Shown here: piece by piece, positions 1 through 53,346 of the stretch
Layout: each line of letters starts with the position of its first letter
Position numbering within the stretch: position 1 is the first letter of the stretch
DNA from: Paludibacteraceae bacterium
GTDB lineage: Bacteria > Bacteroidota > Bacteroidia > Bacteroidales > Paludibacteraceae
DNA length: 53,346 bases
NCBI GenBank assembly: GCA_017450435.1
Contig: JAFSTO010000025.1
Coordinates: 1-53,346, forward strand
Reading direction: 5' to 3'
Notes under the pieces: generated by a model
Seen by the model: only the letters and a program-made list of their open reading frames with translations
Databases searched by the model: none
What the model was told of the DNA's origin: nothing
Made by a program: the position numbers and the translations under genes

Positions 1-2
1 AT

Positions 3-437
3 GAGGAACATACAGAGCTCGTTATGTCGCTCATCTTCGACGAAAGAGGTTATCTGACTGAACTTATTCTCGGCACCGGGATGCCGTCACAAGCAGCGGA
101 GCATAACCGTGCTCTTGCACCGCAGCGTAGCACAGAGAGTAACGACGAGGAAGATGGCAACGAGCGACGCTTCGCGGAGTACTACTCATTCACCATACGC
201 AGTCTCTCGCCAAACAGACAATACTACTACGTGAGACAGTCTCTCGCCGGTGAAGAAGTTATTGACGAGGAGCATGGTTCGTTCGAGACTCTCACCGACA
301 CGGAGACCGGGTTGGATGGAAGCATTGTACCGTATGACGAGCGCATACATAGTGACAAACAGCTCCGCGAGGGACAGATGCTTATCATTGCCCCTGATGG
401 CAAAACATACACCCCCGACGGAAAAGGATTATTTTGA
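3..437 (+). CDS. C-terminal part of a secreted modular protein (5' end outside window)
   Basis: The reading frame is open from the left edge, so this is the end of a larger protein; the first in-window ATG (24) is probably not its start. The visible part has a beta-rich, fibronectin-type-III-like stretch (YSFTIRSLSPNRQYYYVRQS, then a GSFETLTDT strand). It is followed by a short C-terminal tail (KQLREGQMLIIAPDGKTYTP) that matches, in pattern, the tails of five other exported proteins in this window. An acidic loop (NDEEDGNE) lies between. The function is not recognisable. By analogy with the other tail-bearing proteins, all of which have signal peptides, I infer an exported or surface protein. 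The last 66 nt of the tail region recur almost identically near 21.9 kb. Confidence 0.6.
   Translation, partial: EEHTELVMSLIFDERGYLTELILGTGMPSQAAEHNRALAPQRSTESNDEEDGNERRFAEYYSFTIRSLSPNRQYYYVRQSLAGEEVIDEEHGSFETLTDTETGLDGSIVPYDERIHSDKQLREGQMLIIAPDGKTYTPDGKGLF
357..422 (+). repeat. Tail-coding direct repeat, copy 1 (partner at 21868-21933)
   Basis: This 66-nt stretch encodes the C-terminal tail of the first protein and is repeated at 21868-21933 with only two differences that I can count by eye (64 of 66 identical). Here it is in frame with its gene. The second copy sits out of frame behind a TPR-gene remnant. Confidence 0.85.
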
Positions 438-630
438 GAGACGGTAAAAAAATACCGTCTCTACACCTTGGCGAAACAAGGTTGGAATACGTGGGGCGTA
501 AACGTTGTCCGATACGTGTAGAGACGGTATTGCATACCGTCTCTCAAAGGGGTGAATCACAGGGCGGAATATTTTAAAAAAGAAGAAAATTGACGGGAAA
601 TTTTAAGAGACGGTAAAAAATACCGTCTCT
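437..630. repeat. Three copies of a short palindromic repeat
   Basis: Three hairpins share the 10-bp stem AGAGACGGTA / TACCGTCTCT: 437-446 with 453-462, 520-529 with 535-544, and 606-615 with 621-630. Loops are 5-6 nt. Flanks are also partly alike: after copies 1 and 3 come CTACAC, then GGCGAAAC, and further on ACGTGGGG-type stretches, so the repeated unit is larger than the hairpin. The block sits between the stop codon of the first gene and the 3' end of manC and holds no gene. It resembles a REP- or MITE-like intergenic repeat. It may also stop transcription from both sides, although only A/T-rich loops and not clean T-runs follow the stems. Confidence 0.8.
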
Positions 631-721
631 ACACGTGGGCGAAACTACGGGGTCCTCGCGAACAACGTACGTGGGGTGTCAGACAAGGTCGGTACTTTGT
701 TACTTGGTACTTGGTCACCAT

Positions 722-1795
722 TTAGTTGTATTTTCCATCAAAACGTTGTTCTGCGTCAACGACGAATTGGCGAATCTGTTGTTCGTCCTGCATACGGCAT
801 ACGAGCAGTACTCCGTCTGACTCGGCAATAATACAATCGCTGATACCCTCAACCACGGCTAACTTACCTTTTTCTAAAGCAACGACATTGCCGTGTGCGT
901 CATAGTATTGTGCGTCGCAGTGGAGGGTGACGTTGTTGTTATCATCTTTCTCTGACAGGTCGTGCAGCGAGCCCCATGTGCCGAGGTCTGACCAACCAAA
1001 GTCTGCGGCACAGACATACACATTGTCGGCTTTTTCCATTATGCCATAGTCTATAGAGATAGACGGGAGAGAGGGGAACATCTCGTTGATGAATGCTTGC
1101 TCGTCAGGAGTTCCCATTTGTGCACGTCCCTTATAGAAAGCTGCCATGACGGTGGGTAGGTGTTTCTCGAACTGACGTGTGATACTCTGCATGTTCCAAA
1201 GGAAGATACCTGCGTTCCAAAGAAACTCTCCACTATTAAGGAAGACTTCTGCGAGTTCGCGGTTGGGCTTCTCGGTGAATGTCTTTACTTTCCTGAACGT
1301 CTCTTCACCTTGTTCGAACTGTATATATCCGTATCCTGTTTCCGGCCTTGTAGGCTTCATCCCAATTGTGAGCAGCGCATCGTGCCTGCTGACAAACTGC
1401 AGTCCTTCACCTATGACACGCCGGAACTCGTCCACGTTGATTATCAGCGCATCAGACGAGGCGACAAGGATATTCGCGTTGTCGGTGAGTGCGGCTATAT
1501 GAGCTACAGCGTAAGCAATGCACGGCGCGGTGTTGCGGCGAGCGGGTTCGCAAAGGATATTGTGCTCGGATATGTCCGGCAGCTGTTCGCGAACGAGGTC
1601 GCGGTAGGCCGCATTGGTGACGACGAGTATATGCTCTTGCGGGACAAGCGGCAGAATGCGGTCCACGGTCATCTGAATAAGAGAACGACCCGTTCCGAAG
1701 AAGTCGAGAAACTGTTTGGGACGCGCCGTACGGCTATACGGCCAAAAGCGGCTACCTACGCCGCCTGCCATAATGATACACCAGTTATTTTGCAT
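722..1795 (-). CDS. manC: Mannose-1-phosphate guanylyltransferase
   Basis: Makes GDP-mannose from mannose-1-phosphate and GTP in the cytoplasm, supplying mannose and fucose donors for surface glycans and glycoproteins. The N-terminus carries the sugar-nucleotidyltransferase signature (MAGGVGSRFWP, residues 9-19) and the PKQFL motif (26-30). An FTEKP motif and the FLWNAGIFLW stretch typical of GDP-mannose pyrophosphorylases follow. At 357 residues it is the short, single-domain form, without the C-terminal phosphomannose isomerase cupin of the bifunctional enzymes of about 470 residues. It is monocistronic on the minus strand with its own promoter at 1828-1835. The start ATG is at 1795. Confidence 0.93.
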   Translation of the reverse strand: MQNNWCIIMAGGVGSRFWPYSRTARPKQFLDFFGTGRSLIQMTVDRILPLVPQEHILVVTNAAYRDLVREQLPDISEHNILCEPARRNTAPCIAYAVAHIAALTDNANILVASSDALIINVDEFRRVIGEGLQFVSRHDALLTIGMKPTRPETGYGYIQFEQGEETFRKVKTFTEKPNRELAEVFLNSGEFLWNAGIFLWNMQSITRQFEKHLPTVMAAFYKGRAQMGTPDEQAFINEMFPSLPSISIDYGIMEKADNVYVCAADFGWSDLGTWGSLHDLSEKDDNNNVTLHCDAQYYDAHGNVVALEKGKLAVVEGISDCIIAESDGVLLVCRMQDEQQIRQFVVDAEQRFDGKYN

Positions 1796-1827
1796 TATTG
1801 ATATTGGTGGTTATGTGAATTACAATA

Positions 1828-1835
1828 CAAAATTA
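1828..1835 (-). promoter_or_regulatory. Bacteroidota -7 promoter box for manC
   Basis: Minus-strand TAATTTTG preceded by AGCAG, about 33 nt upstream of the manC ATG. It matches the TAnnTTTG primary-sigma consensus of Bacteroidota. Confidence 0.6.
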
Positions 1836-1885
1836 CTGCTATTTATTGAGATAAGCAATTTTTTTTGTATGTTTGAAAACATATC

Positions 1886-4840
1886 TTACATTATTTTGAC
1901 ACACGCGTGGCTGTGAAAGCCGTCAATGGTTATTTGTATATCTCTATCGAGTCTAACATGCCTTACATATTCTGTCTCTTCTACAGCCGGCAGAGCGTTC
2001 AGCTGTTCTTCATCGTAGAGGTCATTTTCCCTTGCGAACGTGTCAACATTAACGTATCCAACGTTAAAAGATGTCATATTTTGAAAGAAATGTGAGCCTT
2101 GTGACGGATCGATACGAAAGTTCTCAAGACTACACTCGAAGATAGCTTTCGCCTCGCTGATATCGCTCCACTGAACAGGAACTCCCAGCGTATCGATAGC
2201 CGAGCCCCACCTGCCGAACCCGACGAGTATATATCCGTGTCCTTCTGCACGCATGCGGCTGTTCCAGTTTCTAAGCGTTGTTGCCATCTCGCGTGTATGC
2301 AACGGGTCGAACGATTGTTGCTTAAGATAAATGACGTCCTTCACGCCTTGAATGTTTCCTGTTCCTAATGCGTTGTCCGACAGGATAAGCGGTCTCGTTT
2401 GGTCTATCTCGTCCCAGTTGACTTTTGCCGTCAGGCTGTCGGCTGAGATAGGGCGTATTTGTAGTACGTTGAAGACGGCGGGCTCTGCTACAAGATTGGC
2501 AGCAAACTCTATCTCAACCGGTGTCTTCATCTCTTCGGCTGCTATCCTCAGCAGTTCTTGTACTATGTCTGCTAATGGAAATATACCAAAGCGTAGAACA
2601 GGGGCGAAAGTAATGAAGCGCGGACCATCCGGAAAACATGAGTCAATTATTCGTTGGTTCTGATAGTCAAAGGTAGAAGCAACACACTGTAGCGACTCAA
2701 ACTGTTCACAATCATGTATGGTGAACCTCTTGAGGTTGACAGCATCGTTGGTGGATGTTTTGAATCGCTCCGGCTGTAAGGATAGCGCGAGCATTGTCTG
2801 CTGTGTGTCGCGCATTGTCAGCTCCGGTGTGGATGTTTGAAGGACATGTTTGGGATAGCGTGGTGAGAAGCGCAGAACCTGCTCACCGTCAACAACCACT
2901 TTGCCTAAACCGTAAGCAATCTTAACGATGCCATCCTCAGCACGCTCGTGTCCGACAGGGTAAAAGTTGATACTTCGTGCCACGCCTGATATGGTGGGGA
3001 AAAAAAGTTCGTTCTCCTCAGCTCCGCACACCTCTTGTATGACGATTGCCATCTTCTCCTCGGAAATAACGTTCGCTGTAGAAGTTATATATCCTCTTGC
3101 TGAGGCAAAGTACACGGCCGCATACACGCTTTTTATAGCTTTGCCGAGCAGGCGCAGCTGCTGGTCCTCATTCTCGGTGGAAGGAATCATGTAGGTGGAA
3201 TATACTCCGGCGAAAGGCTGGTAATATGAGTCCTCTAATTTGCTTGACGACCTGACGGCCAACGGCTTGTTGCTTACTCTGATAAATCGCCGCAGAGCGT
3301 CGTTAAGGTCTTGAGGCAGAGTGGATGCCACGAACTCCGCGAGAATATCATCATCGGAGAGGTCAGACTCTATGACGTACTCAAGCCCGTTATCATGTAT
3401 GAAACGATCGAAAAACTCGGTAGTTATAACCATTGTTCTCGGGACGAGCACGCGGACGTCTTCCCAATGGTCGTAGAGAGAATGTTTTTGCAGAATATGG
3501 TTGAGAAAAGCCAGTCCTCTGGCCTTGCCTCCAAGCGAGCTGTTGCCCAGGCGCGAAAACCAGATGGTGTCATTGTAGGTGTCAGGGTTGAACTTCGCCA
3601 CCACTCCCTGAGCCTGACTGATACGATAGTCGTGGATAAGCCTGACATTGGCTTGTCTGACCGTTTCTATATCGTTATCATCGCGTATTTGTAGCTTGTT
3701 TACCTCTCGTCCCACACTGAATAATCCTCGCGCAAACAACCATTTGCTCAAGTAGTTGTTGTCAGACAGCCGTCTGAAAGCCTTTGGCGGAATAGTAGAA
3801 ATGATATGCTCGAAACCCTCAAGGTCATTGGCTCGCGCTATTTCCTTTCCGCTTTTAGGGTCAATAACAACAAAGTCTCCGAAACCGAACTCCCTGCCAA
3901 TATAGTCGCTCAGTTGCTGTGTCAGTGTCTTGCTTGACTTGACAACAAACCCTGCGCCTAACTGTTTAGCGATAGTTCTTACCGACTCTTGTGAGGACTG
4001 CATCAGAACAGGCATGGTCGGGTTGTCTTGACGTATAAGACGGCATAGGTCAACACCGGCATCAAGTTTCTCTGTCTCAGGAGCGTCACCTTTGTGCAAC
4101 ACGAAACCTACATCAGAGATGACGCCGATAATGTTTTTAGAATAACGTCGATAAATCTCCACAGCTTCGTCATAGCATGTGGCCATTAGCACTTTCGGGC
4201 GTGAGCGTTTGCGTAAAAGCTGCTGCTTCTCGTTCAATGCGTCGCGTATGGCTATACTGTTTTGTTGAAGAATGAGCTTGTATAGCAGTGGCAGATACGT
4301 GGAGTAGTATCTTACGGAGTCTTCCACTAAAAGAATAGCTCTCACGCCTTCCTCAAGTATGTCATGGTCTGCATTGGAGCGGTCCTCTAACAGCTTGATA
4401 AGCGCGATGATAAGGTCGGTTGAATTGTTCCAGCAAAAGGTGTAGTCAATGTCGTTATTCGGGAGACTATGATTCGGGTGCGCATTTCTGATACGCTCGT
4501 ACACTGCTTTGGAGAACGAAGTGAGCAGTACGACAGGCGTGCCCGGGACCAACTGCTTCATCTCGTGTGCGAAATCGAAGGTGCTTTCAACGGCTGTATT
4601 ACTCATCGTGATGACCAAGTCGAAGGTTTCACCTTGGCGTACCATATCCAGCGCTGCGCCCTCGGTCTCTACACGTACAATAGACGGAGGATTACTCAGA
4701 TTCAACTCTGTGTATTCCTCCGCAATCTGAACGTCTAACCGACCGTCCTCATTCAACACAAAATTATCGTAGTTGTTGCAAACGAGGAGAATGCGTCTCA
4801 CCCGTCGCTCCATTAGCGATGTGTAGTTGTTGATTTCCAC
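1886..4840 (-). CDS. Receiver-domain / PEP-pyruvate-binding (PPDK N-terminal-like) fusion protein
   Basis: Large cytoplasmic protein (984 aa from a GTG at 4840; an ATG at codon 10, nt 4813, is an alternative start). Residues about 14-150 look like a degenerate receiver domain: the beta-3 Asp position reads DLVITMSN. Residues about 165-320 look like an intact one, with acidic pair E173-D174 in LLVEDS, putative phospho-acceptor D243 in ISDVGF, and a Lys near 301-304. Residues about 430-830 match the ATP-binding domain of PEP synthase/pyruvate phosphate dikinase (LGGKARGL at 436-443, LAVRSSSKLEDS at 527-538). The swivelling phospho-histidine domain and the PEP TIM barrel are absent, so ordinary PEP synthesis is not expected. 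It lies 3 nt downstream of gdhA and is probably cotranscribed, suggesting a link to carbon/nitrogen balance. That role is inference. Confidence 0.75.
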   Translation of the reverse strand: MEINNYTSLMERRVRRILLVCNNYDNFVLNEDGRLDVQIAEEYTELNLSNPPSIVRVETEGAALDMVRQGETFDLVITMSNTAVESTFDFAHEMKQLVPGTPVVLLTSFSKAVYERIRNAHPNHSLPNNDIDYTFCWNNSTDLIIALIKLLEDRSNADHDILEEGVRAILLVEDSVRYYSTYLPLLYKLILQQNSIAIRDALNEKQQLLRKRSRPKVLMATCYDEAVEIYRRYSKNIIGVISDVGFVLHKGDAPETEKLDAGVDLCRLIRQDNPTMPVLMQSSQESVRTIAKQLGAGFVVKSSKTLTQQLSDYIGREFGFGDFVVIDPKSGKEIARANDLEGFEHIISTIPPKAFRRLSDNNYLSKWLFARGLFSVGREVNKLQIRDDNDIETVRQANVRLIHDYRISQAQGVVAKFNPDTYNDTIWFSRLGNSSLGGKARGLAFLNHILQKHSLYDHWEDVRVLVPRTMVITTEFFDRFIHDNGLEYVIESDLSDDDILAEFVASTLPQDLNDALRRFIRVSNKPLAVRSSSKLEDSYYQPFAGVYSTYMIPSTENEDQQLRLLGKAIKSVYAAVYFASARGYITSTANVISEEKMAIVIQEVCGAEENELFFPTISGVARSINFYPVGHERAEDGIVKIAYGLGKVVVDGEQVLRFSPRYPKHVLQTSTPELTMRDTQQTMLALSLQPERFKTSTNDAVNLKRFTIHDCEQFESLQCVASTFDYQNQRIIDSCFPDGPRFITFAPVLRFGIFPLADIVQELLRIAAEEMKTPVEIEFAANLVAEPAVFNVLQIRPISADSLTAKVNWDEIDQTRPLILSDNALGTGNIQGVKDVIYLKQQSFDPLHTREMATTLRNWNSRMRAEGHGYILVGFGRWGSAIDTLGVPVQWSDISEAKAIFECSLENFRIDPSQGSHFFQNMTSFNVGYVNVDTFARENDLYDEEQLNALPAVEETEYVRHVRLDRDIQITIDGFHSHACVKIM

Positions 4841-4843
4841 GTT

Positions 4844-6208
4844 TTATACCAGTCCTTGTTCAACCATTGCATTTGCCACTTTCATAAAACCTGCAATATT
4901 AGCACCCTTGACGTAATTGATGTACCCGTCTTCTTCGGTGCCGTATTTGATGCAAGCCTCATGAATATCCGCCATTATGGTTCTTAGTCGTTGGTCCACC
5001 TCCTCTGCTGTCCACTTGAGTCTCATGGAGTTTTGTGTCATTTCCAGACCGCTGGTTGCTACCCCTCCGGCGTTGGATGCTTTGCCGGGACTATAAAGAA
5101 TCTTAGCTCCCTGGAAGATAGCAATCGCCTCCGGTGTGGATGGCATATTTGCGCCTTCAGTAACGCAAAAACAGCCGTTTTTAACGAGGTTTTCCGCATC
5201 CGTCTTCTCAATTTCGTTTTGTGTGGCACATGGCATCGCTATGTCGCATGGTATTCGCCACGGGCGCTCGCCCGCAAAATATTTGGCATGAGGATATTTG
5301 GTAACATACTCTTTGATGCGTCCGCGACGGATGTTTTTCAGTTCAAAAACGAACTTCATCTTCTCTTCATCAAGCCCCTCTTCATCGTAAATAAATCCGT
5401 CTGAATCGGAGAGAGTGAGCACCTTGGCTCCGAGTCTCATCGCTTTTTGTGCGGCATATTGCGCCACATTGCCTGCGCCGGATATACATACACGTTTGCC
5501 TGCAAAACTCTCGCCACGTGTGGCGAGCATTGCTTCTGCAAAATAACATGCGCCGTACCCTGTCGCTTCCGGACGCATAAGCGAACCGCCCCAGTACTGC
5601 CCCTTGCCGGTAAGGGTGCCGGTGAACTCATCACGAAGACGTTTATACTGCCCGAACATATATCCTATCTCTCGTCCTCCCACGCCGATATCTCCGGCAG
5701 GGACATCGGTATCAGCACCTATATGCCGTTGTAACTCCGTCATAAACGACTGACAAAACCGCATCACTTCAGCATCCGATTTTCCTCTTGGCGAGAAGTC
5801 GGAGCCGCCTTTAGCTCCACCCATGGGCAGGGTAGTGAGGGCGTTCTTGAACGTCTGCTCAAAGGCGAGGAACTTCATTATACTCAGGTTGACGGATGCG
5901 TGGAAACGAATACCGCCTTTGTACGGACCGATAGCAGAGTTCATCTGAACACGATAACCGCGATTGATTTGTATTTCACCCCTGTCATCCACCCAAGGCA
6001 CGCGAAACATTATTACACGCTCCGGTTCAACCATCCTCTCCAATACCTTTTGTTCCATCAGGTAGGGATATTGTACCATGTACGGCACCACGCTGTCAAC
6101 CACCTCGCTTACTGCTTGGTGGAACTCTGTCTCGCCGGGATTCTTGGTTTTAAGTTCTGCCATGAAGCGACTTTTGTAGTCGGCTATGATTTTGTCGGTT
6201 GTCTTCAT
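4844..6208 (-). CDS. gdhA: NADP-type glutamate dehydrogenase
   Basis: Interconverts 2-oxoglutarate plus ammonium and glutamate, and is the main ammonium assimilation enzyme in many Bacteroidales. At 454 aa it has the usual hexameric-family length. The substrate-binding and catalytic motifs are visible: MGGAKGGSDF with K133, and VPAGDIGVGGRE with D173. The Rossmann loop is GAGNVAQ (244-250). The second beta strand ends in TLSDSDG, without the acidic residue that usually selects NAD, which fits NADP use (inference). It lies between the SIMPL gene (33 nt upstream) and the receiver/PEP-binding fusion (3 nt downstream) on the same strand, so the three are probably one operon. Confidence 0.95.
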   Translation of the reverse strand: MKTTDKIIADYKSRFMAELKTKNPGETEFHQAVSEVVDSVVPYMVQYPYLMEQKVLERMVEPERVIMFRVPWVDDRGEIQINRGYRVQMNSAIGPYKGGIRFHASVNLSIMKFLAFEQTFKNALTTLPMGGAKGGSDFSPRGKSDAEVMRFCQSFMTELQRHIGADTDVPAGDIGVGGREIGYMFGQYKRLRDEFTGTLTGKGQYWGGSLMRPEATGYGACYFAEAMLATRGESFAGKRVCISGAGNVAQYAAQKAMRLGAKVLTLSDSDGFIYDEEGLDEEKMKFVFELKNIRRGRIKEYVTKYPHAKYFAGERPWRIPCDIAMPCATQNEIEKTDAENLVKNGCFCVTEGANMPSTPEAIAIFQGAKILYSPGKASNAGGVATSGLEMTQNSMRLKWTAEEVDQRLRTIMADIHEACIKYGTEEDGYINYVKGANIAGFMKVANAMVEQGLV

Positions 6209-6241
6209 TGTAGTGTAAGAGAAACGTTGTAAGATATATGT

Positions 6242-6928
6242 TTAGTCAAGTTGGTAGGCTACGGTTGTCACAACTCTGACGTGCTTAATCCAAGGTTGGT
6301 ATTCGTCCGTTTCCACCGAGAATTGTCCTTGATTGGCGTTTTTGATACTACCAAGTTTGCATCCGGCATCATCTGCGAATTTCTGTGCAACGGCACGCGC
6401 ATTTTTTGTAGCCTCCTCCACCATCTCCGGTTTCAGTTCGTTCAGGCCGTTAAACTGATAATGCAGACTCCACTCATTGGAGTTGAGGATTACTCCGTGT
6501 TTGAGCAGTTCGCTCTGACTACCGTTTGTCTTGCGGACACGCTCCACGTCCTTGGTGTTAACAACCACAGTGGCGCGAATGGTGTAGCGATAATCCGGAC
6601 GACGGCTGTAATAGTCTGACCAATTGTCGTTGACGGACACATTACCCTGACGAATATCCTCTTCCGTGAAGCCCTTGCCGATAAGGAAATCATGCACTGC
6701 TTTTGCCACCTTCTCCTGCTCTGAATATAGAGAAGCGAGGTCATTACCGCTCACCGAGAAATTAAGAGGCCAAACAGCCTCGTCTGCCACTACATCGCGG
6801 GTGCTCAACCCCTTCACCGTGACGCTGCGGTCTTTGTTAGAAAAATGTTTGATACCTGAATAGGTGCACAATCCGGCACCGAATACAGCCAGTGACAACA
6901 CCAGCATTCCCCAAAAATTGTTTTTCAT
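6242..6928 (-). CDS. SIMPL domain (DUF541) exported/membrane-anchored protein
   Basis: A 228-aa protein with an N-terminal hydrophobic segment (residues about 6-27; signal anchor or signal peptide) followed by a SIMPL/DUF541 domain. The family is recognised from SVTVKGLSTRDVVADEAVW at the start, the conserved A-x-x-x-A-x-x-x-A helix (ATKNARAVAQKFADDAG) and the closing V.TTVAYQL strand. SIMPL proteins are periplasmic beta/alpha proteins that form oligomers; their biochemical role is poorly defined. It is first in a probable operon with gdhA and has a clear promoter at 6990-6997. Confidence 0.85.
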   Translation of the reverse strand: MKNNFWGMLVLSLAVFGAGLCTYSGIKHFSNKDRSVTVKGLSTRDVVADEAVWPLNFSVSGNDLASLYSEQEKVAKAVHDFLIGKGFTEEDIRQGNVSVNDNWSDYYSRRPDYRYTIRATVVVNTKDVERVRKTNGSQSELLKHGVILNSNEWSLHYQFNGLNELKPEMVEEATKNARAVAQKFADDAGCKLGSIKNANQGQFSVETDEYQPWIKHVRVVTTVAYQLD

Positions 6929-6989
6929 AATTGTATAGTTATAAATTGAATATTCGCTTGATTAAACTATATTTGCATATATCTCGCTA

Positions 6990-6997
6990 CAAAGTTA
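6990..6997 (-). promoter_or_regulatory. -7 promoter box for the SIMPL-gdhA operon
   Basis: Minus-strand TAACTTTG preceded by AAACAG, with a leader of about 55 nt before the SIMPL ATG. Confidence 0.6.
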
Positions 6998-7070
6998 CTG
7001 TTTTTTCTTTATAACGACAAACTAAGTACGCAAAAAAATGCAAAAAGTTGCATGTTTCAATTTATTTTTG

Positions 7071-7078
7071 TAATTTTG
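7071..7078 (+). promoter_or_regulatory. -7 promoter box for the DMT transporter gene
   Basis: Plus-strand TAATTTTG followed by GCGG, about 68 nt upstream of the ATG at 7147. The region 6929-7146 otherwise holds only the two divergent promoters. Confidence 0.5.
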
Positions 7079-7146
7079 CGGCTGAATCATTCATGTCTCC
7101 CCATTTAGTGTTGTAGGTGAGGCAGCAGTAATTCCGTATCAGTATA

Positions 7147-7506
7147 ATGTATTATAAGCTTGCTTTATATATGATTATTCAGACCGCGATGCTCGCTTTC
7201 GGTCAGATGTTCTTAAAGATGGGCATGAATGCGTATTCTGAGTGGTCATTCTCGTGGTCATGTATCTGGAATCAGATACTTACTAACTGGTGGATGATGA
7301 GCGCGATAGTGTTGCTTGTAGTGGGAAATATCTTTTGGCTGTGGCTGCTCAAGTATTTCCCGTTCTCTGTTGTTTATCCGCTTACAAGTATAGGCTTTAT
7401 TTTTGCAATGATTTGCGGAATGCTCATTTTCCATGAGTCTGTGAGTTGGTTGCAGTGGTGCGGGGTTGTATTGATAATGTTGGGTTGCTTTTTTATTGTC
7501 AAGTAA
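7147..7506 (+). CDS. Small four-helix DMT-superfamily membrane protein (EamA/SMR-like)
   Basis: A 119-aa integral inner-membrane protein with four predicted helices, roughly residues 4-27, 48-68, 73-93 and 100-118. It resembles a single EamA repeat, as in ArnE/ArnF flippase halves and small multidrug transporters: Q-M-F-L-K-M-G in helix 1, then LLKYFPFSVVYPLTSIGFIF and a final GVVLIMLGCFFI. Such half-size proteins act as homo- or heterodimers, moving lipids or cationic compounds. The substrate cannot be told from the sequence. The gene 46 nt downstream encodes an unrelated exported protein and may be cotranscribed. Confidence 0.75.
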   Translation: MYYKLALYMIIQTAMLAFGQMFLKMGMNAYSEWSFSWSCIWNQILTNWWMMSAIVLLVVGNIFWLWLLKYFPFSVVYPLTSIGFIFAMICGMLIFHESVSWLQWCGVVLIMLGCFFIVK

Positions 7507-7552
7507 TTATTTTTTCTGTCGAGATTGCAGAACATAATCACTATTTATTTAA

Positions 7553-8155
7553 ATGAAGAATCTTTTTCTCATTGTTTTTCTCTTTGTCGGTCTCTGCTCT
7601 TGGGCGGCTCGTCCTCGTAACCGCTTTGTGCGTATGGACACTGTCTGTCATTGCTCGGTTGGGGAGTTTCAGCATGTCGTAGATAGTTTTTTTTACCAAT
7701 TCCAGACCGGTGCGTCTGATTCTCTATTTGAGTGGGCATATCTGAATACCGGAGGCGATGGCAACACTTCGGAAGGCGGTAAAGATGCCGTTCGTTTGCA
7801 CTACACAACTGCCACATACGACCCCAAGACCAGAACGGGTGACCAGGCGCTGGATATATACGTACTCGGCTCAAAGATGTTTCCGGACAGGCATCTTATC
7901 ACGGTGAGCAATGGTGGCAGAATGGACCTGACATATAGCGGAGCACTGCTTGACGATGCCAACATAATCTTTAAGATAGACTCGGTAGCACCTACGATAA
8001 CGCGCGTGAAGTATGAGTTTAACATCGTTTTTGGCGGCTTTGTGGCAATGTTTATTTCCGACAAGACGTGGCATGGAGCAATGCGATGGCGCATAGAACA
8101 GTTGCTGAAGAATTTTGTGGAATGTGCCGAAACCGGTACCGTGAAACAACATTAA
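7553..8155 (+). CDS. Exported protein of unknown function (200 aa)
   Basis: Has a signal peptide (MKNLFLIVFLFVGLCSWA, cleaved after about residue 18) and a mixed alpha/beta body. Features are a W-A-Y-L-N-T-G-G-D-G segment (about 62-72), an ITVSNGGRMDLTYSGALLDD stretch (about 119-138), and a C-terminal amphipathic helix with W-H-G-A-M-R-W-R (about 172-181). I recognise no named family. It looks like one of the conserved Bacteroidales periplasmic hypotheticals. No lipobox is present, so it is probably soluble in the periplasm or secreted. It may be cotranscribed with the DMT gene. Confidence 0.7.
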   Translation: MKNLFLIVFLFVGLCSWAARPRNRFVRMDTVCHCSVGEFQHVVDSFFYQFQTGASDSLFEWAYLNTGGDGNTSEGGKDAVRLHYTTATYDPKTRTGDQALDIYVLGSKMFPDRHLITVSNGGRMDLTYSGALLDDANIIFKIDSVAPTITRVKYEFNIVFGGFVAMFISDKTWHGAMRWRIEQLLKNFVECAETGTVKQH

Positions 8156-8297
8156 GATGTTCGATTTTTAATGTAACAATAAAAATCACATACAAAAAAA
8201 GCGTAAAAAATATCCTTTTATTAAGATTTAAAATAAATAATATACAAAAGGCTCTTTTTTCTTAAATATAGGTATTTCTTTATTCCAAATAAAGCAG

Positions 8298-8305
8298 TAA
8301 TTTTG
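8298..8305 (+). promoter_or_regulatory. -7 promoter box for the TonB-receptor operon
   Basis: Plus-strand TAATTTTG directly preceded by AAAGCAG, 37 nt upstream of the ATG at 8342. The same AAAGCAG prefix precedes the tRNA-Pro and lysC promoters. Region 8156-8341 is A/T-rich and otherwise empty. Confidence 0.65.
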
Positions 8306-8341
8306 CAGCGTTTTTCGTTTTAAGATACAAAAAGTGCAATC

Positions 8342-11098
8342 ATGCAAAAAAAACTGCTAATTCTGAATATCTTTCTTCTGCTTATATCTTCTCTTTCTGC
8401 AGAAATTATTCGTGGTATTGTAATTGACGCGCAGACGCGCGAACCTCTTATCGGAGTAACAGTTTGTCTCAAAGAAGACGCTTCACATGGTACAGTGACC
8501 GACTTCGATGGTCATTTTTCTCTTAACGTTTCTTCAACAGATGCAGTAAAACTCAGTTTCTCATACGTTGGTTATGAGAGTATGGATCGTGTTGTCAAGC
8601 CTTCAGACGCGATGACGCGTATCCTGCTTATGCCTCATAATGAGATGCTTGACGAAGTCGTGGTATCAGCCGGCAGATTCGAGCAACGCCAGACGGACGT
8701 TACTGTATCAATGGAGGTTATCAAGCCTCAGGCTCTTCATACTCAGGCACCTACCGACCTTACCGCTACACTGCAAACATTACCCGGCATTGAAATCATC
8801 GACAAACAGCCGAGCATCCGAGGCGGTGGCGGATGGACATACAGCGTCGGTTCCCGATGTCAAGTGCTTATGGATGAAATGACAATACTTAATCCTAAAA
8901 CCGGCGAGATTAACTGGAACAATATTCCGCTTGAGAATATCGGCCAGGTGGAGGTTATCAAAGGTGCGTCGTCTGTGTTATACGGCTCGTCTGCATTGAA
9001 CGGCGTTATCAATGTGCGTACTCAGCGCCCCGGTTTAAAACCCGAAACAAAGGTAAGCGGATACGTGGGGGTGTATAACAACTATAAGAACTACAAATAC
9101 ACCGGCGCCCGCCTGCCCTTGTATTATGGTGCTGAGGGCTCACACTCGCGCCGTATAGGTAATTTCGATGTGTCAGGCGCGCTGAGCGGATTTAAGGATG
9201 AAGGCTACCGCCAGCAGAGTTTCAACGATCGCGTGCGACTCGGCGGCAACATGACATATCATGTGCCTAACCTCGATGCCGGCAAGTATATGTCGGCGGG
9301 TATAAACATGAACTACGTAGCTAACCGGTTTGGAGACTTTTTCATTTGGCGTAGCCCGAAAGACCCGATACACCCGTCTCCATTGACCAATATGGGGCGT
9401 AAGGAGCATAATTTTAATATTGACCCGTTCTTCAACTATGATGACTCGAATCGCGGTATCTCCCATAAGGTCCGTACACGATTCTATATGACGGCGGATA
9501 ATATTACAGCTCCGTCAGAGGGTATCAGCACCGAAGACCTCATCAAGTGGGGTGTCACAAGTTTTGACCTCGATAAGATAAAAGGTTATTACGACCAAAT
9601 AAAGGGATACACCGATGGCGGTGTCGATTTGAAGGATGCTTTGTTAGTGACCTTTAAAGATGTGGCTTTGCCGGTAATGAACGAGCAGTGGCTCGACGCT
9701 GTGGTTAATGGTATAGATTTGGTTAAAAACGGCCTCGGCTACACCGGCACAGTTGCAGAACTGCAAGATGCTGTGGCTTATGCAATGAACCTTTTGACAG
9801 ACCACACACCTACACGTCCGGAGCTTACCTATAACGGGTATATTGACTATCAGTTTGCCAAGCAGTGGGAGTCAGGTGTACGACTAACCACCGGTATCAA
9901 CTGGAACCATATAACCAACACTGCTAATATTACCGGAACTCATGAGACGGATAATATTGCCGCCTATCTGCAGTATGACCACCGTATAGCCGACCGCTTG
10001 TCGCTTAGTGCCGGCATGCGACTGGAGTACTATCGGATGGACTCATCCTTCAATGAGGCAAACATTCAGATAGGCAAATGGTTGTGCCCTGTCCGCCCTG
10101 TTTTTCGTGCGGGACTGAACTGGGAAATATACAAGGCCGGTTTCTTGCGTGCATCATTCGGACAAGGGTATCGTAACCCGTCTATTACCGAGAAGTTCGC
10201 TCGTAAGGACATAGGTGGTGTCGGCGTCTATCCTAATCACAAGATTGAAGCAGAGTCAGGATACAATGCAGAGATCGGTTACAAACAACTCTACAAACTC
10301 GGTCCGCTTGTCGGAACGCTTGATGTGGCGGCGTTCTACACCGAGTATCGCAACATGATTGAGTATCAGTTCGGACTTTTCCGCAACTCTGACTACACGA
10401 TGATTAACTCAATCACCGACGTGGTGGATGAGCTTCAGGGAATGATTGACAATATCAAAGCTACGAAATCGCTCAGTGGTGCAGGTATAGGTATCGGAGC
10501 ACAGTTTGTTAATGTCAACCGTGCGCGAATCTATGGCGCTGAAGTAAGCACCGCCGGACGCTTTGATATAATGAAGGATATGGCTCTTAACTATATGGTT
10601 GGCTATACATTCACTGAACCTGAGGACATGGACAACGATGCTCGTATTGCAGAAGAGGCCAATTACACCGACCCGTTGCAGATGAAAAACAAATCCAACG
10701 ACAGTAAGTACCTTAAGTATAGAAACAAACATTCGTTCAAAACGACATTGGACTACAGCTATAAATGGTTCTCGGTCGGTCTTAACATGATGTACCGCAG
10801 CAAAGTACTGGCTGTTGACTATCTGATGGTTGACGAGCGTGAGAAAAACTCTGCCGACCTGATGGACTATGTGAGAATGTTTGTCTTCGGCTATGAGGAC
10901 GGTCTTTCACTGCATGACTACTGGATGGAGCATAATAAAGGAGTATTCACAATGGATTTACGTTGTTCCGTACGTTTCAAGGAACATGCAGAAATGCTGT
11001 TTATCATCAACAACCTTCTCAATACTGAATACAGCTATCGTCCAATGGCGTTAGCTGCCCCACAAACCTTCGTTTGCAGACTGAATATCAACTTATAA
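8342..11098 (+). CDS. TonB-dependent outer-membrane receptor
   Basis: A 918-aa outer-membrane transporter. It has a signal peptide (about 1-20), a carboxypeptidase-regulatory-like domain (about 20-100: IRGIVIDAQTREPLIGVTV), a plug (about 115-225, with LQTLPGIEI, the D-E-M box and IEVIKGASSVLYGSSALNG-type residues), and a beta-barrel to the C-terminus. TBDR signatures near the end are INNLLNTEYSYRP and F-V-C-R-L-N-I-N-L. It lacks the SusC hallmark of a following SusD gene. Two helical insertions interrupt the barrel (about 397-492 and 686-715). It heads a four-gene operon with three tail-bearing secreted proteins, 10 nt before the next gene. The ligand is unknown; haem, a siderophore or a peptide/glycan are all possible. 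Confidence 0.9.
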   Translation: MQKKLLILNIFLLLISSLSAEIIRGIVIDAQTREPLIGVTVCLKEDASHGTVTDFDGHFSLNVSSTDAVKLSFSYVGYESMDRVVKPSDAMTRILLMPHNEMLDEVVVSAGRFEQRQTDVTVSMEVIKPQALHTQAPTDLTATLQTLPGIEIIDKQPSIRGGGGWTYSVGSRCQVLMDEMTILNPKTGEINWNNIPLENIGQVEVIKGASSVLYGSSALNGVINVRTQRPGLKPETKVSGYVGVYNNYKNYKYTGARLPLYYGAEGSHSRRIGNFDVSGALSGFKDEGYRQQSFNDRVRLGGNMTYHVPNLDAGKYMSAGINMNYVANRFGDFFIWRSPKDPIHPSPLTNMGRKEHNFNIDPFFNYDDSNRGISHKVRTRFYMTADNITAPSEGISTEDLIKWGVTSFDLDKIKGYYDQIKGYTDGGVDLKDALLVTFKDVALPVMNEQWLDAVVNGIDLVKNGLGYTGTVAELQDAVAYAMNLLTDHTPTRPELTYNGYIDYQFAKQWESGVRLTTGINWNHITNTANITGTHETDNIAAYLQYDHRIADRLSLSAGMRLEYYRMDSSFNEANIQIGKWLCPVRPVFRAGLNWEIYKAGFLRASFGQGYRNPSITEKFARKDIGGVGVYPNHKIEAESGYNAEIGYKQLYKLGPLVGTLDVAAFYTEYRNMIEYQFGLFRNSDYTMINSITDVVDELQGMIDNIKATKSLSGAGIGIGAQFVNVNRARIYGAEVSTAGRFDIMKDMALNYMVGYTFTEPEDMDNDARIAEEANYTDPLQMKNKSNDSKYLKYRNKHSFKTTLDYSYKWFSVGLNMMYRSKVLAVDYLMVDEREKNSADLMDYVRMFVFGYEDGLSLHDYWMEHNKGVFTMDLRCSVRFKEHAEMLFIINNLLNTEYSYRPMALAAPQTFVCRLNINL

Positions 11099-11108
11099 TT
11101 TTTTTCGC

Positions 11109-13487
11109 ATGAAAAGATTTTTTACTCTTGTTTTATTTACTACAACGCTCGTTGCCTCAGCATTAGCTGTAACAGTTAATGATGTGGCGGGTACCTTCAA
11201 GGGTAGTCTTAACATTGGCGGCACAAACTACCCGAACAAAAAGGTGTATATCTTGCCGGGTGAGGCAAACGGCACCATCACTTTTGTTCTTCCTGATTTT
11301 ATCTACAATTCAGCCTCATTAGGCGATATTGTATTGGTAAACATCCCAATGGACGCAACCGGACGTCTCACGCTTGACAACTCCACGCTTTATATCAAAG
11401 CCATCTCGGAACGTGCTACGGTATCGGTACTCAACGGCTTGGTTGATGGAAGTGTCACCTACAACTCCGTTGTTTCCAACTCCTCTGCACAGGTGTTGTT
11501 GTCAATAGCTGCGCCTTCCCTTCCTGAACCTATCCTTGTGCTTTTCACCGGAAATAAGGTAACTTCTGACAATTATGCTATCACCAATGGCGGCTTTGAG
11601 GGCAGCTGGTCGAATAAGGAGCCTCAGGGCTGGCATTCATTCAGCTCGGCAACCGGCACTTTTGCGTCAATGGCAGGTGGAGATGATCAGTTTAAGCAGT
11701 CGTCTGACAAACGTCCCGGTTCGACAGGGTCGCAATCGGTAATGCTGGCTTCTAATATGATTGCCGGTGTCAAAGCCAATGGTAACTGCACTAACGGACA
11801 AATCAATGCAGGTTCAATGTCAGCGGACGATGCGTCGGGCAACTACAACTTCTCTGACCCGTCCAACAGCGGGTACAATACCCCGTTTGTCGGAAATCCG
11901 GACTCGCTTGTTTTTTGGGCAAAGTACATTCCGGCAGACAAGAACCCGTCCAATTCTGTTAATCAAGCTCGTGCACACGCTGTGGTCACAACAGCTGCCA
12001 GATATCAGGATCCCGAGAACACAAGCTATGCCTCTGTGAAGATTGCCGATGCCGCAATCAACTACTCTGCTACTTCCTCAATGGGTTGGCAAAGGCTATC
12101 TGCTCCATTTTCTTATACATCGCTCGACCCGTCCGGCGCTGCATATATTCTTGTTACATTCACAACTAACTACCAGCCGGGTGGCGGCTCTACTTATTCA
12201 ACCGGTGGTCTTTTCAATAAGACAGTTTATCCGGATAACCTATATCTTGATGATGTAGAGATGATTTACAACCACTCCCTTACTTCGCTAAAGATGAATG
12301 GTGCAAGTGTATCATTTTCCGGTGGTCATGCCACTACGCAAAATGTCTTCAGCGATAGCGATTATAGCTTTGTCGTCACCAACAATGGCAAAGGTGCCAA
12401 GTCTTTTGTAGGATATGATGTGCCGAACAATAAGGTATGTGTGTATGTAGTGGGCGACAACTACTCTCAGAACAATAGTTCATATAGTCTTTACACATTG
12501 CAGATGGCTGAGCCCGTTAAGGATACCGAGTTCGCTTATTCTGCCACAACATGTAGCGGTGAGCTGTATTCCGATAATCTCTTCAACGGTTTGAAAGACG
12601 CCGGTACGTATAACAAAACCATTCCTAACACTCAAGGCGGCGATTCGCTTGTTACTCTTACTCTGACCGTTCTGCCTGCATATTCAGATACGACAAGGTC
12701 GGTAATATGCGAGGGAGACACATATCTGTGGTGTGGTAAGACCTATGAAAACCTCGCTCCCGGCTTACACACAGATACTGTCAAGCTTAGCACCATTGCC
12801 GGTTGCGACTCTCTGCAGGTGCTTCAGCTTCAGGTGCTGCCGGCCTGGAGGTCAGAGGAAAAGAGATATGTTAACGAGGCCAACCTTGATTGGCACGGCA
12901 AGCACATACAAGACCTGCCGGTATCAACAGAGCCTTATCTCTTCTATGACAGCCTTACTGCGGCTAACGGATGCGATTCAATATATATTCTTCGGCTGTT
13001 TGTTTCGTCCATACCTGTCACTTATGGTGCCTACAATGCCATAATATGTGAGGGTGAAGATATAACTTTCGATGGCGTCACATACAAAGAAGCCTTTGAA
13101 GGAGATATCCATATCGCCGAGCAAAACTGCTACGGTGGTGACTCCGTGGTTCATCTAACGGTAACGGTTCTGCCCTCGTACACTATTGATGAGTACGATA
13201 CAATCATTGTCGGTGATACACGCACATGGGAAGGCTGGAACCTCAGCAATCTGCCTGTCGGTAATAGAATGTTGTATGCTTCGTATTACAGCATCAACGA
13301 CTGCGACTCAACTCTTGTTCTTCACCTTACAGTACAACAGATGCCGGTCACTGTAGCTCTGGATGACCACAATGTAAGCGATGCTCATGTAGTTAAGATA
13401 ATTCGCAACGGACACCTCTATATCATTCGCAGGGATGATGAGGCAATGTATAATGTTTTAGGAATAAAAATTAAAAATCGACAATAA
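11109..13487 (+). CDS. Secreted modular protein: calycin-like + PCMD-like + five 'CDS' repeats + conserved tail
   Basis: A 792-aa exported protein with a signal peptide (about 1-20). Residues about 22-150 resemble the Bacteroidota calycin-like barrel (VAGTFKGSLNIGG, TITFVLPDFIYNSASLGDI). Residues about 155-385 resemble the PCMD (putative carbohydrate metabolism) domain, opening with NGGFEGSWSNKEPQGWHSF. Residues about 475-760 are five repeats of about 55 residues ending in G-C-D-S or G-G-D-S followed by a L-x-L-x-V strand. The last 30 residues are the shared tail (KIIRNGHLYIIRR...YNVLGIKI). The next gene repeats the first two domains. Encoded right after the TonB receptor, it is probably a surface partner (ligand capture or adhesion). 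Carbohydrate activity is not shown. Confidence 0.8.
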   Translation: MKRFFTLVLFTTTLVASALAVTVNDVAGTFKGSLNIGGTNYPNKKVYILPGEANGTITFVLPDFIYNSASLGDIVLVNIPMDATGRLTLDNSTLYIKAISERATVSVLNGLVDGSVTYNSVVSNSSAQVLLSIAAPSLPEPILVLFTGNKVTSDNYAITNGGFEGSWSNKEPQGWHSFSSATGTFASMAGGDDQFKQSSDKRPGSTGSQSVMLASNMIAGVKANGNCTNGQINAGSMSADDASGNYNFSDPSNSGYNTPFVGNPDSLVFWAKYIPADKNPSNSVNQARAHAVVTTAARYQDPENTSYASVKIADAAINYSATSSMGWQRLSAPFSYTSLDPSGAAYILVTFTTNYQPGGGSTYSTGGLFNKTVYPDNLYLDDVEMIYNHSLTSLKMNGASVSFSGGHATTQNVFSDSDYSFVVTNNGKGAKSFVGYDVPNNKVCVYVVGDNYSQNNSSYSLYTLQMAEPVKDTEFAYSATTCSGELYSDNLFNGLKDAGTYNKTIPNTQGGDSLVTLTLTVLPAYSDTTRSVICEGDTYLWCGKTYENLAPGLHTDTVKLSTIAGCDSLQVLQLQVLPAWRSEEKRYVNEANLDWHGKHIQDLPVSTEPYLFYDSLTAANGCDSIYILRLFVSSIPVTYGAYNAIICEGEDITFDGVTYKEAFEGDIHIAEQNCYGGDSVVHLTVTVLPSYTIDEYDTIIVGDTRTWEGWNLSNLPVGNRMLYASYYSINDCDSTLVLHLTVQQMPVTVALDDHNVSDAHVVKIIRNGHLYIIRRDDEAMYNVLGIKIKNRQ

Positions 13488-13490
13488 ACT

Positions 13491-15044
13491 ATGAAAAAAA
13501 TCTTTGTTTCAATTATTGCCGGCCTGATGGTTTCGGCTGAACTAATGGCAGTGTCTGTAAAGGACATCTGCGGTCAGTATGATGGCAATCTGAATATTGG
13601 TGGTACACCATATCCCGATAAGTCTGTATATCTGCTTCCCGGTGTAGTAGATGGAACGGTTACGTTTGTTTTGCCGGATTTCATATTCAATGCCGGCAAA
13701 CTGGGCAATATCGTTTTGCCTAATATTCCTATGGACGCCAATGGTAAACTGACTCTTGAAAACGCCACACTGTATTTGGACTCAATCTCTGAGCGAGCCA
13801 CAATCACCATTCTAAACGGACTTGAGGACGGCGGCACTGTGTATAACTCTGTTATATCTACAACAGAAGCACAGGTGTTACTTTCTATTGAAGCCCAGTC
13901 TCTTTTGGAGCCCATCTTGGTGTTATTTAACGGTGCTGCTGCCAAAAGCAACAACTACGCCGTTGCCAACGGAGGTTTCGAGGGTGCTTGGACCAATAAT
14001 GAACCGCAAGGGTGGCACTCATTCTCATCTGCCACAGGAACGATGGTTGATTTTGTGAAGAATAATTCCTATCAGTTCATTCAATCGTCTGAAGTACGTC
14101 CTGGCTCGAAGGAAGCACATAGTGCCATGCTTTCGTCCAACATGCTTCTCGGCGTCAAGGCTAACGGCAACTGCACTAACGGACAAATCAATGCCGGCTC
14201 GACGACAGCATCGGACGGCGCTAATAACTATAACTTCTCAGCTCCTGAAAACACAGGATTTAACACACCTTTCAACGGACGTCCGGACTCGCTTGTCTTT
14301 TGGGCAAAGTACCTTCCTGCCGACCGCAATGCGGCAAACGAGGTGAATAAAGCCAGAGTAAGCTCGGTTATCACCACTGCAGACCGCTATCAAGACCCTG
14401 AAGTGGAGGATTATTCGAATGTCAAAATCGGGCATGCCACACTCAACTATGCCGCTACATCTGCTATGGGCTGGCAGCGTATTGCTGTTCCTTTCGAATA
14501 TGCAGAGACTAACAAGGCAAAGCAACCCGCCTACATCCTTACCACTTTTACCACAAACATGGTTCCGGGTGGCGGCTCATCATATTCAACAGGCGGTTCT
14601 TTCTCAAAGACAAACGTGCTTGACACCCTTTTGCTTGATGATGTAGAAATGGTGTATAATCGTAATCTACAGTCATTCAAACGTGATGCCGAGGTTCTTA
14701 ACTTCGCCGGACATGTAGCTACAATTGCCGACAATTACTGCGACGATTGCGCCAAGTATGCAGCTGAGGGTAATGGTGTTTCAGCGCAGACCTTCATCGC
14801 TTTTGATGCTACGCACCAATGCGTGTTTATCTACGTTATAGCAGACGACTACGCTCAGACTGGCGAGTATAGTCTCTATCGTGTTGACTTCGCTGATAGT
14901 GTAACCGATGACCTGCTGCCGCTTAATTCTGCTGTTGAGAATGTTTCTGCCGGACAGTCGTTCGAGAAAGTGATTATCAACGGTCAACTCTTTATCCGTC
15001 GTGGAGATACTTTGTTTAACATAACGGGCGCACGCCTACAATGA
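13491..15044 (+). CDS. Secreted paralogue: calycin-like + PCMD-like + conserved tail
   Basis: A 517-aa exported protein with a signal peptide (about 1-20), and a tandem paralogue of the preceding gene. The same calycin-like domain (ICGQYDGNLNIGG, VTFVLPDFIFNAGKLGNI) and PCMD-like domain (NGGFEGAWTNNEPQGWHSF; the VKANGNCTNGQINAGS block is identical) fill residues about 20-390. It lacks the five 'CDS' repeats of its neighbour: a linker of about 100 residues leads straight to the tail (KVIINGQLFIRRGDTLFNIT). It starts 3 nt after the preceding stop, and its own stop overlaps the next start, so translation is probably coupled. The duplication with domain loss suggests different surface reach of similar binding modules (inference). 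Confidence 0.8.
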   Translation: MKKIFVSIIAGLMVSAELMAVSVKDICGQYDGNLNIGGTPYPDKSVYLLPGVVDGTVTFVLPDFIFNAGKLGNIVLPNIPMDANGKLTLENATLYLDSISERATITILNGLEDGGTVYNSVISTTEAQVLLSIEAQSLLEPILVLFNGAAAKSNNYAVANGGFEGAWTNNEPQGWHSFSSATGTMVDFVKNNSYQFIQSSEVRPGSKEAHSAMLSSNMLLGVKANGNCTNGQINAGSTTASDGANNYNFSAPENTGFNTPFNGRPDSLVFWAKYLPADRNAANEVNKARVSSVITTADRYQDPEVEDYSNVKIGHATLNYAATSAMGWQRIAVPFEYAETNKAKQPAYILTTFTTNMVPGGGSSYSTGGSFSKTNVLDTLLLDDVEMVYNRNLQSFKRDAEVLNFAGHVATIADNYCDDCAKYAAEGNGVSAQTFIAFDATHQCVFIYVIADDYAQTGEYSLYRVDFADSVTDDLLPLNSAVENVSAGQSFEKVIINGQLFIRRGDTLFNITGARLQ

Positions 15045-16897
15045 TTATGAAACGTTTATTCTTACTTATTGTGCCGCTGACACTATCGCTCTCCGTTGCG
15101 GCACAGACCTACAAAAACGGGACATGGTACTCGCTCTATGATGACTCTGAGCATACCATGAACACTCAAGGTGACTATGAGACAGGAGGAGTATTCGCTC
15201 CTACCGCCGGAAAACTCAATGTCAAATGGAAATACGAGTGGATTGACTGGTTGGGATTTGCAAGAAAAATTGACACTGATGTACTTGAATCTTCCAATGG
15301 TGGCAGTTCTACTAAGAATGTCGGCTCGCTGAAAGAAAACACATCCAACAACAGCAACACCACTGAGTCTTTTAACCTGAGCACAAACATCAACTGGATT
15401 AAATTCAATCGCAGTGGCGTTCCGACACACAAAGTCCATGTGTATCACATTGATATACCTCTCAAAAAGCATATCCTTCTTGCGTCAGGCGACTATGGTA
15501 CAACCTCGGCAACACATGACTTCGGCGGGGTAGAGGTTCTCTCTATTTCCGAACCTTACATGGTCAACTTACGCTCTTTCCTTTCAGCCGGTGACATTAC
15601 TGTTACATCATCTAATCCTGAACTGTTCCACATCGGTTCGGCTGATAATACCGAGCCTATCGTTTATGCAGTCGGCAATGACGCTTGTGCATCGGCTAAT
15701 GGTACAGCAGCCGCAGCCGGTGGCTCAACGCTGGGTAATATTGCTAACTACTCGTTCCCTGTGTACTTCACCCCCCAAGTTGGTGGCGAATATGAGGCAA
15801 CCGTCACTCTTACCGACGGCACATCCACTGCTACTCTGACAGTGAAGGCTACTGCACTCCGATTCGACCAGACGATAACATGGGACGAGGAGAAGACGGA
15901 TATGCTTTCAAACGACACTATCAAGGCAGCGACAGCATCATCTAAGTTGCCTGTAAACTACACCTTCGAACCGGAGGGGATTGTGGCTTTTGCAGACGGA
16001 CAGTTCACAATTATAGGCGATGGACGTGTTACTATCACAGCCGTGCAGGAGGGTAACGGTTTATACAATTCGTCAAATACTATTGTAAAGACTTTTGATA
16101 TTCATCCGGCTGTGTCGAAATATTCCTATACCGCCAAAATTTGCGAAAGTGATGTTTATTCCGATGACAATTTTGCCAACTTGACTGAGTCCGGAGAATA
16201 TGTTGATACTATTCCTACTGTCTTTGGCGGTGATTCAATCATTACCTTGACCCTCTCTGTAAACAAATTGTTTGCGTCAGAAGAGACACGTAGCGTGTTC
16301 TATGTAGGCACAGATGAGCTATGGAACGGCATCAACCTTGGTGCACTGCCTCTTGGTGACACCACGCTTGTTGTTGAGTATGCCTCAGCATCAGGTTGCG
16401 ACTCCACCTACACTCTTCACCTTGCTATTGTAGAGCGTCCAACCACCTATGGAGCTGACACTTTGTATATTTGTGCAGGTGAGAAAGTAGAGTATGAGGG
16501 TGTTGTCTATCGTCGTCCGACGGAGAAGGAAATATTACTTGCAGGACGTAACTGCTATGGTGGAGACTCTATTGTCAGTCTCGTTGTATATGTACGTCCG
16601 GTAATGAAAATGGCGGAAGAGCAGACGATAACAGCCGGTGATGTGTATGACTGGCACGACTACGACCTTAGCATCATACCTGCCGGCGACACCGTCTTAG
16701 TGGCTCAATACACATCTGTATATGGTTGCGATTCGATTTACACCCTGCATCTGTCAGTCGTTAGTTCAATGACGGTGGACGTACACAACACTGACGCTGA
16801 AAAAATGGAGGAGCAACAGAAGTTCTTCCACAACGGACACATGTATATACGCCGCGAGGGAAAAGTTTATAATGTCACAGGCGTGCGTGTCGATTGA
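15041..16897 (+). CDS. Secreted Ig-like protein with four 'CDS' repeats and conserved tail
   Basis: A 618-aa exported protein. ATG at 15041 overlaps the previous stop (ATGA); ATG at 15047 gives a cleaner signal peptide (MKRLFLLIVPLTLSLSVAAQ) and is equally likely. After a unique N-terminal region (to about 170) come beta-sandwich segments. One is like those with YSFPVYFTPQVGGEYEATVT, and one like bacterial Ig domains (QTITWDEE, SSKLPVNYTFEPEG). Four repeats follow (about 357-585), homologous to those in the first secreted protein of the operon, each ending in C-D-S or G-G-D-S. The tail (KFFHNGHMYIRREGKVYNVT) closes it. It is last in the operon and is followed by a terminator. Likely a surface or extracellular binding protein. 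Confidence 0.78.
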   Translation: MIMKRLFLLIVPLTLSLSVAAQTYKNGTWYSLYDDSEHTMNTQGDYETGGVFAPTAGKLNVKWKYEWIDWLGFARKIDTDVLESSNGGSSTKNVGSLKENTSNNSNTTESFNLSTNINWIKFNRSGVPTHKVHVYHIDIPLKKHILLASGDYGTTSATHDFGGVEVLSISEPYMVNLRSFLSAGDITVTSSNPELFHIGSADNTEPIVYAVGNDACASANGTAAAAGGSTLGNIANYSFPVYFTPQVGGEYEATVTLTDGTSTATLTVKATALRFDQTITWDEEKTDMLSNDTIKAATASSKLPVNYTFEPEGIVAFADGQFTIIGDGRVTITAVQEGNGLYNSSNTIVKTFDIHPAVSKYSYTAKICESDVYSDDNFANLTESGEYVDTIPTVFGGDSIITLTLSVNKLFASEETRSVFYVGTDELWNGINLGALPLGDTTLVVEYASASGCDSTYTLHLAIVERPTTYGADTLYICAGEKVEYEGVVYRRPTEKEILLAGRNCYGGDSIVSLVVYVRPVMKMAEEQTITAGDVYDWHDYDLSIIPAGDTVLVAQYTSVYGCDSIYTLHLSVVSSMTVDVHNTDAEKMEEQQKFFHNGHMYIRREGKVYNVTGVRVD

Positions 16898-16920
16898 TAC
16901 GGCATTGAAGTTGATGATAG

Positions 16921-16953
16921 AAAAGGCTCTGTTATACTCTGGCAGAGCCTTTT
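16921..16953 (+). terminator. Rho-independent terminator of the TonB operon
   Basis: An 11-bp perfect stem AAAAGGCTCTG / CAGAGCCTTTT with an 11-nt loop, running into TTTTCTTT, 24 nt after the last stop codon of the operon. Confidence 0.85.
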
Positions 16954-16985
16954 CTTTGGATAATAAACACTTTTTTGCATTTTAG

Positions 16986-17017
16986 TTTGCTTAATTCAAA
17001 AAAAAGCAGTACCTTTG
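16986..17017 (+). promoter_or_regulatory. Promoter of tRNA-Pro
   Basis: A textbook Bacteroidota promoter: TTTG at 16986-16989, a 20-nt spacer, and TACCTTTG at 17010-17017 preceded by AAAGCAG. Confidence 0.8.
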
Positions 17018-17081
17018 CAGTCGCTTTTGATTTAAAGGGCAACATTGTGTCCTCACGAATAATGTGAAGTGAGTGACAAAG

Positions 17082-17155
17082 CGGGTAGTAGCTCAGCCCG
17101 GTAGAGTACGCGTCTGGGGGGCGTGTGGTCGCAGGTTCAAATCCTGTCTACCCGA
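17082..17155 (+). tRNA. tRNA-Pro (anticodon GGG)
   Basis: A 74-nt cloverleaf. Acceptor arms CGGGTAG and CTACCCG pair perfectly. The D arm is GCTC/GAGT, and the anticodon stem CGCGT/GCGTG includes G-T pairs. Loop CTGGGGG carries anticodon GGG at 17116-17118. The T arm GCAGG/CCTGT encloses TTCAAAT. The discriminator is A. CCA is not encoded (ACATAA follows), so it must be added after transcription. Confidence 0.95.
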
Positions 17156-17160
17156 CATAA

Positions 17161-17203
17161 ACGAGAGAGGAAGTGCCATCTTGGCACTTCCTCTCTCGTT
17201 TTA
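17161..17203. terminator. Strong bidirectional terminator
   Basis: An 18-bp perfect stem (17161-17178 with 17182-17199) and a 3-nt loop, followed by TTTT on the plus strand. It sits between tRNA-Pro and the convergent OmpA-family gene and probably ends the tRNA transcript; it may also serve the minus-strand gene. Confidence 0.88.
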
Positions 17204-17219
17204 TAATATCTTTTGTATT

Positions 17220-19871
17220 TTATTTGACAAATCGTAGTTCCACTCGTCTGTTTCGCTGTTTACCTTCTTCGGTATTATTATCTGCAACGGGCTTTGATGC
17301 ACCATAACCTTTAGCTGTGAGCCGGTCTGCATCACAGCCTTGACGAATGAGGAAATCACGCACTGAGTCAGCACGTTGTTGTGACAGTTTGCGATTACGT
17401 GCCGCATCACCTGACGAGTCTGTATGACCACTGATTTCTACGTTGAAGTTATGCATTTTGATAATTTCCGCCACTCGTAGCAGCTCATTTTCAGACTGTG
17501 GCAACAGTTCCCACTCGTTCACGGGGAAGAACAGGTTATTGACTTGTACTGCTGTACCCTCTTCCAGCATCTGTTTGTAGGAGACGAGCTGCAACTCCTT
17601 GTTGATTGTTATCATCTCTGTTATGTCGCGAAGATCGATGTTATTGGAAAGAGGATAATACCTGTCGTCGTCAATATAGTAGCCGTATAGTCTGCCAAGC
17701 GGCAAGACAAGGAAGAACGAGCCATCGGAGGCATCAGTCTCCGACTCACCTATCTCTGAGTGGCTGTCAAGGTCTTCCCAGCGAATCTTCACTTTCACAG
17801 GAAGACTGTCGCCGTCAATCACTCTGCCGGATATGGTAGCCACTGCGTTCGGACGCATACTTACCGGCATATCCACGTTATATATGTCCTTTCCATCAGA
17901 AAAATATGCTGATTTACCATCTGTGGTAAAACGGTATCCCCAGTCGCTCTCTGCAGTATTCAGTTGCCTGCCGATATTCACCGGCTCGCTCCATTCCGTC
18001 CATGAGTCGTCGTTTAGACGAGTGGACTTGAAAACATCCATATTGCCAAGTGTGCCGTGACCGGAAGAGCTGAAATAAAGGGTCTTCATATCCGGATGAA
18101 GGAACGGAGAGCGGTCGGAATATGAGGTATTGATGGTCGGACCAAGGTCGAACGGAACACCCCAGTTACCGACGGAATCAAGCAGAGAAACGAAAATATT
18201 GACTGAAGTGTCTCTTTCGTGTGCAGCCGGCACTTGTGCTGAGAATAACATAGCCTTGCCATCGCTCGTTATCATAGCATCACACTGCCAGCGGGAGATA
18301 TTGATGTTATCAGGTAGCGGGGTTAGTGCACTCCAACCATCTGCTGTCCGATTGGTGGTCATGAGCTTGCCGTTGCTGAACACGATGAGTGAGGCTCCGT
18401 TGACACTCACTGATTGTACACCTTCATTGCCATTGACGGTATTGAGTTGTTCTAACAAATGTGCATGTCCCCACTCGCCTGTTGTGTCTTTGCGGCTGAT
18501 AAAGATATCTTCGCCGCCGAGGCTATCGTCGCGCTTACTACCTACAAAATAGATGGTTTGGCCATCGGCTGAAGTAACGGGCAGGTATTCTTTGCCATCG
18601 ATGGTGTTGATGCTGTCGTTCAAACGTTGTTTGACAATAGGCTCTTCCTCTCTGCGGAGTGTTGACATCAGACATTCATACTTGCTGTCTCCGGCAAAGA
18701 CGTCAGCAAACGGCTCGCAGTAGCTGATACATGCTTCCCAATCTTGTGCTTTGACTGACTCGGCTATTTTAGTAACTAACACATCGTATGCAATATTATA
18801 TGGGGCAGCAATACGAATAAAGTCTGTGGAGGACATTTCCTTCTTGACGAAAAACGCTCTGGCGGCGTCAATAACCTCTTCATCGTGTTTAGTCAGTTCT
18901 GTGAATGTGGAGTTAGGATATAAAAGATAGAGTTTCTGGATGTCGCGTGACAGTCCTGTTGAGGTGTGCTGGCGGTGCAGAACAAGCCAACACGAATCTC
19001 GCATTGGTTGCGCGAAATTGCTATATCCGTATTGGGCGATAGAGTAGTTAAGCGTCTTCAGCGCAAGCCGCATCAGAGTCCGCTGTGTCAGAGCGGCCGG
19101 AATAACCGAATTCCGACTAATCTTTGCTGCAGATTGATATTCCTGCCAGTTGCTGACAGTTATCTCATTTTCCTTATATGGCTGAGGACGTAGTAAATTA
19201 AGGGCAGCAAGCAGTCTCGTGCTCTCAGGATATCTGTTGATATATTCGGTGAGTGCGGCAGGTGTTCCGGCTGAGACCGCATCTTTATATGCCATATCAT
19301 AGATACGGTTGCGTGCAGTCGGTACCTGATCGGCCTTCGGGTAGCTGTTGATAAAAGACTCGTAAGCAGCTATAGTATTGACGGCTGAAGCATCACGAAA
19401 AGCTGCTTTATTACGACGCAAAATCATCTGTGACTCTACATCCTTATCACAACGTGTATAGGTGTTGAGAAAATGAATATAGCCCTCTGTTGTTTCGTCG
19501 TTCTCCGCTACCGTTCGTGCAGCGGAGCAGCAGGAACGAATAGCTGTTTTAAAGAGTTGCGGAGTAAAACCTTTCTTCTCCAACTTGGTTTTCTCTTTCT
19601 CCGTGGCAGATGCCAGACTATCGGCACCACGGCAGGCGAAATTATAAGCCCGCTCTATGTCGCGACCGGGATTGCTTGCCGACAAGTAAAGCTGTGAAGC
19701 GGCATACAGATATGCAATGTCGCCAGGAGACTTGCTCAGTTTTTTGGTGATATCTTTTTCCGCTTTGGCAAAATCACCACGGGTAATCTGTTTTTGACAC
19801 GGGTAATCAAAATCATCTGCTATGATAGAAACAGAAATGAATAGTGAGAAAAATAGAAGAAGACGTTTCAT
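17220..19871 (-). CDS. OmpA-family envelope protein with beta-propeller repeats (PorE-like layout)
   Basis: An 883-aa exported protein. The longest frame begins at 19949, but the ATG at 19871 gives a proper signal peptide (MKRLLLFFSLFISVSII) and a promoter sits just upstream. Order of domains: helical repeats of TPR type (about 20-400), PD40/WD40-like propeller blades (about 424-662: ADGQTIYFVGSK, MKTLYFSSSGHG, DGKSAYFSDGKD), a carboxypeptidase-regulatory-like domain (about 675-750: ATISGRVIDGDSLPV), and a C-terminal OmpA peptidoglycan-binding domain (about 770-883: ISGHTDSSGDAARNRKLSQQ, GYGASKPV, RRVELRF). This order matches T9SS component PorE and its relatives, which tie the secretion machine to peptidoglycan. 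Unlike PorE it shows no lipobox. A PorE-type role is inference. Confidence 0.82.
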   Translation of the reverse strand: MKRLLLFFSLFISVSIIADDFDYPCQKQITRGDFAKAEKDITKKLSKSPGDIAYLYAASQLYLSASNPGRDIERAYNFACRGADSLASATEKEKTKLEKKGFTPQLFKTAIRSCCSAARTVAENDETTEGYIHFLNTYTRCDKDVESQMILRRNKAAFRDASAVNTIAAYESFINSYPKADQVPTARNRIYDMAYKDAVSAGTPAALTEYINRYPESTRLLAALNLLRPQPYKENEITVSNWQEYQSAAKISRNSVIPAALTQRTLMRLALKTLNYSIAQYGYSNFAQPMRDSCWLVLHRQHTSTGLSRDIQKLYLLYPNSTFTELTKHDEEVIDAARAFFVKKEMSSTDFIRIAAPYNIAYDVLVTKIAESVKAQDWEACISYCEPFADVFAGDSKYECLMSTLRREEEPIVKQRLNDSINTIDGKEYLPVTSADGQTIYFVGSKRDDSLGGEDIFISRKDTTGEWGHAHLLEQLNTVNGNEGVQSVSVNGASLIVFSNGKLMTTNRTADGWSALTPLPDNINISRWQCDAMITSDGKAMLFSAQVPAAHERDTSVNIFVSLLDSVGNWGVPFDLGPTINTSYSDRSPFLHPDMKTLYFSSSGHGTLGNMDVFKSTRLNDDSWTEWSEPVNIGRQLNTAESDWGYRFTTDGKSAYFSDGKDIYNVDMPVSMRPNAVATISGRVIDGDSLPVKVKIRWEDLDSHSEIGESETDASDGSFFLVLPLGRLYGYYIDDDRYYPLSNNIDLRDITEMITINKELQLVSYKQMLEEGTAVQVNNLFFPVNEWELLPQSENELLRVAEIIKMHNFNVEISGHTDSSGDAARNRKLSQQRADSVRDFLIRQGCDADRLTAKGYGASKPVADNNTEEGKQRNRRVELRFVK

Positions 19872-19888
19872 GGTATTAGGATTTTTGC

Positions 19889-19896
19889 ACAAAAGT
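19889..19896 (-). promoter_or_regulatory. -7 promoter box for the OmpA-family gene
   Basis: Minus-strand TACTTTTG, 17 nt upstream of the ATG at 19871. Its position upstream of codon 27 of the longest frame supports the shorter start. Confidence 0.5.
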
Positions 19897-20042
19897 ACAC
19901 ATTTTTGCTTATTTACACAAGAAAAATCGAAAAAACATATATTACTCATAACTTATCCTTTATTTCTTATTAGTCATCAAGCGTCTTTGTCACGCGCTCG
20001 CTTGTGTCAGTGCCGAGTTTAACAAAAAAAAAGACAAAAGCT

Positions 20043-20072
20043 TTTGTATTCGGCGTTTTTTTTGTAACTTTG
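20043..20072 (+). promoter_or_regulatory. Promoter of nadB
   Basis: TTTG at 20043-20046, an 18-nt spacer, and TAACTTTG at 20065-20072, 22 nt before the ATG. Confidence 0.65.
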
Positions 20073-20094
20073 CGGACTATAAATATCTTATATT

Positions 20095-21723
20095 ATGGTT
20101 AAACGATATGATTTTCTTATTATAGGCGGCGGCGTTGCCGGTATGAGTTTTGCACTGAAGGTGGCACGTGCCGGAGCCGAGCGCAAGGCAGCAGGCTGTG
20201 AGGGGTTTAAGATTGCACTTTGCTGCAAGACTACTCTTGATGAGGCGAATACCGCTAAAGCACAAGGTGGCATTGCCTCTGTTACTAATCTTCTTGTCGA
20301 TGATTTTGAAAAACATATTCACGACACCATGGTCGCAGGAGACTGGATTAGCGACCCTGATGCTGTTCGTCAGGTAGTGACGCGGGCACCGGAACAAATA
20401 CGTGAATTGGTGCAGTGGGGAGTCAATTTCGACAAAAAGGAAGACGGCAGTTTTGATTTGCACCGTGAGGGCGGGCACTCCGAGTTCCGCATTCTTCATC
20501 ACGCTGACGACACAGGCTTCGAAATCCAGCGCGGACTGATGGAGGCTGTTAAGCATGAACCGCAAATAGAGATATTGGAAAATCACTATGCCGTTGAGAT
20601 TATCACTCAGCACCATCTTGGTGTCCGTGTCACACGGCGTACACCGGATATCGAATGCTATGGAGCGTATGTCCTTAATCCGGAAACAGGTAAGATTGAC
20701 ACTTTCCTCTCTCGTGTGACGCTTATGGCAACCGGTGGAACCGGCGCTGTTTATGCCACAACGACTAACCCGAACATCGCAACAGGAGACGGCATTGCTA
20801 TGGTATATCGTGCCAAAGGCAAGGTGGAAGGTATGGAGTTTGTGCAGTTCCACCCGACAGCCTTGTATAATCCCGATGAGACGCACCCCGCTTATCTTAT
20901 CACGGAGGCTATGCGAGGCTATGGCGGCATCCTTAGGCTGCCGACAGGGGAGGAGTTTATGCAGAAGTACGATCCAAGGCTCTCACTCGCACCAAGAGAT
21001 ATTGTGGCACGAGCTATCGATAATGAAATGAAAGTGCACGGCATTGACCACGTATGTCTTGACGTTACACATAAGGACCCGGAGGAGACTAAACATCACT
21101 TCCCGAATATCTATCAAAAGTGCCTTTCTATAGGGGTTGACATCACCAAGGAGTATATACCTGTTGTTCCGTGTGCGCACTATATGTGTGGCGGCATCAA
21201 AGTTAACCTTGATGCTGAAACATCAATCGGTCGATTGTATGCTGTTGGCGAGTGTTCGTGTACCGGCTTGCATGGTGGTAATCGTCTGGCATCAAATTCA
21301 CTGATAGAGGCGGTTGTGTATGCTGATGCTGCTGCTAAACACTCGCTGCAGATGGTGGACAAATATGAGTGGAACGAGCGCGTTCCTGAGTGGAACGACG
21401 AGGGAACGATGTCTGTTGAGGAGCAAGTGCTCATTGCACAGGACATTAAGGAAGTCGGGCAGATAATGTCAACCTATGTCGGCATCGTACGTTCGGACCT
21501 GCGACTCAGACGTGCATGGGAGCGACTCGACCTGCTCTACGAAGAGACGGAGGACCTCTTCCGGCGTGTCAAAGCCACCAAAGACATCTGCGAACTGCGT
21601 AATATGATTAACGTCGGCTACCTCATCACCCGTGCTGCGTTAGAGCGCAAAGAGTCGAGAGGGCTGCATTACACTATCGACTATCCGCACATGAAAGAAG
21701 AGCATCCACAAGAGGTCTGGTAA
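20095..21723 (+). CDS. nadB: L-aspartate oxidase
   Basis: A flavoenzyme that oxidises L-aspartate to iminoaspartate, the first step of de novo NAD synthesis; in anaerobes fumarate can serve as electron acceptor. The 542-aa protein has the FAD dinucleotide motif IIGGGVAGMSFA (9-20) and the family active-site blocks HREGGHSEF (123-131), EFVQFHPTALY and PCAHYMCGGI, plus LASNSLIEAVVYA near the C-terminal third. HREGGHS with E125 distinguishes it from fumarate reductase and succinate dehydrogenase flavoproteins. It stands alone here, without nadA or nadC. It starts at ATG 20095 behind a good promoter. A gene relict follows directly after its stop. Confidence 0.95.
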   Translation: MVKRYDFLIIGGGVAGMSFALKVARAGAERKAAGCEGFKIALCCKTTLDEANTAKAQGGIASVTNLLVDDFEKHIHDTMVAGDWISDPDAVRQVVTRAPEQIRELVQWGVNFDKKEDGSFDLHREGGHSEFRILHHADDTGFEIQRGLMEAVKHEPQIEILENHYAVEIITQHHLGVRVTRRTPDIECYGAYVLNPETGKIDTFLSRVTLMATGGTGAVYATTTNPNIATGDGIAMVYRAKGKVEGMEFVQFHPTALYNPDETHPAYLITEAMRGYGGILRLPTGEEFMQKYDPRLSLAPRDIVARAIDNEMKVHGIDHVCLDVTHKDPEETKHHFPNIYQKCLSIGVDITKEYIPVVPCAHYMCGGIKVNLDAETSIGRLYAVGECSCTGLHGGNRLASNSLIEAVVYADAAAKHSLQMVDKYEWNERVPEWNDEGTMSVEEQVLIAQDIKEVGQIMSTYVGIVRSDLRLRRAWERLDLLYEETEDLFRRVKATKDICELRNMINVGYLITRAALERKESRGLHYTIDYPHMKEEHPQEVW

Positions 21724-21742
21724 GTTTCCGTTTACACACAAC

Positions 21743-21933
21743 TTGACAATTTGTAATCAAAGTATTAAACTTCATTCGCAAGAACCGAGTTATTATGTCA
21801 TAAAAGCACAAGCATTCGAGTTTTTACACCAATATGACTCTGCTCTTTTGTACGCTTCTTATGTTATAAACAGCTCCGCGAGGGACAGGTGCTTATCATT
21901 GCCCCTGATGGCAAAACATACACACCCGACGGA
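21743..21933 (+). pseudogene. Relict: TPR-gene fragment joined to a displaced tail-coding sequence
   Basis: Within the 317-nt stretch between nadB and frdB there are two pieces of former genes. About 21743-21867 translates (frame of 21743) to a TPR-like segment with EPSYYVIKAQAFEFLHQYDS and ALLYASYVI, with no credible start. From 21868 the DNA is nearly identical (64 of 66 nt) to 357-422, encoding KQLREGQVLIIAPDGKTYTP in a different frame. The junction is therefore out of frame, and a TGA precedes the tail in its own frame (21835-21837). It looks like debris from recombination between tail-bearing genes. Not expected to make a working protein. Confidence 0.75.
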
Positions 21934-21982
21934 CTTTCACAAATTCTTACAGCCATCCATTCGCCGATAGTGTACAAAAAAA

Positions 21983-22009
21983 ACTGTCTAACAAAATTTG
22001 TTAGACAGT
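21983..22009. terminator. Bidirectional terminator between nadB region and frdB
   Basis: Perfect inverted repeat ACTGTCTAACAAA / TTTGTTAGACAGT around a single central A. A-rich on the left (T-run on the minus strand) and CATTTTTG on the right. It serves frdB (minus) and the nadB side (plus). A similar CTGTCTAACA hairpin lies at 53130-53157. Confidence 0.8.
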
Positions 22010-22040
22010 CATTTTTGTATTATGTATTACTTTGTTCTGT

Positions 22041-22796
22041 TTAGTCGCAGAATTTCGCACCTATAAACTCGCGGTTGAGTCGCGCAATGTTGGCAAGGCT
22101 CACCTGTTTGGGGCATTCTGCAGCACACGCTCCGGTGTTGGTGCAGTTGCCGAACCCGAGTTCGTCCATCTTTGCCACCATTGCTTTAGCGCGCTCTTTT
22201 GCTTCTACTCGTCCTTGCGGAAGCAGAGCGAGCTGCGACACCTTTGCTGCAACGAAGAGCATTGCCGAGCCGTTCTTGCAAGCAGCTGCACAAGCGCCGC
22301 AACCAATACAAGAGGCGGCATCCATTGCTTCATCGGCTTTGGGCTTCGGTATGGGAATAGCGTTAGCATCAGGTACACCACCGGTATTGACGGAGATGAA
22401 ACCGCCGGCAGCCATAATCTTGTCGTATGCACCACGGTCCACCATCAGGTCTTTGATTACAGGGAAGGCGTGCGAGCGCCACGGCTCAATGGTAATAGTG
22501 TCACCATCGTTGAACTTACGCATGTGGAGCTGACAGGTAGTGATAGCACTGTCAGGTCCGTGCGGGTGACCATTGACGTACATTGAGCACATTCCGCAGA
22601 TACCTTCGCGACAGTCGTGATCGAAAGCAATGGGGTCTTTGTGCTCCGAGATGAGCTGTTCGTTCAGAATATCCATCATCTCAAGGAACGACGCTCCTTG
22701 GAAGATGTTCTTCAGCTCGTAGGTCTCAAAATAACCTTTAGCTTTAGGTCCTGCCTGACGCCAGACCCGAACCTTGATGTTGATGTTTTTATCCAT
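22041..22796 (-). CDS. frdB: Fumarate reductase/succinate dehydrogenase iron-sulfur subunit
   Basis: Carries electrons between the membrane cytochrome b subunit and the flavoprotein FrdA in the fumarate-reducing (anaerobic respiratory) complex. The 251-aa protein has the [2Fe-2S] cluster ligands C62, C67, C70 (CREGICGMC) and C88. The C-terminal ferredoxin part has [11 protein letters not shown] (C163, C166, C169, C173) and [11 protein letters not shown] (C218, C224, C228) for the further clusters. It has its own promoter. Its partners frdA and frdC lie on the same strand but 6.6 and 12 kb upstream instead of adjacent, which is unusual. Confidence 0.95.
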
Positions 22797-22837
22797 TAGA
22801 GTGTGTTGTGATTATGTTTGCGTATTCTTTGCACATG

Positions 22838-22845
22838 CAAAGTTA
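22838..22845 (-). promoter_or_regulatory. -7 promoter box for frdB
   Basis: Minus-strand TAACTTTG, about 40 nt upstream of the ATG at 22796. It shows that frdB can be transcribed independently of frdA. Confidence 0.6.
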
Positions 22846-22907
22846 CATATTTTTCTTGATATACGAAAGAATTAATCATAATAAATAATGATTTTTTGTT
22901 TTTTTTC

Positions 22908-23669
22908 TTATTGATTCATGATTTTCTTCAGCATATCAATGCTTTCGCATGTGTGCCAGCCGGCAAAACGTTCTGCAGCTTCGCGGTTCAATGCAAGGTC
23001 GTCAATAAATATTGTCCTGTGTGGCTCATACTCTCCCTTTCCGTCTGTTCTTGAAAGTGTATGTATTGTTCGTACAACCTGTTCGAACATCTCCTGTCCC
23101 GGCTTGGCAAGATGCATCTCGTGCGAGAGGAACATTCTGTCGAAACACTCCTCTATGGGATAGTTTTTACGTACAAACTCCCAGTGCATATCGTTGGTGT
23201 TGGACAGCATATACACCCGATACCCGTTTTTGCGTAGTTGTTTGGCATATTCCAAACGGGCAAGTGGGAGCTCGCCTAACATGGCGAACCATGCTGCGCG
23301 CACATCATCCGACTTCACCGGCTTGTAGCAATGTGCTAAAACACTATTTATGAACATCGTTGTGGTGATGTTGCCTCGCTCATAATCTTTCATAAGCCTG
23401 CTGCCGGCAACACTCACCGCTATTATTCCGTTTGGCTCTTTGCATTTGTCCGTATTGCTGCTGTCTTCTCTGCGTTTGTATATATCTTCGCTTATTTCTT
23501 TTTGGGTGTTTGTGTTTTCCTCCTGATGACGTCTGTCGTCAAACCCCAGCACTCGTGCCATATTGTCCGCTCCCATCAGTTTTCGGAAGGCACTGATACA
23601 GCGCTCCACATGAAGGTCAATAAGCACGCCGCCTTGGTCGAAAATTATTGTATTGTATTTTTTTGTCAT
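22908..23669 (-). CDS. HAD-superfamily hydrolase (HAD-IA type) with a polar insertion
   Basis: A 253-aa cytoplasmic haloacid-dehalogenase-like phosphatase. Motif I is IIFDQGGVLID (nucleophile D11), motif II MLSNT, motif III the Lys in LAKPG, and motif IV FIDDLALN, so all catalytic motifs are present. The helical cap is interrupted at about residues 45-82 by a polar, low-complexity insertion (HQEENTNTQKEISEDIYKRR and following) that is not usual for the family. The substrate is unknown; HAD-IA members commonly act on sugar phosphates or nucleotides. The gene has no close neighbour on its strand (45 nt after the remnant at 23714). Confidence 0.85.
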   Translation of the reverse strand: MTKKYNTIIFDQGGVLIDLHVERCISAFRKLMGADNMARVLGFDDRRHQEENTNTQKEISEDIYKRREDSSNTDKCKEPNGIIAVSVAGSRLMKDYERGNITTTMFINSVLAHCYKPVKSDDVRAAWFAMLGELPLARLEYAKQLRKNGYRVYMLSNTNDMHWEFVRKNYPIEECFDRMFLSHEMHLAKPGQEMFEQVVRTIHTLSRTDGKGEYEPHRTIFIDDLALNREAAERFAGWHTCESIDMLKKIMNQ

Positions 23670-23713
23670 TGTATATTTGACATCCGATTTAACTATATGA
23701 TAAAACGGTGGTA

Positions 23714-24109
23714 CTACTCAAACTCGGAACTAAACTCGTTGTCCTTGTCGAATAGATGAATGATAATAGCGTCAAACATCGGATAGTCTTTATACTCAAT
23801 GCTAAACGACACCTCTACGGGGAAGTCTTTCGGCAGTTGAAGTCAGAACCGTGTACCGCGTTTGAAACGTTTGGTATTAGAGTCGCTGTCGCCTTTCTCT
23901 TTCAGTTCGTAGATGCCGTAGAGCTCTTTGGTGGAGTCGTCTTCGTTGAGGATAACCAATTGGCAGCGGAAATTTTCCTGCGATGTTTGGTTGAGAACCC
24001 GAACCTGATTGTAGCTACTTTCATCACCTTCCGCCGTAAAGATTATGGCAGCGTATGTTGTTAGGCTAATCAGTGAGAAAAGGATAAGTGTTAATGCTCT
24101 TGTTTTCAT
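23714..24109 (-). pseudogene. Small exported protein interrupted by an in-frame TGA
   Basis: The frame from ATG 24109 encodes a signal peptide (MKTRALTLILFSLISLTTYA) and 68 more residues, then meets TGA at 23843-23845. The same frame stays open for 42 further codons with clearly protein-like sequence (LQLPKDFPVEVSFSIEYKDY, MFDAIIIHLFDKDNEFSS) and ends at TAG, 23714-23716. The intact product would have been 131 residues, a periplasmic or secreted protein of unknown family. Either a recent nonsense mutation or a base error explains it. The truncated 88-residue product may still be made. Confidence 0.7.
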
Positions 24110-24221
24110 GGTTGTGATTTTTTGTCATATTATAAAAAACGATGTGCCTTCGCCGGCTGTTTGAGTGTTCAATATTTACGGAGTATGATGTTTCCTATAT
24201 GTCAAAATAGTGACCTGCTGC

Positions 24222-25088
24222 TTAGATAAGCAGTCGTGTTTGTTTGCGATATTCTGCGTAGCCCGGTTTGTTTTGCAGTTGTCGTTTTTCCATTAGCGGA
24301 ATACTGATGCACAGAAACAGTGCCGTCATCGCCAATGGTCCGCAGATGTACCAATCGATGCCGCCCACCGAAGCATACATCAGCCAGATTCCCCACCAGA
24401 ACTGTATCTCACCGAAGTAATTAGGATGCCGCCCGTGTTTCCACAGACCGACGTTGCAGCACTCGCCCGGGTGTGATGCGCGGAAGTCGTGAATCTGCTT
24501 GTCTGCAATAAGTTGGATAGTGGCGGAAGACAGACAAACGACGAAGCCGAACAACAGAAGAATATAACTGATTATCGAGTTGCCGATGTCCGGTGTTTCG
24601 TATAATTTCAAGCCCGGCAACATCGCCGCAAAAACGACCAAAGTCGGCACCATATTCAGTCCGAACAGATTGATGAGGTGGAACAGTATCGGGTGCAGGC
24701 TGCGATACTTGGTGTATCGCCAGTCCTCGTGGGCAAGGCCTTTGAAAGTTATTAACCAGTTGCGTGTCAGCCGCCAGCCCCAGTACCATGAAGCGATAAG
24801 CAATAATAACACAGGTAGTGAAATCACACCCGTGTGGAAAACCCACAGCAGAAAAACAACAGGCGGAAAGACGCTCCAATAAGGGTCGTACACCGACACG
24901 TTTTCGTAATACAGACCGAAGAGCCACACAACCAAGGTGGCAGCCACATCCGCACATAATAGTGCCGGTAGGGGATGCCATTCTGAAGCAATAAGGTATT
25001 GGAAGAGCCACAAACCGGCTGCTCCGGCGAGGGTGTAGATGATAATGATAAGTACGATGCTGCACCATTTGGAATAGTTTCTTTTCAT
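24222..25088 (-). CDS. DUF1295 / steroid 5-alpha-reductase-like membrane protein
   Basis: A 288-aa integral membrane protein with about seven hydrophobic segments. The C-terminal half carries the family signature: D-K-Q-I-H-D-F-R, then LWKHGRHPNYFGEIQFWWG and a closing E-K-R-Q-L...P-G-Y-A-E-Y. These residues form the NADPH-binding/active region in the ICMT/steroid-reductase-like fold. DUF1295 proteins are found across bacteria and their substrates are mostly undefined; lipid or isoprenoid reduction or methylation is plausible. It lies 35 nt downstream of the msrC-like gene on the same strand and is probably in one transcript with it and the EFR1-type ferredoxin. Confidence 0.85.
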   Translation of the reverse strand: MKRNYSKWCSIVLIIIIYTLAGAAGLWLFQYLIASEWHPLPALLCADVAATLVVWLFGLYYENVSVYDPYWSVFPPVVFLLWVFHTGVISLPVLLLLIASWYWGWRLTRNWLITFKGLAHEDWRYTKYRSLHPILFHLINLFGLNMVPTLVVFAAMLPGLKLYETPDIGNSIISYILLLFGFVVCLSSATIQLIADKQIHDFRASHPGECCNVGLWKHGRHPNYFGEIQFWWGIWLMYASVGGIDWYICGPLAMTALFLCISIPLMEKRQLQNKPGYAEYRKQTRLLI

Positions 25089-25123
25089 GGGGATATAGTT
25101 TTATTTCAGCTAATTGTTGTTTA

Positions 25124-25600
25124 TTATTGCATAAGCAGCTGAGTTATGCGTTCTAACCACTGTCGGTCGGTGTCGTCAAACGTGTCAAGGTGGCGGCTAT
25201 CAATGTCAAGCACTGCCGTCACCTTGTTCTCCACAGAGAGCGGCACTACAATCTCGCTTTGCGACTCAGATGAGCATGCTATATGGCCTTTGAATAAGTG
25301 CACGTTTGGCACCACGACAGTCTGCTTCCGTTCCCACGCCGTGCCGCATACTCCTTTGCCTTTCTTTATCCTTGTGCACGCGACGGGACCTTGAAACGGG
25401 CCAAGCACCAGCTCTTCGCCACGGACGATATAAAAACCGGTCCACCAGAAGTCAAAAGATTGGTGTAGGATTGCTGCCGTGTTAGCCATGTTGGCAATCA
25501 TGTCTTGTTCGTCTGAGATGACGGCTGCAATCTGTTTCAAGACACACGCATATCGGTCTTGCTTGGACATAGTGTCTGTCGGTTGTTGTGTAGGTGTCAT
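25124..25600 (-). CDS. msrC: Free methionine-(R)-sulfoxide reductase (GAF domain)
   Basis: Reduces free methionine-R-sulfoxide, an oxidative-damage repair step in the cytoplasm. The 158-aa protein is a single GAF domain. The three family cysteines are visible: C75 (PVACTRI), C85 (GKGVCGTAWE) and C109 (HIACSSESQSEIV). W-W-T-G-F-Y (52-57) and LDIDS (131-135) are also typical. ATG at 25600 is used here; the ATG at codon 11 (25570) gives the more usual length and is possible. It sits between an EFR1-type ferredoxin and the DUF1295 gene on the same strand. Confidence 0.88.
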   Translation of the reverse strand: MTPTQQPTDTMSKQDRYACVLKQIAAVISDEQDMIANMANTAAILHQSFDFWWTGFYIVRGEELVLGPFQGPVACTRIKKGKGVCGTAWERKQTVVVPNVHLFKGHIACSSESQSEIVVPLSVENKVTAVLDIDSRHLDTFDDTDRQWLERITQLLMQ

Positions 25601-25613
25601 GATTTTTTAGTTG

Positions 25614-26402
25614 TTATCTTCGTAGCATGTCCTTCAACCGGATGTTAGGGTTGTGATATTGGTGCAGTTTGAGTGTTGTTTTGCCGGCTATCTCCACTGC
25701 TTGTTGCGGGCAGAAATGTACGCAGGCAAGGCATTGTACGCACTTGTCGCCGATGAGGGCAATGCTGTTCTCTCTGTTGTTGCTGTTTGTCGTCTGCGGT
25801 ATAAGGGTGATGTTCGCCTGTGGGCACACTCTCAAGCATGTGCCGCAGCCGATACATTTGTCGGGATTAACCGCCGGTTGCAGTAGCGGCAGTGTCTTGC
25901 GGCGGATGGCAGGTAGTGCGCAGAGCCAACCGGCTATACCATGGTTGCCGTAGTGGTTGGCACGCCGACGGGCGTTAATGTCATCGGCTATTGTTGTAAT
26001 GCGGTTCTTGTACTTCTCGAATTTCCAAACCTGAGCGTTAGGGTCGCGGCCGAAACCAATGGCGCTACAATCAGGCACACGCACCTTATGGCAGTAGTCA
26101 ACTTTTACGCACTTGCGCTTTAGTATCTGTCTTACCGCCCAAACAGCGTCACCTGTTTGTGCTCCGCAAGGTATGACAATATACACGTACGCATTTGTGG
26201 GTAGCACCAGTTGTTGAGAGAGCGTCAATACCGCCTGCGGAGGATTGAAATAATAGGTAGGGTAAACCATGCCGATAACGTCCTCTTTCGTTAAGTCAGC
26301 ATTCACGGCATCATAGAGCGACATTATACTGTCGTTGGTCTTCTCTGCCAGCTGTTGTGCAACAGAAAGACAGTTGCCTGTTCCGGAAAAATACAAAATC
26401 AT
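25614..26402 (-). CDS. EFR1-family ferredoxin (flavodoxin-like domain + two 4Fe-4S clusters)
   Basis: A 262-aa cytoplasmic electron carrier. The N-terminal flavodoxin-like part has the FMN-phosphate loop YFSGTGN (4-10) and a YPTYYFNPPQAV segment. The C-terminal part holds two ferredoxin motifs, CIGCGTCLRVCP (about 183-194) and CVQCLACVHFCP, each supplying four Cys for a [4Fe-4S] cluster. Such flavodoxin/ferredoxin fusions are common in anaerobic Bacteroidales and Clostridia; specific partners are mostly unknown. It is 13 nt upstream of the methionine-sulfoxide reductase, so a reducing role for that operon is a reasonable but unproven idea. Confidence 0.88.
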   Translation of the reverse strand: MILYFSGTGNCLSVAQQLAEKTNDSIMSLYDAVNADLTKEDVIGMVYPTYYFNPPQAVLTLSQQLVLPTNAYVYIVIPCGAQTGDAVWAVRQILKRKCVKVDYCHKVRVPDCSAIGFGRDPNAQVWKFEKYKNRITTIADDINARRRANHYGNHGIAGWLCALPAIRRKTLPLLQPAVNPDKCIGCGTCLRVCPQANITLIPQTTNSNNRENSIALIGDKCVQCLACVHFCPQQAVEIAGKTTLKLHQYHNPNIRLKDMLRR

Positions 26403-26519
26403 AGGAGCGTCTTGTAACGGGTGAATGAGAGGTCTTTGCTAACAAGGTGAGGGTCAATACATCATTAGAATAAGCGAAGAAATCCCTGTCAGGATTAGCA
26501 TCTGTTCCATTTACCTTTG

Positions 26520-26527
26520 CAAAAGTA
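26520..26527 (-). promoter_or_regulatory. Possible -7 promoter box for the EFR1 ferredoxin operon
   Basis: Minus-strand TACTTTTG about 118 nt upstream of the ferredoxin ATG. The overlapping plus-strand TACCTTTG (26512-26519) makes the site look two-sided, which lowers confidence. Confidence 0.35.
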
Positions 26528-26611
26528 CGAAAATTTATTGAAACAAGCAAGAATATATAAATTTATTTATATATTTGTTGTCCGATTTGGGAATTATTAT
26601 GAAATAAAAAA

Positions 26612-26645
26612 GGCACTTACGGAAGTTATATTTCACGGAAGTGCC
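26612..26645 (-). terminator. Terminator downstream of the PKD lipoprotein gene
   Basis: GGCACTT / AAGTGCC hairpin with imperfect inner pairing, with AAAAAA on the left (a T-run when read on the minus strand), just past the stop at 26652. Confidence 0.55.
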
Positions 26646-26651
26646 CAATGT

Positions 26652-27792
26652 TTATTCCCATCGGAATTTAAGTGTTATTGATGCTGATGTGTTAGAGTAA
26701 ATAGTCGTTTCGGGATAGGTTTGTAATTTAGATGGTAGTATTGATGCAGACCAAAAACCCTTACCACTTGCTTGACTATTTGTCGGATTACCGGTTCCTG
26801 AATACTTATATAATCGTATAACGTATTCGTTATTAATATTTATTTTTTGAGGACTAATTAATGTTTTTTCAAAAGGAAGATTGGCAGCTGACAAAATATA
26901 CCATGCTGTCCAAAAATATGTTGTTTTGGAGAGTACATAATCATCAGTTAGTTGAACTTGATAGTATTTGTTATTAGTCGGAATTTTGGTAATAGTGAAT
27001 CCTGTTATAAAACAGGTTGTAGGTGCCTTTATTTCAACGTTGGTCGAATAAACGTTAGACAAACTTCCGTTTTTTGCAATTAACTTCACCTTAGTAAACA
27101 CCTATTCCATTATATCGGTGCGTAGGATTCTTTTCCGTGGACGTTGACCCGTCCCCAAAGTCCCATTCGTATGAGATAGCATTTGTTGATGTGTTTTTCA
27201 AAATTACCTTTAGCGGATGTGTTGTTGTATATGTGAAGCTTGCTTGCGGCGTTTGTTCTTTTAAGGTAATGCTTTGTGATACATAATTTGATTTCGAGCC
27301 ATTGCTGGCAGTAAGTGTAACTCTAAATACACCATGCGACTTATATGTATGTAATGGATTATTCGCCGTTGAGGTTTGACCATCCCCAAAGTCCCAACTA
27401 TATGAAGTGGCATTGATTGAAGTGTTTTTGAAGGTAACAGAGAGTCCGCTTGTTGTATAGCTGAAGTTAGGTGTCGGTGTGATTTCTGCTTGAGAGATAG
27501 TAATGTTTTGAATGCAAGAGTCGGTTTTAATTATATTTTTGGCGATTAGTACTACTTGCCATGTACCTGATTTTGAATATGTATGTACAGGGTTAGCATC
27601 TGTTGATGTCGTACCGTCTCCAAAGTCCCAAGTGTAGGTTTGTGCGTTCTGTGAGACATTAGTAAAGGAAACAGTGAGTTCTTTTTGTGCAAAAGAAAAT
27701 AATGCTGTCGGTTGTATTTCCTCCGGCTCATTTTCTTTACATGTTGCTAACAAAAGAGGGGTGACTAATAATAGTAAATGTTTTGTTTTCAT
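26652..27792 (-). pseudogene. PKD-domain lipoprotein, split by a frameshift
   Basis: Two frames together encode one protein. From ATG 27792: a lipoprotein signal (MKTKHLLLLVTPLLLATC, C18 as lipid Cys) and three PKD domains, each with the Y-x-W-D-F-G-D-G core (e.g. TYTWDFGDGTTSTDANPVHT). The frame stops at TAA 27091-27093 right after NGIGVY. The other frame continues the third PKD domain exactly (KVKLIAKNGSLSN) and then a C-terminal domain of about 120 residues of unknown type, to 26652. Removing one T in GTTTACTAAGG restores a single protein of about 380 residues. The 149-aa downstream part would otherwise start at a GTG overlapping the stop. Normally a surface lipoprotein with adhesion or scaffold-like domains. 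Confidence 0.8.
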
Positions 27793-27913
27793 GATTAGTG
27801 ATTTAGTGATTTAGTTATTTAATTTATGCTTTGCGCAGCCACGAACAAAGCTATCAATAATTAGTAAGCGTGAGGCTGCTATAGTATTCATTACATTGGT
27901 AGAATGGGTTTTA

Positions 27914-28348
27914 TTATGGAGTGTTCTCAAGATATGTTCTCAGCGGGTTATTTAGGTATTTTGAGTACAGCTCGTATTCTTCCGATGACAGCCATTGATC
28001 GCTCTCTATATCGTACATATACAACACCTCGTTCTCATAATCGTAAACGAAATATTCTGATAAAGGAAACCGCTCTATCAGTTCATAGCATTTGTTGATA
28101 ATCTTTTTGATCTCTTTGTGTGTTGTTATCTCGATAATAGTCAGCGGGTGATACCGTTCGTCAAAAATAACAAGGTCCGGCGCAAGGTCATCCCAATTGT
28201 CTGTAACGGTTGCTTCTGTAATCATAAATAACCCTTGCTCTTTTAATTCTTCAAATGAATAATGATGCAAAAAGTCCATCACTCTTTGGTGTCTCCATTT
28301 CGGTCGCGGACTGCCTACTCCGCGAGAATAATCATCTAAAAGTCCCAT
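27914..28348 (-). CDS. Hypothetical protein with a PD-(D/E)xK / Uma2-like core
   Basis: A 144-aa cytoplasmic protein. The central part resembles the Uma2-type nuclease-like fold: E45 near strand 1, APDLVIFD with P57-D58, then PLTIIEITTHKE with E73 and K78, and the closing EYFVYDYENEVLYMYD strand pair, which parallels the ..Y.v.D....v.vy end of Uma2 proteins. The residue after E73 is I-T instead of x-K, so the canonical ExK is shifted or lost. Uma2 proteins are usually accessory or transposon-associated and have no settled function. Family placement is from pattern only. It is isolated between two minus-strand genes. Confidence 0.5.
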   Translation of the reverse strand: MGLLDDYSRGVGSPRPKWRHQRVMDFLHHYSFEELKEQGLFMITEATVTDNWDDLAPDLVIFDERYHPLTIIEITTHKEIKKIINKCYELIERFPLSEYFVYDYENEVLYMYDIESDQWLSSEEYELYSKYLNNPLRTYLENTP

Positions 28349-28377
28349 AAAATTCTTGTTTAAACGTTATAAAAAAA

Positions 28378-28400
28378 CTCCGTGAAATAAATTCACGGAG
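28378..28400 (-). terminator. Terminator of the two-helix membrane protein gene
   Basis: CTCCGTGAA / TTCACGGAG stem with a 5-nt loop. AAAAAAA on the left gives a T-run on the minus strand. It lies 54 nt beyond the stop of the 28455-29111 gene. Confidence 0.8.
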
Positions 28401-28454
28401 CAAAATTACTGAAAATTTGGCAGTATTCGAAAAGCTCGATTTCGATTGTCGAAC

Positions 28455-29111
28455 TTATCGAAGCTTTTCGAGCTCGGATTCTATATCTGCTTTTGCTTTA
28501 TCCACTTTCCTGGTTGTTGTACTTGGATAAGCCTCATTGAAATGATTGAAGTTAGGCAACTCTTTGTTGGTGACGAAACCAACCCAAGAATACAAGGCGT
28601 AAATGTTTTTGTCACTCAGATAGCCTAAGTCACGCAGTGCAGTGAGATGTTGGCTGACAAGAGCCGTGTTGATTTTATTACTGTCGTTATTGTTAGGAGG
28701 TAAGTCTCTTAGTAACTGACATATACATTCTTCTTGCTGCTTTGTCAGATTGATAAGCGGGGAAACAATATCTTGCGTGTTATTAGTGTTTTTTCGAAGG
28801 TTTGTTTTGCTTAAGATATAGTTCACTTTTTCCTCAAACTCCTGTTCATCATCGCTCTTCACAAAAGGCGACAGAATCAAGCTGACAACAATTGTTAGAA
28901 GGAACAAGCAGAAGACAACAATCCCTGATGTTTTAAAAACACTATGAATGATGGCGTTTGCTTGAGCGGGAAAACTGAACAGGTAGTTTTCCACTAAGCT
29001 CCATATAATCCACAGGAGCAGTATCGACAGCAAAACAATGGCAGAAACATTGAGTATTTGTTTTGTTATAATATCCGCTTTGGTGAGTTTTTGTGTTGTA
29101 GTAGGATGCAT
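28455..29111 (-). CDS. Membrane protein of unknown function with two N-terminal helices
   Basis: A 218-aa protein with transmembrane helices at about 18-40 and 62-83. A cytoplasmic region follows, rich in charged and polar residues, whose middle (NTALVSQHLTALRDLGYLSD, about 144-163) could fold as a winged helix. The C-terminal 20 residues form a charged helix (KVDKAKADIESELEKLR). No named family is recognised. It lies downstream of frdA on the same strand but behind frdA's terminator, so it is probably a separate unit; no good promoter box was seen. Confidence 0.65.
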   Translation of the reverse strand: MHPTTTQKLTKADIITKQILNVSAIVLLSILLLWIIWSLVENYLFSFPAQANAIIHSVFKTSGIVVFCLFLLTIVVSLILSPFVKSDDEQEFEEKVNYILSKTNLRKNTNNTQDIVSPLINLTKQQEECICQLLRDLPPNNNDSNKINTALVSQHLTALRDLGYLSDKNIYALYSWVGFVTNKELPNFNHFNEAYPSTTTRKVDKAKADIESELEKLR

Positions 29112-29308
29112 AGTTAGTGTTGGTTTTTGTGTAATGTTTATCAGCAGGTATTATTATTTGGCTGCCGTGTTTTCTGATTCAGATTCTGTTTGAATGGTAG
29201 AAATAGAGCATATCTCCTCCGCTCATTTTCAGGATAGTAATCGTTGGAAGCGACGTTAATGTTTTGTCTTTATCCCGTTATGATAATGCAGAAGCACCTT
29301 ATAAAAAT

Positions 29309-29340
29309 TTACGGGGACACAAGCAGTTGTGTCCCCGTAA
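29309..29340 (-). terminator. Terminator of frdA
   Basis: A 14-bp perfect stem TTACGGGGACACAA / TTGTGTCCCCGTAA with loop GCAG, and an A-rich left flank that becomes a T-run on the minus strand. It ends the frdA transcript, so frdB cannot simply be its downstream operon partner. Confidence 0.85.
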
Positions 29341-29353
29341 GAAATAAACATCT

Positions 29354-31648
29354 TTACGACTTGTAGTTACGCGTCTTACGTTCGGTGAACTCGTAGTCAA
29401 GAGGTTCCTTGATGAGTTCCGGCTCTTTGTCCTCGCCCATGTACTTCCAGCATGCCACATACGAGAACTTGTCATCCTGACGCAGAGCCTCGCCTTCTTC
29501 GGTCTGATACTCCTCGCGGAAGTGTCCGCCGCACGACTCCTCACGGTTCAAGGCATCCACTGCCATCAGACGACCTATCTCAATGAAGTCTGCAAGACGA
29601 AGTGCTTTCTCCAATTCGTTGTTCAAACTGTCGGCTGTTCCGGGGATATAGACGTTGGTCCAGAAGTCTTTCTTTATCTCGTCAATCTTGCGGATCGCCT
29701 CCTTCAGGCTCTCTGCAGTACGACCCATACCTACGAAGTCCCACATAACAAGACCAAGGCGTTTGTGAATCGTATCAACCGACTCCTTACCTTGTATCGA
29801 CATCAGGCGTTGAATCTTATCATTGACAGCCTTTTCTGCCTCTGCAAACTCGGGACGGTCGGTGGACATACGCGGCACGCCAATCTGGTCAGCAAGGTAG
29901 TTCTGAATGGTGTATGGCAGTACGAAATAGCCGTCAGCCAAACCTTGCATCAGAGCCGAAGCACCAAGACGGTTAGCACCATGGTCGGAGAAGTTTGCCT
30001 CACCGATGCAGAACAGACCTTTCACTGAAGTCTGCAATTCGTAGTCAACCCATATACCACCCATTGTGTAGTGGATAGCGGGGAAGATCATCATCGGGTT
30101 CTCGTAGGGGTTCTCGTCAACTATCTTCTCGTACATCTGGAAGAGGTTGCCGTATTTCTGTGCGACGACATCCTTACCGAGGCGCTGGATAGCGTCGGAG
30201 AAGTCAAGGAAAACCGCCAGTCCGGTGTTATTCACACCATAACCGGCATCGCAACGTTCTTTGGCAGCACGCGAAGCCACATCACGCGGCACGAGGTTAC
30301 CGAAGGCGGGATAACGGCGCTCCAAATAGTAGTCGCGGTCTTCTTCGGGAATGTCACGACCTTTTATCTCACCGCGCTGTAGGCGCTTTGCGTCTTCAAG
30401 TTTCTTCGGTACCCATATACGTCCGTCGTTACGCAGCGACTCTGACATCAGCGTCAGTTTGGACTGGAAGTCGCCGTGCTTGGGAATACAAGTCGGGTGG
30501 ATTTGTGCGTAGCAGGGGTTAGCGAAGTATGCGCCGTGGCGGTACATCTGCATAGCGGCAGAGCCGTTGCTTGCCATAGCGTTGGTGGAGAGGAAGAAGG
30601 TGTTGCCGTAGCCTCCCGAACCGATAACGACAGCGTGAGCGAAGAAGCGCTCGATGCGGCCGGTAACGAGGTTGCGGGCAATGATACCACGTGCACGAGG
30701 CTCACCGTTCTCGTCTTTTATCATCACGATGTCAAGCATCTCGTGGCGGGTGTACATTTTCACTTTGCCTTTACCAATCTGACGGCTGAGTGCGCTATAT
30801 GCACCAAGCAGCAGTTGCTGACCTGTCTGTCCCTTAGCGTAGAAAGTACGGCTTACCTGTGCGCCGCCGAAAGAGCGATTGTCAAGGAGACCGCCGTATT
30901 CGCGAGCGAAAGGAACGCCTTGTGCCACGCACTGGTCGATGATGTTGTTCGAAACCTCTGCAAGACGATATACATTAGCTTCACGAGCGCGATAGTCGCC
31001 ACCTTTGATAGTGTCGTAGTAGAGACGATAGACCGAGTCACCATCGTTCTGATAGTTTTTTGCAGCGTTGATACCGCCTTGTGCAGCGATAGAGTGCGCA
31101 CGACGGGGCGAGTCCTGAATGCAGAAATTGAGCACATTGAAGCCCATCTCTGCGAGCGAAGCGGCAGCCGAAGCACCGGCAAGACCTGTACCTACGACGA
31201 TGATATCGAGTTTGCGCTTGTTGGCAGGGTTGACGAGTTTCTGATGGTCTTTGTAGTTGGTCCACTTCTTCTCCAGCGGTCCTTCGGGAATCTTCGCCAT
31301 CTTAGGAGTGATGACCTTAGCGTTCTTCTCCGACGGTGTTGCCATAGCCTCAGCGGCAGCTTGTGCTGCTTTGCCTGCGGCCTTAGCGGCTTTAGCGGCG
31401 GCAGCTACAGCCTCCTTCACTTCGGCACGCTCTGCCACTTTCTCTGCGCGGGCTTTGAGTTCGTCAGCAGCGTCTTTGGCAGCCTCTGACACTTTCCCGG
31501 CAACCTCTGCGGCTTTCTCTTTAGCAGCGGCAACTGCGGCCTGAACATTAGGATCATTCGCGATGTTTTGAGCTACTTCCTTGGCAGTATCAACTGCTTT
31601 CTCTGCTACTTCTTTAGCAGCGGCAAGGACTTCATCTTTCTTTGCCAT
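29354..31648 (-). CDS. frdA: Fumarate reductase/succinate dehydrogenase flavoprotein subunit with an N-terminal helical extension
   Basis: Catalytic subunit of the fumarate-reducing complex, facing the cytoplasm. From residue 117 ([20 protein letters not shown]; nt 31300) it is a standard FrdA: FAD motif [12 protein letters not shown] (about 151-162), the FAD-linking His region [14 protein letters not shown] (from H185), and the active-site [12 protein letters not shown] block. Before this lies an open frame of 116 codons from ATG 31648, extremely rich in Ala, Lys and Glu with a heptad-like amphipathic pattern ([20 protein letters not shown]...). It resembles LEA or apolipoprotein helices. 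Its biased composition indicates real coding sequence, but an internal start at 31300 would give the usual size. frdC and frdB are displaced 3.3 kb upstream and 6.6 kb downstream. Confidence 0.95.
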
Positions 31649-31716
31649 AATTGATAGAATTTATGTGTTTTATATATTTAATTATCCAATTAGTATATAC
31701 TTATTTACGGCAGTGT

Positions 31717-33375
31717 TTAGAAATCGGGAACCTGCAACCCTTCTATTGTATATAATCGTCCATCCGGAAGGCGAATGAACATTCGATTGTTAATCATTAC
31801 TTTGTCTGCCTTTGTGATAGATGGTGTGCGTGGGTTGTTAAGGTCGGTTGTTGTCGAAGGTGCGAAGATGGGTTCGAAAACGGCATCTTGGTTCACCTGA
31901 ATGTGTCGAGGATTGGTCCGGTCGCCATCGCTCCACTGCGCAAATGTCATTCCGTCGTCGGGGGTGGCGGTGAGTGTCACCCACTCGTCGCAGGCATAAC
32001 TGCCTGCACCGGAGACTGTTCCGCCTTCTGCGCCGGCGACCGTGATAGTGGGGCGTTCTTTTCGGAACTTATATGCCGCCCAACTGTTGTCAGCAGCGTA
32101 TGCCAGTGAGTCCACTGAACAGCCAATCAGCACATTATACCGGGAATAGAGACCGGTATAGTTATACTGATACCATCTATAGAAGCATTGCGCACCCAAT
32201 TGGGGAGGAGTGGCAGCATCAGAGATGATGGTGCGCAGCGAGTCGCAGTCATAAAACGCCATTTTTCCCACTTGCTCACACCCCTCCGGCAGTCGTATCG
32301 TTTGCACATTGGGGAGGTGGAAGAAGCCGCCTTCCTCAATTGTGCGGAGCGAGTCGGACAGTGTGACGGAACTAAGTCCCAGACAACCGGAGAAGGCATA
32401 CTTGCCGATTGTGCGCGTTGTGTCCGGCAACACAAGGTCGGTCACACGTTGACCGTCAACATATAAATAATTATTGTATAGCGGACTGGCCTCATCATGC
32501 TCGCAAGTGATGGCTGCATAGGCAGCAAGGTCTTCCACGTGTATCTGTATGCTGTCGGTGCCGGAAAAGCCGATTAGTCCCACATATCGGAGCGTACGGG
32601 GGATAGTTAACTCTTTGATTCCCCTTAAAGCCTGCAGACCGCCGGTCATGATGCTGTCAAGCATAGGCGGTAACTCCAGTTCCGTCAGGAGCGGGCAGGC
32701 ACGGAAAGCATACTCGCCAATCACACGAACCGATTGACCCATACGCACATAGCGGAGCGAATCCATCTGGTAGCATAGATTGTTAGGCACGAAGAGGACA
32801 GAGTCACCGATGAACAAGCTATCAATGTGCGTGCTCCATTTGGCAGTCGAACCGTTATATCCCAATGCGGAAGCCGACCAGCCTCCTCGGCAGTTCTTGG
32901 CGTTGAAGTGTACGACCTTCAGTTTGCCGGCGTTCGCAAAGAGTCCGTTCGGCACGGATTGTACATCTTCGCCGAAAACGACTTCGCGCAAGTTTAACGG
33001 GTTTAGCCAATTGCTTTTGATGGTGCATTGAATAGCATTATAGTATATTTTCGTGAGACTATGGCATCCTTCAAATGCTCGCTCGCCTATTTGGGTAATA
33101 GTTGTAGGTATAACCACGGATTCCACATCACTATATCTCAGTGCCCAATCACCGATTTCGGTAACTGTATATAGCACGTTGTTATGTGTTATCTGCTCAG
33201 GTATAACGACATGACCGACATACGCCGAAGTATTCAGATAGTTCTTCTGAGTGACAATTGCTGTTTGGGTAGAACTATTGAGGTTATAATAAATGCCATC
33301 AATCTCTACGTCATAGGCGAGTGCCAAGAGATTGGCACCCAAGCAGAGACATAGTATGATAAATCTATTCTTCAT
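31717..33375 (-). CDS. BspA-like leucine-rich-repeat secreted protein with conserved tail
   Basis: A 552-aa exported protein. The frame opens at 33417, overlapping rmuC, but the ATG at 33375 gives a proper signal peptide (MKNRFIILCLCLGANLLALA). Residues about 50-400 are BspA/LRR_5-type repeats (VTEIGDWALRYSDVESVVIP, ITQIGERAFEGCHSLTKIYY). These are followed by a divergent InlB-like repeat (about 435-500: GGTVSGAGSYACDEWVTLTA...FAQWSDGD) and the shared tail (KVMINNRMFIRLPDGRLYTI). BspA-type proteins mediate host or bacterial adhesion. The gene lies between rmuC and frdA on the same strand, inside the otherwise conserved frd locus. Confidence 0.85.
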   Translation of the reverse strand: MKNRFIILCLCLGANLLALAYDVEIDGIYYNLNSSTQTAIVTQKNYLNTSAYVGHVVIPEQITHNNVLYTVTEIGDWALRYSDVESVVIPTTITQIGERAFEGCHSLTKIYYNAIQCTIKSNWLNPLNLREVVFGEDVQSVPNGLFANAGKLKVVHFNAKNCRGGWSASALGYNGSTAKWSTHIDSLFIGDSVLFVPNNLCYQMDSLRYVRMGQSVRVIGEYAFRACPLLTELELPPMLDSIMTGGLQALRGIKELTIPRTLRYVGLIGFSGTDSIQIHVEDLAAYAAITCEHDEASPLYNNYLYVDGQRVTDLVLPDTTRTIGKYAFSGCLGLSSVTLSDSLRTIEEGGFFHLPNVQTIRLPEGCEQVGKMAFYDCDSLRTIISDAATPPQLGAQCFYRWYQYNYTGLYSRYNVLIGCSVDSLAYAADNSWAAYKFRKERPTITVAGAEGGTVSGAGSYACDEWVTLTATPDDGMTFAQWSDGDRTNPRHIQVNQDAVFEPIFAPSTTTDLNNPRTPSITKADKVMINNRMFIRLPDGRLYTIEGLQVPDF

Positions 33376-33413
33376 TGTCTTATCCTTTTTTTGGAGGGGC
33401 GGGGTGGTATTAC

Positions 33414-34916
33414 TCAATCTGTTTCAGACACTATGTCCGCGGTCGGGGCTTCGGTTGCCGGCTCGGGCAGGGCGGCTATATCGTCGATGTCGGTGAGAGC
33501 GGGTAGCGGGTGTTTGCCGCTCATCTTGACGCCAAGGCGGTTCATGTTGCGGGCGGCAACAATGATACTCTGTCCGTGGTCCTCCAGTTTGTCGGAGCAA
33601 CTGTTGTACGACTCCTTTGCTTTGTCGAGTGCGACGCCGACCTTTTTGAACCGCTCGTAGAATTCTCCGACCCGTTCTACCAGAATCTCCGCTTGTTTGA
33701 AGACCTCTTGATAGCGCTCGAGTTGAGTGTAGGTGGTCCAGGTCATCTTGACGATGCTCAGTGCGGCAAACAGTGTCTGTTCGTCAGCGATATAGACTCC
33801 TCTGTCCATGGCTCGCTGCCATAGGTCAGGCTGTTGCTGCAGAGCCGTCCAGAGAGCACCGGTGATGGGGACGAACATGATGACGAAACTCATCGTCTTG
33901 CCTGACTGCAAATAGGAAGCGTAGTCTTTCTCCGCCAATTCGCGGACATGACTCTCCATACTTTGTACGTGGCGCTTGAGGCACTCATGCTGCTCCTCAG
34001 TCGTGGTGGCGTTGCAGTAGTCCTTAAAGGCTGTGAGGCTGACCTTGGCATCAATGACAACATCCCGCTTGGTATCAAGATGAAGGATAAAATCAGGCCG
34101 AAAGTCACGAAGTTTACCCAAGTTGTCGGTGTATTTGATATTAACCTGCGTCTCGTATTCGATACCACGTCTGAGCCCCTCGTGTTTGAGCAGTTCCTCA
34201 CATTCCCGCTCGCCCCAATTGCCCTGATACTTAGCGTCGTGTGTGAGGGCGCGTGCCAGTTCGTCAGCCGATTGGGCAGTGAGGGTGGTCTGCCTGAGCA
34301 GGTTTTCTATCTCTTTCTCCATTGCTGTCTTCAGCTCCGTTTGGGAGACGCGGCTGTCGGTCATGGACTTCTGCATCTGCGAGAGTTGTTCGCGAAGCGG
34401 GGAAAGGATAGTGTCTATGGATTTCTGACTGGTTTCGGAGAACTCAGACTGCCGTTGACGAAGCATCTCGTCGGTGGCATCGGTGGTGAGTTTCTTGAGG
34501 TTGAGAAAGGCTTCGGTGAAATGTTCGCGAAGGGTCTTGAGACTGTTGTCGGCATTCTCCTTCTGCTGCCCGATGAGCCGGTCATAATGTTTTTTCTGCT
34601 GCTCACGCTCTTCCTGCACGCGTCGGTCGGCTTCTTCCTTGACTTGTTTCAGCGATGCTGAATAGTCTTCTTTAGCTTGTTTCAGCGACTCTGCCGCTTC
34701 TGCCTTGACCTCTAAAAGACGCTGTGCTGACTCTTGCCTGATGCGCTCATTCTCTTCAACGGAATGCCTAAGGTCGCTTTGCAGTTCGGTCACCTTGGTG
34801 CGTAGTGACGTCAGCTCCGCACTCCCATCACTATTATGTGAACGAAGAATAACCCACACCAGTGCTACAAGTGCGCTTAGGGTTGTGACGGATAGTATGA
34901 TGATTGCTATTTGCAT
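33414..34916 (-). CDS. rmuC: DNA recombination protein RmuC
   Basis: A 500-aa protein from the ATG at 34916. The frame can extend to 34964, but MQIAIIILSVTTLSALVALV, a membrane-anchor helix, is the expected N-terminus. It is followed by a long coiled coil (about 30-200, rich in E/K/Q) and the RmuC nuclease-like core. Core signatures are WGERECEELLKHEGL, a PDF(I/V)-type strand (DFRPDFILHLDTKRDVVIDAKVSL split across the core, with D..DAK), and FVPITGALW. RmuC limits inversions and rearrangements in E. coli and has a PD-(D/E)xK-like core; its precise activity is unsettled. It is 60 nt downstream of frdC. Confidence 0.92.
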   Translation of the reverse strand: MQIAIIILSVTTLSALVALVWVILRSHNSDGSAELTSLRTKVTELQSDLRHSVEENERIRQESAQRLLEVKAEAAESLKQAKEDYSASLKQVKEEADRRVQEEREQQKKHYDRLIGQQKENADNSLKTLREHFTEAFLNLKKLTTDATDEMLRQRQSEFSETSQKSIDTILSPLREQLSQMQKSMTDSRVSQTELKTAMEKEIENLLRQTTLTAQSADELARALTHDAKYQGNWGERECEELLKHEGLRRGIEYETQVNIKYTDNLGKLRDFRPDFILHLDTKRDVVIDAKVSLTAFKDYCNATTTEEQHECLKRHVQSMESHVRELAEKDYASYLQSGKTMSFVIMFVPITGALWTALQQQPDLWQRAMDRGVYIADEQTLFAALSIVKMTWTTYTQLERYQEVFKQAEILVERVGEFYERFKKVGVALDKAKESYNSCSDKLEDHGQSIIVAARNMNRLGVKMSGKHPLPALTDIDDIAALPEPATEAPTADIVSETD

Positions 34917-34976
34917 TGAGTCTGCCGATATGACATTTGAGAGCTGACGTTGCTCAACTCTCAACAGTTGACGTTG

Positions 34977-35729
34977 TTATGCGGCACAAACAGAGCCGAT
35001 GTACATGCCAAGGTAATAGAATATAACGCTGGCGAACATTAGGCAAATGATGGTTGCCACAATGTTTCCAATCACTTTGATACGCGGTAACCAGATGTTG
35101 CTTGAGAGTCCCATTGTGTGCATAGCGCTCCATATACCGTGTGTCAGATGGAACCATATAGCGGCAATCCAGATAAGGTACAGACAGCAATAAACAGGGT
35201 GCATCCATCCCTGCATTGTAAGCATACTTTCGCGTCCTTCAAGCACTTGCTCCGGGTCATAGATACCGGTGAACAGATACTTGACGTATGCTGCGCCGTT
35301 CTGCGGGTCGAATGCACCGGTGTGTAACCCGGTCACCTCTTGGAACTGCATTTTAAACCAGAAGTTGGCGAGGTGCAACACAAGGAAGCCGAGAATCACG
35401 ATGCCGAGTGCCAGCATGTTTTGGCTTTCCCAATCCACGCCCTCTTGACGAGCCGTAACAGCATAGCGGTCGTTGCCGCGTGCACGACGGTTCTGAATAG
35501 TCAGAATAACACCGAACAACATGTGCAGCAGTACGCCAAGGGCAAGAATAGCCGTCGCAATCAAGGCGTACCAGTTGGCACCCAGCATTGAGCAAATCCA
35601 GTTGTAAGCGTCTTCCGAGAAGATGAGTGTGAGGTTCATCGAGGCATGGAAGAGGAGAAAAAGCACCAAGCAGGTGCCCGTAATGCTCATTACGAGCTTA
35701 CGTCCGATAGAGGAATCTGTTAACCACAT
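34977..35729 (-). CDS. frdC: Fumarate reductase/succinate dehydrogenase cytochrome b subunit
   Basis: A 250-aa integral membrane subunit of the five-helix, diheme type (as in Wolinella and Bacteroides). It takes electrons from menaquinol and passes them to FrdB. Helices are visible at about 12-34, 55-80, 115-140, 175-195 and 225-247. Candidate haem ligands are H28 (LFLLFHASMN), H69 (GVLLHMLFG), the His in VLHLANFW, and those in IWFHLTHGIWSAMH. A promoter with TACCTTTG sits 50 nt upstream. In related genomes frdA and frdB follow directly; here rmuC and a leucine-rich-repeat gene come first. Confidence 0.93.
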   Translation of the reverse strand: MWLTDSSIGRKLVMSITGTCLVLFLLFHASMNLTLIFSEDAYNWICSMLGANWYALIATAILALGVLLHMLFGVILTIQNRRARGNDRYAVTARQEGVDWESQNMLALGIVILGFLVLHLANFWFKMQFQEVTGLHTGAFDPQNGAAYVKYLFTGIYDPEQVLEGRESMLTMQGWMHPVYCCLYLIWIAAIWFHLTHGIWSAMHTMGLSSNIWLPRIKVIGNIVATIICLMFASVIFYYLGMYIGSVCAA

Positions 35730-35777
35730 AGTTTTTGAATGTTTATTTTGTTTTTATTTTTATCTGTTTTTTGTCGT

Positions 35778-35785
35778 CAAAGGTA
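35778..35785 (-). promoter_or_regulatory. -7 promoter box for frdC
   Basis: Minus-strand TACCTTTG, about 49 nt upstream of the frdC ATG. A TTTTG lies upstream on the minus strand at a spacing compatible with a -33 element. Confidence 0.6.
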
Positions 35786-35912
35786 CACATACCCATGGCA
35801 AAATTACTAAATTTTTGTGAAATGCACAACATACGGGCGCGTTATTTGCGCGTAGGCGTTGCGAAATATCATTATTTTTTATTATTTTCTTGCGTAAACC
35901 AAAGGTTTTGGT

Positions 35913-35920
35913 TATCTTTG
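35913..35920 (+). promoter_or_regulatory. -7 promoter box for porQ
   Basis: Plus-strand TATCTTTG followed by CG. It leaves only a short leader, which favours the GTG at 35949 over the TTG at 35937 as start codon of porQ. Confidence 0.6.
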
Positions 35921-35948
35921 CGAATTATTTTGTAATTTGGCTTTCTTT

Positions 35949-36965
35949 GTGAAGTTCGGAAAATATATATTGTCTTTTTTGTTCTTGTCGGTCAGTGTTT
36001 GCATGTTTGGTCAGGCGGGGCAGAGTGTGTTTTCTTTTTTGAGTCTTCCATACTCCGCCCGGCATAATGCGCATGGTGGAGAGAATGTAAGTCTTGGGCT
36101 TGACGGGGATATCTCTTTCGCGCTGAACAACCCTGCGCTGCTATCCTCAATGACGCATAACAGTCTGTCAATGAGTTATGCGTATTATGGCTCAGCCATG
36201 AATTTTGCGGGGGTGGCATACGGGCATAATTGGGGCGATAATTACGGAGGCGTGGCTGTGCATTATTTGGATTACGGCAAGTTCAAGTACTCCGATGAGT
36301 ACGGTGCTCTGAGTGGAACTACATTCTCGGCAAGAGACTTCTTGGTGGATATTATCTATGCCCGGCAGCTTGGTCCGATGTTTCGTGTAGGCGCTGCCCT
36401 TAAGCCCGTTTACTCGGCGTATGAGTCGTACCATTCGTTTGCGCTCGGCGCCGATGTGGGCGGATATTTCATGCTGCCGGACTCAACGTTGCAAATAGGT
36501 CTGACTTTGCAGAACATAGGCTGGCAACTGAAGGGTTTCTACTCAGAAGAGTCAGGGCAGAAATTGGATATGATGCCGCTGAACCTGCAAATGGGAATAT
36601 CATACAAGCTAAAGCACGCACCGCTCAGGTTCTCAATGACTATTCATAACATGCAGCGTTGGAATCTGAATTACGGTATGCAAACCGTCACTCCTGTCAA
36701 GTGGTATGATATGATGTTCCGTCATACTGTGTGGGCTGTGGATATTATTCCTAAGAAAGACGTCTTCTGGCTCACATTGAGCTATAATCATCGCCGTCGG
36801 ATGGAAATGCAGCTGAAGGAACAGCGATCATTAGCCGGTTTCGCTTTAGGCGTAGGGCTGCATATTAAAAGCGTAAGGGTGGGGTTTGCTTTGTCGCAGT
36901 ACACGAGGAGCAATTTTACATATCAGGCAACACTGGCGCTTGATATAAATGAATATATAAAATAA
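35949..36965 (+). CDS. porQ: Type IX secretion system protein PorQ
   Basis: An outer-membrane FadL-like beta-barrel protein of the type IX secretion system; with PorZ and PorV it belongs to the attachment complex that finishes and anchors cargo. The 338-aa form begins at GTG 35949 (the frame extends to a TTG at 35937). Signal peptide MKFGKYILSFLFLSVSVCMF, then the family opening FSFLSLPYSARHNAHGGENV, LGLDGDISFALNNPALL, and repeated amphipathic strands to LALDINEYIK. The order porQ-cmk is found in other Bacteroidota, which supports the call. Its presence implies that this organism exports proteins by T9SS. Confidence 0.9.
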   Translation: MKFGKYILSFLFLSVSVCMFGQAGQSVFSFLSLPYSARHNAHGGENVSLGLDGDISFALNNPALLSSMTHNSLSMSYAYYGSAMNFAGVAYGHNWGDNYGGVAVHYLDYGKFKYSDEYGALSGTTFSARDFLVDIIYARQLGPMFRVGAALKPVYSAYESYHSFALGADVGGYFMLPDSTLQIGLTLQNIGWQLKGFYSEESGQKLDMMPLNLQMGISYKLKHAPLRFSMTIHNMQRWNLNYGMQTVTPVKWYDMMFRHTVWAVDIIPKKDVFWLTLSYNHRRRMEMQLKEQRSLAGFALGVGLHIKSVRVGFALSQYTRSNFTYQATLALDINEYIK

Positions 36966-36986
36966 AAAGCACATAATTAGCGGGAT

Positions 36987-37730
36987 ATGAAGAGAATAAC
37001 TATAGCGATAGACGGCTATTCATCATGCGGAAAGAGCACAATCTCCAAGGCATTGGCTAAGCGTTTGAACTACAGTTATGTGGATACCGGGGCGATGTAT
37101 CGCGCCGTAGCGCTGTATTTTCTCAGAGAAAACGGCAGTTTCCACAAGAACCCCTTCGTGGCAGGGCTTGAACTGACAGAAGCGGATAAGAGACATCTAA
37201 TAGAGATGTTGCCGGATATCCATATCTCTTTTGTTGCTTTGCCTGACGGGCAGCACACCTTTCTTAACGGGGAAGATGTGGAGGCGGAGATTCGTACTCT
37301 GATAGTGGGAAATATGGCATCGCAAGTGAGCACTATACGTGAGGTGAGGAAGTATCTTGTGGCGGAGCAGCAGGCAATGGGGAAAGAAGGCGGCATAGTG
37401 ATGGACGGACGAGATATAGGAACGGTTGTTTTTCCGAATGCCGAGCTTAAACTGTTCCTTACGGCGTCACCGGCTGTAAGGGCACAGAGAAGATATGAAG
37501 AACTGTTAGAAAAAAGAACTAATAGTATTAAAAAGGGAGAAACGGCAGGTGATGAGCCAAAGTACGAAGATGTGCTTAAAGATGTGGAGGAGCGGGATTA
37601 TAGAGATACCCATAGGAAAGAGAGTCCGCTCAAGCGGGCTGACGACGCTGTTGTGGTTGATAACTCGAATATGACGAGAGAGGAGCAAATGGAGGTGATA
37701 CAGCAAATAGTGGAGGAAAGAATAAAGTGA
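36987..37730 (+). CDS. cmk: Cytidylate kinase
   Basis: Phosphorylates CMP and dCMP with ATP in the cytoplasm (pyrimidine nucleotide salvage and DNA precursor supply). The 247-aa protein has the P-loop GYSSCGKST (9-17), the VDTGAMYRA motif, the long CMP-binding insert, and MDGRDIGTVVFPNAELK; the lid has QRRYEEL. A short polar insertion lies near NSIKKGETAGDE. It starts 21 nt after porQ, and its stop overlaps the ispH start, showing a tight operon. Confidence 0.95.
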   Translation: MKRITIAIDGYSSCGKSTISKALAKRLNYSYVDTGAMYRAVALYFLRENGSFHKNPFVAGLELTEADKRHLIEMLPDIHISFVALPDGQHTFLNGEDVEAEIRTLIVGNMASQVSTIREVRKYLVAEQQAMGKEGGIVMDGRDIGTVVFPNAELKLFLTASPAVRAQRRYEELLEKRTNSIKKGETAGDEPKYEDVLKDVEERDYRDTHRKESPLKRADDAVVVDNSNMTREEQMEVIQQIVEERIK

Positions 37731-38614
37731 CAGTTGATATTGACAGCGGTTCGGGCTTCTGTTTTGGCGTAACAAGAGCAATAGAGCGTGCCGAGGAAGA
37801 ACTACATAAAGGTACGTTGTACTGCCTTGGCGATATTGTTCACAATGAGGAAGAGGTGAGGCGTTTGTCTGACAAGGGACTGGTCACCATAACTCATGCC
37901 GACCTTAAGCAACTGTCCGGACAGAAAGTGTTGCTGCGGGCACATGGTGAGCCTCCGGCTACATACAAGATTGCAGAGCAGCAACAGATACAGCTGTTTG
38001 ACGCATCTTGTCCCGTTGTTCTGGGTTTACAACGGCGTATTCGGGAAGCCCATCAGGCTCATCCTGATGCACAGATAGTTATTTTTGGCAAAGAGGGACA
38101 TGCTGAGGTTGTCGGACTGGTCGGGCAAACAGAAGGGAAAGCTGTTGTGGTAGAGAATATAGGCCAACTCAACCGATTGGATTTCAGTCGTGATATCTAT
38201 TTGTTCTCGCAGACAACCAAGGATACGGGAGAGTTCGAGGCGCTGGTCAAGGCTATAGCTGACAGAATGTCTTCTGCTCATTTCGAGTATCATAACACCA
38301 TCTGTCGCAACGTGGCAGGGCGAGTGGCGAATATAAGGCGTTTTGCCGCTGAACACGAGGTGGTTATTTTTGTTGGTGGCGAGAAGTCATCGAATGCGAA
38401 AGTGCTGTATAAGCAATGTATAGACGCCAATTCGCGCACCCTCTTCGTTAGCCATGAGGCGGAGCTGACCAACGTTTGGCTTGAGGCGTTTAAGAGGCAG
38501 TGTGAGGAGGTCGGCATGGATTGCAAGGTGGGAATCTGCGGGGCAACATCAACGCCACAATGGCTCATGGAGCGAATAGCACTGAGGATAAAGGATTGTT
38601 TGGGTGTTATATAA
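37727..38614 (+). CDS. ispH: 4-hydroxy-3-methylbut-2-enyl diphosphate reductase
   Basis: Last step of the MEP isoprenoid pathway, giving IPP and DMAPP. The 295-aa protein binds a [4Fe-4S] cluster. Expected ligands are C12 (GFCFGV), C95 (ASCPVV) and the Cys in NTICRNVAGR. Substrate-binding His are H39 (IVHNEEE), H73 (RAHGEP) and the one in EGHAEVVG. The GTG start at 37727 overlaps the cmk stop by 4 nt. The next gene, a prenylglyceryl-phosphate synthase, uses products of this pathway. Confidence 0.95.
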   Translation: MTVDIDSGSGFCFGVTRAIERAEEELHKGTLYCLGDIVHNEEEVRRLSDKGLVTITHADLKQLSGQKVLLRAHGEPPATYKIAEQQQIQLFDASCPVVLGLQRRIREAHQAHPDAQIVIFGKEGHAEVVGLVGQTEGKAVVVENIGQLNRLDFSRDIYLFSQTTKDTGEFEALVKAIADRMSSAHFEYHNTICRNVAGRVANIRRFAAEHEVVIFVGGEKSSNAKVLYKQCIDANSRTLFVSHEAELTNVWLEAFKRQCEEVGMDCKVGICGATSTPQWLMERIALRIKDCLGVI

Positions 38615-38639
38615 TCCTATCGGATAAAAAGTAGAGGTT

Positions 38640-39386
38640 GTGAATGTAGAGAAATACATACATGCGAGTATAAGAGCCGGAAGGAAGATGATAGCCGTCT
38701 TGCTTGATCCGGAAAATCTGACAACAGACTCTGCTATAGCACGTATCGGGCATGAGATTGCATCTGCAGAGCCGGACTTTGTTTTTATCGGTGGGAGTAC
38801 TTTTGTCGGAAGTACGGCAGATTTGATAGCACGTTTGCGGTGTTATGCTCCGAACGTTCCGATGGTGTTGTTCCCCGGTCACCCTTCGCAGTTCTGCAAC
38901 AAGGCGGATGCGGTGCTTTTCTTGTCGCTGATATCCGGCGATAATCCCGATGCTCTGATAGGCTGGCATATCGGTTGTGCGCGAGAGGTGAGAGACAGCG
39001 GGGTGGAGGTATTGCCTATGGGGTATATACTGGTAGGAGCAAGCGACAGTGCAACAGCGAGAGTAACACATACGCATGGTATTGCTATGCGTGATATCCG
39101 CCGAATAGCGGACACTGCCATTGCCGGCGAACTGTTGGGAATGAGGCTTATATACTTGGAAGCAGGCAGTGGGGCGGGACTACCTTTGGGGGAAGATATC
39201 GTCAAACAGGTGCGTGGCGATGTACATTGTCCGTTGATTGTAGGAGGAGGCATACATACGGCGGAGCAAGCGACTGCTGCTTGGCGGGCGGGGGCAGACA
39301 TTATTGTTGTGGGCAACCATCTGGAAGCGCATCCCGAAGACTTAAAACAGTTTTGTAAAGCCAGAAGAACGGCAGTAAACAGATAA
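38640..39386 (+). CDS. Geranylgeranylglyceryl/heptaprenylglyceryl phosphate synthase family protein
   Basis: A 248-aa TIM-barrel protein that joins a long prenyl diphosphate to sn-glycerol-1-phosphate, the first committed step of archaeal-type ether lipids. The bacterial group found in Bacteroidota is related to the archaeal GGGPS group II enzymes. Motifs: LLDPEN with D23, FIGGST, the phosphate-binding [12 protein letters not shown], and VGGGIHT near the C-terminus. The start is GTG 38640. It directly follows ispH, which fits a shared supply of isoprenoids. What lipid it makes in this organism, and whether G1P is available, cannot be seen here. Confidence 0.9.
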
Positions 39387-39408
39387 TAAACCAATTAAAT
39401 ATACAACT

Positions 39409-40392
39409 ATGGAACACGAGATTAAAACTATTGGCCTGCTCACCTCAGGAGGTGACGCACCAGGCATGAATGCGGCTGTTCGCGCAGTGACACGTGCTGC
39501 AATCTTTCATGGTATCAAGGTTAAAGCTATTTATCGCGGCTATAAGGGATTGATAAAGGGTGAGGTTGAGGAGTTTCACAGCGAGAATGTGAGCGGTATC
39601 ATCGGTCGCGGCGGTACTATTCTGCGTTCTGCTCGTTCGGAGAAGTTCCGCACTCCGGAAGGTCGCGCTGCGGCGTACGAAACAATAAAACGTGAGGAGA
39701 TAGATGCATTAGTGGTTATCGGAGGTGATGGTACATTCACCGGCGCAAAGACGTTTACTAAGGAGTATAATATCCCTATCGTTGGCGTTCCGGGTACTGT
39801 TGATAACGACCTGTGGGGTACCGACTCCACAATCGGTTACGATACGGCGTTGAATACCATTATGGATTGCGTTGACAAGATTCGGGATACTGCCACCTCA
39901 CATGAACGTATCTTTTTCATTGAGGTAATGGGACGCGATGCTGGTTTTCTTGCGCTCAACTCTGCTATAGCCGGTGGAGCGGAAGCAGCTATCATTCCTG
40001 AGAGGAAGACAGCAGAAGAACAGATTGAGGCGTTTATCGGTCATGGTTTGAGAAAGTCAAAGAACTCAAGTATCGTGCTTGTTGCCGAGCACACCTTCCC
40101 CGGTGACGCTCAAGGCTTGGCGGATATCCTCGTCAAGAACCACCCGGAATATGATGTGCGTGTTACTATTCTTGGTCACCTGCAGCGTGGCGGTTCGCCT
40201 ACGGCATACGACCGTATCCTTGCCTCGCGTATGGGTGTCGCTGCTGTGAATGCGCTCTTGGAGGACCAGCGGAGCGTGATGATCGGACTGGTAAATGACG
40301 AGATAGTATATGTGCCTTTCTCAAAGGCTATAAAGAAAGATAAAGACGTAAAGCCGGACTCTGTTGCGGCACTGCAAATTCTGGCAATTTAA
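39409..40392 (+). CDS. pfkA: 6-phosphofructokinase (ATP-type)
   Basis: Phosphorylates fructose-6-phosphate to the 1,6-bisphosphate, the committed step of glycolysis. The 327-aa protein shows [18 protein letters not shown] (residues 9-26), [10 protein letters not shown] (the GGDGT pattern is associated with ATP use, not pyrophosphate), the active-site [25 protein letters not shown], and [15 protein letters not shown]. It starts at ATG 39409, 22 nt after the prenylglyceryl-phosphate synthase gene, and is probably in the same transcript. Confidence 0.96.
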
Positions 40393-40416
40393 TAAGAAAC
40401 ACTAAATTATGGAATA

Positions 40417-41124
40417 ATGGAAAATCTTGATTTCAACACTCTTGAGGCTCGCAGGGCAGATGACTCTGTGGTCGCAACACTTATGCGTAACGTCTATCTA
40501 TGGATGACGGCTGCGCTCGTGATAACCGGTTTGACGGCGATGCTGACGGCACAGTCTGAAGCGTTAGTTGCGCTCATCTTCTCAAGTCAGTGGACCTGGC
40601 TGGGACTGCTTATTGCCGAGTTGGTTTTGGTTATCTGGCTGTCGGCACGTATAGAGAAGATATCGTTCACAACGGCAACGATAATGTTTATTGTGTATAG
40701 TGCTATCAACGGTCTGACACTTAGCAGTATCTTCCTTGTTTATGAGATAGGTTCAATAGAGTTAACGTTCTTCATTGCAGCCGGCATGTATGCTGCTATG
40801 GCTCTTATCGGTTCGTTCACGAAGAAAGACCTGAGCGGCATAGGCAAGTTCTTGATAATGACGCTTATCGGCTTGATTATTGCTATGGTTGTGAATATCT
40901 TCATAAGAAATGCAATGTTCGACTTTGTAGTGTCGGTCATCGGTGTAGTAGTGTTTGCCGGACTTACAGCCTACGATGCGCAGAAGATACGTAACTCGCT
41001 TGCTATGGCAGAAGATGTTAATGACTCTACAATGAAGTATGCTTTGCTCGGTGCGCTTACGCTGTATCTTGACTTTATCAACCTGTTCCTTTACCTTCTT
41101 CGTATCTTTGGTAATAGAAAATAA
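40417..41124 (+). CDS. Bax inhibitor-1 / YccA family membrane protein
   Basis: A 235-aa inner-membrane protein with about seven hydrophobic helices between residues 27 and 232. Family features are [18 protein letters not shown] in helix 1, the [16 protein letters not shown] block, [12 protein letters not shown], and the C-terminal TAYDAQKIR and [13 protein letters not shown] segments. Bacterial members (e.g. YetJ) are pH-sensitive Ca2+ leak channels; YccA modulates FtsH. It sits between pfkA and leuS and may be cotranscribed (5 nt to leuS). Confidence 0.9.
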
Positions 41125-41129
41125 CAATA

Positions 41130-43979
41130 ATGGAATATAACTTCAAGGAAATAGAACAGCGCTGGCAACAGCGTTGGCGGGAGCAGCAGCTCTATAAGGT
41201 GAGCAACAACAGCGATAAGCCTAAGTACTATGTGCTTGATATGTTTCCCTATCCGTCAGGCGCCGGACTGCATGTGGGGCACCCGCTCGGGTATATTGCT
41301 TCAGACATCTATAGCAGATATAAGCGTTTGTGCGGCTATAACGTGCTGCACCCGATGGGCTTTGACGCATACGGACTGCCGGCGGAACAATACGCAATCC
41401 AGACAGGACAGCACCCGGAAATAACAACTGAGAAGAACATCACACGTTATAAGGAACAGCTTTCAAAGATAGGTTTCTGCTACGACTGGAATCGAGAGGT
41501 TCGCACTTGTGACCCGCAATACTACAAGTGGACGCAGTGGGTGTTTCAAAAACTCTTTAATTCGTTCTACTGCCGCGAGTGCAACACTGCATGTGACATT
41601 AGTGAGTTGGTGGACTGGTTCAAGGAGCACGGCACAGATAAAATCGGCGCTTTGGGCAGCGAGGAACTGCATTTCACCGCTGACGAGTGGAACGCCATGT
41701 CGGAAAAGGAGCAGCAACAGGTGCTGATGAATTATCGCCTTGCATATCTTGCTGATACCAAAGTCAACTGGTGTCCGGCTTTGGGAACGGTGCTTGCTAA
41801 TGATGAGGTGTCGGAAGGTTTATCTGTGCGCGGCGGACACCCCGTAGAACAACGCGTTATGAGGCAATGGAACTTGCGGGTTAGTGCGTATGCGCAACGC
41901 TTGTTGGACGGGCTGGATAAGATAGACTGGACAGATGCATTAAAGGATACACAACGTAACTGGATTGGACGTTCAGAGGGAGCTGAAATGCAATTCCGTT
42001 TGGCAGGAACGGACGATTATTTTACGATATTCACCACTCGAGCCGATACCGTCTTTGGTGTAACATTCATGGTGTTAGCGCCTGAGTCGGAGTATGTGCA
42101 GCAAGTGGTAACAGCAGAACACAGGCAGGAAGTGGATGAATATCTTAATTGGGTGAGGCACCGTACAGAGCGTGAGCGTATCAGCGACCGCAAGGTGACA
42201 GGTGTGTTTACAGGCTCATACGCTGTCAACCCCCTAACAGAAAAGAATATTCCTATCTACATTAGCGATTATGTGTTGTCGGGTTACGGCACGGGTGCTA
42301 TTATGGCGGTACCGGCACATGACAGCCGCGACTATGCTTTTGCCAAACATTTCAATCTGCCTATTATTCCTCTTATTGAGGGAGCGGACGTGAGTGAGCA
42401 ATCGTTCGATGCCAAGGAGGGGGTTATGATGAACTCAGGCTTCCTCAATGGCATGCAGGTGAAAGACGCTATCGCTGCTATGAAGCGTTATATTAAGGAG
42501 AAAGGCATAGGCAAAGTAAAGGTTAACTATCGTCTTCGTGACGCTATTTTCTCTCGTCAGCGTTATTGGGGTGAACCGTTCCCGGTGTACTACAAGGATG
42601 GCATGCCCTATATGATACCTGAGCAGTGTCTGCCTTTGCAGTTGCCTGAAGTGTCAGACTTCAAACCGACACAGACCGGCGAACCGCCACTCGGAAATGC
42701 TGCAATATGGGCATGGAGCGAGGCGGAGAAAAAGGTGGTTGCAAAGGAGCGGATAGATAACAGGACAGTCTTCCCTCTCGAGCTGTGTACTATGCCGGGT
42801 TTTGCAGGCTCTTCAGCTTACTACCTGAGGTATATGGACCCGACGAACAACGAAGCTTTGGTGAGCAAGTCTGCCAACGACTACTGGAAGCAGGTTGACC
42901 TATACCTTGGCGGCTCGGAGCATGCAACAGGGCATCTTATCTACTCGCGATTCTGGAATAAATTCTTATTCGACATCGGTGTGGTTTGTGAGGACGAGCC
43001 GTTCAAAAAGCTTATCAATCAGGGTATGATACAAGGTCGCTCAAACTTCGTATATCGTTATATAGGAGAGGAGGCGACAGGTAATCTGTATATCAGCTAT
43101 AACCTTATCGAGAACCCTGAGTACAAGGGCAAGGTACAGCCGATACATGTTGATGTCAACATCGTTAAGAACGATATTCTTGATATTCAGGCCTTCCGTA
43201 GCTGGATGCCGGAGTATAAGGACGCACAGTTTGTGTATGCTGATGGCTCGACAGATGTTGACAACCCGTATTGGGGGGCTGCCACTGATAAGCAGTATAT
43301 CTGCGGTTGGGCAATTGAGAAGATGTCTAAGTCGATGTTCAACGTTGTCAATCCCGACGATATGGTTGAGCGCTATGGTGCTGACACTCTTCGGTTGTAT
43401 GAGATGTTCCTCGGTCCGCTGGAGATGTCAAAACCGTGGGATACCAATGGTATAGACGGTGTACACCGATTCTTGAAGAAACTCTGGAACCAGTGTGAAA
43501 ACATTGTGGACGAAGACCCTACGGCTGAAGAACTGAAGAGCTTGCATAAACTTATCAAGAAAGTGACGTGGGATATAGAGAACTTCTCATTCAACACCAG
43601 TATTCCGGCCTTTATGATAGCTCAGAACGAACTGTCCAAGTGCAGTAAGCGTGCTATTTTAGAGCCGTTTGCAGTGCTGCTCGCTCCGTATGCTCCGCAT
43701 ATAGCCGAAGAGATTTATCACCGTTGCGGCCAAACGTCAAGCGTGTGTGATGCCGAGTGGCCCAAACTGAATGAGGCCTATCTGGTGGAAAGCATGCAGA
43801 AGTATCCGGTGCAGTTCAATGGCAAGGTACGTTTCACCATTGAGGTGCCGAAAGACACTTCGAAGGAAGAGGTGGAGCGTGCTGTGATGCAACACGAAGA
43901 CACGCCGCGTTTCCTCAATGGCGCCACACCTAAAAAGGTGATTGTAGTGCAGGGGCGGATAGTCAATATCGTATTGTAA
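41130..43979 (+). CDS. leuS: Leucyl-tRNA synthetase
   Basis: Charges tRNA-Leu with leucine. The 949-aa protein has the class I HIGH-type motif in [17 protein letters not shown] (about 36-52) and the KMSKS loop ([11 protein letters not shown]). Editing-domain sequences [13 protein letters not shown]-like and [16 protein letters not shown] are present, as is the leucine-specific region before KMSKS. The C-terminal anticodon-binding domain ends in [15 protein letters not shown]. It starts 5 nt after the YccA-family gene and is the last gene of the plus-strand housekeeping run, followed by a bidirectional terminator. Confidence 0.97.
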
Positions 43980-44015
43980 TATGCAGCTGACGCGGAAGGT
44001 TTGTTCGCTAAACAG

Positions 44016-44046
44016 AAAAAAGACGGTCGCAAGGACCGTCTTTTTT
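44016..44046. terminator. Bidirectional terminator between leuS and serpin gene
   Basis: AAAAAAGACGGTC / GACCGTCTTTTTT stem with a 5-nt loop. T-runs on both strands separate the convergent leuS and serpin genes. Confidence 0.92.
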
Positions 44047-44074
44047 GTTAATCAAAGCCGGGTTGGTTTCGGCT

Positions 44075-45337
44075 TTATTCTTCTGTGGGGTCACCTATGA
44101 TGGCGGTGAAGAGAATTGTGCCGTATGTATTCTCTCTAATGATAATAATGAACGGACGGTCGGCAATGAAGTCTTTTGGTCTTTGAGGCCCTGCGCTCGT
44201 AGCTTCCAGACCTCCTATGGTAACCGCCGCCGCTTCCGTGCCCGTTTCGTCAACGCTAAGATAGCAGAACTGTTTCACCCAGCTGAGATATGTGTTTATA
44301 TCGCTGATAAGGGAGAATTGTGCCGATGTCTGCATCGCACGGCGTATGCCTAATGTTTGCAAATCGTTTGTTATATTGCGGGAGTATGATAGTTTGAACT
44401 TCGGCAAAGCAACGTTTACTTCCGGGTAGTAGGTGTCATTTAGTATATTGCTCCATTCTTCAACAGACAATTCTTCTGCCACGTCTTCCACCTCTGTTTC
44501 TTTCGACGGGAGGATGATATCCATGCAGTAGCGCCCACCTTTGTACGGAAGCTCTAATATTTGTCCGAACTTACTTTCACCATAGCGGTAGTTATCGCTG
44601 CGGTGCATCATCGGTACATTTTTCTGCTCGCCGCGCAAGGTGGTGAACACTTGGTCACGGGTGTCATTCTTCTTGAATTCATCGTTCCATATCCCTTTGA
44701 AGTATAGAGCGTTGGCGAGAATTAGAACGCAACTGTATATATCGCCTGGACTAACCACCTGCTTGATAAGGTTATTAGTGTTGTCCGCTGCCCATTTGTT
44801 GATGATATCAGCAGTGTTATTGTCTTTCATATCAACGTTGCGTGATGTGGCATGAAGGTATTGGTTGTTAATGTCAATAAACTTCTGTTTGACAGGGAAA
44901 GCATTGTCCACCCATATCGAATTAGCAATGCTGACACGTGTGACGGTATCAAGAGCAGGGAGAGTCTCAATCAGTTGTTGGTAGTAGGCGTTAATATCGT
45001 CTTGTGACAGACCTTCGAAGCCAAGTGTTGTCTGCATCTCGGCAAGAGTCTCATCGGTGGCTCCGTTCATTAGCAGACCGAGCATCATGCCGGCTGATAG
45101 CGGAGAAAGGATGATATTTTGACGGTCTTCTTCGTTATCACTAACGTAGGCAAGGAAGTTGAAAGAGAACTCATTGGTACGATAGAGCAACTGCTCATCG
45201 GTTGAGGAGAAGTTAAGCTGTTTGGGAGTCTTTACTCCATTGCCACTCCGGGAGTCTTCGGTTTGACGCATATCGTTTTTTTCACATGAACAAAGAAACA
45301 CTGCACATATAGCAGCAAGGAAAATGTTTTTTTTCAT
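44075..45337 (-). CDS. Serpin-family protease inhibitor lipoprotein
   Basis: A 420-aa serine-protease-inhibitor fold protein. The N-terminus is a lipoprotein signal with lipobox L-C-S-C (C18), so it should be anchored in a membrane, likely the outer membrane. Serpin signatures: NIILSPLSAGMMLGLLMNGA, LILANALYFKGIWNDEFKK, the hinge DETGTEAAAVTIGG, and the C-terminal FIADRPFIIIIRE. Small hinge residues (T-E-A-A-A) suggest an inhibitory, loop-inserting serpin. Aligning by hinge distance to alpha-1-antitrypsin puts P1-P1' near Thr-Ser in LEATSAG; this is an estimate. Miropin of Tannerella is a known Bacteroidales relative with broad protease targets. Confidence 0.93.
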   Translation of the reverse strand: MKKNIFLAAICAVFLCSCEKNDMRQTEDSRSGNGVKTPKQLNFSSTDEQLLYRTNEFSFNFLAYVSDNEEDRQNIILSPLSAGMMLGLLMNGATDETLAEMQTTLGFEGLSQDDINAYYQQLIETLPALDTVTRVSIANSIWVDNAFPVKQKFIDINNQYLHATSRNVDMKDNNTADIINKWAADNTNNLIKQVVSPGDIYSCVLILANALYFKGIWNDEFKKNDTRDQVFTTLRGEQKNVPMMHRSDNYRYGESKFGQILELPYKGGRYCMDIILPSKETEVEDVAEELSVEEWSNILNDTYYPEVNVALPKFKLSYSRNITNDLQTLGIRRAMQTSAQFSLISDINTYLSWVKQFCYLSVDETGTEAAAVTIGGLEATSAGPQRPKDFIADRPFIIIIRENTYGTILFTAIIGDPTEE

Positions 45338-45368
45338 AGCATAAGGATTTTATGTATTATCTTGTCTG

Positions 45369-45376
45369 CAAAGTTA
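45369..45376 (-). promoter_or_regulatory. -7 promoter box for the serpin gene
   Basis: Minus-strand TAACTTTG, 31 nt upstream of the serpin ATG, in the 340-nt divergent intergenic region. Confidence 0.6.
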
Positions 45377-45539
45377 ATAAATATTTTCGGTGTGTGCAAA
45401 CAATTATGTTGATTAATTCATTAAAAGTGGTGATAGCACTTTTCGTTAATTTTTTTCTATGGCGGCAAGTGACGTGCATGCATCTCCCTAATTGTTGGTA
45501 ATTTGAGCTATAGATATTGCGTACACTCATTTTTTTGTG

Positions 45540-45677
45540 TACTTTTGCAGTGGTTTTCAGCCTGTGATGCATGCTATAACCGATGCCGCAGTTGGCTTGT
45601 AATCGGGCTGTTTTCTAAAAACGTGGTATTTTTAGAAGTGCCCCTATATATTCAAATAACGTTCAAATACTATTTAA
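45540..45677 (+). promoter_or_regulatory. Promoter and long 5' leader of the 45678 secreted-protein gene
   Basis: TACTTTTG at 45540-45547 is the best promoter in the 340-nt region 45338-45677 and leaves a leader of about 125 nt, much longer than the others here. It contains a hairpin TTCTAAAAA / TTTTTAGAA (45612-45637, loop CGTGGTA). No known riboswitch is recognised. The rest of the region (45377-45539) shows nothing. Confidence 0.45.
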
Positions 45678-46742
45678 ATGATGAAGAAACTATTATTTTT
45701 TATTCCCTTTTTAACCTTTAGTTTTGTTTGTTTTATTCCCGCCTCAGCTCACACAGAGCAGGTTCAGGTTGCTAATGAAGTGGAAGGTGACGAGTATCCT
45801 ATTGTTGTCCAAGGCACGGGTTTTACTACAGATATGCCGGTACAAGCAGCCGGAGGCAAGGAAATCACTTTTACGGTTACGCTTGAGCAAAACTATGTTA
45901 TTAAGACAGTTTCTGCTTGGTATGACGGATTATACGGTAGTGGAAATATTACTGTGACCAATGTGTCCGGCACAACCTATAAATTCACCATGCCTGAGGA
46001 GGGAGAGTTGTATTACGCAGTCAACAACGACTATGGTTTAGACCCTGATTCCGTTACCGTTAAAATAGAAACTGAGCAGCAATCGTCTAACCCGCGTGTT
46101 ATAATCGCAGACAGCCGTATATCTTCATCTTCTGCCGATGCTGTGGCAGGTCAGACGGTTACTGTCACTATCCGTCCGGCTGACAACGACCGCATGACAC
46201 GTCTTACTGTTAACGGACAGAACATTAACTTTTCGTCAATCGTGGAAAATCTCAATGAGACTCTTAATGCTGACGAGGCCTACGATTGGCAATTTACTTA
46301 CACATATACCTTTACAATGCCCAACCAAGACGTTGCAGTGTCAGCAGCCTATGAGACTACCTTTGGTATCATCACCGAGTATGCCACCAACTGCACTATC
46401 GACGTACCACACCGCGCAGCGGTCGGAGAAGCGGTGACTGTTAAGGTGAACCCGGACGCCGGATATACGTGGGAAGGCGATATTTCCATACATGACTCCA
46501 ACTATTTGCTTTATGTGGAGAATCCGGATGCTTTGGATGAAAATAATCAGTTCGTTATGCCTGACGACCTGTATTCAACTGATTTGGATTATATCTACAT
46601 AGGAGCAATTTGCGTTGAAGACCTTGCTAACGGGCTCGACAATGCCGGGTCAACGACAGAGGCTGTTAAGTTTATTGACAACGGCAGGCTGCTCATCCGT
46701 CATAACGGACGTACATTTACTACCACAGGTGTAGTTATGTAA
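45678..46742 (+). CDS. Secreted beta-repeat protein with conserved C-terminal tail
   Basis: A 354-aa exported protein. ATG 45678 and ATG 45681 are both possible; the signal peptide is about MKKLLFFIPFLTFSFVCFIP, cleaved near ASA. The body has three beta-rich repeats that each end in an F-T-M-P-type strand (KFTMPEEGELYYAV, TFTMPNQDVAVSAAY, QFVMPDDLYST). They resemble divergent InlB-like/Bacteroides-Listeria repeats with V-T-V-K-V-N-P-D-A-G-Y strands. The last 27 residues are the shared tail (KFIDNGRLLIRHNGRTFTTT). No function can be assigned; it is probably a surface or extracellular protein. It stands alone between the serpin gene and the lysine operon. Confidence 0.75.
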   Translation: MMKKLLFFIPFLTFSFVCFIPASAHTEQVQVANEVEGDEYPIVVQGTGFTTDMPVQAAGGKEITFTVTLEQNYVIKTVSAWYDGLYGSGNITVTNVSGTTYKFTMPEEGELYYAVNNDYGLDPDSVTVKIETEQQSSNPRVIIADSRISSSSADAVAGQTVTVTIRPADNDRMTRLTVNGQNINFSSIVENLNETLNADEAYDWQFTYTYTFTMPNQDVAVSAAYETTFGIITEYATNCTIDVPHRAAVGEAVTVKVNPDAGYTWEGDISIHDSNYLLYVENPDALDENNQFVMPDDLYSTDLDYIYIGAICVEDLANGLDNAGSTTEAVKFIDNGRLLIRHNGRTFTTTGVVM

Positions 46743-46804
46743 CTGTAAGATTAGTTATTGTTTTATTGTAAGGATTTTCAGAATATGGCTTTTGCTATAT
46801 CGGG

Positions 46805-46832
46805 CGACGACGTGTTGTGAAACACGTCGTCG
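46805..46832 (+). terminator. Hairpin downstream of the 45678 gene
   Basis: A 12-bp perfect stem CGACGACGTGTT / AACACGTCGTCG with loop GTGA, 62 nt after the stop codon. No clean T-run follows, so it may be a 3'-end stabiliser or a weak terminator. Confidence 0.5.
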
Positions 46833-46894
46833 TGTGTTAGAAAATGGTTGTAGCAAAAAAATGATGTAATGTGAATAAATTTAAGTGCTAAGTG

Positions 46895-46925
46895 TTTGAT
46901 AGACCAAAAAAAAGCAGTATCTTTG
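46895..46925 (+). promoter_or_regulatory. Promoter of the lysine operon
   Basis: TTTG at 46895-46898, a 19-nt spacer, and TATCTTTG at 46918-46925 preceded by AAAGCAG. The leader to ATG 46944 is only about 12-20 nt, leaving no room for a lysine riboswitch. Confidence 0.78.
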
Positions 46926-46943
46926 TATCTCTTTTTAAGGAAT

Positions 46944-48254
46944 ATGAAAGTTTTAAAGTTCGGTGGTACATCTGTCGGTAGTGCGTTACGCTTCAAGAGT
47001 GTAGCGAAGATTGTAGTACCCGCAGGCAAGAACGTTGTAGTCTTGTCTGCCATGTCCGGCACCACTAATAGTCTGCTTGAGATAGCCGGTCACATGTATG
47101 ACCGAAATCCTGAGGAAGCGCGTAACGTCATTGCGGCATTGCGGAACAAGTACGAGGGGGTTGTGCAGGAGCTTTATACCAAGGCGGATTATCAACAGAA
47201 AGCACTTGAGTTTATCCGGGAGACATTTGATTATCTTCTCTCTTTCACAAAGTCCACATTTCGTGATACCCAAGAGCGTTTGGTTGTGGCGCAAGGAGAG
47301 CTGATGTCCACATTCCTGTTCGCCACTTACCTGCAGGAGCAGGGCGTCAATGTGCAGATGCTTCCTGCTCTCTCGTTCATGCGTCTGAACTCGCAGGGAG
47401 AACCGGATTTGGAAAGGATAAGGGAGTCGTTGCTCGCGTTGCTTAATGACGCACCTGACGCCGATTTGTATCTGACTCAGGGATATATATGTACCAATGT
47501 GCGCGGCGAGGTGGACAACCTCAAGCGCGGCGGTTCAGACTACTCTGCCAGCCTCATCGGAGCAGCACTGCGGGCCGAGGAGATTCAAATCTGGACAGAT
47601 ATCGATGGTCTGCACAACAACGATCCGCGTGTCGTGGATGATACTACTGCAGTGAGGCATCTTCATTTTAACGAAGCTGCAGAGCTGGCGTATTTCGGCG
47701 CGAAGATTCTCCATCCCACATGTATTCTGCCTGCCGTTGCCGCCAATGTTCCGGTCAGGTTGCTCAATACAATGGAGCCGTCGGCACAAGGAACTCTGAT
47801 TGATAATTCCTTTGATAAAGGTATAATCAAAGCCGTTGCGGCGAAGGATAATATTGTAGCTATAAAAGTGAAATCTTCGCGCATGCTGTTGGCGCCGGGA
47901 TTCTTGCGAAAGGTATTTGAGATATTCGAAAGCTACCGTACTTCAATTGACATGGTCTGTACTTCGGAGGTGGGAGTATCCCTCACGATTGACGACACAC
48001 GTTACCTTAACGATATTGTGCACGACCTGAAGAAGTACGGCTCGGTAAGTGTTGACCTTGATATGTGTATCGTTTGTGTGGTGGGAGACATGCACTGGAG
48101 CAATGCAGGCTTTGAAACAAAAGTGATGACTGCGCTGAAAGATATTTCTGTTAGAATGGTTTCATACGGCGGGAGTAATTATAATATCTCTATTCTCGTT
48201 CGTGAAGAAGATAAGGCTGCCACGCTAAAGGCGCTGAGCAAAAGCTTGTTTTAG
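46944..48254 (+). CDS. lysC: Aspartate kinase (monofunctional)
   Basis: Phosphorylates aspartate, the first step to lysine, threonine and methionine. The 436-aa form starts at ATG 46944 (MKVLKFGGTSVGSALRFKSV). The frame runs back to 46896, but that would include the promoter. Kinase motifs are KFGGTSVG (4-11), LKRGGSDYSASLIGAALRAE and WTDIDGLHNNDPRVV. Two C-terminal ACT domains follow (KVKSSRMLLAPGFLRKVFEI; SIDMVCTSEVGVSLTIDD), which normally bind lysine or threonine for feedback. There is no homoserine dehydrogenase fusion. It leads a six-gene lysine operon. Confidence 0.94.
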   Translation: MKVLKFGGTSVGSALRFKSVAKIVVPAGKNVVVLSAMSGTTNSLLEIAGHMYDRNPEEARNVIAALRNKYEGVVQELYTKADYQQKALEFIRETFDYLLSFTKSTFRDTQERLVVAQGELMSTFLFATYLQEQGVNVQMLPALSFMRLNSQGEPDLERIRESLLALLNDAPDADLYLTQGYICTNVRGEVDNLKRGGSDYSASLIGAALRAEEIQIWTDIDGLHNNDPRVVDDTTAVRHLHFNEAAELAYFGAKILHPTCILPAVAANVPVRLLNTMEPSAQGTLIDNSFDKGIIKAVAAKDNIVAIKVKSSRMLLAPGFLRKVFEIFESYRTSIDMVCTSEVGVSLTIDDTRYLNDIVHDLKKYGSVSVDLDMCIVCVVGDMHWSNAGFETKVMTALKDISVRMVSYGGSNYNISILVREEDKAATLKALSKSLF

Positions 48255-48309
48255 CCTGTTATGAGTAATTATTCGGACGTATAGTCCGCTTACAATGAGG
48301 TGATAAGTT

Positions 48310-49461
48310 ATGGTAAAAGGTTTGTTTCCGATAGAAGAGCTATCTGCACGTAGAACACCGTTCTACTATTACGACTCTGCGTTGCTTCGTGCCACATTGG
48401 CGGAAATCAGCAGTCTGCTGCTGCGTTATCCTGATTGGAAAGTACATTATGCGCTGAAGGCAAACTTCAACCCTGCCCTTTTGCAGATTATTGCAGAATA
48501 CGGGTTGGGCGCCGACTGTGCGACCGGAGGAGAGATACAAGCTGCATTAGATGCCGGCTTTGCGCCGGACGGCATCGTCTATACGGGTGTGGGCAAACGC
48601 GACGAAGACATCAGATTAGCGCTTAACGCCGGCATCGGACGATTCAATGTCGAATCCGTGGCAGAACTGCAGGTTATTAATGAAATAGCGACTGCGATGG
48701 GAAAAGTGGCGAAGGTAAGCTTCCGGGTAAATCCCGACATGGGAGCATATTCCTATGCCAATATCACCACAGGACTCACTGAAAACAAATTCGGCATTCA
48801 TCACACTATGCTTGAAGACGCTGTCAAACAGGCGTTGTTGATGACGAATATAGAACTGTGCGGACTACATTTCCATATTGGTTCACAAATCTTAGACACG
48901 GCAGATTTTATTCCTTTGTGCAATCGTATCAACCAGTGTTTGGAGCTGACTGACCGTTTGGGCGTTACCTTGCGGGATGTCAATGTCGGTGGTGGGTTAG
49001 GAATCGAATATGACCACCCTAATCATCGTCCAATGGCCGATTTTGCCTCATACTTTGAGGTCTATAAGAAACACCTTCATACTAAACTGCCTGTTCATTT
49101 CGAATTAGGACGTAGTGTGGTGGCTCCTTGTGGTACACTTATTTCCAGAGTATTATATGTCAAGGAGGGAGTGCATCATAAGTTTGTGATTTTAGATGCA
49201 AGTATGACTGAGCTTATACGTCCCGCTCTTTATAGTGCCTATCATAGGATAGAGAATCTTACCTCAGAAGAAGCTGAAGAGGTGTATGATGTAGTCGGAC
49301 CTATCAGCGAACACTCTGACGTGTTCGGCAAGGAGGTTAAGCTGAACAGATGTCGCCGTGGCGACCTTATCGCCATACGTAGCGCAGGGGCATACGGAGA
49401 GGCAATGGCGTCACACTTCAACTGCAGGCCATTCCCCGAAGCTTTCATAAGTGAGCAGTGA
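48310..49461 (+). CDS. lysA: Diaminopimelate decarboxylase
   Basis: PLP enzyme that makes L-lysine from meso-diaminopimelate, the final step. The 383-aa protein has the PLP lysine K50 in HYALKANFNP, the HFHIGSQI motif, the phosphate-binding GGGLGIEY, the FELGRSVVAPCG substrate loop, and a C-terminal beta domain with PISEHSDVFGK and GAYGEAMASHFN. It starts at ATG 48310, 55 nt after lysC, in the same direction. Confidence 0.95.
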   Translation: MVKGLFPIEELSARRTPFYYYDSALLRATLAEISSLLLRYPDWKVHYALKANFNPALLQIIAEYGLGADCATGGEIQAALDAGFAPDGIVYTGVGKRDEDIRLALNAGIGRFNVESVAELQVINEIATAMGKVAKVSFRVNPDMGAYSYANITTGLTENKFGIHHTMLEDAVKQALLMTNIELCGLHFHIGSQILDTADFIPLCNRINQCLELTDRLGVTLRDVNVGGGLGIEYDHPNHRPMADFASYFEVYKKHLHTKLPVHFELGRSVVAPCGTLISRVLYVKEGVHHKFVILDASMTELIRPALYSAYHRIENLTSEEAEEVYDVVGPISEHSDVFGKEVKLNRCRRGDLIAIRSAGAYGEAMASHFNCRPFPEAFISEQ

Positions 49462-49543
49462 CAGGTGGTTTTGGCGGATGCAATGTTTGCGTATCACCAG
49501 ATAAATTAATATTATAATTATTACCCTTAAAAACATTTCAACA

Positions 49544-50443
49544 ATGAAAAAGATTAGTGTAGCTGTAGTAGGTTACGGCAATATTGGCAGATATACGCTT
49601 GAGGCTCTTGTAGAGACTCCTGACTTTGAGGTGGCAGGCATAGTACGCCGGCGAGGTGCGGAAGACTGTCCGAAGGAGTTGGCGGGTTACAAGGTAGTGA
49701 AAGACATTCGCGAATTAGGACATGTCGATGTGGCTATTCTCTCTGTTCCTTCGCGTAGTGTGGAGGCTTATGCTAAAGATATTCTTCCTCTTGGAATTAA
49801 CACTGTTGACTCGTTTGACATCCATACTCAGGTACCTTCGCTTCGTCGCATGTTAAATGAGGTGGCTCAGCAAAGCGGAGCAGTAAGTGTTATCAGTGCC
49901 GGTTGGGATCCGGGCTCGGACAGTGTTGTAAGGGCGTTGCTTGAGAGCATGGCTCCAAAAGGGCTGACTGATACCAATTTCGGTCCGGGACGCTCAATGG
50001 GACATAGCGTAGCAGTACGGGCCATTGAAGGCGTTAAGGATGCTCTGAGCGTGACTATACCTCTCGGTACCGGCATTCATCGACGTATGGTGTATGTTGA
50101 GCTGGAGGACGGTGCCGATTTTGACAGAGTGGAAAAAGCAATAAAGAACGACCCTTATTTTGTGCATGATGAGACCCACGTGCAGCAAGTCAGCAGTGTG
50201 AAAGACCTCAATGATGTGGGGCATGGCGTTAATCTTGTGAGAAAAGGTGTATCAGGCAAGACACATAACCAACTCTTTGAGTTCAATATGAAGATTAATA
50301 ACCCTGCTCTTACAGGTCAGATTCTTGTTGCCGTTGCGCGTGCTACAATGCGGCTGCAACCCGGCTGTTACACAATGATAGAGATTCCTGTGGTGGATCT
50401 GTTGCCGGGAGATAGAGAGACATGGGTGCAGAGATTAGTGTGA
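49544..50443 (+). CDS. ddh: meso-Diaminopimelate dehydrogenase
   Basis: NADPH-dependent enzyme that converts tetrahydrodipicolinate directly to meso-DAP in one step, replacing the four-step acyl-DAP branches. The 299-aa protein has an N-terminal Rossmann motif VVGYGNIGRYTLEAL, DSFDIH, a SAGWDPGSDSVVRALLES block, and FGPGRSMGHSVAVRAIEGVK, all typical of Ddh; length agrees with Bacteroidales homologues. It lies 82 nt downstream of lysA in the lysine operon. It also supplies peptidoglycan with meso-DAP. Confidence 0.94.
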   Translation: MKKISVAVVGYGNIGRYTLEALVETPDFEVAGIVRRRGAEDCPKELAGYKVVKDIRELGHVDVAILSVPSRSVEAYAKDILPLGINTVDSFDIHTQVPSLRRMLNEVAQQSGAVSVISAGWDPGSDSVVRALLESMAPKGLTDTNFGPGRSMGHSVAVRAIEGVKDALSVTIPLGTGIHRRMVYVELEDGADFDRVEKAIKNDPYFVHDETHVQQVSSVKDLNDVGHGVNLVRKGVSGKTHNQLFEFNMKINNPALTGQILVAVARATMRLQPGCYTMIEIPVVDLLPGDRETWVQRLV

Positions 50444-50492
50444 TAGAATACGGGAAACGTTGTGAAGAATATTTCTAAGTTATTATACGGAA

Positions 50493-51494
50493 ATGAACGT
50501 AGCTATTGTAGGTGCAAGCGGTGCTGTCGGACAGGAGTTTCTAAAAGTCTTGGATGAGAGAAATTTCCCCGTTGACAATCTTATGCTTTTCGGTTCGACG
50601 AGAAGTGCCGGACGTAAATATGTGTTCAGAAACAAAGAGTATGAGGTTAAACTGCTGCAGCACAACGATGATTTTAAAGATATAGACATCGCCTTTACCT
50701 CTGCCGGAGCAAGTACTTCCAAAGAGTTTGCTCAAACGATAACAAAGTATGGAGCTGTTATGATTGACAACTCCAGTGCTTTCCGCATGGATAGTGATGT
50801 GCCTTTGGTTGTTCCTGAGTGTAACGCAAGTGACGCATTGGTTCGCCCACGGGGTATAATTGCCAACCCTAACTGCACAACAATCATGATGGTAGTAGTA
50901 TTGAAGCCAATTGAGCGGTTGTCACATATCACTCGCGTTCATGTGGCCAGTTACCAATCGGCGTCAGGAGCCGGTGCACAGGCAATGGCAGAGTTGCAAC
51001 AGCAGTATCGTGACCTCGCGGCAGGATTGCCGGTAACGGTGGAAAAGTTTGCTTATCAATTGGCGTACAATGTCATCCCGCAGATTGACGTGTTTACTGA
51101 GAACGGGTACACAAAGGAGGAGATGAAGATGTTTAATGAGACTCGTAAGATTCTCCATTCCGATGTGCGCTGCTCCGCCATGTGTGTACGTATCTCTGCT
51201 TTGCGTTCACATTCGGAGGCCTTGTGGATTGAGACGGAGAGTCCGCTGAGTGTGGAGCAGGTGCAGGCAGCGTTAGCTGCCGCTCCCGGAGTGACTCTCC
51301 TTGACGAACCGGCTACGCAGACCTATCCCATGCCGCTGTTTACTGCCGGAAAAGATAATGTGTTTGTCGGACGTGTAAGAAAAGACCTTGCGGCAGAGAA
51401 CAGTATAACACTCTGGCTCTCAGGTGACCAGATAAAGAAAGGCGCTGCACTGAACGCCGTTCAGATAGCTGAATATTTGATTGATAAGTTGTAA
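50493..51494 (+). CDS. asd: Aspartate-semialdehyde dehydrogenase
   Basis: Reduces aspartyl phosphate with NADPH to the semialdehyde, the second step of the pathway. The 333-aa protein has the Rossmann motif [15 protein letters not shown] (6-20), the catalytic C128 in [26 protein letters not shown], and the substrate Arg/His region in [15 protein letters not shown]. It follows ddh by 49 nt. Confidence 0.96.
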
Positions 51495-51504
51495 GTTTTG
51501 AGTT

Positions 51505-52392
51505 ATGAGTTGTATGTTCAAAGGTTGTGGCACAGCATTGCTCACACCGTTCAAGGGTGCAGAGGTGGATTATGAGGCATACGCAGAGCTCGTTGCGCGG
51601 CAAGTAGTTGCAGGAGTGGATTTTCTTGTGCCTCTTGGTACAACGGGTGAGACTCCCACATTGTCAGACAGCGAGAAACGTAGGGTGCTGGACGTGGTTC
51701 GACAACATTCTTCTGCTTTGCCTGTCATGGTAGGAGTCGGCTCAAATTCTGTTAGTGCAACAGTAGCGAATATCCGTCTGTTGAGCGATGCTGACGCTTT
51801 CCTGGTAGTAGTGCCGTTTTACAATAAACCGCCACAAAAGGGAATGTATGAGTATTTTAAGGCAGTAGCCGAAAGCACTGACAAGCCGGTTGTTTTATAT
51901 AATGTTCCCGGACGTACAGGCGCCAACCTTGAAGCGCAAACTACTTTGGCGTTAGCAAGGGATATTCCGAATATTATCGGTATTAAAGAGGCATCAAGTA
52001 ATGAGGCGCAGATTAAAACTATTCTTGCCAATCGGCCTCAAGGCTTTGTTGTTTTAAGCGGCAATGACTCCGAAACAGCGCAACTAATGATGCAAGGGGC
52101 TGACGGCGTTATTTCCGTTGCGTCTAATATCGTTCCGCGGTTGATGGCGAATTTTATAAAAGCTTTGGAATGTGGTGACTCTGAATTGGCCGTGCAAATG
52201 GATGAACGCCTTCAGCCGCTTTTTAATAACTTGTTTGTTGAACCTAATCCTATCCCCGCCAAGTATGCGATGGCGCAGTTGGGATTAATGGAAAACAGCC
52301 TTCGCTTGCCCCTTGTCACGGCTTGTAAGGAAACAGAGGTGATAATAACAGACACGTTAAATCAGTTGTCAGAATTTTACAGTTTAGGGTAA
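51505..52392 (+). CDS. dapA: 4-hydroxy-tetrahydrodipicolinate synthase
   Basis: Condenses pyruvate with aspartate semialdehyde, the branch point to lysine. The 295-aa TIM barrel has T46-T47 (PLGTTGETPTL), Y132 (LYNVPGRTG) and the Schiff-base lysine K161 (IIGIKEAS), plus the GNDSETAQLMMQGADG segment. The start is ATG 51505, 10 nt after asd; ATG at codon 4 is an alternative. In many bacteria it is feedback-inhibited by lysine. Confidence 0.96.
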   Translation: MSCMFKGCGTALLTPFKGAEVDYEAYAELVARQVVAGVDFLVPLGTTGETPTLSDSEKRRVLDVVRQHSSALPVMVGVGSNSVSATVANIRLLSDADAFLVVVPFYNKPPQKGMYEYFKAVAESTDKPVVLYNVPGRTGANLEAQTTLALARDIPNIIGIKEASSNEAQIKTILANRPQGFVVLSGNDSETAQLMMQGADGVISVASNIVPRLMANFIKALECGDSELAVQMDERLQPLFNNLFVEPNPIPAKYAMAQLGLMENSLRLPLVTACKETEVIITDTLNQLSEFYSLG

Positions 52393-52396
52393 TACA

Positions 52397-53059
52397 ATGA
52401 TAAAAGTAGTAATCAGTGGCTACGGCAAGATGGGCCACATGGTAGAGCAGGAGCTAAAGAGTCGTGGTATTGAACTCGTGCTGGCGAGCGAGGATATCAC
52501 ATCCTCTGACCCGGAGATTGACAAGGAGTGTGTCTGTATCGATTTTACCACTCCCGCTGCCTTTCGTGCTAATTATACATTTCTTGCGCAGCACTTCAAA
52601 GCTGTGGTAGTAGGTACAACCGGATGGAGTGATATATTCGACGAGGTGAAAAAAGCTTTCGACGAGGCGGCTACGCCGATGATATATGCTTCCAACTTCT
52701 CTTTAGGAGTCAATGCACTGTACGCAGCAGTGGCAAAAACATGCTCTATGCTAAAGGATGCCGGCTATGAGCCGCATATAGAGGAGATTCACCATATACA
52801 TAAGTTAGACGCACCATCCGGCACGGCAAAGACGTTAGCGGGTATTGTGGAGACAGAACTGGGCAACAGACCGGAAATAACATCGCTGAGAGAGGGTGAG
52901 GTGCCGGGAATACACACATTGACGCTTACCTCCGATTGTGACAGTCTGACCCTGCGGCATGAGGCTTTCTCAAGAGCAGGCTTTGCTAAGGGGGCTGTTA
53001 CAGCCGCCTTGTTTACGGAAAATCTGCAAGGAGTGCATGAGTTTTGCGAACTGTTATAA
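52397..53059 (+). CDS. dapB: 4-hydroxy-tetrahydrodipicolinate reductase
   Basis: Reduces the DapA product to tetrahydrodipicolinate, the Ddh substrate. The 220-aa protein is short compared with E. coli DapB (273 aa), which is common in Bacteroidota. It keeps the nucleotide motif ISGYGKMGHMV (6-16), CIDFTTPAAF, VVGTTGWSD, YASNFSLGVNALY, and the catalytic HHIHKLDAPSGTAKT. It starts 4 nt after dapA and is the last gene of the operon, followed by a terminator. Confidence 0.95.
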   Translation: MIKVVISGYGKMGHMVEQELKSRGIELVLASEDITSSDPEIDKECVCIDFTTPAAFRANYTFLAQHFKAVVVGTTGWSDIFDEVKKAFDEAATPMIYASNFSLGVNALYAAVAKTCSMLKDAGYEPHIEEIHHIHKLDAPSGTAKTLAGIVETELGNRPEITSLREGEVPGIHTLTLTSDCDSLTLRHEAFSRAGFAKGAVTAALFTENLQGVHEFCELL

Positions 53060-53063
53060 AACG

Positions 53064-53099
53064 AAAAGCGCATTGCCGGCTAACCGATAATGCGCTTTT
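53064..53099 (+). terminator. Terminator of the lysine operon
   Basis: AAAAGCGCATT / AATGCGCTTTT stem with an inner CGG/CCG pairing, running into TTTTTGTTTTG, immediately after the dapB stop codon. Confidence 0.9.
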
Positions 53100-53105
53100 T
53101 GTTTT

Positions 53106-53346
53106 GTTGTTTCAGTACCGCGAGCGAGGCTGTCTAACAACAAAAAATGTTAGATAGTCTCTTTTTATTTATTCGACATAAAAAATTGTTAGCCCTTATA
53201 TGTGGGTTGGTGTTTTTATTGATTCCAAGCGCAGGATATAATAAAAGCTCCCATTAGAGAGCCTATCGCATCATTTTAATAGCTTTTTCGAGCAAAAATA
53301 GTTGTTATAGGTATACTAAGACACCCCTTGCGCCATCTTTTTTATG
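53106..53346. other. Non-coding right end with one extra hairpin
   Basis: No gene is recognised here. A hairpin CTGTCTAACA / TGTTAGATAG (53130-53139, 53148-53157) followed by TCTCTTTTTATTT resembles the terminator at 21983-22009 in its stem sequence. The rest is A/T-rich. Confidence 0.5.

Follow-up and report, generated by a model that had tools for sequence, protein, structure and literature searches.

Tail-bearing proteins in the window

The window, meaning the whole 53,346-nucleotide stretch analyzed here, encodes six proteins that all end in one kind of short tail, as the preliminary description had stated. On the plus strand, a 792-aa exported protein with a Calycin-like N-terminal domain (Pfam scan) lies at 11109..13487 and carries its tail at 13389..13475 (profile E 1.3e-13). 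It is followed on that strand by an exported protein of 517 aa at 13491..15044, whose tail is at 14961..15041 (E 6.6e-13), and by one of 618 aa at 15041..16897, with its tail at 16814..16894 (E 3.6e-15). The tail also ends a 354-aa exported protein with InlB B-repeat-like domains (45678..46742, plus strand; tail at 46662..46739, E 5.6e-13) and a partial protein at 3-437 on the plus strand, whose gene runs past the window edge (tail at 351..434, E 5e-13). The remaining carrier, a 552-aa exported BspA-type leucine-rich repeat (LRR) protein at 31717..33375, was rightly listed as tail-bearing, but its strand is minus (tail at 31726..31809, E 1.2e-14) and the plus-strand frame there is full of stops. 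The six tails are the seeds of our search profile, and the E-values given here are therefore seed scores.

The earlier statement that these proteins share no common body needs correction. The 792- and 618-aa proteins have a C-terminal repeat region in common (40% identical), and the 792- and 517-aa proteins both have a Calycin-like N-terminus, which in the latter falls just below the Pfam cut-off (29.1 vs 30). The stray copy noted at 21.9 kb is borne out: tail-coding DNA without a gene body at 21863..21933 on the plus strand is a copy of 352-422, with 94% identity. The porQ gene of the type IX secretion system (T9SS) is likewise confirmed, at 35937..36965 on the plus strand (NF033711, 293 bits, cut-off 220).

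Position, pattern and predicted fold of the tail

In the whole genome, the model of the six window tails gives 71 matches at E<=10, the weakest with E 0.41. Seventy of these end 0-12 residues short of a stop codon, a position that would not be expected by chance. The sole match away from the end of its open frame is the stray DNA at 21.9 kb, and one of the 70, at position 4421 of contig C3, is an orphan: its frame has no gene body attached. All 70 tails fit K-x(2,4)-[NDEK][GND]-x-[LIVM]-x-[ILV]-x(4,9)-[YF][NTDS]-xx-G, a pattern composed after the tails were seen. They are 24-30 residues long, counted from the Lys to the end (mode 25). Their first turn reads NG in 43 cases and DG in 21, and only 3-9 residues lie beyond the last Gly. 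The absence of a Lys-rich end, remarked on earlier, is not general, since 54 of the 70 have K or R within the last three residues.

The bodies of the 70 tail proteins fall into 30 linkage clusters, the largest with 35 members. Those recognized by Pfam scan, which covered 36 of the 70 (the six of the window and 30 others), include PL8, pectinesterase, amylase, M6 peptidase, nuclease and LRR proteins. The claim that tail proteins carry signal peptides stands for 61 of the 70 by a crude hydrophobicity rule; the nine others comprise five cut by contig or window ends, the one orphan, and three with doubtful starts, two of which have a plausible signal peptide by eye. At E<=0.01, a scan of 167 tail and type A proteins, the latter being those with a type A T9SS C-terminal domain (CTD), gave no internal tail match, and the tail is absent from all 97 type A proteins of that set. 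Exchange of tails between neighboring genes was considered but is not claimed: tail identity was 0.48 for 20 neighbor pairs without body homology vs 0.44 for 1522 pairs (permutation p 0.07, 5000 draws).

For 34 residues of the 618-aa protein's tail, AlphaFold predicts a three-stranded beta-meander with strands at residues 8-13, 16-21 and 24-27 (mean pLDDT 86.8, pTM 0.53). A 199-residue structure model was discarded (mean pLDDT 32).

The tail matches none of the named sorting domains. Pfam and NCBIfam sorting-domain models do not match the six window proteins, TIGR04131 (type B CTD) does not match the tails, and a search with 66 tails at E<=10 gave no match to TIGR04183 or PF18962, only scattered unrelated matches, the best with E 0.0023. 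The 66 tails form an alignment (A2) from which one orphan, one near-duplicate and two tails with odd ends were omitted. Among the 30 further tail proteins scanned, one has an internal PF18962/FlgD_ig match, at residues 441-508 of 1058 and thus not at its end. A description of this tail was not found in the open-access papers searched.

A weak sequence likeness to the type A CTD (TIGR04183, PF18962) is nevertheless suggested. The tail end, Y-N-x-x-G-x-x-V or more broadly Y-[ND]-x-x-G-x-x-V, resembles Motif B of that domain, and hhalign aligns 10-13 columns of the tail with type A CTD profiles at a probability of 21-36%. The score of 18.5 exceeds those of all 200 column shuffles (maximum 14.9). 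One such profile, A3, was built from 13 of 17 sequences read among the genome's own 26 TIGR04183 matches, and a larger one from 96 of the 97 type A sequences read. Like the type A CTD, the tail stands at the C-terminal end of Sec-exported cargo, occurs on related cargo, tends to follow a linker and often has a basic residue near its end. Unlike that domain, it spans 24-30 rather than 70-100 residues, and three strands are predicted for it in place of an Ig-like seven-stranded sandwich with Motifs A-E. Motifs A, D and E are not recognizable in the tail, which has the B-like stretch and little after it.

Apparent exchange of signals between related proteins

We compared the 70 tail proteins with 80 TIGR04183-matching proteins of the sister species G344 and G354 (blastp, E<=1e-5). 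A relative among these was found for 33 of the 70, with the best partner above the TIGR04183 cut-off in 30 of the 33; no relative turned up in G344 and G354 for the other 37. Among the 33 matches, the weaker ones have only domains or repeats in common and are thus not clear orthologs. There are 18 reciprocal best pairs of a tail and a type A protein, 15 of them with the partner above the cut-off. Fifteen of the 70 tail proteins reach >=30% identity over >=200 aa, and in 10 of these 15 the homology stops <=60 aa from the tail protein's C-terminus. Six pairs lose their homology at the junction in both proteins, with 30-58 residues remaining on the tail side and 62-126 on the side of the partner. 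Identity in the best pair is 57% across 944 aa and extends up to the junction. Gene order gives a similar picture in a collinear row shared by contig C11 of the window's genome and contig C16 of G344, where the signal is not the same for three of the four genes and the fourth is type A in both. One partner in this row, at 116758 of C16, lies below the TIGR04183 cut-off (20.5 bits vs 23). A linker of the form hydrophobic-D-[NDE]-[VILA] stands before 15 of the 70 tails vs 33 of 1340 random body segments, and 11 of the 80 type A CTDs vs 35 of 750 body segments. Because relatives from different species can end either in the tail or in a type A CTD, a role as a T9SS sorting signal is well supported by comparison, and this apparent natural swapping of signals is the best evidence for the function of the tail.

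Beyond its own genome, the tail keeps the C-terminal position that had been proposed for it. All 23 matches in the sampled stretches of G313 are C-terminal (380 kb of about 1.6 Mb, picked mostly on contigs with known tail matches, plus the PorU contig), as are those at 44 of 45 loci elsewhere, counting only the loci returned by the order and family searches. The tail was found in 9 of 247 genomes of the order sample; all nine are SprA-positive, and one of them, G192, owes its place to an internal match that is probably false. In the family sample, 35 of 37 tail-positive genomes also have SprA. The two exceptions to the proposed restriction to T9SS-positive genomes are G275 and G324. These have 31 and at least 44 type A CTDs, and their congeners are SprA-positive, so an assembly gap is likely. 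As 233 of the 247 order genomes are SprA-positive, the co-occurrence test has little power. A phylum-wide tag is rejected, for among the best 20 candidates per genome the tail appeared in 1 of 395 genomes, the window's own. The pattern does recur in other species and genera.

Along the SprA tree, tails climb from about 10 to between 38 and at least 66 copies, and type A CTDs drop from about 40 to 3-26 (tail counts in five of the eight genus genomes come from the best 66 candidates). Read from these counts, the tree shows a graded takeover by the putative signal; G313 has 60 tail and 3 TIGR04183 matches. The genus concerned probably belongs to Paludibacteraceae, and the window's genome is probably a gut MAG of that family. 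We also asked whether tail and type A counts are smoothly and inversely correlated. The rank correlation over eight genomes is not significant (rho -0.48, p 0.23), so our argument rests on the swaps and the tree.

The secretion machinery persists throughout this change. SprA, PorU, PorV and PorQ are present in the window's genome; SprA, PorU and PorV are retained in all eight sampled members of the genus, G313 included, and in all eight PorU has a type-A-like end by eye. A speed-up of PorV was also considered. The PorV/SprA distance ratio is 0.59 in the tail-poor pair and 0.88-1.33 in the other pairs, and as a single tail-poor pair is too few, faster PorV evolution is not claimed.

A putative miniaturized type IX signal

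The usual description of a T9SS signal is a folded domain of 70-100 residues. The minimum needed by the translocon is disputed between Motifs D and E on the one hand and B on the other, and published work has the last CTD residues (Motifs D-E) as required. Against this background, the observations above suggest that the tail is a C-terminal T9SS signal of about 25 residues and that, in one genus, it has taken over most of the role of the 70-100-residue type A CTD in the majority of the species sampled, a reading to which we give a probability of about 0.83. The preliminary proposal of a T9SS sorting signal thereby gains support from position, T9SS co-occurrence and signal swaps. In the proposed route, Sec would export the protein by means of the N-terminal signal peptide that is seen in the sequence. 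The tail would then fold as the predicted three-stranded beta-meander, with NG/DG and (D/N)G turns, and the SprA/PorV translocon would take it up in the periplasm in place of a CTD. We infer this uptake from two observations, the signal swaps among related proteins and the persistence of the machinery. Finally, PorU would remove the tail, or the tail would leave with PorV.

Short signals have precedents. According to PMC10202324, the last 22 residues of HBP35 are enough for GFP secretion; PMC11969387 cites this case too, which shows that T9SS export can work with about 22 residues. That construct is an artificial truncation and contains Motifs D and E, in contrast to the tail with its likeness to Motif B. 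In the published models (PMC11969387), Motif B of the type A CTD lies in the loop deepest in PorV. The type B CTD (TIGR04131, PF13585) is likewise an alternative C-terminal T9SS signal, but has about 100 residues, five motifs and PorP/SprF shuttles (PMC10202324). The closest parallel is in Prevotella intermedia, which PMC11969387 presents as the only species of the phylum reported with both long and short CTDs, 32 and 48 in number. Its short CTDs have 43-55 residues, with Motifs B, D and E in order and one three-stranded sheet, and were modeled binding PorV as the long ones do (PMC11969387). They resemble the tail, compared here by description, in being shortened signals beside long CTDs in one genome, with an N-terminal signal peptide, a C-terminal position and a single predicted three-stranded sheet. 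The tail is shorter and ends right after its Motif-B-like stretch, and in six of the eight species sampled here short signals are far more numerous than long ones, as against the 48 vs 32 given for P. intermedia.

It is therefore possible, although we think it the less probable case, that the tail is merely a further shortened member of the P. intermedia short type A CTD group. The three predicted strands, the Motif-B-like end and the modeled binding of short CTDs to PorV speak for this, and the smaller length and a likeness that stops at Motif B speak against it. That the tails are functionless, decayed remnants of type A CTDs would explain their shortness, the likeness to Motif B and the body-less tail-coding DNA at 21.9 kb and on contig C3, but we regard it as very improbable, because all 70 keep a tight pattern over 30 body clusters that recurs in other species and genera, and neither convergence on one consensus nor expansion to 60 copies is expected of decay.

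Another alternative is that the tail serves a different pathway to which former T9SS cargo was rerouted; it might hold proteins back on the periplasmic side of the outer membrane or address them to some other machine for export or anchoring. The link to the T9SS is indirect, the named CTD profiles do not match the tail, and the tail is nearly confined to one family, all of which would fit. The recognized bodies, however, are extracellular enzymes and adhesins, and the changed genes remain in a collinear row with type A cargo. G313, moreover, keeps SprA, PorU and PorV, and with only 3 TIGR04183 matches its T9SS would under rerouting be left with little type A cargo. We consider rerouting unlikely.

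A miniaturized type IX signal, as a new variant akin to the P. intermedia short CTDs, is then the most likely identity of the tail, with export inferred. As its end resembles Motif B, the tail may, on weak support, be what is left of a CTD reduced to a hairpin and Motif B, with Motifs D and E not recognizable. We are evenly divided on whether it forms a T9SS signal class of its own, the smallest natural signal of which we found any report: a meander of about 25 residues with a Motif-B-like end and no D or E, which would have swept most cargo of one genus while PorU kept the old CTD and PorV adapted.

A natural tag of about 25 residues on some 70 proteins, exchanged with the full CTD between related proteins, offers a set of swap experiments already made by nature and a small tag to be tried in fusion constructs. 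If our reading is true, secretome predictions based on TIGR04183 and PF18962 miss most T9SS cargo in these species; for G313, such a prediction lists 3 proteins, and about 60 more would likely be missed.

Position, form and setting of the tail

All six tails claimed in the preliminary description are found in the window sequence; the gene at 31717–33375 lies on the minus strand. The locus at 8342–16897, possibly an uptake locus, begins with a TonB-dependent receptor-like gene, directly followed by two Calycin-like tail proteins and a 618-aa tail protein. The bodies had been called unrelated, but in this cluster the first protein has the Calycin-like part in common with the second and a C-terminal repeat region in common with the third. 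Bodies identified by the domain scan include Calycin-like, BspA leucine-rich repeat and InlB-B-repeat. Adjoining the cluster is an OmpA-type protein (17220–19949, minus strand) that resembles PorE and CHU_0125, both under the cut-off.

A search of the 2.65-Mb genome with A1, the profile made from the six window tails, returned 71 matches, 70 of which end 0–12 residues ahead of a stop codon, in line with the C-terminal position proposed. A single shared pattern, written after inspection of the tails, fits 70/70. The tails measure 24–30 residues from the Lys to the end (25 in 38/70), the first turn is NG in 43/70 and DG in 21/70, and K or R occurs among the last three residues in 54/70. Signal peptides are called by a crude rule in 61 of the 70 proteins; they were not seen in the other nine, which comprise five contig- or window-end fragments, one orphan and three proteins with doubtful starts. 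When the tail profile was run against 167 tail and type A proteins (E ≤ 0.01), it gave 70 C-terminal matches and no internal ones; the 97 type A proteins in this set all lack the tail.

The sole non-terminal match is stray tail-coding DNA at 21863–21933, a 94% DNA copy of 352–422. Since the short open frame at 21695–21970, which lies upstream of the stray tail and extends over it, looks TPR-like by eye, the stray tail may lie within the debris of a broken gene. The orphan among the 70, on contig C3 (L003:229–306), is without a full gene body and is 82% identical in DNA to the tail at 352–422; DNA coding for the tail may be copied in one piece. Short repeats (AGAGACGGTA...TACCGTCTCT) occur at three places within 437–645, directly downstream of the first tail gene, and the sequence behind the orphan tail starts similarly.

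Relation to known sorting signals

No already named sorting domain matches the tail: 0/66 tails match NCBIfam or Pfam sorting models at E ≤ 10, a scan in which HMMER filters remove most matches above ~0.1, and only scattered unrelated models are hit (best E 0.0023). The window proteins likewise match no NCBIfam or Pfam sorting-domain model. A 1058-aa tail protein at L001:151–3324 (minus strand) contains an internal FlgD_ig/Por_Secre_tail-like stretch at residues 441–508 (PF18962, 27.1 bits; cut-off 27).

From the alignment of the six window tails, AlphaFold2 predicts a three-stranded meander (strands 8–13, 16–21 and 24–27 of 34; mean pLDDT 86.8, pTM 0.53), with the conserved NG/DG and (D/N)G at its two turns. 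A longer structure model from two sequences was of poor quality. In profile comparison with the type A CTD, the classical 70–100-residue signal, only the Y-x-x-x-G-x-x-V stretch (Motif B) aligns, scoring 18.5 compared with a maximum of 14.9 among 200 column shuffles, at a probability of 21–36%. Given this match, the tail may, tentatively, be a CTD truncated to its hairpin and Motif B.

The closest known counterparts are the short CTDs of Prevotella intermedia, described as 43–55 residues with three predicted strands and Motifs B, D and E, in what is reported as the only species of the phylum with both long and short CTDs (PMC11969387). Compared with that description, the tail is about half as long, and Motifs D and E are not recognisable in it. 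For HBP35, the last 22 residues suffice for secretion of GFP, according to a review (PMC10202324). No earlier description of this tail was found in the open-access literature.

Natural exchanges of tail and type A CTD

For the 70 tail proteins, relatives were sought among 80 TIGR04183-matching proteins of two tail-poor sister species (G344 and G354). Relatives at E ≤ 1e-5 were found for 33/70, including 18 reciprocal best pairs; the partner is above the TIGR04183 cut-off in 30/33 and 15/18, respectively, and the weaker of the 33 matches have only domains or repeats in common. Fifteen tail proteins reach ≥30% identity over ≥200 aa. Homology stops within 60 aa of the tail protein C-terminus in 10 of these (seven of the ten partners above the cut-off), the break falls at the junction on both sides in six pairs, and two local alignments extend into the tail. 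In the best pair (57% identity, 944 aa), what follows the end of the alignment is the final 30 residues in the tail protein and the final 68 in its partner. One collinear row shared with G344 holds three genes with a tail in the window genome and a type A end in G344 (one of these partners at 20.5 bits, below the cut-off of 23), and one gene that is type A in both. A hydrophobic-D-[NDE]-[VILA] linker precedes 15/70 tails versus 33/1340 random body segments, and 11/80 type A CTDs versus 35/750.

Distribution, probable takeover and the secretion machinery

The tail was found in 37/120 genomes of the family sample, 9/247 of the order sample and 1/395 of the phylum sample, the last being the window's own. 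The eight genomes of the genus have 9 to at least 66 matches each (for five of the eight, among the best 66 candidates); in the rest of the family sample, counts reach 14 in four other genera and lie at 0–3 in the remainder. Seven of the nine order-sample positives have a single match, and that of G192 is internal and probably false. As to the suggested limitation to T9SS-positive genomes, SprA is present in 9/9 order-sample and 35/37 family-sample tail-positives, which leaves two exceptions. As these two, G275 (nine tails, 31 type A CTDs) and G324 (one tail, at least 44), both hold many type A CTDs, an assembly gap is likely. None of the 14 SprA-negative order-sample genomes has a tail, but co-occurrence proves little by itself, because nearly all sampled genomes have SprA (115/120 family, 233/247 order, 8/8 genus).

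Along an SprA tree of 20 genomes, rooted for drawing only and with two long branches, the shift from type A to tail is graded in order. Outside the genus stand genera with 14 and 12 tails; next come G344 and G354, with 11 and 9 tails and 39 and 41 type A CTDs when all candidates are scored (37 and 41 among the matches listed), then the window genome, with at least 66 tails and 26 type A CTDs (TIGR04183, E ≤ 0.001), and then five species with 38–66 tails and 3–14 type A. In six of the eight sampled genus members the tail is commoner than type A; across the eight, the two counts show no significant rank correlation (rho −0.48, p 0.23). The PorV/SprA divergence ratio (eight species, L314–L321) is 0.59 for the tail-poor pair and 0.88–1.33 for all other pairs, too few genomes to claim co-adaptation.

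In 380 kb of another genome (G313), picked mostly on contigs with known tails, 23/23 tail-bearing frames end 0–7 residues ahead of a stop; the only frames there that resemble type A are PorU and a weak one. PorU has a type-A-like end, by eye, in 8/8 species of the genus; a part of the machine has retained the old domain, and it is much of the cargo that switched.

A NadB-like window protein (label assigned here) is 83–89% identical to its counterparts in 80 named records, most of them MAGs of uncultured Bacteroidales and Paludibacteraceae from rumen and gut, with a few under the label Prevotellaceae. The window genome encodes SprA, PorU and PorV, and PorQ, previously noted in the window, was confirmed by a model match. 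Judged from sequence, the tail proteins combine a signal peptide with a C-terminal tag that is exchanged with the known T9SS signal in related proteins, and translocon, shuttle and sortase are retained. Published structures describe the CTD pocket as plastic and mainly hydrophobic, built by PorV loops and SprA (PMC10994853). SprA and PorV would accept the tail as they accept the CTD.
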